Below, piece after piece: positions 1 through 64,000 of a DNA stretch of 64,000 nucleotides. Origin of the DNA: Hygrophila difformis (lineage: Eukaryota; Streptophyta; Magnoliopsida; Lamiales; Acanthaceae); contig JAOANR010000004.1 of NCBI GenBank assembly GCA_030278955.1, positions 20,716,976-20,780,975 of the forward strand, in the 5' to 3' direction. Within the stretch, counting starts at the first letter, position 1. Each line of letters starts with the position of its first letter. A model generated the notes under the pieces. It did not search any database, had not been told where the DNA came from, and was given only the letters and a program-made list of their open reading frames with translations. A program made the position numbers and the translations under genes.

Positions 1-197
1 AAATTAGTTCCAACTCCTCCTATCGTCCTTGCGATTGATCTTGTGATCTATTTTGTGATTTATCTTATGATTTATTTTATGATTTATTTTGTGACTGAAC
101 TTAGAATTAGTTCCAAGCTGCCTACGTACCCTGTGAAGGGATCAAGTCATGACGTAGTTCAAAACAATTTGAATTTGTTTTTTTCTCGGGTGTTACA
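1..197 (-). mobile_element. LTR tip of a chromovirus-like retrotransposon
   Basis: Read on the minus strand, the segment starts at 197 with TGTAACACCCGAG, a typical plant Ty3/gypsy LTR start, and runs off the window edge. Positions 85-170 match 55177-55250 in the chromovirus lower down, including the shared block around GCTGCCTACGTACCC. Positions 30-92 hold a run of 13-15 bp units of the type GATTTATTTTGTG. The junction at 197/198 interrupts the reverse-transcriptase region of the copia element on the right, so this LTR inserted into it. The other end and the TSD lie outside the window. Confidence 0.6.
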
Positions 198-2110
198 CTC
201 AACATAGACAACCTCTTCAAGATTTCCATTAAGAAATGCGGATTTAACATCGATTTGATGTATCTGCCACTTCTTTTAAGCTGCTAGTGAAATGAGCAGC
301 CTCACTGTTTCAAGCCGGGCGACTGGGGCAAAGGCTTCTTCATAATCAATTCCATATCTTTGATTGTACCCCTTTGCAACGAGACGGGCTTTGTGCCTTT
401 CAATTTCTCCTTTTGCATTTTTTTTCGTCTTGAACACCTATTTGACTCCAATTGCTCGATGTCTGTCAGGAAGTGATGTGAGCTCCCATGTATTATTTTT
501 TTCAATGGCTTGAATTTCTTCCTCCATAGCTTTTTGCCACTTGACTTCTTTAGTGGCTTCTTGAAATGTCAATGGGTCAATACCTGCAAATAGACAGAAA
601 TTATTGAATTCATCATCAATTGGCTCACTGGAGTCATATATGTCCTAGACCCTTCTTGTTCTTCTCACAATAGGACTATCATCTGAGGATTGGCTTTCAA
701 CTTCAACATGATTAGGTACCATGTCCTCCATTTGTTGTTGCTGTTCCTTTTGCTTTTCCTGTTCATCATTAAAAGGAACATGCTTGGTCTGCTCATCTTC
801 ATTCCATCTCCAAGTTTGATCCTCATTAAAGATAACATCTCTTGGCATCACCACTTTGCGGGTTACAGGATTGTACAGTTTGTACCCGCTGCAATTTTCA
901 CCAAAGCCAAGAAAAATGCATTTTTGGCTTTTCAAGCTTTGTACGCTTTTCTTCTGGCACTTTTGCAAAACAAATGCTTCCAAAAATTCTCAGATGATCA
1001 ACTTTTGGATTTTTCCCACTCCAGGCTTCTTCGGGAGTTATGTCTCTAATTCTCTTTGTCAAGGACCTGTTCAACAGATATACAGAACAATTTACAGCAT
1101 CACTCCAAAATTCTTTGGGAATATTTTTCTCTTTCAGCATACATCGAACCATATTCAAAATTGTTTGGTTCTTTCTTTCTGAAAGACCATTTTGTTGTGG
1201 TGTATATAACATCGTAAGTTGGTGTAATATCCCATGCTCTCTGCAAAAATGATCAAATTCTCAAGATGTGTATTCTCCACCACGATCTGTCCGTAGGCAC
1301 TTTAATTGGCACCCACTTTGTTTCTCAATAAGGTTTTTAAATTCCTTGAATTTAGAGAAAACTTCTTTTTTTTTTCATCATATAGACCCACGTTTTTCCA
1401 CTGTAGTCATCTGTGAAGGTAAGAAAATACATGTTTCCACCAATAGATACTGGAGTAATTTGTCCACAAACATCAGAATGTACCAGCTCAAGTCGCGATC
1501 TAGCTCTTCTCGCGCCATACTTCTTGAAGGTGTGTCGATGTTGTTTTCCCATGACACAAACCTCACAAACATTGTTGGAGGATTGAATCTGCGGCAGTCC
1601 TGTCACAATATTCTTTTTTTTTGCAACAATTTCAATGCATCAAAATTAAAATGCCCATACAGGAGATGCCATAACTTGCGCGCTATCAATAGTGGTTGCC
1701 TTCAAGCATTTTGAGTCATCTATAGTGAGCTTCAGGGGAAACATTCTGTTCGCCGTCATCTTGACATGTGTGATCAACCTGTTATTCTTATCTCGCAAAC
1801 TAAGAGCCAAATTTTTCGTTTGGATTTCATATCCCTTTTCCAACAATTGGCCAACACTCAGCAGATTACTTTTAATTTCAGGTACATAATAAACATCAGA
1901 AATGCATAGATGTTTTCCATTATGTAACTCAAAGGTAATATCTCCTTTACCTTCAATTGGCCTTTCTGACAGGTCACCGAATGTGATATTGCCCATTCGT
2001 CTTTCATCAAGTTTTGAAAAGAATTCCTTTCTTCCGCACATATGGTTTGATGCACCTGTATCCATGTACCATGTGACCGTTTGAGATGGCTCTAGTTCTT
2101 TGCAAGACAT
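198..2110 (-). pseudogene. pol: copia pol remnant: protease, integrase, partial RT
   Basis: Fragments in different frames give, in order, a protease with WYMDTGASNHMCG (2062-2024 area), a GAG-pre-integrase segment with a CEVC zinc motif near 1560, an integrase core with HSDVCG, TDRGGEYTS and TPQQNGLSERKN near 1200, and the opening of RT near 450-200. A stop follows GGEYTS, and frameshifts separate the pieces at about 1640, 1350 and 900. The catalytic region of RT is not in the window. This is a nonfunctional remnant of a reverse-transcribing polyprotein that would act in cytoplasmic particles. Confidence 0.85.
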
Positions 2111-2185
2111 TAGTACTACTGGACCATCCTTCTCTTCTTTGTCAATGAGATTCGCCTTCTCATCTTTATTGTTGTCTGCATTGTA

Positions 2186-3136
2186 CTAACACTCATTAGC
2201 AAAATGACCATATTTCTTACATACACGGCACTGAACTTCTGATTTGTCAAATCTTCCAAAGATTATGCCATGTCCGCGACCACGGGCTCGGAATTGTCCT
2301 CGGCCTCGATTGATATTCTGGCCACGTTCATTTCCTCCATTATTTTCGCCATTATTGATTCGATTCTGATCATAGCGATTGTTGACTCGACCATCTCTTC
2401 CTCTTTGTGCTTGATAACGTCCACGTTGTGGACTTCCTCTGACAACATTATTTTTTTTAAACAACAATTTTGTTTGCAGTGCTTGCTCCAAAGACTGTTC
2501 ATCTCCCTTTTTGAAGAGTCGTTGCTCATGGGCCTTTAAAGAGCCCATTAATTATTCAATTGTCATTGCCTCAAGATTTTTTGATTCTTCGATGGCAACA
2601 ACAATAAAGTTGAATTTTGGGTCTAAGGACCTCAAGATCTTCTCCACAACATGAACATCATTGATCTCTTCGCCATTTTGTCTCATTTGGTGAACAACGG
2701 AAATTACTCGGAAGAAGTAATATGAGACGGCTTCTGATCTGCTTTGTTGTAGAGTTTCAAATTGGGCTCTCAAAGATTGGAGCCGGATCTTCTTCACTTT
2801 ATCTACTCCATCGTGGGCTTTCTTTAAAATTTCCCAAGCGTCCTTCGATGTTTTTCCGGTAGAAATCAACTCAAATGTGGCTTCATCTACCCCTTGATAT
2901 ATTGTGAACAAGGTTTTTTTCTCCTTTTTCTTTATCTCCTTTAATTCCTCGTCGTCTTCTATTGTTGATGCCAATTCTTTAAAATCTGTTTCCACCATAT
3001 CCCACACATCAAGGGATCCCAGCAAGGCTTCCATTTGGATACTCCACATCCTGTAATTTTCTTTTGTTAATTTGGGCACTTGCGATTGGATGGAACTGGT
3101 TGACGCCATTGTGAACAATATCTGCAACAATTCCAA
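2186..3136 (-). pseudogene. gag: copia gag (UBN2 type), broken by a stop
   Basis: The first 195 codons (3136-2552) begin MELLQILFTMASTSS and match the copia gag_UBN2 family with KLTKENYRMWSIQMEALL. A TAA at about 2549-2551 ends this frame. The same frame then continues through an Arg/Gly-rich segment to a CCHC zinc knuckle, CRVCKKYGHFANEC, at about 2228-2187, expected to bind genomic RNA. The protein would form the virus-like particle shell. The second Met (MASTSS) at about 3109 is the likelier start because it matches where the gag homology begins. Confidence 0.85.
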
Positions 3137-3874
3137 AATAATTTGTATAAATTATTTCGGACTCCGTCGAAAACTCCACAATTTTTTTTTTGGCTCCAAA
3201 ATTTCTTCTTGACTGCAATAATTTATTTTGCACCAATTTTTAAATGGTGGCAAGCTTCCTGTGCAACACACCTTTCAATTTTTTATTTCTCCGTCTGATG
3301 AGCAATTAATTTCCAATTACTCAGGTCCCACTTCAATAAATTCTTCACTATATTTAATGTTGAAACGGTGGATCACCAATAATTGATTTAACAATCTCTT
3401 CAGCAAAGAGAGACCAACGGAGCAAATTGGCACAACTGCAACCACCTGGCACAGAAGCAGGGCCGAGTAACAGCGGCGTTTGCACAGGGACGGCGGCAGG
3501 AAGACAAAGGCAGCGGTTGTGGGAGCTGGGCAGCGCTTGATGGGGGGCGCTGGAGGCAACTCGGCGGTGGCTGGACTGCGCGGCAGCGGAGGTGGTGCGT
3601 GTTCGCCGGAAATAGGTGAACCAACGGGGAGGAGCAGGCGGCGGTCGGAGCTGGTGGTGTTGAACTGGAAGCAGATCTGGGCAGCAGCTCGGAGTGGCGC
3701 TAGGAGAGGAGCAACAGAGGCGTTGGCTTGTCGAAGGTGTGCCGGCGCCGGTGGTGGCAGCGGGCGGCGCTTCGGTGGCTGCTGGGCAGCACTTGGATGA
3801 AACACCGGTGAGCACACTTAAATCTTTTAATTTTGAGTTTTTATACCCAAATTGTTTTGCTCTGAGTTATCTCC
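3137..3874 (-). other. copia leader with GC-rich insert
   Basis: This is the untranslated stretch between primer-binding site and gag. Positions about 3420-3800 are markedly GC-rich (CGGCGG and GGCAGC runs) against AT-rich neighbours, and they open long ORFs in several frames on both strands. Those ORFs show no recognisable protein and I treat them as a composition effect. Confidence 0.5.
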
Positions 3875-3887
3875 GGCTCTGATACCA
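3875..3887 (-). other. Primer-binding site, initiator tRNA-Met
   Basis: The minus strand reads TGGTATCAGAGCC, complementary to the 3' end of plant initiator tRNA-Met. It lies four bases from the LTR edge at 3892 and fixes the element's orientation. Confidence 0.9.
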
Positions 3888-3891
3888 ATTC

Positions 3892-4188
3892 TGTTGGAAT
3901 TTTGAATTGGGGAGAACAATTGAGTTTAGATGTTATGTTTCTAAAATTCGTTCTGCTTTTTTTCACTAAGATTACACGGCTATTTATAGCCGGAAGGTTT
4001 ACAAAGTAAAGATATAAAATACACCATTGTTGAAAAATTACAGATACATAATCCGAAAGCTAATTGCAATCAAACTTAGCGGCTATTTTGACGACGGCTG
4101 TGGCAGCTCTTTTTGACAACGGCATGAGCATGCATTGTCGGGGACGACGGCTGAAGCACGTGCATTTAGGTGAGTTTATCATTCAACA
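3892..4188 (-). repeat. 5' LTR of the copia element (297 bp)
   Basis: On the minus strand the LTR starts TGTTGAATGATAAAC at 4188 and ends TTCCAACA at 3892, with TGTTG/CAACA inverted ends. A TATA box (CTATAAATAG) lies at about 3980 on the minus strand. Confidence 0.8.
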
Positions 4189-5650
4189 TGCCTGATCCAA
4201 TGCTCGTTAGTGGGGGGACATAAAATGGAGGATGAGAGTCTTGAAGGGGGTGAGGTCCGCAGCGAGAATCTCATCTAGATGGGGTTGGAGGTGAGCGTCG
4301 TCCATGGCGGTGGAGGTTTTGAAAATGTAAACTAAGGTTTAGAGAATGGCGGTGGGAGGTTTTCGAGTTAGGGTCTGTTGTCCACGGCTTGGGATGTGTG
4401 CTTTAATTTAAAATATAACTTGGAAGGGTTAGGGTTTAGAGAACGACTGTGGAAGGTTGTTAAATTGGAGGTGTAGAGTTAAGGCAGCCCAAACCCATGC
4501 ACTGCTTGACGACTCGCGACCCCTTTTCTAGCCACCAAGGAACCAAGGCGCGTAGCCTTCGAGAACCTGTGATTCTGCTACCGGCGACGGACGGCATAGT
4601 TCCGGCTTAGTGCGACCCCCACCCCTTCCCCTCCATGTAACTATTCGAAACCTTATTATTGCAACCTTTATTTCACAATTTTGGACGTTTTCCTCGAACT
4701 GTGAGTTTGGGAGATTTTTCGAAAATTTAGGGAAGATTAGTAGATTTGTTAGTGATGATTTCTTAGTCGTAGGTTGAACTTGAATTTATTGTTCACTAGG
4801 GGAAGTTGAAAAATTTATTGTTTGATGTGTTTGTTGGTCTGGATTGCTTTGGGCAGTCGTGAATGGATGCAAGGATGAAAATGAGATAATTTTTAATTCT
4901 ATCATTTACATTTTATTATTTGATGTTTGAAATTCTTCCTATTAACTTTTTGCTGCAAATTGTATTTGTTTAATAAACAAATCTTTGATATTCTAGTGGC
5001 TGTGATTGTTTATCAATTGTGATTGTTGCAAACTCTATTTGGACAGTCGTGAATGGATGCAAGAATAATTGTTTATAAATAAAACATAAAAAAATCATGC
5101 TGAAAATTTTCAAAATGTGCTGAAAAGGTAAAAATTTGCAAACACGTGATAATTCTAGCAAGACACATGACAACTTTGCTTTTCTCGTCAGTGATAGGTT
5201 ACGATGTGTGAAGAAAAAAGTAATCAAACATTGAGATTTATTTAAGTTCAGGGCACGCTACAAGGAACGTGCGACTCAACAAGAAGCTTCATGAGTGAAG
5301 ACGCGCAAGAATCCAGTGTTCGTGAAAGTCTGGATCAATCAACATGATAATCTAAACCGGAATCCAAGTGGGGCTCGGATTAATTAATTTGATGAAAGCA
5401 AGTCTTCACCCATTGCAAATAAGACCCCAACAAGCAATATATTCAAACGATGAAAGCCTTGGCCCAATCCAAAGAGAGACCCAAGAGATCCAAAGGCAGA
5501 TGTAGCAAATGGGCTCGATTTAAAAAGAGTGGCAGGCCCAAGTTGCCAACTATAGCCCAAGCTGTCGTGGCCCATCCTCATAAAAGTTGCACAATATTCC
5601 AGCGCCAAATGAAACTCACTCTAACTCCGGTGGAAATCAAATTAGGCCGC
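4189..5650. other. No gene recognised
   Basis: AT-rich in the right half and mixed in the left half. A short phrase, CAGTCGTGAATGGATGCAAG, occurs twice (about 4855 and 5044), which suggests a small local duplication. I see no supported coding region, RNA gene or element end. Confidence 0.5.
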
Positions 5651-6050
5651 CCATGAGTCTACAAAGTCAACGGGGGAGGAATAAATATACATACACAGCA
5701 TCATAAACATCCAAAAAGACAACAACGAGAAACACCAACATCAGCTCACCCCAATAAGAAAAATGTATGCAGCTGTGACATCCAACAGCATGTCCATCTT
5801 TGGCCAAGCTCCGGCTCTGTCCAAATTTATATGCTCTCTTCTTCTGTGAGCTTCATCATCAACAACATCCAACTACGATGCCGTCAGCCCACTGTGTGTT
5901 GGACGACAAACCACCACCCTTGTCGCACCTCCTTTCCCTTGCAGTATCTCCTTTCCCATTCATATCTCTTGGACGAAAAGCCATTGAACCCGGTTGAAAC
6001 TTTTGATAATTTCAACACACGAGTATTTTCGAAAAGAATAATAATGAAAT
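5651..6050 (+). pseudogene. Possible promoter and first-exon relic
   Basis: A TATA-like box (AATAAATATACAT) at about 5680-5693 is followed by an A/C-rich leader of the kind seen in plant 5' UTRs. An ATG at 5763 opens MYAAVTSNSMSIFGQAPALS, a Ser/Ala/Thr-rich stretch resembling an organelle transit peptide. The frame stops within about 30 codons, and related Ser/Pro-rich text continues in other frames to about 6050, where the Athila-like LTR begins. I cannot name a parent gene. It could be chance. Confidence 0.25.
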
Positions 6051-9000
6051 AATCTCGGTTTAGATTTTATTTGATGAAAATGGATTTATAAAGATGGAGT
6101 TGGGATTAGGGATAATTTATAGGTTGTCACGTTTTTATTACTCGTGTTAAGAAACTGTGGCCCGAAAGCGCACGGTGTCAAAAACTGCAGTAATTTATAG
6201 GAAAGACCGGATCGTTGACTGGAGGATGTGCGATAGAAGCAGGTCCCACACCATTTTATCAGATTTTCTACTCGTATTGCTCTAATCAGTTCAAGATTTG
6301 GATTAACAACTACTGACAGAATTTAATCTAAACTATGAAAGCAAGTAAAATAAGTTTAGTCTAAGGAAGCAATTAAAATTGTCTATAAAAGCACATTAAA
6401 TTATCCTAAGGATGCGGTAAAAATTATCCTAAAAAAGCCATAAATTTATGCTATGCTATCTAGGAAGCAGATTTAAAAATGAGACAGAAGGGACAACCGG
6501 ACAGGGAGAAAAGAATAAAAATTGAACAAGAGTCAGATGAAACATAATTAAACTTCCATTTTAATATACAGATCTTTGTTTGGGATAATCATGTCAGATA
6601 GTTAATTTTCATACTCTCATTACTATGTTCCCTTTAACAGACAAGTACTTACAGTACGAGTTTACATGTTCTTAAGACCACAAGTTCTAAGATACCACAG
6701 ACTTATAACTGCCCCGGCCAGGGTATGTTAATCATCTGTGGTGGACAAGCATCACCTGACAAATCATTAGTTGAAGTGCCAAGTACTGTTATCATTCCCC
6801 CATGTCACACCCAAAGATTATAATCAAGCTTGAACTATCCCATAACTCTCGAACCTAGAAACAGTTAAAACCTCTCTCAATACATCCGAGTGATCTCTAT
6901 AGAAAGTATTTAAAAGAAAGCAGTAAAGATAGCATTTAAAAATCCTATCACTCAGAAGTTTTTAAAAGCGTTACCCTGGTAGTATAGGAGAGCCCCCAGT
7001 CATGATAACCGGACGTGGATCAAGAATTTCCGGATCTCGGTGAACTGCTCGCAGTGTTCACTTCCTTCCGGGTGGTTATGAGATACAAACTAATGAAATG
7101 AACTAATAAGTTAGTTCGTTCCGGATGTACTTACTCAGAACTCAAAAATAGGCTTTGGCAGAAAAGGACAACAGTTGAAAGAGTATTCAACCCTATCTTA
7201 GAAAATAACCAAGGCCCGAATGTTATTCCTCTAGTATTATTTATCACACCGTATTTGAGTCCAAGTGGACCCCATCTCAGTGCAACATTTAATATTAGAT
7301 TCCCAACACACAGCAATTTCGGAAAATAATAAATTTGAAAGCCATTCCCTAAACAGGTACTAGACTCTCAATAAGAACACAGACCCTTTCAGCCTAGATG
7401 AAACCTAATCGCTGACTCTGCTTCTAATTTCCCGAAATCAACCCTTGGTAGAATATGAATTAATCATAACTGAGGAATTTATCCCTTACTTAGATCCGGA
7501 TTTTATAAATGAATTTTTGCTGGAAATTTAATATGAGACATCCTATTAAAATCAGAACTTTTATGTCCAAGGGAAGGATCCCAAAATAATATGACCACAA
7601 TAGTTACATAATAGTATCATGCATACAGATATAATGAAGTGTAAAATTCATTAACCAAAAAATCAAAATATAGTGGTGGGTTTAGACAGAATGTGGAACA
7701 CAGAAGTGAAATAGCCGTTAGGCGAAAATGATGGCAGAACAATCAGGTGGACTGCAAACATATGCTGTCCAGTTTCCCAATTACTCGGATGGAATGAATT
7801 TAGACAACAGAAAACCCTATAATGGCAGTGTCGCTACCAGTTGGACCTCTACTGTATGTGAATTCGGATAAAAACCTACATGTTCCCTTTCCATAATAAT
7901 CATCAGCTGATATTGACAGATATCAATTGACTTGTATTACATATTAGAATTCAGGTTTGGAAATTAAGATAAAGAAAGAGAAACTGTATCTAATTAGGAA
8001 CTCACTGAGTGGCTAATCGTTATCTCTGTGAGGAGACCTTTTTGCCGGAGCTTCCATCAGTCACTAATCAGACCATGCAAAATAACAGATAATGATCAAT
8101 ACACAGAAGACGAGCTAGTCGTATCCCTAAAAGGGACCTTTTTGCCAACATTGGTCTGTGATATCTCTCATTACCCGTTGCATACAACACGAGAAAAGAC
8201 CAAAAATAGAAAGAAGAGAGATGCCTTGCATGAGAGACATTGGTCTCTCATGCAACGGTATGGAATTAAATCAATAATTAATGTTTTAAATAATCATTTA
8301 TACCATAATTCATTACAGTCCGGGTTATCTGCTTAAAACATTAATATTTTGTTTATAGAAAATTATTTTAATGAAAATTGAACAAAAGTCCTTTGATCAT
8401 AATAATTATTGATCTTAATTATTGCTAATTATAATTATTAATTAATGACTCAAGGGTTCAATTAATTAATGGTAGGATATGGAGAAACATAAAATTTGGC
8501 AAGAGAGTGTCATTCATGTCGCAAGACAACAAAGCATAAAAAAATAAAAAAAATCTAGTCTAGAACATGCTTGAAAATATGAATCTACTAAGGACAATAT
8601 TTAAATAAAGCAAAATCCTAATCTAGGGTATCATCACACATAATGCATGAAGATTATCCAAAAATAGTAAAACATGATGCAAAATAAAGAAAATGATCAA
8701 GTGATCAAAATAAAATAAAGCAGTAAATATCCATGGGTTTAAAACATCCATTTCATGATTTTGGGACACTTTTCAAGATTAACTTCCCATTTTATTGATG
8801 GGTTTGATAATACCCATCATTTGGGTATTTCAAACCCTAAAACAAAAGTTTAGAACATGAAAACAAAGATAAAGTGGCTACCTAATAATCGGAAATGGAA
8901 AACAACAAGGAATTAACACTAATCTAAGCTAAACTAATACATAAATTAAATAATACATAAAAAAACTAAACTAAACTACCTAGGAGAGAAATCTCGATTC

Positions 9001-9059
9001 TGCCTTCAAGAGTATCAAATTGCTAACTGATCAACCCTTGGCATCTTGGGATCACCATA

Positions 9060-9067
9060 TATTTATA
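9060..9067 (-). promoter_or_regulatory. TATA box in the diverged LTR
   Basis: The minus strand reads TATAAATA, next to the hairpin array on its upstream side, the same arrangement as at 28973-28980 in the young element. Confidence 0.5.
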
Positions 9068-9109
9068 GAGGTGAAACCCTATGGCCATGGGCCTTGATCT
9101 AAGGCCCAC

Positions 9110-9560
9110 GCCTGTCGTAAGGCTCACAAACGTCGCAAGCCATGTCTTCATGTCGCGAAACCACGCGGTGTGTCGCGAGACTCGGCTGCACTTCGCAAGA
9201 CTTCACGCCCTGTCGTGAGATTCCAGACCATGTCGCAAGACCATGCTCCGCGACACGGGTCTAGCGACATGGGTCTTCATTCTTTAATTTTCCTTCAGTG
9301 AGTCTCCTGTCGCGAGACTCATGCCATGTCGCAAGACCATGTCTCGCGACATGGGTCTAGCGAAAGGGGTTTCTTTCATTTTGCTTCTGTGTTGCAAGAC
9401 ACTCCCGTGTCGCAAGACCATGTCTCGCGACATGGGCATGTGTCTTGCGACGGGGTGTTCCGGACAGTGGATCTCCTGTTCATCCTTCTTATGTCGCAAG
9501 ACCATGCTTGTCGCGAGACTATGTTTCGCGACATGGGGCTTGGTCTAGTGACATACTGGG
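9110..9560. repeat. Array of GTCGCRAGAC inverted repeats
   Basis: More than a dozen copies of GTCGCAAGAC or GTCGCGAGAC and their reverse forms (GTCTCGCGAC, GTCTAGCGAC) occur within 450 bp. Some pair closely, for example CATGTCGC...GCGACATG around 9327-9353 and again around 9407-9436. The spacing is irregular, so it is not a simple tandem repeat. It occupies the U3 position of the LTR. Confidence 0.8.
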
Positions 9561-9888
9561 CCAGATGGGCCTAGACTTTCATTTTTTATGGGCTTTTTCT
9601 TCTTTTCCCATCTTTTTTATTTTTTGTGTGCTATTTTATTCTTTTGCCCATCATTTTCATTCCTTTTTCTTTTCTTTTTTTTTCTCATGTTTTTGGGATT
9701 TTTCTAACACATAATGTAATAAAATTACATATTTTTGTGTTTTTCATACCAGCTTATTATTTTTATAAATATGCATAAATCAGTCCAATTCAACTGCTTT
9801 CTATTTAATATAAGACCGGAATGCGATCAAATGCCCGTTTCAGACACAGAAATGGATTGAAAATAATGGACATTTCTGGCCATTATCA

Positions 9889-10560
9889 CCAGTCATATGA
9901 CCCCTTCATTTTGTATCATCATCTTTTGGTTAATGAAATTTTACTTGCCATTGTTGCAAAACAAAAGATGAAACAAGAGCTCGAGGGTGTCTAAAACCCT
10001 ATTAAGTTAAAAACTCAAAACCCTTTATGTTTAGCCTTGAGCTAAGTGCACTATTTATGCACTCCGAAGCTATTGATTTATTCATTGTTTGGAGCAGTGG
10101 AGGAGTCGAGGAAAGCCAATATTTATTGATACTGTCCAAAATGATAGTATTCTTCGTATATTTTACGGCCCCAATTAAAAATATTTCTTTGCCAATATTT
10201 TGATAAACCTTATTATTTTTTTTGATAAGCCATTTCTTTGCCAATTTTGATCACATTTGATAGCAAATAATCAATTTATAATAGAAAAAACAAGAATTTT
10301 TAACTAAAAATAGTTTTATGCATTATTCCAATTTTTAAAAGGTTATGTAAAAATGATTTATTTTTGGTGTAAATTAAAGTATATATATTATTTGATATTT
10401 TTTTTCATAGTTTAAATTTATTTTAGGATATTTCTAAGAATTCTGGCGATTGAAAGCAATTCGAGGTTCAGATTAGGTAGGTCTATTAGGTCTGACCCAG
10501 ATCCGTTGGACAATTAGGGAAAATGACAACCCTTAGAAGAATTTTGCATGGCTCGTGCTT
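9889..10560. other. AT-rich spacer, no gene
   Basis: Low-complexity A/T sequence without supported ORFs or element ends. Confidence 0.5.
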
Positions 10561-10599
10561 CCTTTTTGCGTGTGCTATAAACGTCCTCATCACAAGTCG

Positions 10600-10912
10600 A
10601 ACCATGCAATGCGCAAGGAAGAGAAAGAAAGGGAAGGGAACCATGTGAGATATGTTCGCGTCTCCTTAGGAGTTGAGGGTTTCGTGGCCGCAACTTCTGA
10701 GGCGGTTACCTCCCCCTCAACCACTACTCCTGATGCTTTAAGTTCATTCCACAACTCCAATGGATCCGACACAGGATTTGTTTGAACAGTCGATTGAACT
10801 CTTCCTATTTTGTGCCCAAGTCGGCGTTGAACCTCCTCTCGTCTTAGGTTTCTTCCTTGAAACTTGGGGTTCAGACGACGATGGGGATGAAATCTTTAGA
10901 CATCTTGTCCTC
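10600..10912 (-). pseudogene. Sirevirus-like 3' ORF, N-terminal relic (copy C)
   Basis: It aligns with the start of the 3' ORFs at 15780 (minus) and 18239 (plus). The shared signs are a 3' splice site ending TTTCAG just before the ATG at about 10912, and phrases such as SDPLELWNELKASGV. Only the first hundred or so codons remain, and frames are broken. Confidence 0.6.
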
Positions 10913-11330
10913 ACCATTGTAATCTGAAATCAGAAACTCGACCAAGGAGAACAAAGGAATTTTGAGAAAGAGTATGCAGAAGAACGATGAGATGATTCGA
11001 CTTCCCAATTTTACAGAAAGTAATTTAACGAAAATGGGTAATAAAATCAAATCAAATAGGTAATTACCACTCTTCCCCCCGTAGACTAGGTTAATCATGA
11101 CTGTCGGGCTCCTGGACCTTATCTGAAGATTCTTTCTCGGGAGTAATGATGGGGCGGTCCAGTGGGCTATCTTTGATCTCCCCCTAAAGATTATAATTTT
11201 TGCAGCCCAAGTCATTAGATAAAAATTATTTAAGAATTATTGGACTGAGAAATTAACCATTACACCATGTGGGAAAGTCCAGGCAGCATCTTCAGGCAAT
11301 GTAATAAAGCCCAAGATTTCTCCTTAGGGC
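10913..11330 (-). other. Spacer between copia pol and 3' ORF (copy C)
   Basis: It matches the spacer in the two other copies (TGGGCTG.AAA..AT, GGGGGAGATCAAAG, GACTAGG). It has no coding potential. In the element it would act as intron or leader before the spliced 3' ORF. Confidence 0.55.
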
Positions 11331-13790
11331 TTTAAATCTGACATTGTTCAATGCCTTAGTGAATATGTCTGCATGTTGGAGTTCAGTCCCAACGTGTTGA
11401 ATAGACACGAGTCCGTCTTCAACCAACTCCGGAATGTAATGATGTCTGATATCTATGTGTTTCGTTTGGCTGTGTTGGACTGGATTCTTGGCAATATTTA
11501 TTGCATCATATTGTCACATTGCAGAATTAACTCCTTCTGATAAATGTCATATTCCTTTAGCATTTGTTTCATCCAAAGTAATTGAGCACAATAACTACCG
11601 GCTGCTATGTACTCGGCCTCGGAGTGGATAAGGATATCGAACTCTGTTTCTTACTGTACCAATTGACTAGGTTAGTTCCAACATAGAAACACCCACCAGT
11701 TATACTCTTCCTATCATCAATGCAGCCTACCCAGTCAGCATCACTTTATCCAACAAGTTTCATATTTGAATCCTTTGAATACCATATCCCAAGGTTGGTA
11801 GTCCAAGAAACATATCGAATGATCCTCTTTGCAACTTGTAAATGTGACTCATTTGGATCCGTTTGATATCCGACACATACTCCAATTGCGTAGCTGATGT
11901 CTAGTCTGCTAGCTGCAAGATTGAGTAAACTACCACTAATACTACGATACAATTTGCACTCAATACTATGAGTAAACTTATAATATTCTTTGCATATTTG
12001 GCATGGCTATGGAAGATCCCTTCCTTCTTTTGTGACACTTGCAGACCGAAGAAATATGTCAGTTCACCCACTAAACTCATCTCAAATTCCTTAGTCATAA
12101 TTTTGATAAATTCATCTTTGAGGATGTGTGAAAGTGATCCGAACACAATGCCATCCTGGGCAATTAGGAATCCTTTCTGTTCTCTCTTGATGAATAGAGT
12201 TTTGTCAGCATTTCCTCGAACATAGCCATTCTCCAGCAGGTAGGTTGACAATCTATCGTATCAAGCTGTTGGAGCTTGCTTCAAACCATATAGAGCCTGG
12301 TTCAACTTGTACACATGATCTGGAGGGTGTGGATCCTCGAATCCCTTTGGTTGTTCAACATAAGCTTCTTCCTTAAACCATCCATTTAGAAACACACACT
12401 TGACGTCCATTTGGTAGAGTTTGAACTCGTATGTGCTGCAATGGCCATCAATAGTCGACCTGCTTCAAGTTTGGCAACTGGGGCAAAGGTTTCACTAAAG
12501 TCGACTCCTTCAACTTGAGTCTAGCCTTGTGCAACTAGTCAGGCTTTGTTCCTTGTAATGCTCCCATTTTCATCAGTTTTTTTCTTGAAAATTCATTTTT
12601 CAAATGACATTTACATTCTCTGGTCTTTCAACCAAAGTCCAGACTTCATTCCTTGCAAATTGTTGAAATTCCTCCTACATGGCTAAGATCCAATGCTCAT
12701 CAGATAGGGCCTCTTCAACTTTGTTGGGGTCGATTCTGGAGGCGAAGTAATGCAATCTAGCTAGCTCCTTGTAGTCTATCCTTTTCTCTGCCCTGATTTT
12801 CCTTCCTTCCATTTATATCGCCGATCAAGTCTTCTTCATCATGATGCTTGTGAACCTTCCTGTTGGGATTAGGAGAGTTCGGGGTGGAGTCTGAGTCACT
12901 GCACTAAACCGGCGTTTGAAGTGGATCAGGAATTGAAGGTTGATCTGTTGTAACATCACTTGTATTATCCTCCTGTTCCTCTTCGTTTTTAGCAACATGA
13001 GGTTCTGGAATCTTGCTGACTTATCCTCAATGACCACATTTGCTGATTTGATCACCTTTCTGGACTTAGGCAAATATATTCTTTTCTTGGAACTTCCCAC
13101 GGTGTTCCCTGTCATTCAGAACAAAGCATTTCCATAACTCATATGGTGTCTTCATTGATTTGGATCTCATATGAACTCGATCGATCACATAACATGTTGT
13201 GTAGACAGCTTCAACCCAAAGAAATTGGGGAACATCCTTTGAATTTAGCATGACTCAAGCGATTTTCTTTTCCTATCGACTACACCGTTCTGTTGAGGTG
13301 TCCTTGGTGCAGAGAATTCGTGCTTGATTCCAAACTCACCACAAAAGTTTTCGAAAGCATGACTTTCGATTTTGCCTCCGTGATCACTCCTTATTCTTTT
13401 GATCTTGCACTCCTTTTCGGTCATGAGTTGGTTGCACAATTTGATGAATGCTTTGTGAGTCTCACCCTTTTCCCTGAGAAAATTTACCCAAGTATAGCAT
13501 GAGTAATCGTCAACGCAAACTAACACATAGTGCTTACCACCTAGGATTTTTACATCTGTTGGCCCGAAAAGGTCCATGTGAAGGAGTTAAAGGCATCGTG
13601 TTGAACCAGCATGGTCAGTTGATTTATTTGAGGTTCTATGTTGTTTGTTCTTCATGCAATCATCACACATTTCAACATTGGACTTCTTTAGTGTTGGTAG
13701 ACCTTTGGTTATTCCTGTTTGACTCAATTTCATTAAGTCTTTCAAGTTTAAGTGACCTAGCCATAAACGCGTCTGATAGGAACCACACTC
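11331..13790 (-). pseudogene. pol: Sirevirus-like copia pol relic (copy C)
   Basis: From right to left on the minus strand there is a GAG-pre-integrase segment (CDDCMKNK near 13650), an integrase core (MDLFGPTDVKILGG, RSDHGG, TPQQNGVV; 13577-13245), RT segments (12600-11750) and the RNase H tail. At the RT active site the expected YVDD block is lost: the frame reads FLIAQDGIVFGS at about 12180-12140. Stops and frameshifts abound. RNase H phrases match the Sirevirus type seen at 16.2 and 17.4 kb. It is truncated before gag at about 13790. Confidence 0.8.
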
Positions 13791-14892
13791 TCAACATAAA
13801 AAAAAAAAAGATTGAGCAAGCAAATAACAGTTGTTACGGGATGCAATCAAATATAGAATTAAGAACTTCACAATACTCCCCGTCAAAAGGCAACCACATG
13901 TATATTACTTTCCACAATAATAATTATAAAAACTTCAATATTTATTGTCTTTGCTCAATATGTGTAACTCTTTTACTCAACCAATCTAGAGCCCTAAATT
14001 CATCAAATAGGCCCAAGTAACTAAAATAAATAAATAAATAAATTTCTTTATTTGAAAGATGTAATATTTTATTTTTGGTAAACATTGACACTCATGTATT
14101 GGCAAAGGCATGTAGGAGCCAAGCCACACAAATTACAAAGGGGATAAAGGGGAGGGATATGAGGTCGGGTGGAAATCGAATCCTCAACCATGGTTCGAAG
14201 TCGGGAACATGACTAGTAGGTATAACCATGATTTTACTTATTTGAAAATAAAAGTACAATTATTCCTTACATTATTTATTTCCTAAAATAGCCGAACATA
14301 AAAAAAGATGATTTTCCATATTTGAAAATAAAGTACAATTATTCCTTGCATTATTTATTTCCTGAAATTGCCAAACATAACAAAAAGATGATTTTCCTTA
14401 TTAGAAAATAAAAAGCACAATTAATTTTTTTAGAGGAGCCATTGAAGGCCTGGAAAGGGGTGGTGGGAGCCCATGCCATACAAAAGAACAATTATTTAAT
14501 ACAATATGAATTACTGTCATTTACCACCACACACATGTTTATTTTCCTAATTTTCCATTCGTTCTCCTCCATCCATTTATTATGATTTTTCTTTTACTTT
14601 TTATTTCTGAATATTACTAAAAAAATTATCTAAAAAAATCAAAATTGTAATTAATTAGGAAAAGATGGTTTCCTCCCAGTTTCTGAAAATATTGTGGCAT
14701 GATATGATAGATGGGTGAGAATTGAAAAATTGACAACTTTGTATTAACTAAGTCTTCTCAATATTTTCATCTTTTTCCATGTGTAACACAATATTAAAAT
14801 TTTAGATATCCTTCTTTTAGGTGGTGTGATGTTGAAAGCCCAAGAGAGGAAAGATTTTTTCCTATCAAAACCGAGATGAGAGTTTTGGAGGT
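13791..14892. other. Spacer with short tandem repeats
   Basis: Contains an A-rich run (13798-13811), an AAAT microsatellite (about 14020-14044) and about two and a half copies of an 80-bp unit at 14228-14420 (core TATTTGAAAATAAA.GTACAATTATTCC). I see no gene. Confidence 0.6.
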
Positions 14893-15780
14893 GAAGTAGG
14901 TTTGACAACTGGTAGCGGCGATGGAATAGGATCAACCACTGGTTCAGACTTAGGAATCCTTTCCTAGGCCTTTTCTTTTTACTCGATTGGGTAGAGGGCT
15001 CAATCAGAGTTGTAGTAGCTTCCTTCGGTGGTGGAACATGTTTCATCATGGCCAAGGGAATAGCATCAATGGGTTTCTCTACTTTCTCGGCGACAGTATC
15101 CATTTTTGCAGCCACATCCTCCTTGGCAAACCACTAGGCTACAGTGGCAGGGGTTATATTAGGGGCCCTTGTCACTGTGCTGCAGGGTCAACCGGCTTGG
15201 AAGAAGTACTCCATTTCTTCTTGGATGTCTGCCCTTTCTTTGAAGAAACAGAAACGGAGGGTGACAGAGCACGGATTGAAGATCCGGTAGTAGTCACTGG
15301 AGTCTGGGTCATTGGTATTTCCTTCCCTGTAGATGATTTAGCAGAAGGATTGGTAGACTTTGAAATGGATTTTGTATATTTCTTAGATGATTTCTTCTTC
15401 TTGGAAGCAGTAGCAGCATCAGCCAAAGTCTTCAGATTCTTTGGAGAATCCATAGTGGTTATCTCTTTTGTCTGAGGGTTGACAACGCTATTTGAAGGTT
15501 GGGGCTCAGAAACCGCCATTGAAGAAACTGCCTCAGTCATGGAATGGTTGTCCGGAACATGCGGAGCGGTTATCTACCCCTGAACCGCCACTCTGGAAGC
15601 TTGCAGTTCATTCTGTAAGTCCAATGGGTCTGAAACATGATTAGATTGAACCATGGATTGAACTACTCCCATGGATGATTGAGTCAGCTTTGAACCTCTT
15701 CTTGTCTTAAGTTTATTCTTTGAAACTTGAGGTTCAGACTGCGACGGGGACGAACTCTTTAAGCCTCTTATTCTCACCAT
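14893..15780 (-). pseudogene. Sirevirus-like 3' ORF relic (arm A)
   Basis: The minus strand starts at the ATG at 15780 (MVRIRGLKSSSPSQSEPQVS), right after the splice-acceptor-like CTTTTTTTAG. It runs through a Ser/Thr/Lys-rich region with KKKKSSKKYTKS, then a TGA near the DPAAQ motif. Homology to the plus-strand copy ends at 14893 (after PTSPPK). The Lys/Ser-rich N-terminus without a membrane segment suggests a nuclear or nucleic-acid-binding rather than an envelope-like protein, but that is inference. Confidence 0.6.
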
Positions 15781-16164
15781 TGTGATCTAAAAAAAGAAAC
15801 TCAAACAAGAAGAAAAGGGGTTTATCGAAGCAGGGCAGGAAGGAAGGAGATTGAAGAGATGATCCATATTCCCAAAATTATAGAAGGTAATTGAGTAAAT
15901 TAGGGAAAGAAATCAAATCTTTTAGGTAATAATAACTCTTCCCGCCATAGACTAGGGAATAATCATTATCTCTGAACTGGACTCCTGGACTGAGCTTGAT
16001 AAGATTCCTTCCGCATGTGACTACTGGACCGGTCCAGTGGGCCTTTGATCCCCCCCTCAAATTTGTAATACCTACAGCCCAAATCATTAGTTAAAATAAT
16101 ATTGAACAAGTTTTGCACCAGAGATATAACCATTTACACATGGGGGAAGATCCGGTCAGCTCCT
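15781..16164 (-). other. Spacer between pol and 3' ORF (arm A)
   Basis: Noncoding, and homologous to 17796-18238 on the plus strand. It contains the pyrimidine-rich acceptor at 15786-15795 next to the 3' ORF. Confidence 0.55.
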
Positions 16165-16866
16165 TTAGGCAATGTAGAAAAGCCTAAGATCTCTTCTTAG
16201 CGCTTCAAATCTGTCATTGTTCAATGCCTTAGTTAATATGTATGCATGTTGCAGTTCAGTCCCAACATGTTGAATGGACACGAGTCCATCTTCAACCAAC
16301 TCCCGAATGTAATGATTTCTGATGTCTACATGCTTCGTTCGGCTATGTTGGACTGGATTCTTGGAAATATTTATTACACTCATATTATCGCATTGCAGAA
16401 TCAGTTCTTTTGATCAATGCCATAGTCCTTTAGCATTTTCTTCATCCAAAGTAACTGTGCACAACAGCTACCGGGTGCTATATATTCAACTAACTAGGTT
16501 GGTTCCAACATAAAAACAACCCCCTCTAGTACTTTTTCTATCATCTATGCATCTTGCCCAGTCATCATCACTGTATCCCACAAGTTGCAAGTTCGAGTCT
16601 TTTGAATACCATATGCCAAGGTTGGCAGTCCCTGACACATATCGAATGATCCTCTTTGTAGCTTGCAAGTGTGACTCCTTTGGGTCTGCTTGATATCTGG
16701 CACAAACTCCAACTGCGTAGCTGATGTTCGGTCTGCTAGCGGCAAGATAGAGTAAACTTCTAATAATACTACAATATAATTTGCAATCAATACTTTTACC
16801 CGGGGGATCCTTGCTTTTTTTGTCACTAGTTCCAGCCGGGGTTTGAACTGGCTTGCTGGACTCCAT
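16165..16866 (-). pseudogene. pol: Sirevirus-like RT end and RNase H relic (arm A)
   Basis: Encodes the end of RT (SRPNISYAVGVCARYQADP, ATKRIIRYVSGTANLGIWYS) and the end of RNase H (NISKNPVQHSRTKHVDIRNH, then TELQH and TKALNND). This wording is typical of the Sirevirus lineage of Ty1/copia. Part of RNase H, at 16384-16486, is out of frame or deleted. The fragment stops abruptly at 16866, beside the opposite-strand copy. Confidence 0.8.
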
Positions 16867-16912
16867 GCCAATTTCTTTACTATGTTCTTTGGAGTATTAT
16901 TCAGTCTGGCTT

Positions 16913-17545
16913 GCTGATTGCAAATTATATCGTATTATTATTAGTAGTTTAATCTATCTTACTGCTAGCAGACCAGACATATGCTACGCAGTTGGAGTAT
17001 GTGCCAGATATCAAGCAGACCTAAAAGAGTCACACTTGCAAGATGCAAAGAGGATCAATCGATATGTGTCAGGGATTGCCAACCTTGGCATATGGTATTC
17101 AAAAGACTCGAACTTGCAACTTCTAAAATGCAGTGATGTGAGGAGCTGGATGCATAGATGATAGAAAAAGTACTCGAAGGGGTTGTTTCTATGTTCGAAC
17201 CAACCTAGTTAGTTGGTACAGTAAGAAGCAGAGTTCGATATCATTGCACTGCCGAGACTGAATATATAGCAGCCAGTAGTTGTTGTGCACAGTTACTTTG
17301 GATAAAGCAAATGCTAAAAGACTATGGCATTGATCAAAAGGATCTGATTCTGCAATGCGATAATATGAGTGCAATAAATATTTCCAAGAATCCAGTCCAA
17401 CATAGCAAAACGAAGCATGTAGACTTCAGAAATCATTACATTCGGGAGTTGGTTGAAGATGGACTCATGTCCATTCAACATGTTGGGACTGAACTACAAC
17501 ATACAGATATATTCACTAAGGCATTGAACAATGACATAATTGAAT
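16913..17545 (+). pseudogene. pol: Sirevirus-like RT end and RNase H relic (arm B)
   Basis: It begins DCKLYRIIISSLIYLTASRP, continues through YAVGVCARYQAD and GIWYSKDSNLQ, and ends with SAINISKNPVQHSKTKHVDF and TDIFTKALNND. One frameshift lies near 17130-17250. It lacks everything upstream of the RT end, so it is a 3'-terminal half-element. A solo LTR splits the end of the gene at 17550. Confidence 0.8.
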
Positions 17546-17550
17546 CCCTA

Positions 17551-17790
17551 TGTAACACCCCGGTTTTTCCGACTCGCGGGTGTTACCGCCACACCTCCCA
17601 AATAAGCCCGATGTGCAGCTCACATGGTTAGCAACCTTACCTTATGGTGGTTGTTAAAGGGGAGGTTGGGGGTTCAAATCCCACCTCCAACAACCCACAA
17701 TGGGGTGCTTGGCTGGAGGCCTGGAAGGCACACATGGGGAGGGGTTGGGGTGCATGGTCTGCAGGCCCAGCCCGGGGTAGGGTTGTTACA
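17551..17790 (+). mobile_element. 240-bp solo LTR with TSD CCCTA
   Basis: It starts TGTAACACCCCGG and ends GGGTTGTTACA, with 7-bp perfect inverted termini (TGTAACA/TGTTACA), flanked by CCCTA at 17546-17550 and 17791-17795. The first 50 bases resemble the start of the chromovirus LTR at 52483. It is absent from arm A at the same place, so it inserted after the arms existed. Orientation is assumed from the LTR similarity. Confidence 0.85.
17625..17681 (+). other. tRNA-like A/B box pair inside the 240-bp LTR
   Basis: TGGTTAGCAAC at 17625 resembles a pol III A box, and GGTTCAAATCC at 17671-17681 matches a tRNA B box, set in a stem-like context (GGAGGTTGGG...CCCACCTCC). Spacing is about 45 bp, within the usual range. 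No full tRNA cloverleaf is apparent. Confidence 0.35.
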
Positions 17791-18238
17791 CCCTAAGGAG
17801 AGATCTTGGGCTTTTATACATTGCCTAAAGGAGCTGCCCGGATCTTCCCCCATGTGTAAATGGTTATATCTCTGGAACAAAACTTGTTCAATATTATTTT
17901 AACTAATGATTTAGCCTGTAGGTATTATAAATATGAGAAGGAGATCAAAGGCCCACTGGACCAGCCCAATAGTCACATCCTGAAGGAGTCTTTTCAAGCT
18001 CGGTCCAGGAGTCCAGTTCAGAGATAATGATCATTACCTAGTCTACGGCTGGAAGAGTTATTATTACCTAAAAGATTTGATTTCTTTCCCTAATTTACTC
18101 AATTTACCCTAAACCATAATTTACTTAATTACCTTCTGTAATTTTGGGAATACGGATCATCTCTTCAATCTCCATCCTTCCTGCCCAGCTTCGATAAACC
18201 CTTGTTCTTCTTGTTTGAGTTTCTGTTTTCAGATCACA

Positions 18239-20456
18239 ATGGTGAGAACAAGAGGCTTAAAGAGTTCGTCCCCTTCACAGTCTGAACCCCAAGTTTCAAA
18301 GAAAAAGCCTAAGACAATAGGAGGTTCAATGCTGACTCAATCATCCATGGGAGTAGTTCAATCCATAGTTCAATTGAATCCTGTTTCAGACCCATTGGAC
18401 TTACGGAATGAACTGCAAGCTTCCAGATTGGCAGTTCAGGGGGAGATAACCGCTCCGCATGTTTCGGACAAGCATCCCACGATTGAGCCAGTTTCTTCAA
18501 TGGTGGTTTCTGAGCCCGGACCTTCAAATATCATTTTCGACCCTCAGACAAAAGAGATAACCACCATGGATTCTCCAAAGATCTGAAGAGTTTGGCTGAT
18601 GCTGCTACTGCTTCCAAGAAGAAGAAATCATCTAAGAAATATACGAAATCTGTTTCAAAGTCTACTGATGCTTCTGCTAAATCTTCTACAGGGAAGGAAA
18701 CACCGATGACACAGACTCCAGTCACTACTCCGGCATCTTCAGTCCGTGCTCCGTCACCCTCCGTTTCTATTTCTTCAAAGAAAGGGTAGACATCTAAGAA
18801 GAACGGGAGTACTTCTTCCAAGCCGGTTGATCCTGCAGAACAGTGACAAGGGCCCCTAATAGAACCCCTACCACTGTAGCCAAGTGGTCTGCCCAGGAGG
18901 ATGTGGCTGTAAAAATGGATATTTTCGCCGAGACAGTAGAGAAACCCATTGATGCTATTGCTTTGGGCATGATGAAACATGTTCCACCACCGAAGGAAGC
19001 TACTACAAGCCTGATTGAGCCCTATACCCTATCAAGTAAAAAGATAAGGCCTAGGAAAGGGATTCCTAAGTCTAAACAAGTGGTTGATCCTATTCCATCG
19101 CCGATACCATTTGTCAAACCTACTTCACCTCCAAAGCATCCTTCTGCCGAAGAGAATGCTGAGAAAGATGTTGAAGGTAAGACCTCTGGTGAGGAGAGCT
19201 CAGAAGAAGAGATTGAACCGGAGGTTGTTCAAGACAAGCCACGGGGAGATATTGATGAAGCTGTTAATGAACCAATCACTGATCAAGTCGAGGAGACATA
19301 ACCGAAAAAGGATCTTGTTAAAGAGGAATCAGTAGAAGGAGAGGATGAGTCAAAATCTTAGGAACAAAAGCTAGTTGTTGCTACAGGTTCAAAAGTTGCC
19401 AAAATTCGGATCGAGAAAGAAAGCAAAATAAGATGTTAAAGGAAAAGGTGTTTTGAAGGAGAGTCAAGTCAATCTGAGTATTGGAAAACCTTTTAGTTTC
19501 AAGTTCTATTATTCTGTCAACCGCACTTATTAGGTCTGAATACACTTATCAAGGCAAGAAGTTCATCGAACTAGGGTGGACAAAGTACTTAGCAGAAAGA
19601 TCTTTGTTGGATTGGGCATCCATGTGGAATGGGTTAAAGCTAGATTATGTCAAAGAGTTCTATGCCAATCTGAGAAAGGAAGTCATAGTTCCGAACAAAC
19701 AACGGTTTAACAAGAACTACACACAAGGAGTGCTCTATGACTTGACTGCTGAAAAGATCAACACTCTGCTAAGGGCTCCAGAAGTTCCATTCAATAGTGT
19801 CTATGAACCAGGTACCATCTTCGATAGTAACAAGGTTGCTCAAGGAGTGACCAAAAGTGAGGTAAAGAAGATGCCCGGTAAAGGTCTAAGTCCAAGAGAC
19901 CTAACACAGAAGTTCTATTTGCTGTACAAATTTTGTGCTTCAAATGTTTTAATCATTCACTAGTCACTCGTGAGATGTGCCATATGCTATTGAAAACAAA
20001 CAACACATAAACTATGGCCAGCTTGTCCTAACTCCAATGACCAAGATTGCAGAAGGAATAAAAGATGCGGGCAAGAATCTACTTCCTTATCCAGCTCTAA
20101 TCACAGCTTATTTTGAAGCTGAAGGAATATTTGGTGATAAGAATGATGTCATTAATCCTATCTTTGAGTTCTCCATCTCCCAGAAACTTCAGAAATATAT
20201 TCCAGGTCAACCCGGATCAAATAGACCTTTATCCAGTCAAAGTGCTCTGACAGAGCAAAGAATATATTCACTGCTGGAATTAATGAGATAAAGGAGATGC
20301 AGGAGAATTTGGCTCGAATGTAGAGCAAATTTGAACAAGGTTTAGCCTTGTTACCTGATACCTAGTCAAACGAGGAGAATGCCCTTACTCATGTTCAAGA
20401 GGGCGAGGATGAAGAGGAAGATGAAATTGGTGATGAAGTCGAAGAGTCGGGTTGAT
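18239..20456 (+). pseudogene. Sirevirus-like 3' ORF with plant transposon-protein domain
   Basis: The ATG at 18239 follows an acceptor (TTTCTGTTTTCAG at 18220-18232). The N-terminal part is Ser/Thr/Lys-rich. The frame is lost by a one-base deletion before 18583 compared with arm A, by TAG at 18787 and by TGA at about 18843. Further on come an acidic segment (EEIEPEVVQ) and a folded region, VKEFYANLRKEV to LTAEKINTLLRAPEV (19640-19800) and INYGQLVLTPM to LLPYPALITAYF (about 20005-20115). These resemble the Pfam putative plant transposon protein region (PF20167, named from memory). A coiled or acidic tail ends near 20456. No transmembrane segment is seen. Confidence 0.65.
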
Positions 20457-20877
20457 TTTCAGAGAAAGAATGACTCAGAGGGGGAGTAGAATCCAACGGC
20501 GCTGAACTGAACTGTGAACACCCCTGGAGAATTTGGTAATATCTTTCTAACTCTAAACTTTTCTTTCGTATTGGTTTCAAGAAACTCTGATAAACCGTGG
20601 TGGTGGTTTGCGAACTATTCTTATGCTTGTTTGACTTGTGATTGTTGGTACTGTGCTGGAGGCTGTGAACAGATAACTTTGTTGAATTGCTGTCGTTTTC
20701 TTTGGTATATTATGTGAAAGAACTATGTTTTGACTCAAGTCATTCTTTATTGTAAAGAGCTTATTCAATTTCAGGGAATGTAATTGGTGGTTGGGTAAAT
20801 GGGAATCAGTTATGTTCATTGCATTTCTTGAATTAGTTCATCATCGGTTGTATTAGTTGTACTGGCTCACTTCCTGT

Positions 20878-20892
20878 CAAAAAGGGGGAGAA
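20878..20892 (+). other. Polypurine tract of the Sirevirus-like element
   Basis: CAAAAAGGGGGAGAA lies directly before the LTR start TGTTGAG at 20893. A G-rich tract next to the LTR is the expected plus-strand primer. Confidence 0.7.
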
Positions 20893-21847
20893 TGTTGAGT
20901 TAAGGTTTTGATGGAAGTTCAACATCGACGATCGAACACATTGGATAAACCACTGAGACAGCAAACCATATGTGCAAACCGGATAAAGTTTGAAGAGATC
21001 CAGCCATGACAGACCACCAACGGCTCTTTCATGATCTGGGTGATATTTTCCAATCATTTCCTGGCAGATAATCCTTCCAGATCAGGCAGAGGTGTTCAAA
21101 AGGCAAGTAGATTACCTACAAAAAGGAATGTTCAATTTCCTTACCTGGATGTTGCTATACATGGTTAAGAAAGGGATTTCTGAAGAATTAGGAGACACAC
21201 CCGAACTCAATATTCTGTGCATTCGAAATTCTCTAAGAGCATCCAATGCAAGTGTAAGAAGATAATCGATTTGCAACCCTTGTTTCTGTTTTATCCTATT
21301 GCTGCAAATCGACATTCCTTGGACAGATTTAATTACGAAGCTGTTCACGATCCTTTAAGTGTATTGGTAGAACACTTGAGGGAACCGTCCAAGGAGATTT
21401 ACCAGACGATACGCGCACTTGTTTCAGAAATTTCACTTAGAGGGGTTGCTTAACAGGCTTCGACAAGGAAAACTCAAAGTCGGCTATCTTTGGGGAATTT
21501 AAATAGGTGGGAGAGACCTATACCAAAACTGGTGATAGTTTTGGTCACTACAACTATCCGCTTGGCCATTGGAGTGAAGGCGTACACAGCAGTTTACTAT
21601 TGTGTGGGGTTGTATACCATAGGTTCAAAAAACATTGTAAAATAACCTCCTGGATTGGTACCGCCAGACGTAGGCCGAATGACGAACTGGGTCAACAATT
21701 CCTTGTGTCATTTTATTACTTATGTGCTTTTACGTATTCCATTGTGTTTTATTGGTATCATAATCTGTTTGTCCATTGTCTGTGTTCGAACACTCACAGT
21801 GAACCTCGATATAAAGTATTAAACCTGCTAGATCCATGGACCCAACA
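20893..21847 (+). repeat. 3' LTR of the Sirevirus-like element (about 955 bp)
   Basis: It starts TGTTGAGTTAAGG after the polypurine tract and ends with GGACCCAACA at 21847, giving TGTTG/CAACA ends. A TATA-like TTTAAATAGG lies at about 21498. No matching 5' LTR is present, so the right edge rests on the terminal bases and typical length only. Confidence 0.55.
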
Positions 21848-23772
21848 AGTGCAAATTGTAGGACCAGATTTATATTATCTATAAGTTATCGGACCAAATA
21901 GTATTGTATTTTGCACTAATTGTCATTAGTGGTTTAGAGTACTAAATTAATACTCATTAGGTAAGTTACAGAGCCGATTGAGAAATTCAAATATATTTTG
22001 AACGATTTTTGAATTAAGGGTAAGTTATAGACCATTTTGGTCTTTATCCTTAGTGACTGTTGTGTTATACAGAGCGCCTTCAAAACAGTACTAATATTCC
22101 ATATGGGCTGATGAAGGATCATTTTCTTCAATTCAATTTCCGTGCAGCTATACAAAAATTCTGTAGGTGCTCCATGATAGTTGCTGCTCTAGAAATGATG
22201 GCGTTGAACTACAGCCTTTGACTACCGCCCAAATCTCCCATAATATGGAACCTAATTCAATCCCTAAAAATATGGACACCATAACCGCCTTCTCCATAAA
22301 TTGTGGAACATTTTTTTTTATTTTTTTAAAAAAAACAACCTACAATATATTCATGGAGTATTATTTTAAAAAATAAGAGTTTTCTGTCCGAAAACATTAC
22401 GAAAAAAGGATGGAAAATCACAAAACAATCATTAGATATATAGAGTATTATTGTAACAAACAATCATCTCGAAAACATGTCAGTATGCATATATTGTACA
22501 CGGTATGCAAATGTGGAGTTCATTTTTTGGGGGCCGGTTCACATCCTGACTCAGCAAATGCCGACATGCTATGTGTATGACATGGTTGTGTTTTATTTTC
22601 ATTCTTTGCCAGTTCACTGTAGATATTTTCTTTATTTCCTTTTTTAATGCTCCATCAATTGTGGGCAAATTAATTGTCTTTCCAAATGTTGCTCACTGAG
22701 ATTGTGGCATAAAATGGTGGAGGTAACTGATGCAGACACGTATGGTGGGCCCAGAATCTTCTCCAATTTGGATATGGTTTTTTCATATTTTTTATTTTTA
22801 ATAATAGATTGTGTTGGGGATTTTTGTCTCCTAGCTCCCTTATCCAGTTGGACCACATTTGGACTTAGATTTTCTCATTTTTTTATCTGTTTTATAGATT
22901 AAAAAAACATAGCAAAAGAACCGACACAACACATCTCTTCTTTCCCCATCAATATCATCGAGAACGCATTCCATCCTCTTCGCAGCCACTCCATCGCCGT
23001 GTTCTGAGGTCTTCGCAGCCACTCCAACGCACTCCATCCTCTTCGACACAACAAAACATCGATTTTCTTCCCCTTGCTTATCACCGAGAACGCAAGCATT
23101 CATCTTCTCACCCATTCCATTGCCGTTTCCTGAGGTATTCGCGGCAGGTGCGCATTACGGCGTTCAATTCCTCATTTCAACACTCGATTTCTCTCCTCAT
23201 TCGCACGATTTTTGGTAATGTGAGTTCATTTATTAATTATTTGTTTCGGGCAAATCGATTGAGTTATGCTATTTCCTATTATTGGGTGTTGATTATATAC
23301 AGTTTTAAGTTTCGGGCAAATCGATTGAGTTATGCTATTTCCTATTATTTCCTATTTCATATACAGCGTTCCAATTTTAAGTTTAGTGGATTTTGATTAT
23401 ATTTGTTCGGTGGCTTTAGGATATTAGGGAATGGATGGAGTTTTTTATGGTGTGCTATTGTGGCGCCTGGTATTGTTAGATTGAGTGGTTTATGTGGGCA
23501 TACCTTTGTTGACAATGTGATTTTTGAGATGGGGGTTTCAGGGATGTTGCCTGGGCTTCTATTGTATAATTTTTATTGCAATGTCAAAATCCTATGGACT
23601 ATGAGTCTGTTGCATTTTATCTATGTATGTTACAGTATGTGGATATGTGAAAATCTTTTTATGCTGCCAGGGGGTGTTATTGTATTCACTGTTTTACGTT
23701 ATCCCAATTTAATGTGTGAACTTGGAGTTGTAAACATGTTGTATGAAGATTTGTGTGTCATTACGTTGCAGG
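21848..23772. other. Spacer and probable 5' region of the PMD-like gene
   Basis: 21848-22900 is AT-rich with no supported gene. 22920-23150 has C-rich phrases repeated with variation (TCTTCGCAGCCACTCCA, ACCGAGAACGCA), perhaps a 5' UTR. At 23247-23350 a unit of about 64 bp beginning TTTCGGGCAAATCGATTGAG occurs twice in tandem. The ORF at 23403-23792 has no recognisable domain and I do not call it. Confidence 0.45.
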
Positions 23773-24471
23773 ATGGAGGGGTTAATGGATAGGGCAAGGG
23801 CGACACAGTTGGCCTGTGTCCCTAAGTTAGTGTTTGAGGTTAATTAGAAGCTTGCCGAGAATCGTGCAGATGGCAGGTGGGATTATATAGACGGTTCTTG
23901 CTTCCGAGGGATGTTGCATATCAAAGGGAAGCACGTTCCTGTAATACCTATGGTCCACCTCATGGAGGCGTGGGATCAGGACGCAAAATGTTTCCGCTTC
24001 ACTGATGGCCGGATATTAGAGTTAACCCCTGAGCGTATAGCTGCTGTCTATGGCCTTACTCATGGCCATGGGAGACATCTGATAACCACGGAGACGATTA
24101 AAGAGGATGATCCATTCTGTGAGCAAGTAAGAGAGAAGTTCAAACTGTGTGATAAGGGGAAATCTAATGTTAATTGGGATAGGTTAGCTGAACTTGTGCA
24201 TTCTCCTAATTGGGAGAGTGAAATGGAGATGCTTGAGTACTGGAGGTTATATGTATTATTTTGCATTGGTGTCGTGCTATCACCTCTTCCCAATCGGCGT
24301 TTGAGGCTGGGTTTGCTTACTGTGCTGCGTACCCCGGAGTTGGCTGAAACTTTTAACTGGGCATTTTTTGTCCAAGATGGCATTTTTAATATGATCTCAC
24401 CCCCTCATTCGGATGGCAATGTGAGGAAGGTGCTGCGCAAACGCTTGGGTAGTGATTTCCACTGTATTATG
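23773..24471 (+). pseudogene. Exon 1: PMD-like domain
   Basis: ATG at 23773 opens MEGLMDRARATQLACVP. An in-frame TAG at 23845-23847 interrupts it, then the frame continues through KHVPVIPMVHLMEAWDQDA, the G-rich motif AAVYGLTHGHGRH, and LEYWRLYVLFCIGVVLSPL. The pattern of a loop with acidic residues, ELTPERIAAVYGL and a helix-rich tail resembles plant mobile domain/aminotransferase-like proteins found next to Ulp1 or transposases. The donor is ATG|GTATGA at 24472. Without readthrough, translation could only start at an internal Met such as 23911. Confidence 0.65.
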
Positions 24472-24559
24472 GTATGATCAGAATTTATTATTCACATATC
24501 ATTGAATCTGATTATTTGTGCATCATTATGATATATGTTTATTTTCCAATTATTTGTAG

Positions 24560-24724
24560 CATGTCTTTTTCGACTTTGTTGGTTGCAAATCAGGCGGTTC
24601 TTTCACCTGTTGCTTGAAAAGGTCTCTCACAATGGATGATGTGAGGAAGTATGTTGGGCACGCGCTCCCACCTGAAGAAAGCCAATCCCCACCTACGGAG
24701 CCTGACAAAGCACAGGCGGATAAG
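24560..24724 (+). pseudogene. Exon 2 of the PMD-like/Ulp1 gene
   Basis: Acceptor TTATTTGTAG at 24550-24559, donor GTGGTT at 24725. Phase 0 with exon 1, reading HVFFDFVGCKSGGSFTC and on to DKAQADK. It ends the PMD-like part. Confidence 0.55.
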
Positions 24725-25227
24725 GTGGTTTAACAATCTGTATTCCATGTTATTTTTACGATGCATGGTGCTATATGTTTTTAGATTATTTGCTACAAAT
24801 ATGTGTCCATAGTTCTTTAAGTTTTCCCTCACATACTTGATCCTGCTCGTGTGAGAGTATTCTACTGCCAAGGTTTTCAATGAAGGTGAATTAACATATT
24901 CCAACCAACAGCACTTTTGCTACACATCTCTAAGTATTTCTATGGTTTTGGATCTAATAATTCGCATATTGTGTTTTTTTAATAGTCAGATGTGATATTC
25001 TCAAAACTCCATCATGATATATTATGTGCCTTGAACACAATGTTATTATCCACATATAACCATGTTATTCTTACTTGCATGTGTGCTTTATGTTATCCTT
25101 AGTCTCAGCCATGTCTCGATGGATCATAATTTGAGCCCTGCAACTTCTACCCCTCTACAATTACCCTGAATCATATTAATTTTTAATGATTGGATCAATG
25201 GCTTTTCTTTCTTTCTTTTGTCGACAG

Positions 25228-25305
25228 TGCACCAACACCCCTCAGCCTCAATCATCCGCAAAGGACCATGACACTGGGGTCTGTCCTGGCACTGGGAAGA
25301 AACGG
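25228..25305 (+). pseudogene. Exon 3 (linker)
   Basis: A 26-codon phase-0 exon between TCGACAG and GTAGAT, reading CTNTPQPQSSAKDHDTG, a flexible linker. Confidence 0.5.
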
Positions 25306-25384
25306 GTAGATGTAATAAATAGCTTATATCTAATTAAATCGTAAATACCTGGAGAGATTTGATGATTGCATTTTCCATTTGTAG

Positions 25385-26225
25385 GCACATGATGCTACTG
25401 ATGTTGAACAGCGAAAGGCTTATCTGAAAGCTGAGTATGCACGCCTGAATGCACAAGTAGAAGCACTGAAAAAACGTATGAAGGAAGTGGAATTGGAATT
25501 GGGATGCCTTGATGCTACTGATGCAAGCCTTGATGATCTTGATGCCATTGCAGTAGAGTTTGATGGGGTTGATGGGGCTGCTACAGGTGATGATGATGCT
25601 GTCCAGGTGAATGTCAACACAGGTGGCATCCCCCAAGTTAATGCAATGTCACCCCCACAGGTTGCTGCACCCGTGGCTTTGAAGCAGCCTCTTGCATTCC
25701 CCTCCCCACCAGACATGCCACCTTCACATCCTAATTGGGATCTATTAAGCACACCAATCACCATTGCCAGGGAAATACTAGAGGTTAGGATGTTTGTTGG
25801 ATGCGTTCTTCATTTTTCTAATGTTAAGGTATACGTGCTCTGTGGTATGATTTCATTTTTTCATTCCTTTTAATACTTAGCTTCTGTACACAGCAACACG
25901 AAGCCTCTACCGACAAACCTTACCCACCTTACCTGTCCACCAGTTCGCTGCTAAATTGGGATCTTTTAGGCTCACCAATCATCATTACCAGTGAAATGTT
26001 GGAGGTAAGGTTTTAATCGGATGCTTTGTTCATATCGTTTTTGATATCATATACCTCATTTCTGATGTGCTCCCACATTGTCATAATCGTCTTCATATTT
26101 ATTATGTACAGCAACAAAAAGCCAGTAGCGACCACCCTTCCACACCAGACTGCCCCCCTCCTACTTCACGGTCAAATAGGGTGCTTGTAGCATCTCCAAA
26201 CGACACCACCAAGGAAATATTGGTG
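25385..26225 (+). pseudogene. Exons 4-6: coiled coil and repeated linker exons
   Basis: Exon 4 (25385-25783) has a coiled coil (YLKAEYARLNAQVEALKKRM), then an acidic and a Pro-rich part. Exon 4's end, exon 5 (25894-26004) and exon 6 (26112-26225) are phase-0 repeats, each ending in a motif like NWDLLSTPITIAREILE right at the donor. Introns after exons 4 and 6 share sequence (GGATGTTT..TGGATGCGTTCT), so exon plus intron was duplicated. Exon 6 ends ILV with donor GTCAGG, weaker than its sisters. Confidence 0.55.
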
Positions 26226-26231
26226 GTCAGG

Positions 26232-26236
26232 ATGTT
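26232..26236. repeat. Target-site duplication ATGTT (left)
   Basis: ATGTT precedes the left LTR here and follows the right LTR at 51116-51120, showing that both ends derive from one integration, with no later rearrangement at the ends. Confidence 0.95.
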
Positions 26237-28972
26237 TGAAGCTTTGAGGTAAAACCACGATGCAATGCCCCCCGACAGCCTTTACACTATAATTCCTATA
26301 GGGCTGTTAAAAAGCTTGCCTAGTTTTTCCTACCGAAAGCGCACGGTATCAAGCTGCAATATTTATTTTAATTGTCGGGATCGTTCAAAAGAGAGTTACA
26401 CGATAGAAGTGTTTTAATAGAATTATTAGCTTTAGAATCTGTCTCTATTCTTGATTTAAGGATGTTGTAATGATGATTACTAAAGAATATTACTGAAATG
26501 TAAATGCTTAAAGCTGTAAATGTAGTAAAGAAATCAATTAAAATGATGTAGAACATTATGGTCTTATTCACGTGTTTAAGATGTTACAGACCAAATCAAA
26601 TGAAAAATGAAATAAGAATATGATGAGATTATCATACTTCATTAGCTAAAACATAATGAAAGTTCATTGAGATAGACAAATCCTTTACACAACTTAATCA
26701 ATTCTTCATGTCTTCAATCACTTCCCAAGACAGGTACTTATGATTCAGTGTCATAACATTCTAAGCTCTGAAATCATGGAATACTATCATCACAGAATGA
26801 TCTGTCAGACTCCTTCTGTGATAAAAGCTTTCAGAATCGTCACTTAATCTTTTCTTTCAGACTAGGATTAAGCCTTTGACAACTCGAGGTCACTTCTAAA
26901 TCATACTATATTCGTCTGAACTTGAAGTTGTTCTTTTTATTACCCTGATCAAACTGATCTTATGATCCTGTATTGGATGTCCTCTACAACAAATGAAAAA
27001 GCTAATATTTAAATCTATCATCCAATGTTTTAATAAGACTTATTTCTTCAGAATAATTCCTGCAAGTATTCATAAGGAATAATAGTCTTGTAAGTATATC
27101 AAGATGAAATTGCTATTCAAATTCCTTGACTTATCCAGACTACTCAGATTTGTATAAACGATTTAGCTCGAGAAATCTCTGTAAACAGTTCCAAATATCC
27201 GTGATTTGACTCAGGATTAGTAGACTGAAGAGAAATGTTTAATCTCCTACTCATAGCATATAGTGATAACTATAATACCATGAACCCCGGAAATTAATCT
27301 TCCTAATATTCTACTAATTTTTAGGACAAAAGATGGTTCTTGAAACATCTTTCCCTTTTAAACGACAGGTACTAAATGCCCAACTGAAGAACAAGTTTGT
27401 TCTTTATCAGTCCTGAGTAAATAATGATTGAGAAAACCTATATCGTCATCTCTCTCAGCGTACCAGTGTAAAATAGTAATACGTGTTGCACATATGAATT
27501 GTAAATTTATAATCATGAAGTAAGAGTACTCATCATATACTGGGAAGTATCCCAAAATATTATATGTATATGTAGTATTATATGTATAAAGAGACGTTGA
27601 GGGTTCTGAATCCTCTTAATCAAAATGCAAGGACGCTTCCAAAATATACATTGGAAACTAGACAGAATTAGGAAATAACTTTCCCAAGAAAAAGAATTTG
27701 AGAAGTAACTCTGCAAAATAAGTGTCCAAAATAGCTCGCAGTAACTATTTTGGGTTTCAAACTATGAACATTCTAATTTTCCGCACGCTATGTCTGTACA
27801 GCGTGGAGGGAGCTAATATTCAAAGAATGTTCCCCAGATTTTGTTTATACAAAGAATTGAATGCCTCGCAATAGTTTCTGTAAGAATGCGGCGAGGTGCT
27901 CAATTCCTACTTATAGATAGGGGTTATATATGTATAAGAAGTAAAAGTGAATGATTGATACCCTTTGAAATGGATATCAAGTCTATTGTTGTTATAGATT
28001 GATCCTCTCGCTTTGTCAGATTGACATCGCGTGAGTATTTGAATAGCCTTTGTCATAATAGATCTATTTGGATATTTCCTCGCGTCATCTTTTAGGATGA
28101 AGCGAGAGAATATCCTTATTCGAAGTAAATGATCAAAATTTATAACTGTCATAACTACCTTCTGGAATTTCTGTTTAGAAAATTATGAACATAGAATCTT
28201 TTGCATCCAAGTTCATGAACTCAAAGCTATTGATTCTCAAAGATTATCAAGCGATGATTAACACTGCATGGGTCTCTAGGAACCTTTTAGAGTTCTGAAA
28301 ATTAAACCCTATGATTCTCATCTGTAAACATAACATTTACAGAAAATCGAGTAAATTCATAATTCTGCCAGATCATACCTAACTCGGTTACAATATCCAA
28401 ATTTCTTACGTAATTGGAACGAACAATTTGCGCATTAAAAATGTGGAAGTGCTATGATCTTCGAAAATCGAATTAAAGATATGATGCAAAATTCAGATTG
28501 AATGATGAAATTGAGGTTTATACTCTGCTGAAACAGAATTACGAAATGAAAATAAAAACCAGAAAGATAAGAAATTCACAATCTGATAACCGATCATTCT
28601 TCCTGTATCTCAAATAACAAAGAATTAAAAACGAATACACCTGGAAATCTGATTGCTATCAGAATAATGCAAAGATGAGCGAACGAGTCGGAGTTTAGAT
28701 GATGATCGTCATGATGGATGAACAAGCGATCCGAAAGCAACTCTCCTCCCAGGGTATCCTCAAGCTAATCTAACATCTAATCTTAAAGAAATCTACTGCG
28801 AAATTGAATTACATTTCTACGAAAACAAATTACAAATCTGAAGAACATCAAAGTAAATTGCAGAGAAAATTAAATCCTAACCTACCTACTAAATTCTAAA
28901 AAGTGGACTGGAGAGTAAAATCGAGCTATTCTCTTCAATCTCCCGCCTGCTGAGCTGATTCCCCAAGGGTCT

Positions 28973-28980
28973 TATTTATA
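28973..28980 (-). promoter_or_regulatory. LTR TATA box
   Basis: Minus strand TATAAATA, with an identical copy in the 5' LTR at 50520-50527. Transcription of the element would start about 30 bp downstream. Confidence 0.6.
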
Positions 28981-29039
28981 GATGGGTGTTGTAACTGCTT
29001 CTGCCTTGGATGATAACCGCTCGCATCAGAATAGCTTTC

Positions 29040-29072
29040 CTCTCGCTTTGTCCAGTTCCTTCAAAGCGAGAG
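29040..29072. repeat. U3 hairpin CTCTCGCTTTG/CAAAGCGAGAG
   Basis: Perfect 11-bp stem (29040-29050 with 29062-29072) and 11-nt loop. Copy in the other LTR at 50587-50619. Related inverted repeats: 27784-27805, 27864-27896, 28004-28034, 28079-28107 and 29183-29205. Confidence 0.85.
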
Positions 29073-29568
29073 TCAGAAATGTAATCATCTTTCTTGACGA
29101 GGCGAGGTCTCACAGTTTCTCCAAGGAATCTGCTTCTCGCCATGACGGATAAAACTTCTGTCTTGCACAGACTTCCTTTCCTCGCGATGTCAAACAATCA
29201 TCGCGTGGACTTCAGCATCTGCACATTTTCCTTAAATCTTTTCCTGATTTCAGAAACAAGCCCTCGCACCATCCCTTTTCTTTCCTCGCTATGTCCTTTC
29301 CACTTCCTGCTGTTTTCCAGCTTAACTTCCTGATGAATGACAAAGCGTGGATCAGTTCAATAGAAATATTGCGTGCGAGACTTACAAAGAAAACTCAGAA
29401 TTTCAAGCCATTTTCCATGTATTTCCAACTTCTGTGCAATCTTAATTCTTCTACCATTTTTTCTAATCCTTTATGATTATTCATCAAAAATCAATGGAAT
29501 TAAGAGCAAAAGATCATCTTTAAGACACTAAATTGGACGCAAATGACAGTCACAAAAGACTGTCATCA

Positions 29569-29578
29569 CCATCCTCAC
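29569..29578 (-). other. Candidate polypurine tract
   Basis: The minus strand reads GTGAGGATGG directly before the 3' LTR. It is only mostly purine. The surrounding phrase recurs at 35440 and 35543. Confidence 0.5.
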
Positions 29579-30608
29579 ATTTAGAAACACTTGTCCTCAA
29601 GTGGTAAGAAACTTGTAAAGTTTCAAAGAATAAGTCCAATTAGTGGCTTCTGAGATTAAAATGTTCATGTAAAACTCCACTGGATCACTACCTTCTCTTT
29701 TCCAACTATCCCAAGCTCAACTCTTTCAACTGATTGATGCTTCATACCTGACTTAAAATTCACCAGATTTCATGGAAACATTAACAAAAGTGATTTGCAT
29801 TTATGTGAATTATTGTTCTGCTCCTTAGTTAGCCAGATTTCTCTTCTCACGCTCAATCCTGTCCAACTCATGTGCATATCTTGTATTCTGAAATGAAATA
29901 CACACTCTTTTTTTTTTATATCAAGGGGTGGCCTTCCGTGGCTTTCAATAGCTCGGTTTCACATTATTAGGAGGAGTCGCATGACCTGACATTGCAGATG
30001 AAACTTCAACTCCCCTGCCCTTGATTCTGCTCTTTTAAAGTTCTTCAACTCATAAATCAGAGGGGCAGCTGTGCCAGCTACTTATATCCACATTATTTTA
30101 CCACGTCTGTTTCTAAAATTTCCCTTGCTCTCTTTTTCCCCTTTTTTTTTTTTACTCAATATGCACACTCATCTTCCAAGAGAGACTAGATTAGATCAAT
30201 CCTCTTAACCCTGTGCAGTTATTGTTTATGGTATGCAAATCACTAAGGTTAATATCATCACAAAACCTTCAAACTATTTATCCAGTAATGACATCAATCA
30301 ATCTCAGAGCTTACAGCTAAGAACAGTTTTCAAGAGCGGCTCATGCTTGCAGTGAAAATCTATAAAGTAGATGTCTCCACAGGAACCACTTTTTAAACTC
30401 ATCTTCTATTCCTTTATCAGTTTATTAGCTTCCCTGAGTTTATTATTACTATCATTATTTTTAGCTTGAAATTCAATACTATGACACAACTTCATATTAA
30501 ATCTATCCTAAGTTATATCAGAACAAACGGAAACAGGAAAGAAATAAAGAAAAAGAGACTGTAATTAAAAAGAAGAAGAAGAAAGTTTCAGAAAACTCCC
30601 CTGCGATC
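29579..30608 (-). other. 3' noncoding region of the Athila-like element
   Basis: Between the end of the 1595-codon ORF and the polypurine tract. AT-rich, with T-runs at about 29908 and 30146. No gene seen. Confidence 0.6.
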
Positions 30609-33600
30609 TCAGGATGGTCCTGCATCATTGTCTGGATCCTTAGGTGGTATGGATGGAGATTTCTTTAGATCCGAGACTAGGTTGGCAAGAATGTCTACCA
30701 ATCTCGTGCTGTTATACTGCTCCTGTCTCCTCAGTTCCATATCCCTTTCTCGTTCCTGTCTTCTCTCTTCAAGTTCTTCTCTTCTCAGTCTTTCAAATCT
30801 TTCCATCTCTTCCCTTCTCATTCTTTCATGTCTATCCCATTCTTCCTTCCTTATCTTCTCTTGCCTCTCCATCTCCTCTTTCCTGAGTTTCTCCTCAGTT
30901 TGAATCCTAACATGCTCAAGTTCAATCCTCTTCTGCTCCATTTCTCTCTGAACATGCTTGTCTTCTGACATAGTTTGCACTAGCATTTCCATGGACTGTG
31001 CAAAACTTTGGATTGAAGTACTCATATTCTGAGATTCATCCACAGATACTGTGTTCCTCATTGGCTGTCTCACAGGTTGAGATGGTGCAGAAGTGTTCTC
31101 AAACTCTTCATCTTCTGGAATAGGATTCAATGCAGGAGATGGAGTTACAGTCTTTGTCCTTTTTGTTGTGGTTCTTGACTGATATGATCTTGATTTTGAA
31201 GGAAGATAGACCCTTTTTGCCTTAGGAGATGGCACCTTTGATCCTGATCCTTCGGAAGTTTGTTCCTCTAAATCTGGCATTTGGTAAATCAACTCTCCCC
31301 TTAAAGTGTCTTCGGGTAATGGAATAGGAGGATCTATCTTTATGATCTCTGATAAAAATGGTGTGATTGAAACTCCTTGTTTCTCACAAAGTCTTCTGAT
31401 TAAATTCGGATAAGCCAATGCTGCATCTTCTCCAACTCTTGACTTAATAACATTGAGAACATGGTGTGCAGCGCTGCATTTCCTTCCTGACCATAACAAT
31501 GCAAATCCCTCGAAAGTTCCGGCTGAGGGTCCTTGAAAATTTGTGGTAGGTCTGAGCTTTGAGTAGTAGAAATCAAGTGTAGGCAGGTACTCATGCTTCA
31601 AATTCTTCAAAGGGATCTTATTCTGCTCAGTTCCTCTGTGTGTTGAACAGAATCCCAGTGCCATTTTTCTAGCATTAACAAGTTTATTTCCTTGAGTTTT
31701 CTTCCTCAGTAGGACCTCGGATTTGACTTCTGGCTGTTCTAACAAAGGTGCCTGTATCAGATCATTTAGAGTTTCTACAGTGACTTGCACTGTTTTCCCT
31801 CTAATCCATGTTGTTTCTGCCTCAACATCAAAGTTAGCATAGAACTCCCTGGTTAGTTCCACATAACCACATTTGTTATTGTGTCTCATGAAAATGTCCC
31901 ATTCATTGATCCTCCTCCAGTAGCTGATACACTTATGATCCAGCCACTTGGGATGAAATCCTTTGTCCGGAACAATCATTTTGGACATCCCCAAGTAATT
32001 CTCCAATGCTTCCTTTCTTCCATTAAACTTAACTTTGATTTCTTCTTCTGTAAATTCAGTCCTCTTTTCAATGCTGTCAGGGATTGATAACCTCACCTTT
32101 GGACTATTCTTTCCCCAATAACTCGCAGATAGCAATTCTGGGACATCTTTTCCGGGGGATGATCCTTCAGATGTATCTGATTCATTTCCCTCGGATTCTT
32201 GTGCTTCTTCTTGCTCATCCCCAGCATTCTCATTTTCTTGTTCTTCTGTTTGGCCTCCTTCTTGAGCAGGTTCCACGTTTTCTTCATGAACTTGTTCTGA
32301 GTTTTGCTCATGGTCAGGCTCTGGATGTTCTTCTTGAACTCTATCAGTGTCATCATGTTGTGAATTGCCTATACCTGAATCATAAATCAATGACGTGCTG
32401 GTATCTACCTTCTCAGTAACTTCAAGGCTATGCTGATTTAAGATCTCTGTGGGATCTTCCTGTACAGGTTCGTTTAGTAGAAGAGGAATAGTAGTAGATT
32501 CGGAATCTAGAAATCCTTGGACTCCAAAATATTCTTCTACTCTCTTCTTCTGTTCTGCGGCCCATTCAGGATCATTCATCCTTACAATTGCTCTCTGAAC
32601 TACTTCATCCCTGACTTGAGGTGGAAGGAGCCATTGATTCATTTGATTTTCAGCATTCGTCTGTGTTCTGAGATATTGACTGACAGTGTCTTCCATAAAA
32701 TACTTTCTCTGCTGAGCTTCTTGAGTTTCATTTCTCTGCACTTCTTCTTCATAAGCTTGGATTGCTAATGGAGATGGTTCCATTACTTGGTCAGGATTTA
32801 TTTGTTGTTGGATTTCCTCTAACTCTGACTCAAGTTTAGCTGCATATTCACTTGCTTGTTCTGCTGAGGTGCGTGCATTCCCTCCTTCTCTAGCCAATTT
32901 TCTGAACCTTTTAATCAGTCCTTCCAGAGAGTAGGTCATGTTCCCGACTGTAGTTCCATGCAAGTTCATATCTTCAAAAGTCTGTAAATCTTCCAGTGTC
33001 TGTTCCTGAAATATGTCTGCCACTGATTCCTCAATTTGATTCACAAATTCTTGCTCATCTGCAGCTTGTTCTGTTGGTATATCTTGTTCAGTTTCTTTTC
33101 CTGAAAATCCTTGTAAATCAATCTGACTTTGAATGAGATCCCTGTTGACCTGAGCTTGTTGATCTTCATCTTGCCCTTCTCTATCATCTTTTTCAGTAAT
33201 ATGAACTAGTTGGAGATCAGTGCTTGGTCTGGTTGATCCTTGTTCATCAGGTTGATGTTCTTCAATGCATGCTCTCCAGCCCTCTGGATCTATATCCCCC
33301 ACTTCCAAATTAGTGTAAGGAGTGAGCTCCAACCTCTCTGTGTAGGGAACTATCCCTAGAGTTGGTTCGACTTTTTCTTCTTCAGAGCTGGTGTCAGGTA
33401 CTACATACTTAGGCTTTCTAGCCTTCATCTTTATCCTGAACTTTTTAACTGGCTTTTCAGGTTCCTTTTCTTGTTGCTTTTCTTTCTCAGGAATGATTCC
33501 CAATTGTTCTACATTCTCAAGAGAAGATCCTTGCTGCTTAAATTCTTCAGGGTTGGTTTCCTTATGCTCAGAAGGTAACCTTCCTCTCCTTTTGTAGGTA

Positions 33601-35396
33601 ACAACTTCTCTCTTTTCTTGAGCTGATTGTAGAATCTCAACATCTTCATCCATCAAATCTTTTGTCACATCCAGAATTTCTTTGGTTGCTAGCTCATCTT
33701 CATTTTTCCTCTTCTTCGGAATTCGGCTAGCTTCCTCAGACCTGCCTGTCTCCACCTTCCTCTCAGTCCTTTTCTTAGCTATTGGTACTTCATCTGAAGT
33801 GCTCGAACTGAGATTGTGTGACTTCCTCTTTTTAGAGGATACTTTCTTTTTACCTTTCTTGTCTTGAGTTCTCATGAGTTCCTCCCATTCACGATCTGCC
33901 TTTCGTTTGTTTGCATAATAGCAATCCATACTCTCTTGCAGAATCGGATGGATTTCATCATTTTCCTCATTCTTTTCTCCCAAAATAGTTGTAACCTCAT
34001 CAACTACTCTCATCCTCTCAATTTTTTGCTCATCGTCTGTACTGTCTTCATCTGAGTCGTGCTTCTTAATATAGAAGTTCTTGCCTAATCCCTTCAGCAT
34101 GATATTCATTCCCTTTCTATTCAGATATTTCTCATTCCATGCATCCCAATCATCAATAATTACCTGCTGAATTCTTCCTTGTGTTTGATCAGTGTAAGGT
34201 CTGTGCTCCTTGTATGCATTTTCCCTGCACATAGCATCATACCTGACATACTTCTCGATGAATTCTTTCTTCCTCTCCTGGACATATCCATGAACTTCCT
34301 GTTGGAGAGTTGGAGGTAATCTCTTCATGATCTTATTGGGTCTATCTGTAATGAGTAGATCTGCATCTGCTGGTGTTATTGATGGAGCTGAAACTTTTCT
34401 GAAATTCGCTACAGGTTCCAGTCCTTCATTAACAACTGATTCTCTGAAAATATTCCTTACTATATTTTGTGGTGTCTGTTTTGCATCTGATCTCTGCTTT
34501 CTGTTTTTGCCTGATCTCTCAGCTTCTCTCTTCTCTGCATCCTTAATCCATGCTTGCTGTTCTGGCATCGATTCAGCAAACTCCTCCAAAGGAAATTCCT
34601 CATTAGGTTTCCTTACCAACCCTGGTTTAAGAATCCTTTTCCTTAGATCATCCCCTTTTGACCATTTATTCATATACCTGATCCAGCTATTTCTAGCTTC
34701 CTGAATAATTCTAAGGACATCTTTCCATACCGCCTGACCTTGTTTAGCTTTCTTGAAATAAGGCTCAAGGTCATGTCTCAAATTGATCCGAGCGTCAATA
34801 ATCCTATCTAGAGCCAGGTTTGTCAAGAAATTCTGTTCAACGGGTCCCTTCTTGTTCAGGAATGTTGGAGGCATGTATGCAGGGAGTGCCTGCTGAGCAT
34901 CATAGACTCTAGCATTCCGGATTTCATTAAGTTTGCAGCAATATTTGGTGAGTCGCTTCACATATTTTGGTAGTGGTTGAGGATCAAAGTAATCCAGCTC
35001 CAGCCCTGTCTGATCTTTTGGATTGATAATTCTGTAGCACTCCTGATTCCACTCAGCCATGCACTTCCTTTCTCTTTCCAAAACTCTTTCCAGTCTGATT
35101 TCATTAGGCAGATGCCTATCATTAATCAGAATAATCATTTGATCATCCCAAAATCTATTCATCTTATCCCAGAATGCTTCTTCTAAATCAATCCTCAATG
35201 ATTCCTTTTCCTTCTCTGGTATACGTTGAAGCATAAATGGATTGATATAAAAGTCTGGAGGTGAAATTTGCATTGCTGTCCATCCACCACTTCTCCGAAT
35301 AGCTTCTACCATGTTAACCGTTCTCGTCTTTGCCAAGAATGATTTCTCTTTCTTATCCGATTCTATATTTCGAGCTTGAAGTTCTTCATAGGTCAT
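30609..35396 (-). CDS. Intact 1595-aa 3' ORF of the Athila-like element
   Basis: An uninterrupted frame in the position where Athila elements carry an env-like ORF. I see no signal peptide or membrane helix. Residues about 1-280 are charged and helical. About 525-560 is Lys-rich and NLS-like (KKGKKKVSSKKRKS). 570-1100 is very acidic and Gln/Glu-rich. About 1110-1330 contains LTREFYANFDVEAET and VTVETLNDLIQAP, similar to the 3' ORF at 19.6 kb and to the putative plant transposon protein family. About 1465-1580 is a strong coiled coil of E/R repeats. The Met start is the first of the frame; an acceptor-like site at 35407-35408 (TTTCTTAAG) lies ten bases upstream. Function unknown. A structural or nucleoprotein role is more plausible than envelope. 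Confidence 0.85.
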   Translation of the reverse strand: MTYEELQARNIESDKKEKSFLAKTRTVNMVEAIRRSGGWTAMQISPPDFYINPFMLQRIPEKEKESLRIDLEEAFWDKMNRFWDDQMIILINDRHLPNEIRLERVLERERKCMAEWNQECYRIINPKDQTGLELDYFDPQPLPKYVKRLTKYCCKLNEIRNARVYDAQQALPAYMPPTFLNKKGPVEQNFLTNLALDRIIDARINLRHDLEPYFKKAKQGQAVWKDVLRIIQEARNSWIRYMNKWSKGDDLRKRILKPGLVRKPNEEFPLEEFAESMPEQQAWIKDAEKREAERSGKNRKQRSDAKQTPQNIVRNIFRESVVNEGLEPVANFRKVSAPSITPADADLLITDRPNKIMKRLPPTLQQEVHGYVQERKKEFIEKYVRYDAMCRENAYKEHRPYTDQTQGRIQQVIIDDWDAWNEKYLNRKGMNIMLKGLGKNFYIKKHDSDEDSTDDEQKIERMRVVDEVTTILGEKNEENDEIHPILQESMDCYYANKRKADREWEELMRTQDKKGKKKVSSKKRKSHNLSSSTSDEVPIAKKRTERKVETGRSEEASRIPKKRKNEDELATKEILDVTKDLMDEDVEILQSAQEKREVVTYKRRGRLPSEHKETNPEEFKQQGSSLENVEQLGIIPEKEKQQEKEPEKPVKKFRIKMKARKPKYVVPDTSSEEEKVEPTLGIVPYTERLELTPYTNLEVGDIDPEGWRACIEEHQPDEQGSTRPSTDLQLVHITEKDDREGQDEDQQAQVNRDLIQSQIDLQGFSGKETEQDIPTEQAADEQEFVNQIEESVADIFQEQTLEDLQTFEDMNLHGTTVGNMTYSLEGLIKRFRKLAREGGNARTSAEQASEYAAKLESELEEIQQQINPDQVMEPSPLAIQAYEEEVQRNETQEAQQRKYFMEDTVSQYLRTQTNAENQMNQWLLPPQVRDEVVQRAIVRMNDPEWAAEQKKRVEEYFGVQGFLDSESTTIPLLLNEPVQEDPTEILNQHSLEVTEKVDTSTSLIYDSGIGNSQHDDTDRVQEEHPEPDHEQNSEQVHEENVEPAQEGGQTEEQENENAGDEQEEAQESEGNESDTSEGSSPGKDVPELLSASYWGKNSPKVRLSIPDSIEKRTEFTEEEIKVKFNGRKEALENYLGMSKMIVPDKGFHPKWLDHKCISYWRRINEWDIFMRHNNKCGYVELTREFYANFDVEAETTWIRGKTVQVTVETLNDLIQAPLLEQPEVKSEVLLRKKTQGNKLVNARKMALGFCSTHRGTEQNKIPLKNLKHEYLPTLDFYYSKLRPTTNFQGPSAGTFEGFALLWSGRKCSAAHHVLNVIKSRVGEDAALAYPNLIRRLCEKQGVSITPFLSEIIKIDPPIPLPEDTLRGELIYQMPDLEEQTSEGSGSKVPSPKAKRVYLPSKSRSYQSRTTTKRTKTVTPSPALNPIPEDEEFENTSAPSQPVRQPMRNTVSVDESQNMSTSIQSFAQSMEMLVQTMSEDKHVQREMEQKRIELEHVRIQTEEKLRKEEMERQEKIRKEEWDRHERMRREEMERFERLRREELEERRQERERDMELRRQEQYNSTRLVDILANLVSDLKKSPSIPPKDPDNDAGPS

Positions 35397-35439
35397 CTTA
35401 TGAATCCTTAAGAAACAAGAACAACTGGTAAATTAGTGT

Positions 35440-35579
35440 CACCATACTCACATTTAGAGCTTGACTCTAAATGTGCAAATGATAAAAGAAAAAAAAATAA
35501 TACCAGATTTTCTTTTTATATTCATCATTCTATTCATGATATCACCATACTCACATTTAGAGATTTGCTCTAAATGTGA
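35440..35579. repeat. Two perfect hairpins with polypurine-like arms
   Basis: CACATTTAGAG/CTCTAAATGTG at 35449-35475 (11-bp stem) and TCACATTTAGAG/CTCTAAATGTGA at 35551-35579 (12-bp stem), both with 5-nt loops. Each is preceded by CACCATACT, giving two 20-bp direct repeats (35440, 35543) that nearly match the LTR/polypurine junction at 29567. They lie just upstream of the 1595-codon ORF. Confidence 0.85.
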
Positions 35580-35731
35580 ACATTTCAATGCTAACTGAGT
35601 CTAATTTAATCAGAAAATAACAGGAAATTCGAATTCAAAACATCATTAATCAAAGGCAAAACAAATAGTTCATCAGATTCAAAATATGGAACTACAAAGC
35701 ATGGTGTTTCTTATGACGTTCAACCTGTCAA

Positions 35732-36479
35732 TTACAAATGAGGAGGTGTCTCTGCCTCAATTCCAAATCTTTGAAACAGATTACAATGCTCAGAAACTAA
35801 GCACCTCATACAGTAAATTGACACGACTCCATAGGTATTCCTTGAGGGACCATGATTGTTATCATAATAGCTCCTAAGGTCACAAAGTCTCTTCTTGGGT
35901 TGTCCTTGAAAGGGTGTGATGAATTCCTCATAACTGGATAACCACCCTCTGACTTGAAGTCGAAGATCCTTGAGTCTTCGTCTATTCTTGCATAGAGGAG
36001 CGAAGAGCCAAATTCCCTTCTCTTGCTCTTCCCTTTCATCCTTGCTTAAGAGCATAAGAGCTTTTACATAGATGGATGGGGGGTGATTATCAGTAATTGC
36101 AGGTTTTAAGAGTTCAAACGCTGCTTGTTCATTCTTGTCTTTGACGAACAAACGCAATGCCTCATGTAACTGGTACATCCAATTGCCTGCATTTTTGCAG
36201 GTTTCAAGGAAAATGCTTTGTGTCTCTTCAAAAGTTCCCCATCCCCATGCTGTAAAGTCTTCAAGAGAAGCCTTTTTCAAGACTAAAGGATGATGAGTAG
36301 CTTTTTCGAGCTCTTTGCAGACCAGTTTACAATTAAAGACAGTCTCAAGGTGGTCAAACGCAAATCTTGATAGAATGTTTCCAAGAATCTCATAGGGAAG
36401 ATCTGTGATCTGAGTTTCCCCCGATCCAGATTTCTCTAGTGAAGTCCTTGGTTGCTTTGATGAGGTTCCAATTTCATAG
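35732..36479 (-). CDS. F-box protein, cargo copy 1
   Basis: The F-box lies at the N-terminus (LPYEILGNILSRFAFDHLET, then CKLVCKELEKA). Family knowledge says this binds SKP1 in an SCF ubiquitin ligase. Next come a helical middle similar to the Sel1-like part of At2g35280-type F-box proteins (NAGNWMYQLHEALRLFV) and a C-terminal CMRC with an upstream PFQGQ...C. The frame is open from 36499, but the likely exon starts at 36479 after acceptor CTTTATTCAG, phase 2. No first exon with a start is visible directly upstream, so it may use a distant leader exon. Intact. Substrate unknown. Confidence 0.8.
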
Positions 36480-36639
36480 CTGAATAAAGTTAAAAACAAA
36501 AATAGAATTAAAAACTAGAGAATGCAATTCATTAATGGAAATGGGATGTACAGCTTTGAATAATCCACATAATTCTCTGTCCCAAGACAAAAACACAAAA
36601 GATACAAGCAAAGAAAATATCAATCACTTGATTTCTAGA

Positions 36640-37393
36640 TTATTCTAATTCTAGTAATTCTTCTTCATTCTGATCTTCTTCTGCATTGTTCCATTGCTCC
36701 CATTCAAATAATATGCCTAGTTCGCCACTTGCTCTTCTGTATTGCTTGACATAATCAAACAGTTCACAAGGAATGCACTCCATCCTTTCATTAAAAGGTA
36801 ATTGCTGTCGCTCTTGGATAGAGTGATTCTTACAAAAACTCCTTTCCTCTTGATCAAGGAATGGGTTTGGGAACTTTTCACCATAAAGGAGCCAGTGGAG
36901 AACACTCATTTTTAAGAATAGAAGTTCAAAAGGATCTTGAGTCACAGATTTGATCAATTGAATTCCTTCCTCATCCAGCTGCGGATCTTGTTTGGAAAGC
37001 AGTAGAAAGGATCTTATGAAAGTGGTTGGTTTGTGTTTATCATCTAAACCAGGCTTAAGAATTTCATAAGCTTTTTCCTCATTTTTATCCTCGACAAAGG
37101 CTATCAATGCAGGCACAATATTAAACATATAATTGCCTGCATCCTGACATCTTTTAATGAATCTGACTTGGTTACTTGGATAAGCATCTCCTCTCCGAAC
37201 AACACAAGTTTCCAAATTAGCTCTCTTTAGAGCTAACGATGACCTGCTTGCTGAGAGAAATTGCTTAGAAGTTTCGGGCGCTCTAAAAAGTGCCTTTATG
37301 CTTTCCATTCCTAGTCTTGACAGAATGTCTCCCAGTAACTCTATTGGTAAATCAAGTAATTGAGTTTCCAAGAGTTGAGGGTTTTCGACATTT
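36640..37393 (-). CDS. F-box protein, cargo copy 2
   Basis: F-box (LPIELLGDILSRLGMESIKA), a helical middle (CQDAGNYMFNIVPALIAFVE, AYEILKPGLDD), then NPFLDQ, Cys and CIPC near the end. An acidic tail closes it. The exon probably starts at 37393 after TTTTCTTTTCAG, phase 2, reading NVENPQ. An internal ATG at 37371 could start a 243-aa protein without splicing. It is closest to copy 4 in its middle and C-terminal wording, so the two are probably a duplicate pair. Intact. No first exon seen within 190 bp upstream. Confidence 0.8.
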
Positions 37394-37584
37394 CTGAAAA
37401 GAAAATGAGAAAGAACACATAGTTCAGAGTTAAACTCAACATTTATGTGGCAATGAGACTAGATTTTATTAGCAAAGTCAGGCTACATTACATTGTACAA
37501 AATATCTGATCTAGTGACAGTTTCAAAGTTGAAAATTAGAAGACCTGTCACATACATCAATCTCTTTCTCTTTTGTCCAAAAGC

Positions 37585-38496
37585 TTATTCATCAATGCTA
37601 TAATTATCAAAGTTCTCCCCTGATGCCATCCTAAAGTCAGCTATGGCTCTTTTTGTGTCACAGCAGAGATAGCAGACATCGGCTGTATAGTATGATGACT
37701 TATGGAAGGTTTCCTGATCACGAACTTCTACAACACAGAATTCCCTATTTTCCTGCCCTAAGAATGGATTTGGGACATATTCCCATTCTGAAACTAGGGT
37801 GAGAAGATTGTATCTAAATTCATAACTGTTTAATCTGTCTCTTAAGATTGGACTAATTAAACGAAGTCCAGCTTCTATCTCTTCCCTAGAAGTTTTACTT
37901 AGGCAACATAAAGCTTTAAAATATTGGGAAATCTTAAAGTTATCTTTTATTCCTTCATCCAGGATCTGAAATGCCTTGGATCCTTTCCCTTGTATAAACA
38001 ATTCCAAGGCCTTGGGCAAATTCAGAATATGATTCTCAGCCTCTCTACAGGCATCTAGGAATTTGATTTTACCAGAGGATTCATTAGAAATTCTTTTAAA
38101 GGCTAGATCCTGTACATTAAATCTCCGAAGGACAATAGGATATTCTATGGCTATTGTGAATGTTGAACAGATTTGTTTACACTTGAGCAGATCTTCAAAG
38201 CTGCTCTGCCCTACTCGTGACAGAATCTCCCCAAGGACATCCAATGGAAGATCAGTCAGATGTAAAGCAGAGGACTCAGAAGGCTGCTCCTCACTGTTAT
38301 TTAGTCGAATTTTAAAGAAGAAGAATCAGTTGAAATTATACTCCAAGTTTTAAAATTAGAGAAGAACGACAGTGGATGAAAAACTTAAACCCTAATATGA
38401 GTAAAAACATTAAAATGCAGAATGTAACAACTTCAAACATCTGGAAGAAATGCGATGAAAAAATGAACGGAGAGCTTACGGGTTGTTGCTCGCCAT
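37585..38496 (-). CDS. F-box protein, cargo copy 3 (two exons)
   Basis: Exon 1 is only 17 nt (38480-38496; ATGGCGAGCAACAACCC, then donor GTAAGC). A 186-nt intron ends at TAAATAACAG, and exon 2 runs 38293-37585. The join is phase 2 and gives MASNNPEEQPS followed by the F-box LPLDVLGEILSRVGQSS, CKQICSTFTIA, then VPNPFLGQ, Cys and CYLCC. A TATA-like TATATAAG at 38641-38648 on the minus strand lies about 150 bp before the ATG, so it may have its own promoter inside the retroelement. Intact. Predicted SCF substrate adaptor, substrate unknown. Confidence 0.8.
38294..38479 (-). other. Intron of F-box copy 3
   Basis: GT-AG intron of 186 nt (donor GTAAGC, acceptor AATAACAG). Its presence inside an RNA-mobilised element means the transposed RNA was unspliced here. 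Confidence 0.7.
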
Positions 38497-38640
38497 TAGG
38501 ATTGTTCCTGAAGCTGAGTGTTTCTGAAGAAGAGTTTCGCAAATAGAGGAAGAAGAAGAACTTTAAAAATGGCGGTTTCTTCTCGAGAGAGAATATGAAA
38601 AGATATGAAAATGATTTGAAAAGATAAGGAGGTTATAGGT

Positions 38641-38648
38641 CTTATATA
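38641..38648 (-). promoter_or_regulatory. TATA-like box for F-box copy 3
   Basis: Minus strand TATATAAG about 145-150 bp before the 17-nt exon. Position fits a plant core promoter; no direct proof. Confidence 0.4.
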
Positions 38649-39136
38649 AAACAATGGGCTGGCCTAGTTAAAGAATAAAAAATAGGGTACTCAAGTACTT
38701 AGAGTGTATTCACTCATTCTAGACCTGCTACATCAGTGAGTCTGGTTATTGATTTAAAAATTGAGTTAAAGAACTCAAACAACATAAATTGGATAAAATT
38801 GGATTGGTTGAAAACAAAGCGAGAGGTAATCATTGAAAAGGATTAAGACTTCTAAACTTAATATTAAGTCTGGTTAAATCTTCTTCACCAGATTCATCTT
38901 AATGCCTAACAAAAATCCACCCTTAGCTTATTTATTTAAAGATTACCAATTCTTCCATCTAATTCCTGATTTCCAGTTTCATCTTTAATTCATTTTTGAA
39001 TGAGTAAAGAAACTGATCATACAAGATAGAAAAGTAGGAGAATTGTAATACATGGAGTCCAAATGATCCAAAATACATCAAAATATCCAGAAATTACAAA
39101 CATATAAAATACTATAGAATTTCTAGCTCTAACTGC

Positions 39137-40228
39137 TCAGGGGTCAATTTCCTCATCATCGGAGTCGGTCCACATGAACTCATCAGGAAACACTTCACCA
39201 CAATACAGTCTAAACTGCCTCACCATGTCAAAGAATTGACATGGGATACAGTCCATCCTGATGTGTGGTGGTAGTAAGACTCGAACCTGCAAGGTGTGAT
39301 CCTTACAGTAGCTCATCTCTGGTTGCCCTAGAAAAGGATTTGGAAGTTGAGGAATATGGGTGAACCAATGAAAAAGATAGATTTTGATGAAAACCACTTC
39401 TAAAACATCAGAAGCTACTGTTTGGACCAACTCTAGTCCTTCTTCAATCCACTTATCCTCTTGTTTTGTTAATAGGAGCATCGTCTTGAGCAGAATAGTA
39501 GGTTCATGCCCATCATCTAGTCCTGGCTTGAGGATTTCATATGCCTTCTTCTCATCTCTTTCCTCCACAAACGCCTTTAATGCAGGTTCAATGTTGAACA
39601 TGAAGTTCCCTGCATTTTGACATTCTCGAATGAATCTTTTCTGATTGTCCGGATAAACGTCCTCTCTCCACCTCATACACGATTCCAAGTCCACTCTCTT
39701 GTAAACAAGATGGGTTTTGCTTGCCTGGTAAAATAATGGAGAGACTTCTGCTATCCTGAAAAGCTCTCTAACATTGTCTTTTCCGATTCTTGATAGAACA
39801 TCCCCCAACAACTCAGTGGGTAAATGGGATATTTGAGTCCCAATGCGCTGTGGATTCCTAGCATTTCTGTTTCCAGAAAATAATATGATAAGGAATACAG
39901 GGGAATACTTTTATGATGGAACCAAAATTTTCAAAATGGGAGTTTCATTCCTAATATGAAGTTCCAAAGTCTCATATGGATAATGCATCAGTTACAAACT
40001 AAAAATTTCAGAAAAAATTCTCTGGATTAATGAGTGTAAAGAAACGGCTCTTAGTTATGAGGAATCTTAAATGATTAATGTTTCCGTTTTCTACAGCCAT
40101 TCCCTAAAAAAATAGAATCATGAACCCTAGGTCTAGAAATGCAATCTGACAACATGCTTTGCAAAATAGAACTAAGAATAAAAGAAAGAAAGGATGAACG
40201 AGATTGCTTACGGATTGTTCTCGGCCAT
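39137..40228 (-). CDS. F-box protein, cargo copy 4 (two exons)
   Basis: Exon 1 is again 17 nt (40212-40228; ATGGCCGAGAACAATCC, donor GTAAGC). The 345-nt intron ends at GGAAACAG and exon 2 runs 39866-39137. The spliced start MAENNPNARNPQ lines up with MAAAAPNARTS of copy 5, which supports the splice. F-box LPTELLGDVLSRIGKDN; middle CQNAGNFMFNIEPALKAFVE and AYEILKPGLDD; then LPNPFLGQ, Cys and CIPC; acidic end. Intact. A weak TATA-like GATAAAAATA lies at 40361-40370. Confidence 0.82.
39867..40211 (-). other. Intron of F-box copy 4
   Basis: 345-nt GT-AG intron with the same donor (GTAAGC) and phase as in copy 3. Confidence 0.7.
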
Positions 40229-40601
40229 GTTCTTGCTTATGAGAATGGTTGAGAGCGATAAAAATGGTGTATGGCGATTTCTTCTTGAGTAAGAGAAGAA
40301 AATCTGACGAAAATTTTTGAAATGACAAGTGAGAGGAATGACTGCAAGGACAGAGACGCCTATTTTTATCTAAGGACTGCAGGGGTCAAGATAGTAAATC
40401 TTGTCTCTGCAGGGAGTAATGATTAAGCCTAGAATAACCCTATTTTGAAGATTTTTATTTAAAAGTAAAGATAAAAATCTAATGTAAAGGATAAGATCAA
40501 TCAAATTGTTTCCTTTTTATAAAAATGAAGCGAGGAGTATATATAAAGCAACACCAAAAGGAGTTAGTATTTAGATACAAATTAAGAGATTACATAATCG
40601 A

Positions 40602-41342
40602 TCAGTTTGAATCTGAATCAGTTTCTAATTCTGACTCAGATTCAATTACATGCTCATTAAAACTTTCTCTTAATCTCCTAATTAAACTAGTAACCTCACA
40701 ACACAAACAATCAATGTTTGTGGCACCATAGTTAAAGTGTGGAGGTTCCCTAACTAAGTCCCTACTGTGTGGCGCTAAATAATCACAGTACTCGCGATGT
40801 CCTTGCCCCTTAAAGGGATTAGGCTCCTCTTCGCTTTCATTGAATAACTTGCTGATCTTCGCCTCCATCTTGCGGATATGATTTTCATCTTTAAAGATTG
40901 ATCCGAGAAGATACAATCCCTCATCAATTTCCTCAAGGCTCTCCAAACTCAAAAGAATGAAGGCCTTGATAAAGATTGAGGGATGATGATTATCATCGAC
41001 TCCAGGCTTAAGGACTTCAAAAGCGGCTTCCTTGAGCCCTGTATTGCAGAATCTCAAGAGTGCAGGTTCTAGCTTCAGCATGAAATTTCCCGCCTCTCTG
41101 CATCTTCGAAGTATTCGGATGTAATGAGAGTCAAGTGTCCTCTCTGCAGTCATCCTCCTTTCCACATTTGCCCTCCTCCATACTATAGGCGCCATAGTTG
41201 CTTTGGCGAACTTTTTGCAGGTTGGGGCTAACCTGGCTACATCCTTCATCTCTTCTCTTCCCAACCTTGAGAGAATATCTCCCAAGATTTCTTCAAGAAT
41301 GTCTAGAATGGATGTTCTAGCATTTGGAGCTGCTGCGGCCAT
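40602..41342 (-). CDS. F-box protein, cargo copy 5 (single exon)
   Basis: A 246-aa frame starting MAAAAPNARTSILDILEEIL, with the F-box ILGDILSRLGREEMKDVARL and CKKFAKAT, a middle part CREAGNFMLKLEPALLRFC, FEVLKPGVDDNHHPSIFIKA, then EPNPFKGQ, Cys and CLCC, and an acidic Ser/Asp/Glu tail. It is the first cargo gene after integrase and has no intron where copies 3 and 4 have one. A TATA box (TATAAAA, 41423-41429) lies about 85 bp upstream, and beyond it is a set of hairpins related to the LTR U3. Intact; substrate unknown. Confidence 0.83.
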   Translation of the reverse strand: MAAAAPNARTSILDILEEILGDILSRLGREEMKDVARLAPTCKKFAKATMAPIVWRRANVERRMTAERTLDSHYIRILRRCREAGNFMLKLEPALLRFCNTGLKEAAFEVLKPGVDDNHHPSIFIKAFILLSLESLEEIDEGLYLLGSIFKDENHIRKMEAKISKLFNESEEEPNPFKGQGHREYCDYLAPHSRDLVREPPHFNYGATNIDCLCCEVTSLIRRLRESFNEHVIESESELETDSDSN

Positions 41343-41422
41343 TCTATCTTTTGAATATGGTTTTAAGATAATTTCTCAGGATGGAAATGTTTGAGATGAA
41401 AGAAGAGGAGGATTCGACTAGA

Positions 41423-41429
41423 TTTTATA
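41423..41429 (-). promoter_or_regulatory. TATA box for F-box copy 5
   Basis: Minus strand TATAAAA in CTATAAAATC, about 80 bp before the ATG at 41342, with U3-like hairpins further upstream. Confidence 0.5.
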
Positions 41430-41566
41430 GCAGAAAAACTAAATTCTGCCATAATTACTGGCGGTTGAAACGACGTGATGGTTAGTGTACGAGAAGAAGA
41501 AGAGTCTGAAAAGGGTATTTTGGTCTTTGAGAAGTTTGAAAATCTATCCGTTCAAAATTCCCAGAC

Positions 41567-41830
41567 TCTCGCTCTGTCGATTGTCATTGCGTGGGTATAA
41601 AAATCCTTTTCTCGCTTTGTTAATTACAAAGCGAGAAAACATTCTTGTACAATTCCCAGAGTAAAATAGTCTCGCTTTGTTTTTCGACAAAGCGTAGACA
41701 CCAAACTCTTATTCCTTAACAAATTATAATTTTGACAGAATAAAAATTTGAACTGATCACCTCGCATCATAACTTTTACAAAGCGTGAGTAAGAGTAATT
41801 CATTTTTAACTCACGCTTTGACAAAATTAC
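41567..41830. repeat. U3-like hairpin cluster before F-box copy 5
   Basis: TTTTCTCGCTTTGT/ACAAAGCGAGAAAA at 41607-41639 (perfect 14-bp stem, 5-nt loop); GTCTCGCTTTGT with ACAAAGCGTAGAC at 41669-41699 (one-base bulge); CAAAGCGTGAGT/ACTCACGCTTTG at 41779-41820 (12-bp stem). The core matches the LTR hairpin at 29040-29072. Confidence 0.85.
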
Positions 41831-42078
41831 AGAAGCGTGGCCTCAGGATCCATTCATACTCCATTTTCCAAACACTTAATACTCAAAAACCTGTTTGAAG
41901 ATTCATGTCTCTTCCTCCTTCATTCCATCACCGCTTCATTTCTCGAATTCCTGAAAATAAAGAATAAAAGAATTAAAGATGAAAATAAATCTAAAGAAAA
42001 GGGAAATACTACTCAGTTAACCTGGGTAGTATCCACCCCCTATATTTATTTATTTTTTTTTTTTTAGAAAACAGAAAA

Positions 42079-43860
42079 CTAAGGATTATCCAAATATTCA
42101 GTTTGGATATTTAGATCTTGTTGGCCAATATATTCCTTTAGCCTGTGTCCATTTACAGTCTTTTCTCCTTCATTGAGCATAATTGTCACTGATCCATTGT
42201 CATGAACAGCTACAACAGGAAATGGTCCTGTCCACCTTGATCTGAGCTTACCTGGAAATAACTTCAAACGAGAATTATAAAGCAAAACCAATTGACCAAC
42301 AGAAAATTCTTTATGTTTAATTTTTGAATCATGAATTTTCTTAGTTCGATCTTTATAAATCTTGCTGCTTTCATATGCTTCCAATCTCATCTCTTCTAGT
42401 TTAGACAGATCAAACTTCCTCTTATCTTGTCCTGACTGAAGATCCATGTTGAGCATTTTAATGGCCCAATATGCTCTATGTTCTAACTCAACTGGAAGAT
42501 GACATACTTTTCCAAAAACTAATCTGTAGGGAGACATTCCTATAGGAGTTTTAAAAGCAGTTCTGTAAGCCCATAAAGCATCATCTAACTTCTTTGACCA
42601 GTCTTTTCTTGTAATGTTCACAGAAGCTTGTAGAATGTGCTTAATTTCCTTATTAGATACCTCCACCTGTCCACTTGTCTGAGGATGATATGGTGATCCA
42701 ACTTTATGATGAACACCATACTGCTTCAGTAATTTCTCAAAGAGTTTATTCACAAAGTGAGATCCTCCATCAGATATAATGGCACGAGAGGCTCCAAACC
42801 TGGTAAAAATATTCTTCTGTAGAAATTTAGTAACTTGTTTAGCTTCATTATTGGGTAAGGCTACTGCTTCTACCCATTTTGAAACATAATCAACAGCTAC
42901 TAAAATATAATGATTACCAAAAGATGGGGGAAATGGTCCCATAAAGTCAATTCCCCAGACATCAAATATTTCTACTTCTAAAATCCCCTTTTGAGGCATT
43001 TCTTCTCTCATTGAAATGTTTCCCAATCTTTGACATCTATCACACATCTTTATAAATTTCTGGGAATCCAAAAAGATAGTTGGCCAGTAAAACCCACAGT
43101 CTAGAACTTTTCCAGCAGTCCTAGCAGGACCATGATGGCCTCCTAAAGGGTTCTCATGACACTTTCTGACAATTTGGAAACCTTCTTTTTCATGAACACA
43201 GCGCCTAATAACCTGGTCTGAACAAAACTTGAATAAAAAGGGGTCATCCCAATAGTACTTCTGAATTTCTCTGAAAAACCTCGACTTCTGATGAGAGTCT
43301 TTAAATTTTGGGACAATCTTGCAAGCTAGATAATTAGCAAAATCTGAAAACCAAGGACAATCAAATTGATGCAACTGCAAAGCATACAATTGTTCATCTG
43401 GGAATTTATCATTTACAACTTCCTCCTTCTCTGTTTTCTCCTCCAATCTAGAAAGGTGGTCTGCTACTCCATTATCTTTTCCTTTTCTATCCTTGATAAT
43501 AATGTCAAATTCTTGTAGAAGTAAAACCCATCTTATCAGCCTCGGTTTGGCTTCTTGCTTTGAGAAAAGATATCGTAATGCAGAATGATCCGTGTAAACT
43601 ATAGTTTGGGCTCCAATAAGATACTGTCTGAACTTATCAAAGGCAAAAACTACAGCATACATTTCCTTCTCTGTAGTGGTGTAGTTTATCTGGGCATCAT
43701 TAAGAGTATGGCTAGCATAATAGATAACATGATGTTTGCCTTCTTTGTGTTGCCCCAATACTGCTCCTACTGCATTCTCACTTCCATCGCACATAAGCTC
43801 AAAAGGTAGACTCCAATCAGGAGACTGAACTATAGGTGCAGTGATTAATTTCTCCTTCAA
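42079..43860 (-). pseudogene. pol: Athila-like RNase H and integrase (open 593 codons)
   Basis: RNase H part: [48 protein letters not shown]. Integrase part: zinc region ([18 protein letters not shown]), catalytic core with [27 protein letters not shown] and [12 protein letters not shown] for the D,D,E triad, and a C-terminal GPFPVV domain ending near the stop at 42079. Catalytic residues look present. The frame is separated from RT by a stop and a deletion of roughly 30 codons at 43857-43860, so it cannot be made as part of a complete polyprotein from this copy. Confidence 0.88.
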
Positions 43861-44642
43861 AGTCTTGCTATCTTAGAAAAGTCCTTAATAAACCTTCTAT
43901 AAAAACCAGCATGACCAAGAAAACTCCTTACTGCCTTAATTGTTTTAGGTGGTGGTAGATTTGCTATTACAGAAACCTTAGCCTTATCTACTTCTATTCC
44001 TGCTCTAGATACTTTGTGTCCCAGGACAATTCCTTCTTGAACCATAAAATGACACTTTTCCCAGTTAAGAACTAAGTTAGTGTCCTCACATCTCTGCAAA
44101 ATTTTTGACAAATTTTTTAAAGAATCTTCAAAGTCAGTTCCATGAACAGTAAAATCATCCATAAACACTTCAATGCATTTTTCAATAAAATCAGAGAAAA
44201 TACTCATCATGCATCTTTGAAATGTAGCAGGAGCATTACATAATCCAAAAGGCATTCTTCTATAAGCAAATGTTCCATATGGGCATGTAAAAGTTGTTTT
44301 CTCATGATCTTCACTAGCAATAACTATTTGATTATAGCCTGAATAACCATCTAGAAAACTGTAAAATGGTTTACCTGACAATCTTTCTAACATTTGATCA
44401 ATGAATGGTAAAGGAAAATGATCTTTTCTTGTGGCAGTGTTTAATTTTCTATAGTCAATGCAAACTCTCCAACCAGTTACTGGTCTTGTTGCTACTTCAT
44501 CACCATGTTCATTTGTCACAATACAAATCCCACCCTTTTTGGGTACAACTTGTGTTGGACTCACCCATTTACTATCAGAGATAGGATAGATTATACCTGC
44601 ATCAAGTAGCTTGATTACCTCCTTCTTGACAACTTCCTGCAT
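43857..44642 (-). pseudogene. pol: Athila-like reverse transcriptase
   Basis: Starts MQEVVKKEVIKLLDAGIIYP and includes WVSPTQVVPKKGG, CIDYRKLNTATRKDHFPLPF, DGYSGYNQI, the FMDD active site (EVFMDDFTVHG) and [18 protein letters not shown], all typical of Ty3/gypsy RT. At the start, the frame joins the protease-side ORF only through an apparent deletion at 44642-44651. At the end, a stop follows SKIARL where the RT connection to RNase H is shortened. Confidence 0.9.
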
Positions 44643-44650
44643 TGGTGGGT

Positions 44651-45283
44651 TTAGCCTCCTTTGTGGTTGTCTGAAATTATTACCGGAAGCTTCTTTTTGT
44701 CTGCCAAGAAGGCATACTTAAGATGTTCTGGCAATACTTTAAGCTCAAGCTCAGGTGGGTTCTCTATTGATGGAGTTAATCTGCTTCGAGTTTGTACTTC
44801 CATCTTTAAATCAGATCCTTTCTCAGAAGGGTCTGTTTTATCAATGTCATCCTCAGATTGCTCTGAAGATGGCATATCCTCACTTTCTGATCCATCCTTG
44901 ATTTCACCAGTCTCAGGATCAGCGAATCTAACCGCACACAAGTAAGCAAAAGTAGCATCTTTAGCATTTGTGAGTGGGGTGAGATTGTTCTCAGTTACAT
45001 CAGTGGTAAAGAGATTATAGTAATCAAAAAGATTTCCCCCCTCCATAGTACTATCTTCTAATTCATTCCCCGCTACATTGGTTTCAAAAGCGTTAAAAGG
45101 ATATGTTGACATCTTCATCATGTCAAAAGTGACCTCCTGGTTATCAACATGAAGCTTCACTATGCCATTCTTTGCATCAATCATGGCTCCTGCAGTCACC
45201 AGAAAAGGCCTTCCCAATATGATAGGAATTCTGACATTTTCGTCGATATCAAGAATGACAAAGTCAGCTGGAAAACAAAGGCC
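44651..45283 (-). pseudogene. pol: Athila-like protease C-terminal part and linker
   Basis: It continues the protease after the stop at 45284 (DFVILDIDENVRIPIILGRPFL), with ILGRPFL as the usual end of the retropepsin fold, then an acidic linker (SEDMPSSEQSEDDIDKTD) and VIISDNHKGG. A stop at 44649-44651 and lost sequence separate it from RT. Confidence 0.8.
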
Positions 45284-47671
45284 TCATGTCTTTACTATAA
45301 CATCTTCAATGATCCCTTCTGGTCTGGTGCTCGATTGATCAGCAAAGAAGAGGGTCATATTGACTGGCCTCATCTTTCCCAAATCCAAACGTCTCGCTAT
45401 AGCCAATGGCATTACATTGATGTTGCTTCCTAAGTCGCAGAGTCCTCGCCCAGCTTCTTTACAGTTGATAATCAGAGGTAAAGTGAAACTCCCTGGATCT
45501 TCAAGCTTTGGAGGAATCCTCTGCTGAAGAACCAAGCTACAGTTTTGATTTAGGACCACCATGTGCTGCTCTCCTGCACTTCTTTTCCCTGAAATTAATT
45601 CTTTCAGAAACTTAGCGTAAGTGGGCATTTCAGCAATTAATTCAACCAAAGGGATTGATATTTCAATGGCCTTAATCTTTTCAAGAAATTTCTTAAATTT
45701 AATTTCTTGAAGATCATTTTTAAGTCTCCCAGGATATGGTATCCTGGGCATGTGCTCATCCAGTGAATCCTTTTTGTTACCTGTAGAGTTAGGATTATCA
45801 TTACCTCCCTCTTTTTCCTTAGGAAAAGAATATCCTGAGACATTCTTTTCCAAACCCTTATCCTCAAGTATCTGTCTCTGTTCAGGGTGATCATCTTCTT
45901 CCATTGTTTGAACATCCTTGAACTTTTTCTGCTGCAGCAACCTATCTCTTTTCTTTTCAAATTCAGGATCAACAACCTCTTTTCCTCCCCTCAATGTAAC
46001 TGCCTTACATTGTGGATTTGTTTCAGAAGAACTTGGTAATTTTCCTTTTTCTCTCTGCTGTAGTAATTTGGCCATCTCTGTTACTGAATTCTCAACATTC
46101 TTGATTGAAGCCTGCAGTTGGTTATTCGTCTCTGTCTGCTTAACAATGAACTCCTTCAGAGCATTTTCCACCTTTAAAGAGTAAGTATTATCTTGAGCAA
46201 CAGGATAAGGTTGTTGTGGAAAGTTCACTGGGACTGGTGCAAACTGTCCAAACGGCCTATTCTGTTGGTTCACCTGTTGGAAAGGTCTCTGTGGGTACAT
46301 CTGTTGTTGTGGATAAAATGGTTGTGGAGGACGAAACTGCTGCTGATTTGGTTGTTGTGGGTTCAGAAGATGTGCATTTTGTGCGTTCTGAGTATTACCA
46401 TAGCTCGGATTCGGGTGTTTGTTTTGGAATCCGGTGTAGTTGCAGCTCTCATCTTGCTTTGGGGCTTCCTGAATTTGTGGACACTGATCATTGTGATGTG
46501 GCCCTGAGCAAATTCCGCACTGATACACAGGTTCCATTGGAGCAGGTTGAAGGATCATTACTGGTTGCTGTTGTTGTTGATGCTGAGCCTGTTGATTTGC
46601 TTGCTGAGCCAACTGTAGATCAGCAATCTGCTTGGTGAGTGCTGCAAATTTCTCTTCATTTTTATCTGTATGGATGACAAGACTTTTTCTGGTAGGAGAT
46701 GGTGGATCATCGTCCTGGAGGACTGCCCTGCTGGCTGTCATAGTATCTATTGTTGACCACGCTCTATCAAGTGGCATTTGAAGCAATTGTTCCCCTCCAG
46801 TGGCATTGATCATCATCTGCCAAGTGTGAGTGAGTCCGGTGAAGAAAATTTTCAATAGCCTTCTTTCAGTTATACCATGTTGTGGACATCTCTTGAGCAT
46901 GTCAAAGAATCTGTCCCGGGCATCCTTAAGAGATTCCCCTTTTCTCATCTTGAAACTAGAGATCTTGTCTACCCATTCGTCAACCTTGATTTCAGGAAAA
47001 TACTTAAGTAGGAAATTCCTGACTAATTCTGGCCATGTAGCCTTCTGTTGAGCATTTAATGAATCATACCATTCTTTAGTGGAGCCATCCAAAGAGAATG
47101 GAAACATAGCCAATTGAATGGTTTCCCTTGAAGCTCTTCCTTTCTTTACTGTCTTACTTAGTTCAACAAACTTCTTGAGATGTAAATGTGGATCTTCAGC
47201 ACTCATTCCATAAAAAGCTCTAGAAGATGCTAGGTTCAATATACCAGGTGGTATATCAACCTCCTCATCTGTCCCAGCCAAATATTGATCGACATTAGGT
47301 TGCCATGGTTGATATTGCTCTTCTTGAGGGTTCGGAACAGGATTAGCAAAATTTGGTGGAAAATAGTGTTGATGAATAAATTGTGGTGCAGCAGCTCTTT
47401 GTGGTGCTTGAAAAGGTCCTCGAAGTGGAATGTTTTGCTGATTATCTGGTTGTCCATTTGGCAAGTTCCCAGGTCCGTCATTCTGTCCATTGTTAGCCAT
47501 CCTTGTTATGGTTGAAAGATTTCCTTCTGCAAGATCTCTCTGTCTCCTTCTTGCACTTGCTCTGATCAGCCTTGCTGTTCTCTCAAGTTCACAATTAAAA
47601 GGAAGCAAAGGTGGTCTTGAAGATCGAGTTTTTCTCTCGCTCATAAACTGTTGAGGCTTCTCTGTGAACAA
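45284..47671 (-). CDS. gag: Athila-like Gag-protease (795 codons, ends in premature TGA)
   Basis: Gag core at about residues 135-300 (ILNLASSRAFYGMSAEDPHL, FSLDGSTKEWYDSL, FLLKYFPEIKVDEWVDKI), a Gln-rich stretch, a zinc knuckle CGICSGPHHNDQC at about 388-400, a Gln/Pro-rich region and a coiled coil (ENALKEFIVKQTETNNQLQ). The protease active site CDLGSNINVMP lies at about 740-750. A TGA at 45284-45286 stops it inside the protease (VIVKT then stop, followed in frame by GLCFPADF), probably from CGA. Gag itself is intact and could form particles. MFTEKPQQF is the first Met; MSERKTRSS nine codons later is an alternative. Confidence 0.88.
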   Translation of the reverse strand: MFTEKPQQFMSERKTRSSRPPLLPFNCELERTARLIRASARRRQRDLAEGNLSTITRMANNGQNDGPGNLPNGQPDNQQNIPLRGPFQAPQRAAAPQFIHQHYFPPNFANPVPNPQEEQYQPWQPNVDQYLAGTDEEVDIPPGILNLASSRAFYGMSAEDPHLHLKKFVELSKTVKKGRASRETIQLAMFPFSLDGSTKEWYDSLNAQQKATWPELVRNFLLKYFPEIKVDEWVDKISSFKMRKGESLKDARDRFFDMLKRCPQHGITERRLLKIFFTGLTHTWQMMINATGGEQLLQMPLDRAWSTIDTMTASRAVLQDDDPPSPTRKSLVIHTDKNEEKFAALTKQIADLQLAQQANQQAQHQQQQQPVMILQPAPMEPVYQCGICSGPHHNDQCPQIQEAPKQDESCNYTGFQNKHPNPSYGNTQNAQNAHLLNPQQPNQQQFRPPQPFYPQQQMYPQRPFQQVNQQNRPFGQFAPVPVNFPQQPYPVAQDNTYSLKVENALKEFIVKQTETNNQLQASIKNVENSVTEMAKLLQQREKGKLPSSSETNPQCKAVTLRGGKEVVDPEFEKKRDRLLQQKKFKDVQTMEEDDHPEQRQILEDKGLEKNVSGYSFPKEKEGGNDNPNSTGNKKDSLDEHMPRIPYPGRLKNDLQEIKFKKFLEKIKAIEISIPLVELIAEMPTYAKFLKELISGKRSAGEQHMVVLNQNCSLVLQQRIPPKLEDPGSFTLPLIINCKEAGRGLCDLGSNINVMPLAIARRLDLGKMRPVNMTLFFADQSSTRPEGIIEDVIVKT

Positions 47672-47765
47672 AATGAAAGAATTTGTGAATTCGTTATAAT
47701 AAAAAGTAAATAATTACAATTAAACCAAGAATATCTACAGTTCTAAAATTCATAACGCTACACCC

Positions 47766-47783
47766 TCCCCGGCAACGGCGCCA
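47766..47783 (-). other. Primer-binding site, tRNA-Asp type
   Basis: Minus strand TGGCGCCGTTGCCGGGGA, directly next to the LTR edge at 47784. This is the sequence known for Athila-type elements, matching the 3' end of plant tRNA-Asp. Confidence 0.9.
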
Positions 47784-50700
47784 TGAAGCTTTGAGGTAAA
47801 ACCCCGATGCAATGCCCCCCGACAGCCTTTACACTATAATTCCTATAGGGCTGTTAAAAAGCTTGCCTAGTTTTTCCTACCGAAAGCGCACGGTATCAAG
47901 CTGCAATATTTATTTTAATTGTCGGGATCGTTCAAAAGAGAGTTACACGATAGAAGTGTTTTAATAGAATTATTAGCTTTAGAATCTGTCTCTATTCTTG
48001 ATTTAAGGATGTTGTAATGATGATTACTAAAGAATATTACTGAAATGTAAATGCTTAAAGCTGTAAATGTAGTAAAGAAATCAATTAAAATGATGTAGAA
48101 CATTATGGTCTTATTCACGTGTTTAAGATGTTACAGACCAAATCAAATGAAAAATGAAATAAGAATATGATGAGATTATCATACTTCATTAGCTAAAACA
48201 TAATGAAAGTTCATTGAGATAGACAAATCCTTTACACAACTTAATCAATTCTTCATGTCTTCAATCACTTCCCAAGACAGGTACTTATGATTCAGTGTCA
48301 TAACATTCTAAGCTCTGAAATCATGGAATACTATCATCACAGAATGATCTGTCAGACTCCTTCTGTGATAAAAGCTTTCAGAATCGTCACTTAATCTTTT
48401 CTTTCAGACTAGGATTAAGCCTTTGACAACTCGAGGTCACTTCTAAATCATACTATATTCGTCTGAACTTGAAGTTGTTCTTTTTATTACCCTGATCAAA
48501 CTGATCTTATGATCCTGTATTGGATGTCCTCTACAACAAATGAAAAAGCTAATATTTAAATCTATCATCCAATGTTTTCATAAGACTTATTTCTTCAGAA
48601 TAATTCCTGCAAGTATTCATAAGGAATAATAGTCTTGTAAGTATATCAAGATGAAATTGCTATTCAAATTCCTTGACTTATCCAGACTACTCAGATTTGT
48701 ATAAACGATTTAGCTCGAGAAATCTCTGTAAACAGTTCCAAATATCCGTGATTTGACTCAGGATTAGTAGACTGAGGAGAAATGTTTAATCTCCTACTCA
48801 TAGCATATAGTGATAACTATAATACCATGAACCCCGGAAATTAATCTTCCTAATATTCTACTAATTTTTAGGACAAAAGATGGTTCTTGAAACATCTTTC
48901 CCTTTTAAACGACAGGTACTAAATGCCCAACTGAAGAACAAGTTTGTTCTTTATCAGTCCTGAGTAAATAATGATTGAGAAAACCTATATCATCATCTCT
49001 CTCAGCGTACCAGTGTAAAATAGTAATACGTGTTGCACATATGAATTGTAAATTTATAATCATGAAGTAAGAGTACTCATCATATACTGGGAAGTATCCC
49101 AAAATATTATATGTATATGTAGTATTATATGTATAAAGTGACGTTGAGGGTTCTGAATCCTCTTAATCAAAATGCAAGGACGCTTCCAAAATATACATTG
49201 GAAACTAGACAGAATTAGGAAATAACTTTCCCAAGAAAAAGAATTTGAGAAGTAACTCTGCAAAATAAGTGTCCAAAATAGCTCGCAGTAACTATTTTGG
49301 GTTTCAAACTATGAACATTCTAATTTTCCGCACGCTATGTCTGTACAGCGTGGAGGGAGCTAATATTCAAAGAATGTTCCCCAGATTTTGTTTATACAAA
49401 GAATTGAATGCCTCGCAATAGTTTCTGTAAGAATGCGGCGAGGTGCTCAATTCCTACTTATAGATAGGGGTTATATATGTATAAGAAGTAAAAGTGAATG
49501 ATTGATACCCTTTGAAATGGATATCAAGTCTATTGCTGTTATAGATTGATCCTCTCGCTTTGTCAGATTGACATCGCGTGAGTATTTGAATAGCCTTTGT
49601 CATAATAGATCTATTTGGATATTTCCTCGCGTCATCTTTTAGGATGAAGCGAGAGAATATCCTTATTCGAAGTAAATGATCAGAATTTATAACTGTCATA
49701 ACTACCTTCTGGAATTTCTGTTTAGAAAATTATGAACATAGAATCTTTTGCATCCAAGTTCATGAACTCAAAGCTATTGATTCTCAAAGATTATCAAGCG
49801 ATGATTAACACTGCATGGGTCTCTAGGAACCTTTTAGAGTTCTGAAAATTAAACCCTATGATTCTCATCTGTAAACATAACATTTACAGAAAATCGAGTA
49901 AATTCATAATTCTGCCAGATCATACCTAACTCGGTTACAATATCCAAATTTCTTACGTAATTGGAACGAACAATTTGCGCATTAAAAATGTGGAAGTGCT
50001 ATGATCTTCGAAAATCGAATTAAAGATATGATGCAAAATTCAGATTGAATGATGAAATTGAGGTTTATACTCTGCTGAAACAGAATTACGAAATGAAAAT
50101 AAAAACCAGAAAGATAAGAAATTCACAATCTGATAACCGATCATTCTTCCTGTATCTCAAATAACAAAGAATTAAAAACGAATACACCTGGAAATCTGAT
50201 TGCTATCAGAATAATGCAAAGATGAGCGAACGAGTCGGAGTTTAGATGATGATCGTCATGATGGATGAACAAGCGATCCGAAAGCAACTCTCCTCCCAGG
50301 GTATCCTCAAGCTAATCTAACATCTAATCTTAAAGAAATCTACTGCGAAATTGAATTACATTTCTACGAAAACAAATTACAAATCTGAAGAACATCAAAG
50401 TAAATTGCAGAGAAAATTAAATCCTAACCTACCTACTAAATTCTAAAAAGTGGACTGGAGAGTAAAATCGAGCTATTCTCTTCAATCTCCCGCCTGCCGA
50501 GCTGATTCCCCAAGGGTCTTATTTATAGATGGGTGTTGTAACTGCTTCTGCCTTGGATGATAACCGCTCGCATCAGAATAGCTTTCCTCTCGCTTTGTCC
50601 AGTTCCTTCAAAGCGAGAGTCAGAAATGTAATCATCTTTCTTGACGAGGCGAGGTCTCACAGTTTCTCCAAGGAATCTGCTTCTCGCCATGACGGATAAA

Positions 50701-51115
50701 ACTTCTGTCTTGCACAGACTTCCTTTCCTCGCGATGTCAAACAATCATCGCGTGGACTTCAGCATCTGCACATTTTCCTTAAATCTTTTCCTGATTTCAG
50801 AAACAAGCCCTCGCACCATCCCTTTTCTTTCCTCGCTATGTCCTTTCCACTTCCTGCTGTTTTCCAGCTTAACTTCCTGATGAATGACAAAGCGTGGATC
50901 AGTTCAATAGAAATGTTGCGTGCGAGACTTACAAAGAAAACTCAGAATTTCAAGCCATTTTCCATGTATTTCCAACTTCTGTGCAATCTTAATTCTTCTA
51001 CCATTTTTTCTAATCCTTTATGATTATTCATAAAAAATCAATGGAATTAAGAGCAAAAGATCATCTTTAAGACACTAAATTGGACGCAAATGACAGTCAC
51101 AAAAGACTGTCATCA
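47784..51115 (-). repeat. 5' LTR of the Athila-like element
   Basis: 3332 bp, paired with 26237-29568. By-eye differences include 26258/47805 (A/C) and sites near 27034, 27231, 27450, 27598, 27989, 28137, 28950, 29370 and 29490 of the left copy. TATA box at 50520-50527. Followed by the TSD ATGTT at 51116-51120. Confidence 0.95.
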
Positions 51116-51120
51116 ATGTT
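51116..51120. repeat. Target-site duplication ATGTT (right)
   Basis: Matches 26232-26236. After it the interrupted intron resumes (TAGTGGATGCGTTCT). Confidence 0.95.
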
Positions 51121-51223
51121 TAGTGGATGCGTTCTACGCATGTCAAATGTTTTGCAGATATTTATGTTGTTATTTGATTTGAATTACTGATACATTTATT
51201 ATTATTTCTTGTACACATCAACG

Positions 51224-51480
51224 GAATGCCTGCAGTGATGACGACTTTGTTGACCCTCTACCACCATCACTTGTCGAGAAAAAAACCAATTGAAAACACA
51301 CGCAAGAGGGCCCATTCACCACCTACTGTTGCCTCCAAAGGCCAAGCGTGACCGCAGGCCTCCAAAGGTAGTACTGTCACCGTGGTATGATAACCCGCGT
51401 GAGCTGCAACGGTGGTCATCACTAACGGCATTAGAAAAGAAAATTGTGCCATGGTTATTCAAGAGGAAAAATGCACCAGG
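51224..51480 (+). pseudogene. Exon 7 of the PMD-like/Ulp1 gene, decayed
   Basis: By homology with exons 5 and 6 the acceptor should be TGTACACAG; here it reads TGTACACAT at 51215-51223, so the normal site is lost and GCCTGCAG at 51231-51238 may be used. The reading QRNACSDDDFVDPLPPS meets a stop after an A-run at 51279-51286, and a second indel lies near 51340. Beyond it PKAKRDRRPPKVVLSPWYDN and VPWLFKRKNAPG look like the region before Ulp1. Donor GTTTTT at 51481. Confidence 0.5.
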
Positions 51481-51618
51481 TTTTTATTCAATGGGAAAAC
51501 ATAATACAGTTGACCCATTATAGACTTTATTTGTTCAGATTCTAAATTATTTTCCTGGTATTTTGATCGTGCACATTTCAACATGATGACTGACCACTTC
51601 ATGTCGTCGTTCATGCAG

Positions 51619-51806
51619 GCGAAACTGTATATGACGATGGCTATATCAGATTCTGGAAGGAGCATGTCGAGCTTGTTGGACCTGGTATGGATATACCGGA
51701 GTTATTTATTGATGCTTACATTCAAGTGGCTAACCGGTGGTCGTTTGCAAACATTGGTGCCCCTAAACTGTTTGCTGATGCTGCGTACTTCCCATCCACG
51801 ATTACG
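51619..51806 (+). pseudogene. Exon 8 of the PMD-like/Ulp1 gene
   Basis: Acceptor TTCATGCAG at 51610-51618, donor GTATTC at 51807. Completes the split Gly codon of exon 7 and reads ETVYDDGYIRFWKEH and on to FADAAYFPSTIT, the helical lead-in to a Ulp1 catalytic domain. Confidence 0.6.
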
Positions 51807-51885
51807 GTATTCCAATGCTTGTAATATTTAATATATTTGTCCTATTATTCTATTCACATTTACCCACATTTATGTTTTCACTGAA

Positions 51886-52017
51886 GACATATTGCGGTAT
51901 GGAGGCACGTGGAGAACGGATACCACGGGACGAACTACAGTAATCACTTCGTGGACCAAAACACTTACCAACTGCTTTCCAATGGACGACTGGATGCTAT
52001 GCTTCGATGCAAAATTG
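51886..52017 (+). pseudogene. Exon 9, Ulp1 domain start
   Basis: The frame HIAVWRHVENGYHGTNYSNH to GRLDAMLRCKI ends at donor GTGAGT (52018). The left edge and phase are uncertain: the visible acceptor (CACTGAAG) does not fit exon 8's phase without an extra base. Confidence 0.45.
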
Positions 52018-52482
52018 GTGAGTTTTGTTCTGCCTACACCCAACACCTTCATATATGCATTCTTGAAGTTGAGATTGGTCTGTGTGACCATATATATGAC
52101 CAATTTTGCATGGAATCTATTATGCCTTTTTGAGCTCTTGTATGTTATATTAGCAGTGCTCCTACCGCAACTACTTAGTGATATTCTCTGTGTAATATTG
52201 TGTTCTGAACCTTCAGTACAGTGTTCCTCTGTCCATGGCAACATGTTTGATTTTTTTTTTTTTTGCTATTTGCCTCGTCCATACGTGTTCTTTTTCTGTT
52301 CGATTAATGTTCTTTTCATGTGACAAATTGAAACTGTAATGGTTGTGCAATTCCCTGTTATGGAACATGATATGTGGCTTTGTTCAAAACGTACTTGTAA
52401 ATGTCTGCGCTCTACCCCACAGCCAAATTTGGCATTTTGCTACACACTAGCTACCTTCCATTGAAAATTTCCATGTGCTGCC
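52018..52482. other. Intron sequence before the chromovirus
   Basis: AT-rich, T-run at 52251-52265. It may include an unrecognised short exon after CCTTCAG near 52216. Confidence 0.4.
52478..52482. repeat. Target-site duplication CTGCC (left)
   Basis: Repeated at 63146-63150 beyond the right LTR. Confidence 0.95.
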
Positions 52483-55086
52483 TGTAACACCCCGGTTTTT
52501 GGTCACCCAGGTCGGGATGTCACCGCCACATCTCCCTAGTAAGACACGGTTTCTCCGAGCTTACTAAAGAGATGCAAGGCTAGGTATTGCAGTATTTAAA
52601 AACATTTAAATCATTCAAAATAGCCCATACAATATAATTCGAAAATAGTAATAGCATAACGCAGCGGAAATAAATGGTTTTGTACAGTATCGCAGCGGAA
52701 ATTATAAATAGGGCCAACATGGCCAAAACACGGGTTAAACAGGCCCGTTCATAATATAGTCTAAGTACGAAATTTAAAAGCAAAATAAGTGTTCCCCAAA
52801 ATCCCATGCATGAATCGTGCTCACACATGCTCATTCCACATATTCTGTAAGGAAAGGAATAAAAATGGTTTTGGTCAGCAAAATTGCTGAGTAAGTTAAC
52901 GCATGCATGATCGTAGGGTTTTAAAGCCATAAATTTAATAATTTAACAAAGCATGATAATAACATAATATTTAATTTCATCTAATCCATATCCAATAGCA
53001 TAATTTATCTCAGGGCTCTATTTAATGACACATATCACATGGTTTAATCATAAAAGTCATAATTTAAATAAAGCATTTAAATAACTTGATTGGACAACAA
53101 CATAATTTAATCTAATTTAATTTAATTTAAAATCCCCGTTACATTCCCGATTTGGTATTTCAAAGTTTCACGATAAAATCGCGATGTCAACAAGTTTAGC
53201 CGGTAGCCCGGCGGCCGCAACCGTATCAGCCATACCCAGTACCACTCCGGAGCCTCGGGAAACCCATACGGATATTCACGAGAGTGTAGGCTCTATGTTT
53301 CGCCATTTTGGCAATATCACATTTCAAGTATAGCGCGCGGGGTCACCATCGTCCATTACGGCACGAAGTGAATCGTTAGGGGGCACCCTGCAGAGCACTC
53401 ACCCCTAATTTTAATTTATCAAGTTTGTAAGGGGATTTAATTTTTAAAATCTGACTTCAATTGTATTTATTTAGAAATAATATCTCCACTCGTTTCAACC
53501 CTAAAGGTTAATTCCATGTTTCAACAAGATTTCAAGATTTCGTTTCGGTAAACCACAGTTTACTCTAAAATTCGTCTAAAATCAGATTTAATTCCAAAAA
53601 TTCCAACATTTCATATCTGACTCGGAAACATCAAGATCTACAACTTTCATGTTGTAACGTTTTCGATCCGAGATACCTAAGTAGGTCAAAATCACCAATT
53701 TTCGCTTAAGAATAATTCTGTCCGAGTTTAATGTGTCACAGTTTAAAGATTTCGAATTCTACCATAGCAATTCAACTCCAAATTTAATGAACTTTGACAG
53801 GGATCATCTTAAGACAATTATTTACAACTTTCATGTTTGGCCAAAGATCTAAAACAGTCTAGATCCTATGTCAAAAACGTGATCAAGATCATTCCTAAGT
53901 TCTGTTCAAGATTTCAAGATCTAGATTCAAACAGCTCGGTTTCGGTGGGTTTTCACATATCAAATCAACTCCACAAATTCTCAAAATTTTACAGTAGCTA
54001 CATCCAAGTCTTAGGAACGTTTTTCGTGTTTTAAGTTTTCCCGTTTGAGTTCGTTTTAAGGTTCGGAAAAATTCATCAAATCTGTTGCGCCGATAGAAAG
54101 TTTAGATTGACAGATTTACGGTTTCTTGTTAATCTTTTAGTTTTGAATGTTTTAATTCATCCCAAAACCATGTAAGAGTTAACTTACTGAGTTTATGAAC
54201 GTCCGGGAGCGTCTATTCGAAGGCGTGGCTTCCAGTCCACCGTTTCTCCTCTTCGTTCGTCGGGTTCTACGATCTAGATCCAATACGGGGTGTAGAAAGA
54301 AAAAGGAGATGATTAGGATTCGTTTTCGAATCGTTTATTGAATGGAGATTGGATCGAGACTTACCACGACTATGGAGATCTGTAGGGAAACTCGTCCACA
54401 GCGTTCGTCTTGGTTTCGTGCCTCCGACGACTCCGAATTTAGGGTTTCGAATGTATAGAATGTTGTAGGGTTTTGTAAACTTGTTTGGGGCTCCCGAGGG
54501 GTTTATTTATAGATTTCCCAAGTCCTAGGGCGTCCAACATCTGACCTAAAGGTCTTGGGTCGAGAGATGTTCAACCGAAAGTCGAAAAATCCGCGTTCGG
54601 GTGAGAGATTCACGCAACAAACAAATCTGTGGGGTGGCGCGGCCGTGGCGCGGCGATTCCCCTTTGACCGCGCGGCCACCGCGCGACACTCGCCTGGACT
54701 TCGGTCCGGGCGGGTCGTGCGATCCGTCGTGCCTTTCCGCCTCTCTTTCGGGTTTCTATCCCTCTATGCTCCCGAATTCCGGTTTCCGGGGTATCTTCGG
54801 GTCTCTACTTCCTCTCTAAATTTTCACTCGGGTCTAATTGGATGTTTTCGACTCGAATACTCGAGTTCATTAGTGTCGGATTTTGGTGTACAATTTATTT
54901 ACCTTTAATAATTCTTCTTATCTAATTAAATTCTTTTTTGAGTTAAAATCCCATTTCTCATTTCCTTATCTTTATTTATTTATTTATTTGCTGGATTCAT
55001 TTATTTATTTATGGTATTTATTTTATTTATTATTTATTTATTTAATTATCGTTTTATTTTATGATGGAAAATTCACGGGTATTACA
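52483..55086 (-). repeat. 3' LTR of the chromovirus (2604 bp)
   Basis: Minus-strand TATA box (TATAAATA) at 54504-54511. A CpG-rich partial palindrome (GCGCGGCCGTGGCGCGG...CCGCGCGGCCACCGCGCG) at 54633-54690. TTTA repeats at 54970-55045. The ORF 54555-54908 is present in both LTRs and has no recognisable domain. Confidence 0.93.
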
Positions 55087-55308
55087 GTCTACCCTCCTTA
55101 AGAATCAACTTCGTCCTCAAAGTTGTGTTTCGGCTTTTCTCGTGCTAAAGGTCTTGTGTTTGTTTTATATGTTGTGACTGAACTTAGAATTAAAACTTCT
55201 AAGCTGCCTACGTACCCGGTAAAGGGATCAAGCCATAACGTAGTTCAAAATTTTACAAAAGTGCACGAAAATAGGTGGTATCACATCCTCTCCCCCTTAA
55301 GATTGCAG
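55087..55308 (-). other. Two polypurine tracts and an older LTR start
   Basis: The tract next to the LTR reads CTTAAGGAGGGTAGAC on the minus strand (55087-55102). About 200 bp upstream a stronger tract, CTTAAGGGGGAGAGGA (55287-55302), is followed by TGTGATACCACC, which resembles an LTR start (TGTAACACC). The DNA between (55177-55250) matches LTR sequence at 85-170. Confidence 0.6.
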
Positions 55309-55848
55309 TTATGTCCCCATAATTGTGTCGGTATCGGTTTGGAACAATGTCGGGTATCGTTCTCTCATGTCGGATTCTACTTCCCAAGTTGCCGTCTCAC
55401 TTTCGTGGTTTGACCAAAGAACCTTGATCATTTTGACGGTTTTGTTCCTTGTTACTCGTTCCTTAGTGTCAAGAATACGCACTGGGACTTCTTCGTAAGT
55501 CAAGTCTTCATCGAGCTCAATTATCTCCGGTTGAAGTACATGTGTCGGGTCCGGCACATACTTCTTTAGTTGCGAGACATGGAAGACATTATGAACTCGA
55601 TCTAAGTGTGGCGGTAAAGTCAATCGGTAGGCTAGAGTTCCGACTCGTTCTAGAATTTCGTAAGGTCCTATGTATCGAGGACTTAACTTCCCTCGTTTGC
55701 CAAAGCGCATCACCCCCTTCATGGGTGATATCTTTAGCATGACTCTATCTCCCACTTGGAATTCTAGGTCTCGTCGTCTCACGTCGGCGTAACCCTTTTG
55801 ACGGTCTTGTGCGGCTTTCATCTTCCCTTGAATCACCTTGATTTGTTA
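55309..55848 (-). pseudogene. pol: Chromovirus integrase C-terminus and chromodomain-like end
   Basis: After the stop at 55846-55848 the frame continues (QGKMKAAQDRQKGYADVRRR, GPYEILERVGTLAYRLTLP, HVSQLKKYVPDP) and ends with VKMIKVLWSNHESETATWE and MRERYPTLF, the pattern of the C-terminal chromodomain-like motif of Tekay/Del elements, thought to guide integration to heterochromatin. Confidence 0.85.
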
Positions 55849-56934
55849 AGCCATGTCTTCGATAAGTTGTGGTCCCACTACCACGGACTTATCGTTTTCT
55901 TCCCAGCTCAATGGGCTTTGGCACTTTCGCCCATACAACGCCTCGAAAGGTGCCATGCCGATACTAGCATGGTAGCTATTATTATAGGAAAACTCAATCA
56001 AGGGTAAATGAGATTCCCAATTCCCTTTGAATTCCAACACACATGCTCTCAGCATGTCTTCTAGTGTTTGGATTGTTCTCTCGGTTTGTCCATCCGTCAT
56101 CGGGTGGAATGCGGTGCTCATTTTGATTTGAGTACCGAGAGCTTTTTGTAACTCCGTCCAGAAATGAGAGACAAATCTACTGTCTCTATCGGAAATGATA
56201 TCATGTGGTACTCCATGTCGTCGTACCACATTATCAATGTAGGCTCGGGCCAATTCGTCCATAGTCCACGTGTCTTTCATTGGGATGAATATGGCTGTCT
56301 TCGTTAGCCTATCCACAATCACCCAAATCTTGTTCATGCCTTTAGGTGATCGGGGTAATCCCGAGACAAAGTCCATTGAGATGCTATCCCACTTCCAACT
56401 TGGAATCTCTAGTGGTTGCATCAATCCTAAGGGTTTATGTCGCACTGCCTTAACCTTTTGGCAGGTGAGACATCTTGCCACGAAGTTCGCCACTTCCTTC
56501 TTCATTCCCGGCCACCAATAGATCTTCTTCAGATCTTTGTATAGCTTGTCACCTCCGGGATGTACGGAATATGGCGTGTTGTGCCATTCCTCCATCAACC
56601 TTTGCTTCAATTCGGCACATTTAAGAGGCACACACCATCTCCCTTTAAAACGGATGCTTCCATCCTCGTGGACAGCAAATCCTATTGCCTTTCCTATTGC
56701 CTTTCCTTCGGCAATATACCCTTTTATCTTCTCGAGTTTCGGGTCGCCCGGTTGAGCGAGTCGAATCCCGTCTAATATTGGAGTTTCTACGACCATGGCA
56801 TTGACCGTTTCTCTCACTGTGCCAGGAGGCACAAGTTCTAACTCCAATTTAGCCAATTCCAAGTACAATGCCGGCGGAATTACCAACGAGTTTGTCACGT
56901 GTTGGGTTTTCCGACTTAGGGCATCGGCTACCAC
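55846..56934 (-). pseudogene. pol: Chromovirus integrase core
   Basis: Begins with [12 protein letters not shown] (end of the RNase H linker). Zinc region HPGGDKLYKDL and CLTCQKVK, core SMDFVSGLPRSP, IISDRDSRFVSHFW and DGQTERTIQTLEDMLRAC for D,D,E. Ends at a TAA. A frameshift at 56928-56934 separates it from the RT frame. Confidence 0.9.
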
Positions 56935-58740
56935 ATTCGCCTTCCCCTCTGGTATGCTATCTCTAAATCGTAGTCTTTAATAAGTTCCAACCACCTTCGC
57001 TGTCTCAAATTCAACTCCTTCTGAGTGAATATATATTTCAAGCTTTTGTGGTCGGTGAACATTCGACACTTCCGCCCATAAAGATAATGTCTCCATATCT
57101 TTAGAGCGAAAACGACCGCTGCCAACTCCAGGTCGTGTGTCGGATAATTTTCCTCGTGAGGTTTTAGTTGGCGTGATGCATAGGCTACGACTCTCGAGTC
57201 TTGCATCAAAACACAACCTAAACCTTCCTTCGAAGCATCGCTATATACTTCGAAGTCACCATTCTCTGATGGTAGTGTTAATACGGGTGTGGTTGTGAGG
57301 CGTTTCTTCAGCTCTTGAAACGCAGTCTCACACGCTTCGGTCCACTCGTATTTTGCTCCTTTCTTTAGTAGCTGGGTCAAAGGACGTGCAATCCTTGAAA
57401 AGTCCCTCACAAATCGTCTATAATACCCGGCTAATCCAAGGAAACTCCTTATTTCCGTTGGACTCTTGGGAGTTGCCCATTCAGTTACGGCAGAAACTTT
57501 TGCCGGATCCACTGATACTCCATCAGCGGATACTATGTGTCCGAGAAATGCCACTTCTTTCAACCAGAAGTCACATTTCGACAGCTTGCCGTATAGCTGA
57601 TTTCTTCGCAAGATTTCCAACACTTGATGTAAGTGTTTTGCATGCTCTTCCTCGCTCTTCGAGTAGATCAGGATGTCGTCGATGAACACTACGACGCACT
57701 GATCTAACAATTCTCGGAACACGTTGTTCATGAGATTCATGAACATGGCCGGAGCATTTGTTAACCCGAAGGATAACACTGTGAACTCGTAATTGCCATA
57801 TCGCGTTCGAAATGCCGTCTTCGGAATGTCCTTCTCGGCGATCCTCAATTGATGATACCCAGATCGCAAATCGATCTTCGAGAATACTGAAGCTCCCTTC
57901 AGTTGATCAAACAGATCCTCTATTCTCGGTAGGGGGTATTTATTCTTAATGGTCACTTGGTTTAGTCCTCGGTAATCTATGCAAAGACGTAGTCCTCCGT
58001 CCTTTTTCTTGACAAACAAAACCGGTGCTCCCCAAGGGGACGTACTCGGTCTTATGTAACCTTTTCCCAATAGCTCCTCGAGTTGTTCCTTTAACTCCTT
58101 CATTTCCAGTGGTGCCATCCGGTACGGAGCTTTCGAGACAGGCTCTGTCCCCGGAATGAGATCTATCGTGAATTCAAGATCTCTCTCAGGTGGCATGCCC
58201 GGAACGTCCTCAGGGAACACGTCCGGGTATTCTCTTACCACTGGTATGCTATCAACCTTGGTTTCTTCCGCCTCAAGGTTGTGCACGTAGCACGCATACA
58301 GTTCATACCCCTTGCGCATCAAGTTACTTAGTTTAAGTGCACTAACGATTTTGTTACTTTTCTTAGGGGGCTGAGAGTAAAAGATAACTCTCTTTCCCCT
58401 ACTTTTCGACAAGGTGATCTTTTGCTTTTGGCATTCGATCACCGCTTTATACTGGGATAGCCAATCCATCCCCAGTATGATGTCAAAGTCTCTTAAGTTA
58501 AATTCTACTAAGTTCGCGAAGAATTCTACGTTCTTTATCACTATAGGAATTCCATTATATCGTTTAGAACAGGACACTACTTCTCCATAAGGCAATTGAA
58601 TTCCTAAGCTAATTCTCTCGCACTTAGGTAGATCTAACTCAGGCACTATCCTTGATGCTATAATTGAGCAGCTAGCTCCAGAATCAAATAGAATTCTAAG
58701 GGCGTATTCAACACATAAAATGTACCTGCCATCACTTCTC
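56928..58740 (-). pseudogene. pol: Chromovirus protease, RT and RNase H
   Basis: The protease site [10 protein letters not shown] lies at about 58690-58660, upstream of the first Met-like codon (58646) but in the same frame, so the frame continues from gag. Then [16 protein letters not shown] with [31 protein letters not shown] and [10 protein letters not shown], and RNase H with [16 protein letters not shown] and [10 protein letters not shown]. These 572 codons are intact. The break comes at the end of RNase H. Confidence 0.9.
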
Positions 58741-58773
58741 CTTGCGCAGGCACGTCCGCTTGGTTCACCACGT

Positions 58774-59603
58774 TCAGCCTCCCCATAGGGCGTCCCTGAT
58801 TGCCTTGCTGATTCGCATTCGGCTGCTGATTTTGTTGCTGGTTTTTATTCTGAGGGGGCGGAGGTCGTTGGTTCTGGTTCTGGTTTTGCGGCCTATTTTG
58901 AGGGGTCTGTACCCTTGGTTATTGCCGTTTCGCCTGTTTTGGTTTTGAGGCTGTTCTTGCCCCGCGACTAAATCGTCCCTCTTTGTTATGTTCTCGAGCC
59001 TAGTCCGACAATCCCGTCGAACGTGACCCATTCGACCACATCGGTAACAGGCGCCTTGTTGCGGGCATCCCCTTGCCAGATGGGGTCGTCCACATCTCGG
59101 GCAAGGCGGTACCGGATCTTCCTGGTTGAACCTCCTCCCAGTGTGGTTTTGTTGGGGCCTATTCGACCCTCTGCGCTGCTCGTTCCTCCCAAGTAGTATG
59201 AAGCGACATGTACCCTCTCTCCTTCCGGACATTTGACCGCTCCCAGCAGCTTGTCAAAAGTCCGAATCCATTCCTCCAGTTTAGCTGGATCCTCCTCACC
59301 AGCGTAGTGGGGTGGCTGGTAAGGATTCACCATCGCCAGGTAGTTAGGGCGAGCTTGGGGCGGAGGTACCGCCGCAGCTTGACCCTGGTTGACTTGCGCG
59401 TTTCCGAGCGCAATCAACACTTCCTCTATCGTCCTAAGACGGTCGCCCACATTGTTCGGTGCGGGGCCGTCCTGCGCACCTTGGGGCTGTTCCTCATCAG
59501 GTTGGATCGGTTCAGTGACGTTTGGTGGTGTTTCAGTAGGTGTTTCAGTGGTGGTTTGGGGAGCGGTTTGGGTTCTGCCTCTTCCTCTTCCTCTGGGTGC
59601 CAT
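58774..59603 (-). pseudogene. gag: Chromovirus gag with internal deletion
   Basis: Starts MAPRGRGRGRTQTAPQTT. Gag homology opens with NPYQPPHYAGEEDPAKLEEW and stops at VHVASYYLGG. It then jumps, with frame change near 59215, to an Arg-rich end with CPRCGRPHLARGC and zinc knuckle CYRCGRMGHVRRDC. The central capsid part (I estimate over 100 residues) is missing, so particles could not be built from this copy. Confidence 0.85.
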
Positions 59604-59869
59604 TCTGGTACAAATAGGATAGATTAGGACTTTGTGAATTTAGTATATAGTCTAAGCGATTTATATAAATGTATATGTGTATTGCAATTTAGCACGTGGT
59701 GCTTTGTTCGAATTGAGAAGTATACGACTCCTCGGGGGTTTCATTTTAATTTGTTTTGTTTTGTTTTGATTTAAAAAAAATAAATCGGGCATTTTATTTC
59801 CTCAAAAGAAATTTTAGTACAAAAGTAGCGATATTTTTCCTAGCAAAATAACATCTAACAATAGAATCT

Positions 59870-60205
59870 CTAGTGTCTCATGACGTCCTCCGGTGGGGTA
59901 GCAGGATCTTCCTCCGGATCTTCCTCATCCGAACTCGGCGGCATCAGCTCGTCAAAGATAGTGTTTAAGTCTTGCCCGTGGGCATCAATGTATTCCTTTA
60001 GTATTAAGTTTTGTGTAGTGAGGGTTTGGACTTGGCGCTCGAGTTGGTTTATGCGGTGATGATCCGCCTCTCTCAAGTTGCCCATGTGATGTAAATTGGC
60101 CTCCAATTGAGCCATACGGTACTTCATCTGCTCTAGGGTTTGGTGGGAATCGAGATGAACACTCATCATCCTGACCATCAACTGCATCATGTCTTGACTA
60201 GCCAT
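59870..60205 (-). CDS. Small coiled-coil ORF upstream of gag (111 aa)
   Basis: An intact frame MASQDMMQLMVRMMSVHLD with heptad-like Leu/Met spacing through INQLERQVQTLTTQNLILKE and an acidic C-terminus (SSDEEDPEEDPATPPEDV). It lies between primer-binding site and gag. Not part of the standard chromovirus gene set. No function known to me; a coiled coil suggests oligomerisation. Confidence 0.6.
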   Translation of the reverse strand: MASQDMMQLMVRMMSVHLDSHQTLEQMKYRMAQLEANLHHMGNLREADHHRINQLERQVQTLTTQNLILKEYIDAHGQDLNTIFDELMPPSSDEEDPEEDPATPPEDVMRH

Positions 60206-60236
60206 CTAGCGCAAGCAAGTGATCTAAGTTAATATT

Positions 60237-60325
60237 CGCCAAGATTCTAAGTTCAATTCGCCAAGATTCTAGGTTCAATTCGCCAAGATTCTAAGTTCAA
60301 GTTTCGCCAAGATTCTAAGTTCATA
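60237..60325. repeat. Four tandem 25-bp units
   Basis: Unit CGCCAAGATTCTAAGTTCAA repeats four times with small variation in the leader before the extra ORF. A short TA microsatellite lies at 60384-60400. Confidence 0.85.
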
Positions 60326-60525
60326 GCAGAGATGCAACATGCAAATGCAAATGATGATTCCCCCCAATAATAATTTAATGCAATATATATATATATATTT
60401 TCCATGGGTTTTAAAATAAAAATTTTCCATGGAAATAATACTTTAAAATTTAAAATAATAATCAAAATACTAATAATAGCTTAAAAATAGTAATGGTTTA
60501 AAAATAATAGTTTAAAAATAACCGG

Positions 60526-60537
60526 GCTCTGATACCA
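60526..60537 (-). other. Primer-binding site, initiator tRNA-Met (chromovirus)
   Basis: Minus strand TGGTATCAGAGC, three bases inside the LTR edge at 60541. Confidence 0.92.
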
Positions 60538-60540
60538 ACT

Positions 60541-63145
60541 TGTAACACCCCGGTTTTTGGTCACCCAGGTCGGGATGTCACCGCCACATCTCCCTAGTAA
60601 GACACGGTTTCTCCGAGCTTACTAAAGAGATGCAAGGCTAGGTATTGCAGTATTTAAAAACATTTAAATCATTCAAAATAGCCCATACAATATAATTCGA
60701 AAATAGTAATAGCATAACGCAGCGGAAATAAATGGTTTTGTACAGTATCGCAGCGGAAATTATAAATAGGGCCAACATGGCCAAAACACGGGTTAAACAG
60801 GCCCGTTCATAATATAGTCTAAGTACGAAATTTAAAAGCAAAATAAGTGTTCCCCAAAATCCCATGCATGAATCGTGCTCACACATGCTCATTCCACATA
60901 TTCTGTAAGGAAAGGAATAAAAATGGTTTTGGTCAGCAAAATTGCTGAGTAAGTTAACGCATGCATGATCGTAGGGTTTTAAAGCCATAAATTTAATAAT
61001 TTAACAAAGCATGATAATAACATAATATTTAATTTCATCTAATCCATATCCAATAGCATAATTTATCTCAGGGCTCCATTTAATGACACATATCACATGG
61101 TTTAATCATAAAAGCCATAATTTAAATAAAGCATTTAAATAACTTGATTGGACAACAACATAATTTAATCTAATTTAATTTAATTTAAAATCCCCGTTAC
61201 ATTCCCGATTTGGTATTTCAAAGTTTCACGATAAAATCGCGATGTCAACAAGTTTAGCCGGTAGCCCGGCGGCCGCAACCGTATCAGTCATACCCAGTAC
61301 CACTCCGGAGCCTCGGGAAACCCATACGGATATTCACGAGAGTGTGGGCTCTATGTTTCGCCGTTTTGGCAATATCACATTTCAAGTATAGCGCGCGGGG
61401 TCACCATCGTCCATTATGGCACGAAGTGAATCGTTAGGGGGCACCCTGCAGAGCACTCACCCCTAATTTTAATTTATCAAGTTTGTAAGGAGATTTAATT
61501 TTTAAAATCTGACTTCAATTGTATTTATTTAGAAATAATATCTCCACTCGTTTCAACCCTAAAGGTTAATTCCATGTTTCAACAAGATTTCAAGATTTCG
61601 TTTCGGTAAACCACAGTTTACTCTAAAATTCGTCTAAAATCAGATTTAATTCCAAAAATTCTAAAATTTCATATCTGACTCGGAAACATCAAGATCTACA
61701 ACTTTCATGTTGTAACTTTTTCGATCCGAGATACCTAAGTAGGTCAAAATCACCAATTTTCGCTTACGAATAATTCTGTCCGAGTTTAATGTGTCACAGT
61801 TTAAGGATTTCGAATTCTACCATAGCAATTCAACTCCATATTTAATGAAATTTGACAGGGATCATCTTAAGACAATTATCTACAACTTTTATGTTCGGCC
61901 AAAGATCTAAAACAGTCTAGATCCTATGTCAAAAACGTGATCAAGATCATTCCTAAGTTCTGTTCAAGATTTCAAGATCTAGATTCAAACAGCTCGGTTT
62001 TGGTGGGTTTTCACATAACAAATCAACTCCAAAAATTCTCAAAAATTTACAGTAGCTAGATCTAAGTCTTAGGAACGTTTTTCATGTTTTAAGTTTTTTC
62101 CGTTTGAGTTCGTTTTAAGGTTCGGAAAAATTCATCAAATCTGTTGCGCCGATAGAAAGTTTAGATTGACAGATTTACGGTTTCTTGTTAATCTTTTAGT
62201 TTTGAATGTTTTAATTCATCCCAAAACCATTTAAGAGTTAACTTACTGAGTTTATGAAGGTCCGGGAGCGTCTATTCGAAGGCGTGGCTTCCAGTCCACC
62301 GTTTCTCCTCTCCGTTCGTCGGGTTCTACGATCTAGATCCAATACGGGGTGTAGAAAGAAAAAGGAGATGATTAGGATTCGTTTTCGAATCGTTTATTGA
62401 ATGGAGATTGGATCGAGACTTACCACAACTATGGAGATCTGTAGGGAAACTCGTCCACAGCGTTCGTCTTGGTTTCGTGCCTCCGACGACTTCGGATTTA
62501 GGGTTTCGAATGTATAGAATGTTGTAGGGTTTTGTAAACTTGTTTGGGGCTCCCGAGGGGTTTATTTATAGATTTCCCAAGTCCTAGGGCGTCCAACATC
62601 TGACCTAAAGGTCTTGGGTCGAGAGATGTTCAACCGAAAGTCGAAAAATCCGCGTTCGGGCGAGAGATTCACGCAACAAACAAATCTGTGGGGTGGCGCG
62701 GCCGTGGCGCGGCGATTCCCCTTTGACCGCGCGGCCACCGCGCGACACTCGCCTGGACTTCGGTCCGGGCGGGTCGTGCGATCCGTCGTGCCTTTCCGCC
62801 TCTCTTTCGGGTTTCTATCCCTCTATGCTCCCGAATTCCGGTTTCCGGGGTATCTTCGGGTCTCTACTTCCTCTCTAAATTTTCACTCGGGTCTAATTGG
62901 ATGTTTTGGACTCGAATACTCGAGTTCATTAGTGTCGGGTTTTGGTGTACAATTTATTTACCTTTAATAATTCTTCTTATCTAATTAAATTCCTTTTTGA
63001 GTTAAAATCCCATTTCTCATTTCCTTATCTTTATTTATTTATTTATTTGCTGGATTCATTTATTTATTTATGGTATTTATTTTATTTATTATTTATTTAT
63101 TTAATTATCGTTTTATTTTATGATTGAAAATTCACGGGTATTACA
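60541..63145 (-). repeat. 5' LTR of the chromovirus (2605 bp)
   Basis: Partner of 52483-55086; TATA box at 62563-62570. Confidence 0.93.
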
Positions 63146-63150
63146 CTGCC
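63146..63150. repeat. Target-site duplication CTGCC (right)
   Basis: Matches 52478-52482. Confidence 0.95.
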
Positions 63151-63272
63151 ATTGACATTGTGATCTTCCCACATGCTTCAGATGTTCTTTTGCATGCACT
63201 GTTATGCTCTCGCTCCATATCCGTATACTGGCTTGATTTTATTTGCTAAGTAATCTAATTTTTTTGTGCTAG

Positions 63273-63629
63273 GTTTTCTTCCCCTATTGTCGCGACCACC
63301 ATTGGGTCCTTTTTGTAGCCGACTCTGACAGGAAGCAGATCTGGTATTTTAACAGTCGCATCCGCTAGCCCGGATTCGATGTCGACAAATTGGTTATCAA
63401 GCGTGTGCTCCATTGCTTGAAGACTGTAGCGGAGGAGTATGGCAGCACAGACTGGTCGGTCCCGTTTCAAATTGTCACCAGCTTCCACGCGACGCAGCCA
63501 GATGGACATGCGTGCGGGATTTTTATTTTATTCTACATGAGATACTTCCGGGGTCATATCCGGAATGATATGCTCATAGAAATTTGTAAACAGCTGGTCG
63601 TAGATGCCCTGCGTGCAAAGTTTGCATAA
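63273..63629 (+). pseudogene. Last exon: Ulp1 (C48) protease catalytic region
   Basis: Acceptor TTTGTGCTAG at 63263-63272. VFFPYCRDHHWVLFVADSD holds the catalytic His of HW. IWYFNSRIR has Asn where Ulp1 enzymes have Asp (usual form Y-D-S). A TAG at 63366-63368 interrupts the frame. FQIVTSFHATQPDGHACGIF holds the oxyanion Gln and nucleophile Cys. The frame ends at TAA 63627-63629 after LVVDALRAKFA. The active site is thus incomplete and the product truncated, which fits a dead gene. Confidence 0.75.
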
Positions 63630-64000
63630 TATGTTGTTCTTGGCACGCACAACCGGTGTTTGGACAGTGTCAGGGTGTTGGCAGGTGCTCCCTCGCCTAG
63701 TGAAGATTGTGTTGGAGAGGATGCCATTCCCATTTGTGCTGTTGCTCCCATCATTCAGCCAAGTGATTGGGATCGTGGGAAGGGGAAGCAGAAAATTTAA
63801 TTCCCCTGCACAACAGGACATCTATTCATCCTTTTAAAACAATAGTTCGACACTACTGTGGCTTAACATTATTTTTTGTGGTTCGGATTTTACTATTCTA
63901 GACATATTTAACCCTTTTGGACACGGTTTTCACTTATTATATAATGTTATTGAATTCCTCCTTTTACCCATTCTTGAGAATCTGTTTATTCTGTAGTGCT
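63630..64000. other. 3' flank, no gene seen
   Basis: Probable 3' UTR and AT-rich flank. No terminal inverted repeat of a Mutator-like element could be recognised. Confidence 0.4.

Follow-up and report, generated by a model that had tools for sequence, protein, structure and literature searches.

A five-gene F-box array under purifying selection in an Athila-like LTR retrotransposon

Athila-lineage Ty3/gypsy elements (Athila, Calypso, Diaspora and sunflower Athila 14) carry gag-pol followed by a sense open reading frame (ORF) at the env position. In sunflower Athila 14 this is a 487-aa ORF with PF20167 (PMC11728184), and Calypso and Diaspora use a tRNA-Asp primer binding site (PBS) (PMC1142308). 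For most additional ORFs of plant LTR elements, no role is known. Amplification of a host gene family in LTR elements has been described for pepper NLRs, where two or three genes per element occur and ~72% of the retroduplicates sit in elements without gag-pol (PMC5664825); the work on Thlaspi LTR-genes mentions an LTR element that contains a gene of the F-box family (PMC8764390). Both cases are reported as retroduplicates serving host families. The 25-kb Gypsy elements of Phalaenopsis contain a host-derived AlkB m6A demethylase thought to counter host control (PMC9289625), and F-box does not occur in the main text of that paper. F-box-like SKP1-binding proteins are found in plant viruses (nanovirus Clink and polerovirus P0, which targets AGO1; PMC6784205), and fusions of F-box genes with a transposase domain are described in nematodes (PMC12062965). 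Judged by its listings, the literature searched on F-box cargo does not describe an array of F-box genes within an LTR retrotransposon.

We analyzed a 64,000-nt stretch of plant DNA (the window) holding an Athila-like LTR retrotransposon of 24.9 kb (26237-51115, minus strand), which exceeds the survey range of 4.4-24.1 kb (PMC6317226). The element shares with the Athila lineage the order of gag-pol and a sense ORF at the env position. It differs in carrying five F-box genes between integrase and this ORF (ORF3), in an ORF3 of 1595 aa, and in a PBS that adjoins the LTR directly, with no 5-bp gap between them. Giant size and a host-type accessory gene are features in common with the Phalaenopsis elements, although their accessory gene is a single ORF for an RNA demethylase and not a set of five F-box genes. 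In contrast to the pepper and Thlaspi cases, the array of five genes is a fixed part of a family that carries gag-pol, and it shows constraint from copy to copy. For P0 and Clink no homology is claimed; the element encodes five F-box/TPR_27 proteins of host architecture, putative SKP1 binders.

Structure of the element

The backbone of the element comprises the following features:

47784..51115, minus strand: 5' LTR, 3332 bp (self-comparison and target site duplication, TSD)
47766..47783, minus strand: PBS TGGCGCCGTTGCCGGGGA, directly adjoining the end of the 5' LTR
45284..47713, minus strand: gag and protease frame, bounded by stop codons (PF03732 match)
42079..45283, minus strand: remaining pol in three frames, 44651-45283, 43857-44717 (RT) and 42079-43872 (RNase H-integrase) (domain matches and frame reading)
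35439..35583, minus strand: PPT-side motif AAATGTGAG(T/G)ATGGTGA, in two internal copies (motif scan)
30609..35396, minus strand: ORF3, 1595 aa, with Transposase_32 (PF20167) at residues 1165-1342
26237..29568, minus strand: 3' LTR, 3332 bp (self-comparison and TSD)

The LTRs are 99.7% identical over 3332 bp and flanked by a 5-bp TSD (AACAT on the element strand, ATGTT on the plus strand) at 26232-26236 and 51116-51120, as the initial annotation had proposed. The PBS may pair with tRNA-Asp. Together with gag and the pol order RT-RNase H-integrase, the paired LTRs, TSD and PBS identify a Ty3/gypsy element, the pol of which is interrupted in the window copy. Kinship with the Athila lineage is suggested by the env-position ORF with PF20167; in the Pfam profile search, ORF3 reached 45.2 bits against a cut-off of 45, and PF03078 was not matched. 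The PPT-side motif found in the internal copies also adjoins the 3' LTR, at 29582. Rfam and tRNA searches gave no matches.

The F-box genes and their proteins

Five F-box/TPR_27 genes (F1-F5) lie on one strand between integrase and ORF3:

40602..41342, minus strand: F1, F-box/TPR_27 gene, intronless with its own ATG
40212..40228, minus strand: F2 exon 1, 17 nt (ATG ... CC|GTAAGC; splice-site reading)
39137..39866, minus strand: F2 exon 2, F-box/TPR_27 (frame and Pfam)
38480..38496, minus strand: F3 exon 1, 17 nt (ATG ... CC|GTAAGC; splice-site reading)
37585..38293, minus strand: F3 exon 2, F-box/TPR_27 (frame and Pfam)
36640..37393, minus strand: F4, F-box/TPR_27 exon with an acceptor in phase and no recognizable first exon of its own
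35732..36479, minus strand: F5, F-box/TPR_27 exon with an acceptor in phase and no recognizable first exon of its own

The five paralogous, same-orientation F-box ORFs of the initial annotation are thus confirmed, with pairwise identities of 25-52% and 24 invariant columns in the alignment of their proteins. All five are intact, with corrections to the gene models: F2 and F3 have exon 1 and an intron (345 bp in F2, 187 bp in F3), F4 and F5 show no first exon of their own, and F2-F5 lack an in-frame ATG ahead of the F-box. ORF3 lies between the block and the 3' LTR. TATAAAA occurs at about 41429 for F1, and TATATAAG at about 38648 for F3.

The profile search proposed with that annotation returned F-box or F-box-like and TPR_27 Pfam matches in each of F1-F5 (frames taken stop to stop), several of them under the curated cut-offs. 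An F-box or F-box-like cut-off was passed by F1, F4 and F5 and the TPR_27 cut-off by F4 and F5, with lower TPR_27 scores in F1-F3; F2 and F3 remained below both. All five proteins keep the N-terminal F-box position with an invariant L-G-x-x-L-S-R. Their common C-terminal pattern is P-F-x-x-Q ... C ... C, looser than the proposed NPFxGQ...C...CxxC, from which F5 (TPFQGQ) and F4 (NPFLDQ) depart. Mutual homology (E down to 1e-89) and in-frame constraint rule out F1-F5 as chance ORFs. Among the paralogs, dS was saturated or undefined, and therefore the age of the array carries no claim. The single host TPR_27 gene compared was 16% identical to F5, and viral contigs scanned with F4 and integrase contained no relative. 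The five-protein alignment drew 2191 candidates from a large protein database, none at E <= 0.001, a result that says little without a plant control.

Copies and selection across the host genome

Family-wide presence was judged from LTR, F1, F3 exon 1, F4 and ORF3 markers. In the 915-Mb host assembly, 28-mers of F1, F3 exon 1 and ORF3 occurred 343, 328 and 344 times, and an F4 search gave at least 150 matches, those listed being 95-100% identical. For 32/40 LTR matches, the F4 matches listed included one in the same orientation no more than 40 kb away. Of 72 exact ORF3 ends on C1-C6, 63 had one of the F-box markers listed at most 3.6 kb upstream, and the remaining 9 had an F1 marker 3.5-23 kb upstream. 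Block spacing to the LTRs and ORF3 was mostly constant across copies. The block thus recurs at hundreds of places in the host assembly, as expected of the cargo-bearing family that the initial annotation had envisaged, and this recurrence rules out a one-off insertion. It also rules out an assembly artefact or join, together with the absence of the letter N from the window. That the block sits in a nested transposon of its own was rejected, as no long terminal repeats flank the region around 35300-42200; an ancient insertion of the block into the element may have occurred.

Detailed comparison covered the loci that matched the window copy best (23 distinct loci), in which 102/112 F-box gene copies were intact (F1 18/21, F2 exon 2 20/22, F3 exon 2 21/23, F4 23/23, F5 20/23). 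The F2 exon 1 donor was unchanged in 21/21 loci where it was found, F3 exon 1 was present in 24/24 loci, and the first 1.29 kb of ORF3 was open in 16/18. The array travels as a block with the element and has retained its reading frames, its splice donors and acceptors, and its introns.

Changes shared between copies had a nonsynonymous to synonymous ratio (N/S) of 0.19 of neutral in the F-box genes (p 1.5e-15), compared with 1.6 when wrong frames were read and with 0.57-1.96 for the spacers. ORF3 (0.15) and integrase (0.02) gave the low values to be expected of genes belonging to the element. The signal was robust to kappa, CpG masking and removal of near-identical loci; for F4 by itself it was not significant (7 N, 4 S). 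Nonsynonymous change was purged in lineages ancestral to the copies. From the recurrence of the block in the genome, its mostly intact copies and the shared N/S of 0.19, we conclude, for the loci that match the window copy best, that purifying selection maintains the F-box block as a fixed accessory module. Relatives lacking the block may exist.

Possible roles of the array

We consider it probable that the element acquired host-type F-box/TPR_27 genes as a five-gene fixed accessory module encoding SCF adaptors steered against host factors that limit it. A high-copy Athila-like element would have taken up F-box/TPR_27 genes of host type, which would be transcribed from their own TATA promoters, with F4 and F5 presumably expressed by being spliced to the first exon of F3. 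In the proteins, the F-box is predicted to bind SKP1, and the TPR/cysteine region to bind a substrate; they would thereby direct SCF ubiquitin ligases to the breakdown of host proteins limiting the element. By analogy with polerovirus P0, the likeliest target class is perhaps a silencing component. Since selection keeps five adaptor genes working, the sequences suggest that the element turns host degradation machinery to its own benefit. More tentatively, the family might run its own SCF adaptor panel, in which five diversified F-box proteins jointly eliminate a number of host restriction factors (e.g. silencing components), as viral accessory proteins do; three of the five may arise by alternative splicing of a single short first exon.

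Plant LTR elements commonly capture genes (PMC5664825), and with a median divergence between copies of 2.0%, a few masters could be the source of all of them. A functionless host F-box array, captured in a single chance event and multiplied along with the element, is nevertheless very improbable, given a shared N/S of 0.19 of neutral alongside unconstrained spacers in the same copies, 102/112 intact frames and preserved splice sites. Selection for the host, with some copies being host F-box genes and others recent by-products, would suit host-like genes with introns and TATA boxes, as well as F-box frames that stay mostly intact while integrase is open in 10/18 copies. Changes confined to single copies point the same way for the F-box genes (N/S 0.53, also under neutral), yet the corresponding integrase ratio is lower still (0.34). 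The shared constraint moreover extends across the entire copy tree, with integrase and ORF3 constrained in the same copies, and we regard selection for the host as quite unlikely. The proteins could also have ceased to be SCF adaptors, their F-box/TPR fold being put to another use, e.g. RNA or Gag binding. F2 and F3 fall under the Pfam F-box cut-offs, and structure gives no confirmation of the adaptor role: the AlphaFold model of F1 is too poor for use (mean pLDDT 45.5), and the PDB searched by sequence yielded only two chains of the TPR chaperone SycD (E 0.61-0.70). Such a change of use seems unlikely in view of the invariant L-G-x-x-L-S-R at the F-box position of all five proteins and of the scores of F1, F4 and F5 above an F-box or F-box-like cut-off.

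Against the acquired SCF adaptor module stand the sub-cut-off Pfam scores, the non-significant signal of F4 alone, the missing first exons of F4 and F5, the poor F1 model and the choice of loci by their match to the window copy. In its favour are the F-box and TPR_27 matches, the near-equal counts of F1, F3 exon 1 and ORF3, the placement near LTRs and ORF3, the intact gene copies and the N/S of shared changes. The five extra genes of this element indicate a specific pathway, that of the SCF ubiquitin ligase; they are diversified and bear a selection signal between copies. They pose the testable question of whether plant retrotransposons encode adaptors removing host proteins, as some plant viruses do. 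F-box gene counts for the host plant may be inflated by the mobile element.

Structure and age of the element

The five F-box/TPR_27 genes (F1–F5, hereafter the block) lie within a long LTR retrotransposon, between integrase and a further open reading frame, ORF3:

26237–51115, minus strand: LTR retrotransposon, 24,879 bp
35732–41342, minus strand: block of F1–F5
35439–35583: pair of motifs
30609–35396, minus strand: ORF3, 1595 aa, with PF20167 (Transposase_32) at residues 1165–1342 only

Compared within the window, the two LTRs (3332 bp each) are 99.7% identical; at the rate of 1.3e-8 used in PMC5664825, a divergence of 0.3% would place the insertion roughly 0.1 million years ago. The element is flanked by the target site duplication AACAT (element orientation), and a primer binding site (PBS), TGGCGCCGTTGCCGGGGA, lies directly 3' of the 5' LTR. 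Pfam recognises Gag, RT, RNase H, and integrase, and the pol of the window copy is broken across several frames, with an in-frame stop past the protease region. The order 3' of integrase is five F-box ORFs, two motifs, ORF3, and the 3' LTR. The motif pair, hairpin-like and just upstream of ORF3, resembles the motif abutting the 3' LTR (~29582), and its two copies might be internal polypurine tracts. PF20167, reported from an Athila ORF (PMC11728184), and the PBS, which may be of the tRNA-Asp type found in Calypso and Diaspora (PMC1142308), together suggest an Athila-like element. The sunflower Athila ORF measures 487 aa and ORF3 1595 aa, and a Pfam search of ORF3 returned no match across about its first 900 residues.

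Other repeats occur in the window. Two direct repeats of 2.6 kb (52483–55086 and 60541–63145, 98.6% identical) are probably LTRs belonging to another element, and several inverted and direct repeats at 10702–19135 (72–93% identity) probably belong to older nested elements.

Recurrence of the block in the host genome

The window corresponds to C10:20716976–20780975 of a 915 Mb host assembly of 246 contigs (C1, C10, and so on). With the 6.7-kb block as a DNA query, the best 24 of 1053 candidates were scored, each 97–100% identical; 18 covered the whole query, three (C14) began at base 47, one covered 5.4 kb, and two covered 3.2 kb. The first 21 matches were spread over 11 large contigs and one small contig, with a median block divergence of 2.0% (maximum 3.1%). 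One fetched locus (L031) was identical to another (L032) across F3–F5 and was counted as a duplicate. Searching with the F4 protein gave at least 150 matches (95–100%, spanning residues 1 or 2 to 243), with one stop in 12 of the 150 listed, and F3 and F5 sequence flanked F4 in order at all 11 further F4 loci fetched.

The initial annotation had proposed a cargo-bearing element family, and the results support this: for the best 40 of 2030 LTR candidates scored, the list of F4 matches places an F4 on the same strand no more than 40 kb away in 32 cases. The other eight, with no listed F4, may be solo LTRs or may adjoin F4 copies outside the matches listed. Nor is the block confined to this site, as pattern counts across the assembly (up to two mismatches; reversed-pattern control, 0) gave 344 matches for ORF3, 328 for F3 exon 1, and 343 for F1. 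On C1–C6, 72 exact ORF3 ends were listed. For 63 of them, the listed F-box markers include one no more than 3.6 kb upstream, and each of the remaining nine has an F1 marker upstream: the distance is 6.0–6.1 kb for four (in the window, F1 and the ORF3 end are 5996 bp apart), ~3.55 kb for two, and 9.8, 14.9, and 23.1 kb for the last three. The extra genes appear to be carried throughout the element family; relatives lacking the block may exist.

Three block copies at C14:49687462–49734732 (L022, L023, and L024) share one orientation at ~20 kb intervals, differ by 0.17–0.30%, and lack part of integrase; they look like a tandem array of elements.

Proteins, exons, and introns of the F-box genes

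The five proteins share 25–52% pairwise identity, with F2–F4 the closest group. Their initial identification as F-box proteins agrees with Pfam in that all five match F-box or F-box-like and TPR_27 models, though several matches score below cut-off. Read from the DNA, only F1 has its own ATG ahead of the F-box. F2 and F3 each have a first exon of 17 nt (coding MAENNP and MASNNP, respectively, and both ending CC|GTAAGC), and in F2–F5 an AG acceptor in identical phase stands immediately 5' of the homologous codon. F1 looks like an intron-loss form, since its uninterrupted MAAAAP-NARTS reads through where the intron splits MAENNP|NARNPQ in F2. No first exon was found in the gaps of 190 bp and 160 bp preceding F4 and F5; splicing of either gene from F3 exon 1 would stay in frame.

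These features are retained among the fetched loci. The F2 exon-1 donor was unaltered in all 21 loci in which the probe was found (it was not found in L028, and L031 and L032 end short of its site), and F3 exon 1 with its donor was present in 24/24. The F2 intron was present over >90% of its length in 21/24 loci (two of the others end short and one aligns across 283/345 positions) and the F3 intron in 24/24, which indicates that the introns survive retrotransposition. Exact matches to the TATA string of F1 were present in 21/24 loci, and to that of F3 in 22/24. A 21-bp motif around ACAAAGCGAGA (38804–38824 and 41616–41636, 81%) lies upstream of both F1 and F3 and may be a promoter element common to them.

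Selection, origin, and possible role

Among distinct loci (L031 dropped, L030 without F1, window copy included), 102/112 frames were intact: 18/21 for F1, 20/22 for F2, 21/23 for F3, 23/23 for F4, and 20/23 for F5. Across the loci analyzed for selection, chosen as those matching the window copy best, changes shared by at least two copies comprised 30 nonsynonymous (N) and 67 synonymous (S), an N/S ratio 0.19 times the neutral one (p 1.5e-15), and single-copy changes 127 N and 101 S, or 0.53 (p 2.3e-6), p-values assuming independent sites. Shared ratios per gene were 0.13 (F1), 0.12 (F2), 0.28 (F3), 0.75 (F4), and 0.11 (F5); F4 alone gave no shared-change signal on its 11 changes (7 N, 4 S). 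The shared ratio stayed at 0.12–0.22 with L017, L023, L024, and L031 dropped, CpG masked, and kappa varied. Wrong-frame controls on the F-box genes gave shared ratios of 1.61 and 1.60, and three non-coding stretches in three frames each gave 0.57–1.96, none significant; for changes seen in one copy only, a single spacer frame gave a nominally low ratio (0.52, p 0.012). The element's own genes yielded 0.02 (integrase part) and 0.15 (first 1.29 kb of ORF3); ORF3, too, is under constraint among copies. The 1494-bp integrase part was open in 10/18 copies and interrupted in 8/18 (L010–L029, 1.5-kb upstream flanks), so many copies may be immobile alone and dependent on others for movement. Most F-box frames were intact in copies with interrupted integrase. 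We interpret the selection signal to mean that lineages which produced copies needed these F-box genes.

A TPR_27 search of the host returned at least 150 matches. Among those listed, 75 adjoin an F4 from the F4 match list, and on visual inspection most show the 260-codon F5 frame. One match differs: a TPR_27 gene (C10:34089231, 52 bits, in L045, C10:34088500–34090000) with a cysteine-rich tail. This gene is of host type, is split into two or more exon pieces, and has 16% identity to F5 over 110 aa. It is a distant relative of the element's genes and probably a long-diverged member of the host family that gave rise to the array. Duplication before capture is indistinguishable from duplication after it, because dS among the F1–F5 paralogs is saturated or undefined.

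Plant LTR retrotransposons with accessory genes are known; what sets this one apart is a diversified, intron-bearing F-box gene array. A full-text search of open-licence literature, judged by titles and abstract starts, found no LTR retrotransposon with an F-box array; the nearest statement concerned an F-box-family gene within an LTR element of Thlaspi arvense (PMC8764390), and the main text of a Phalaenopsis paper (PMC9289625), which treats non-canonical domains from 121 angiosperm genomes, does not contain the word "F-box". Each F-box protein is most likely an SCF adaptor, perhaps with substrates that differ among the five. Precedents come from plant viruses, in which polerovirus P0 and nanovirus Clink both interact with SKP1 and AGO1 is a target of P0 (PMC6784205). 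A further precedent is the AlkB demethylase encoded by Gypsy elements of Phalaenopsis, for which a role against host control has been proposed (PMC9289625).
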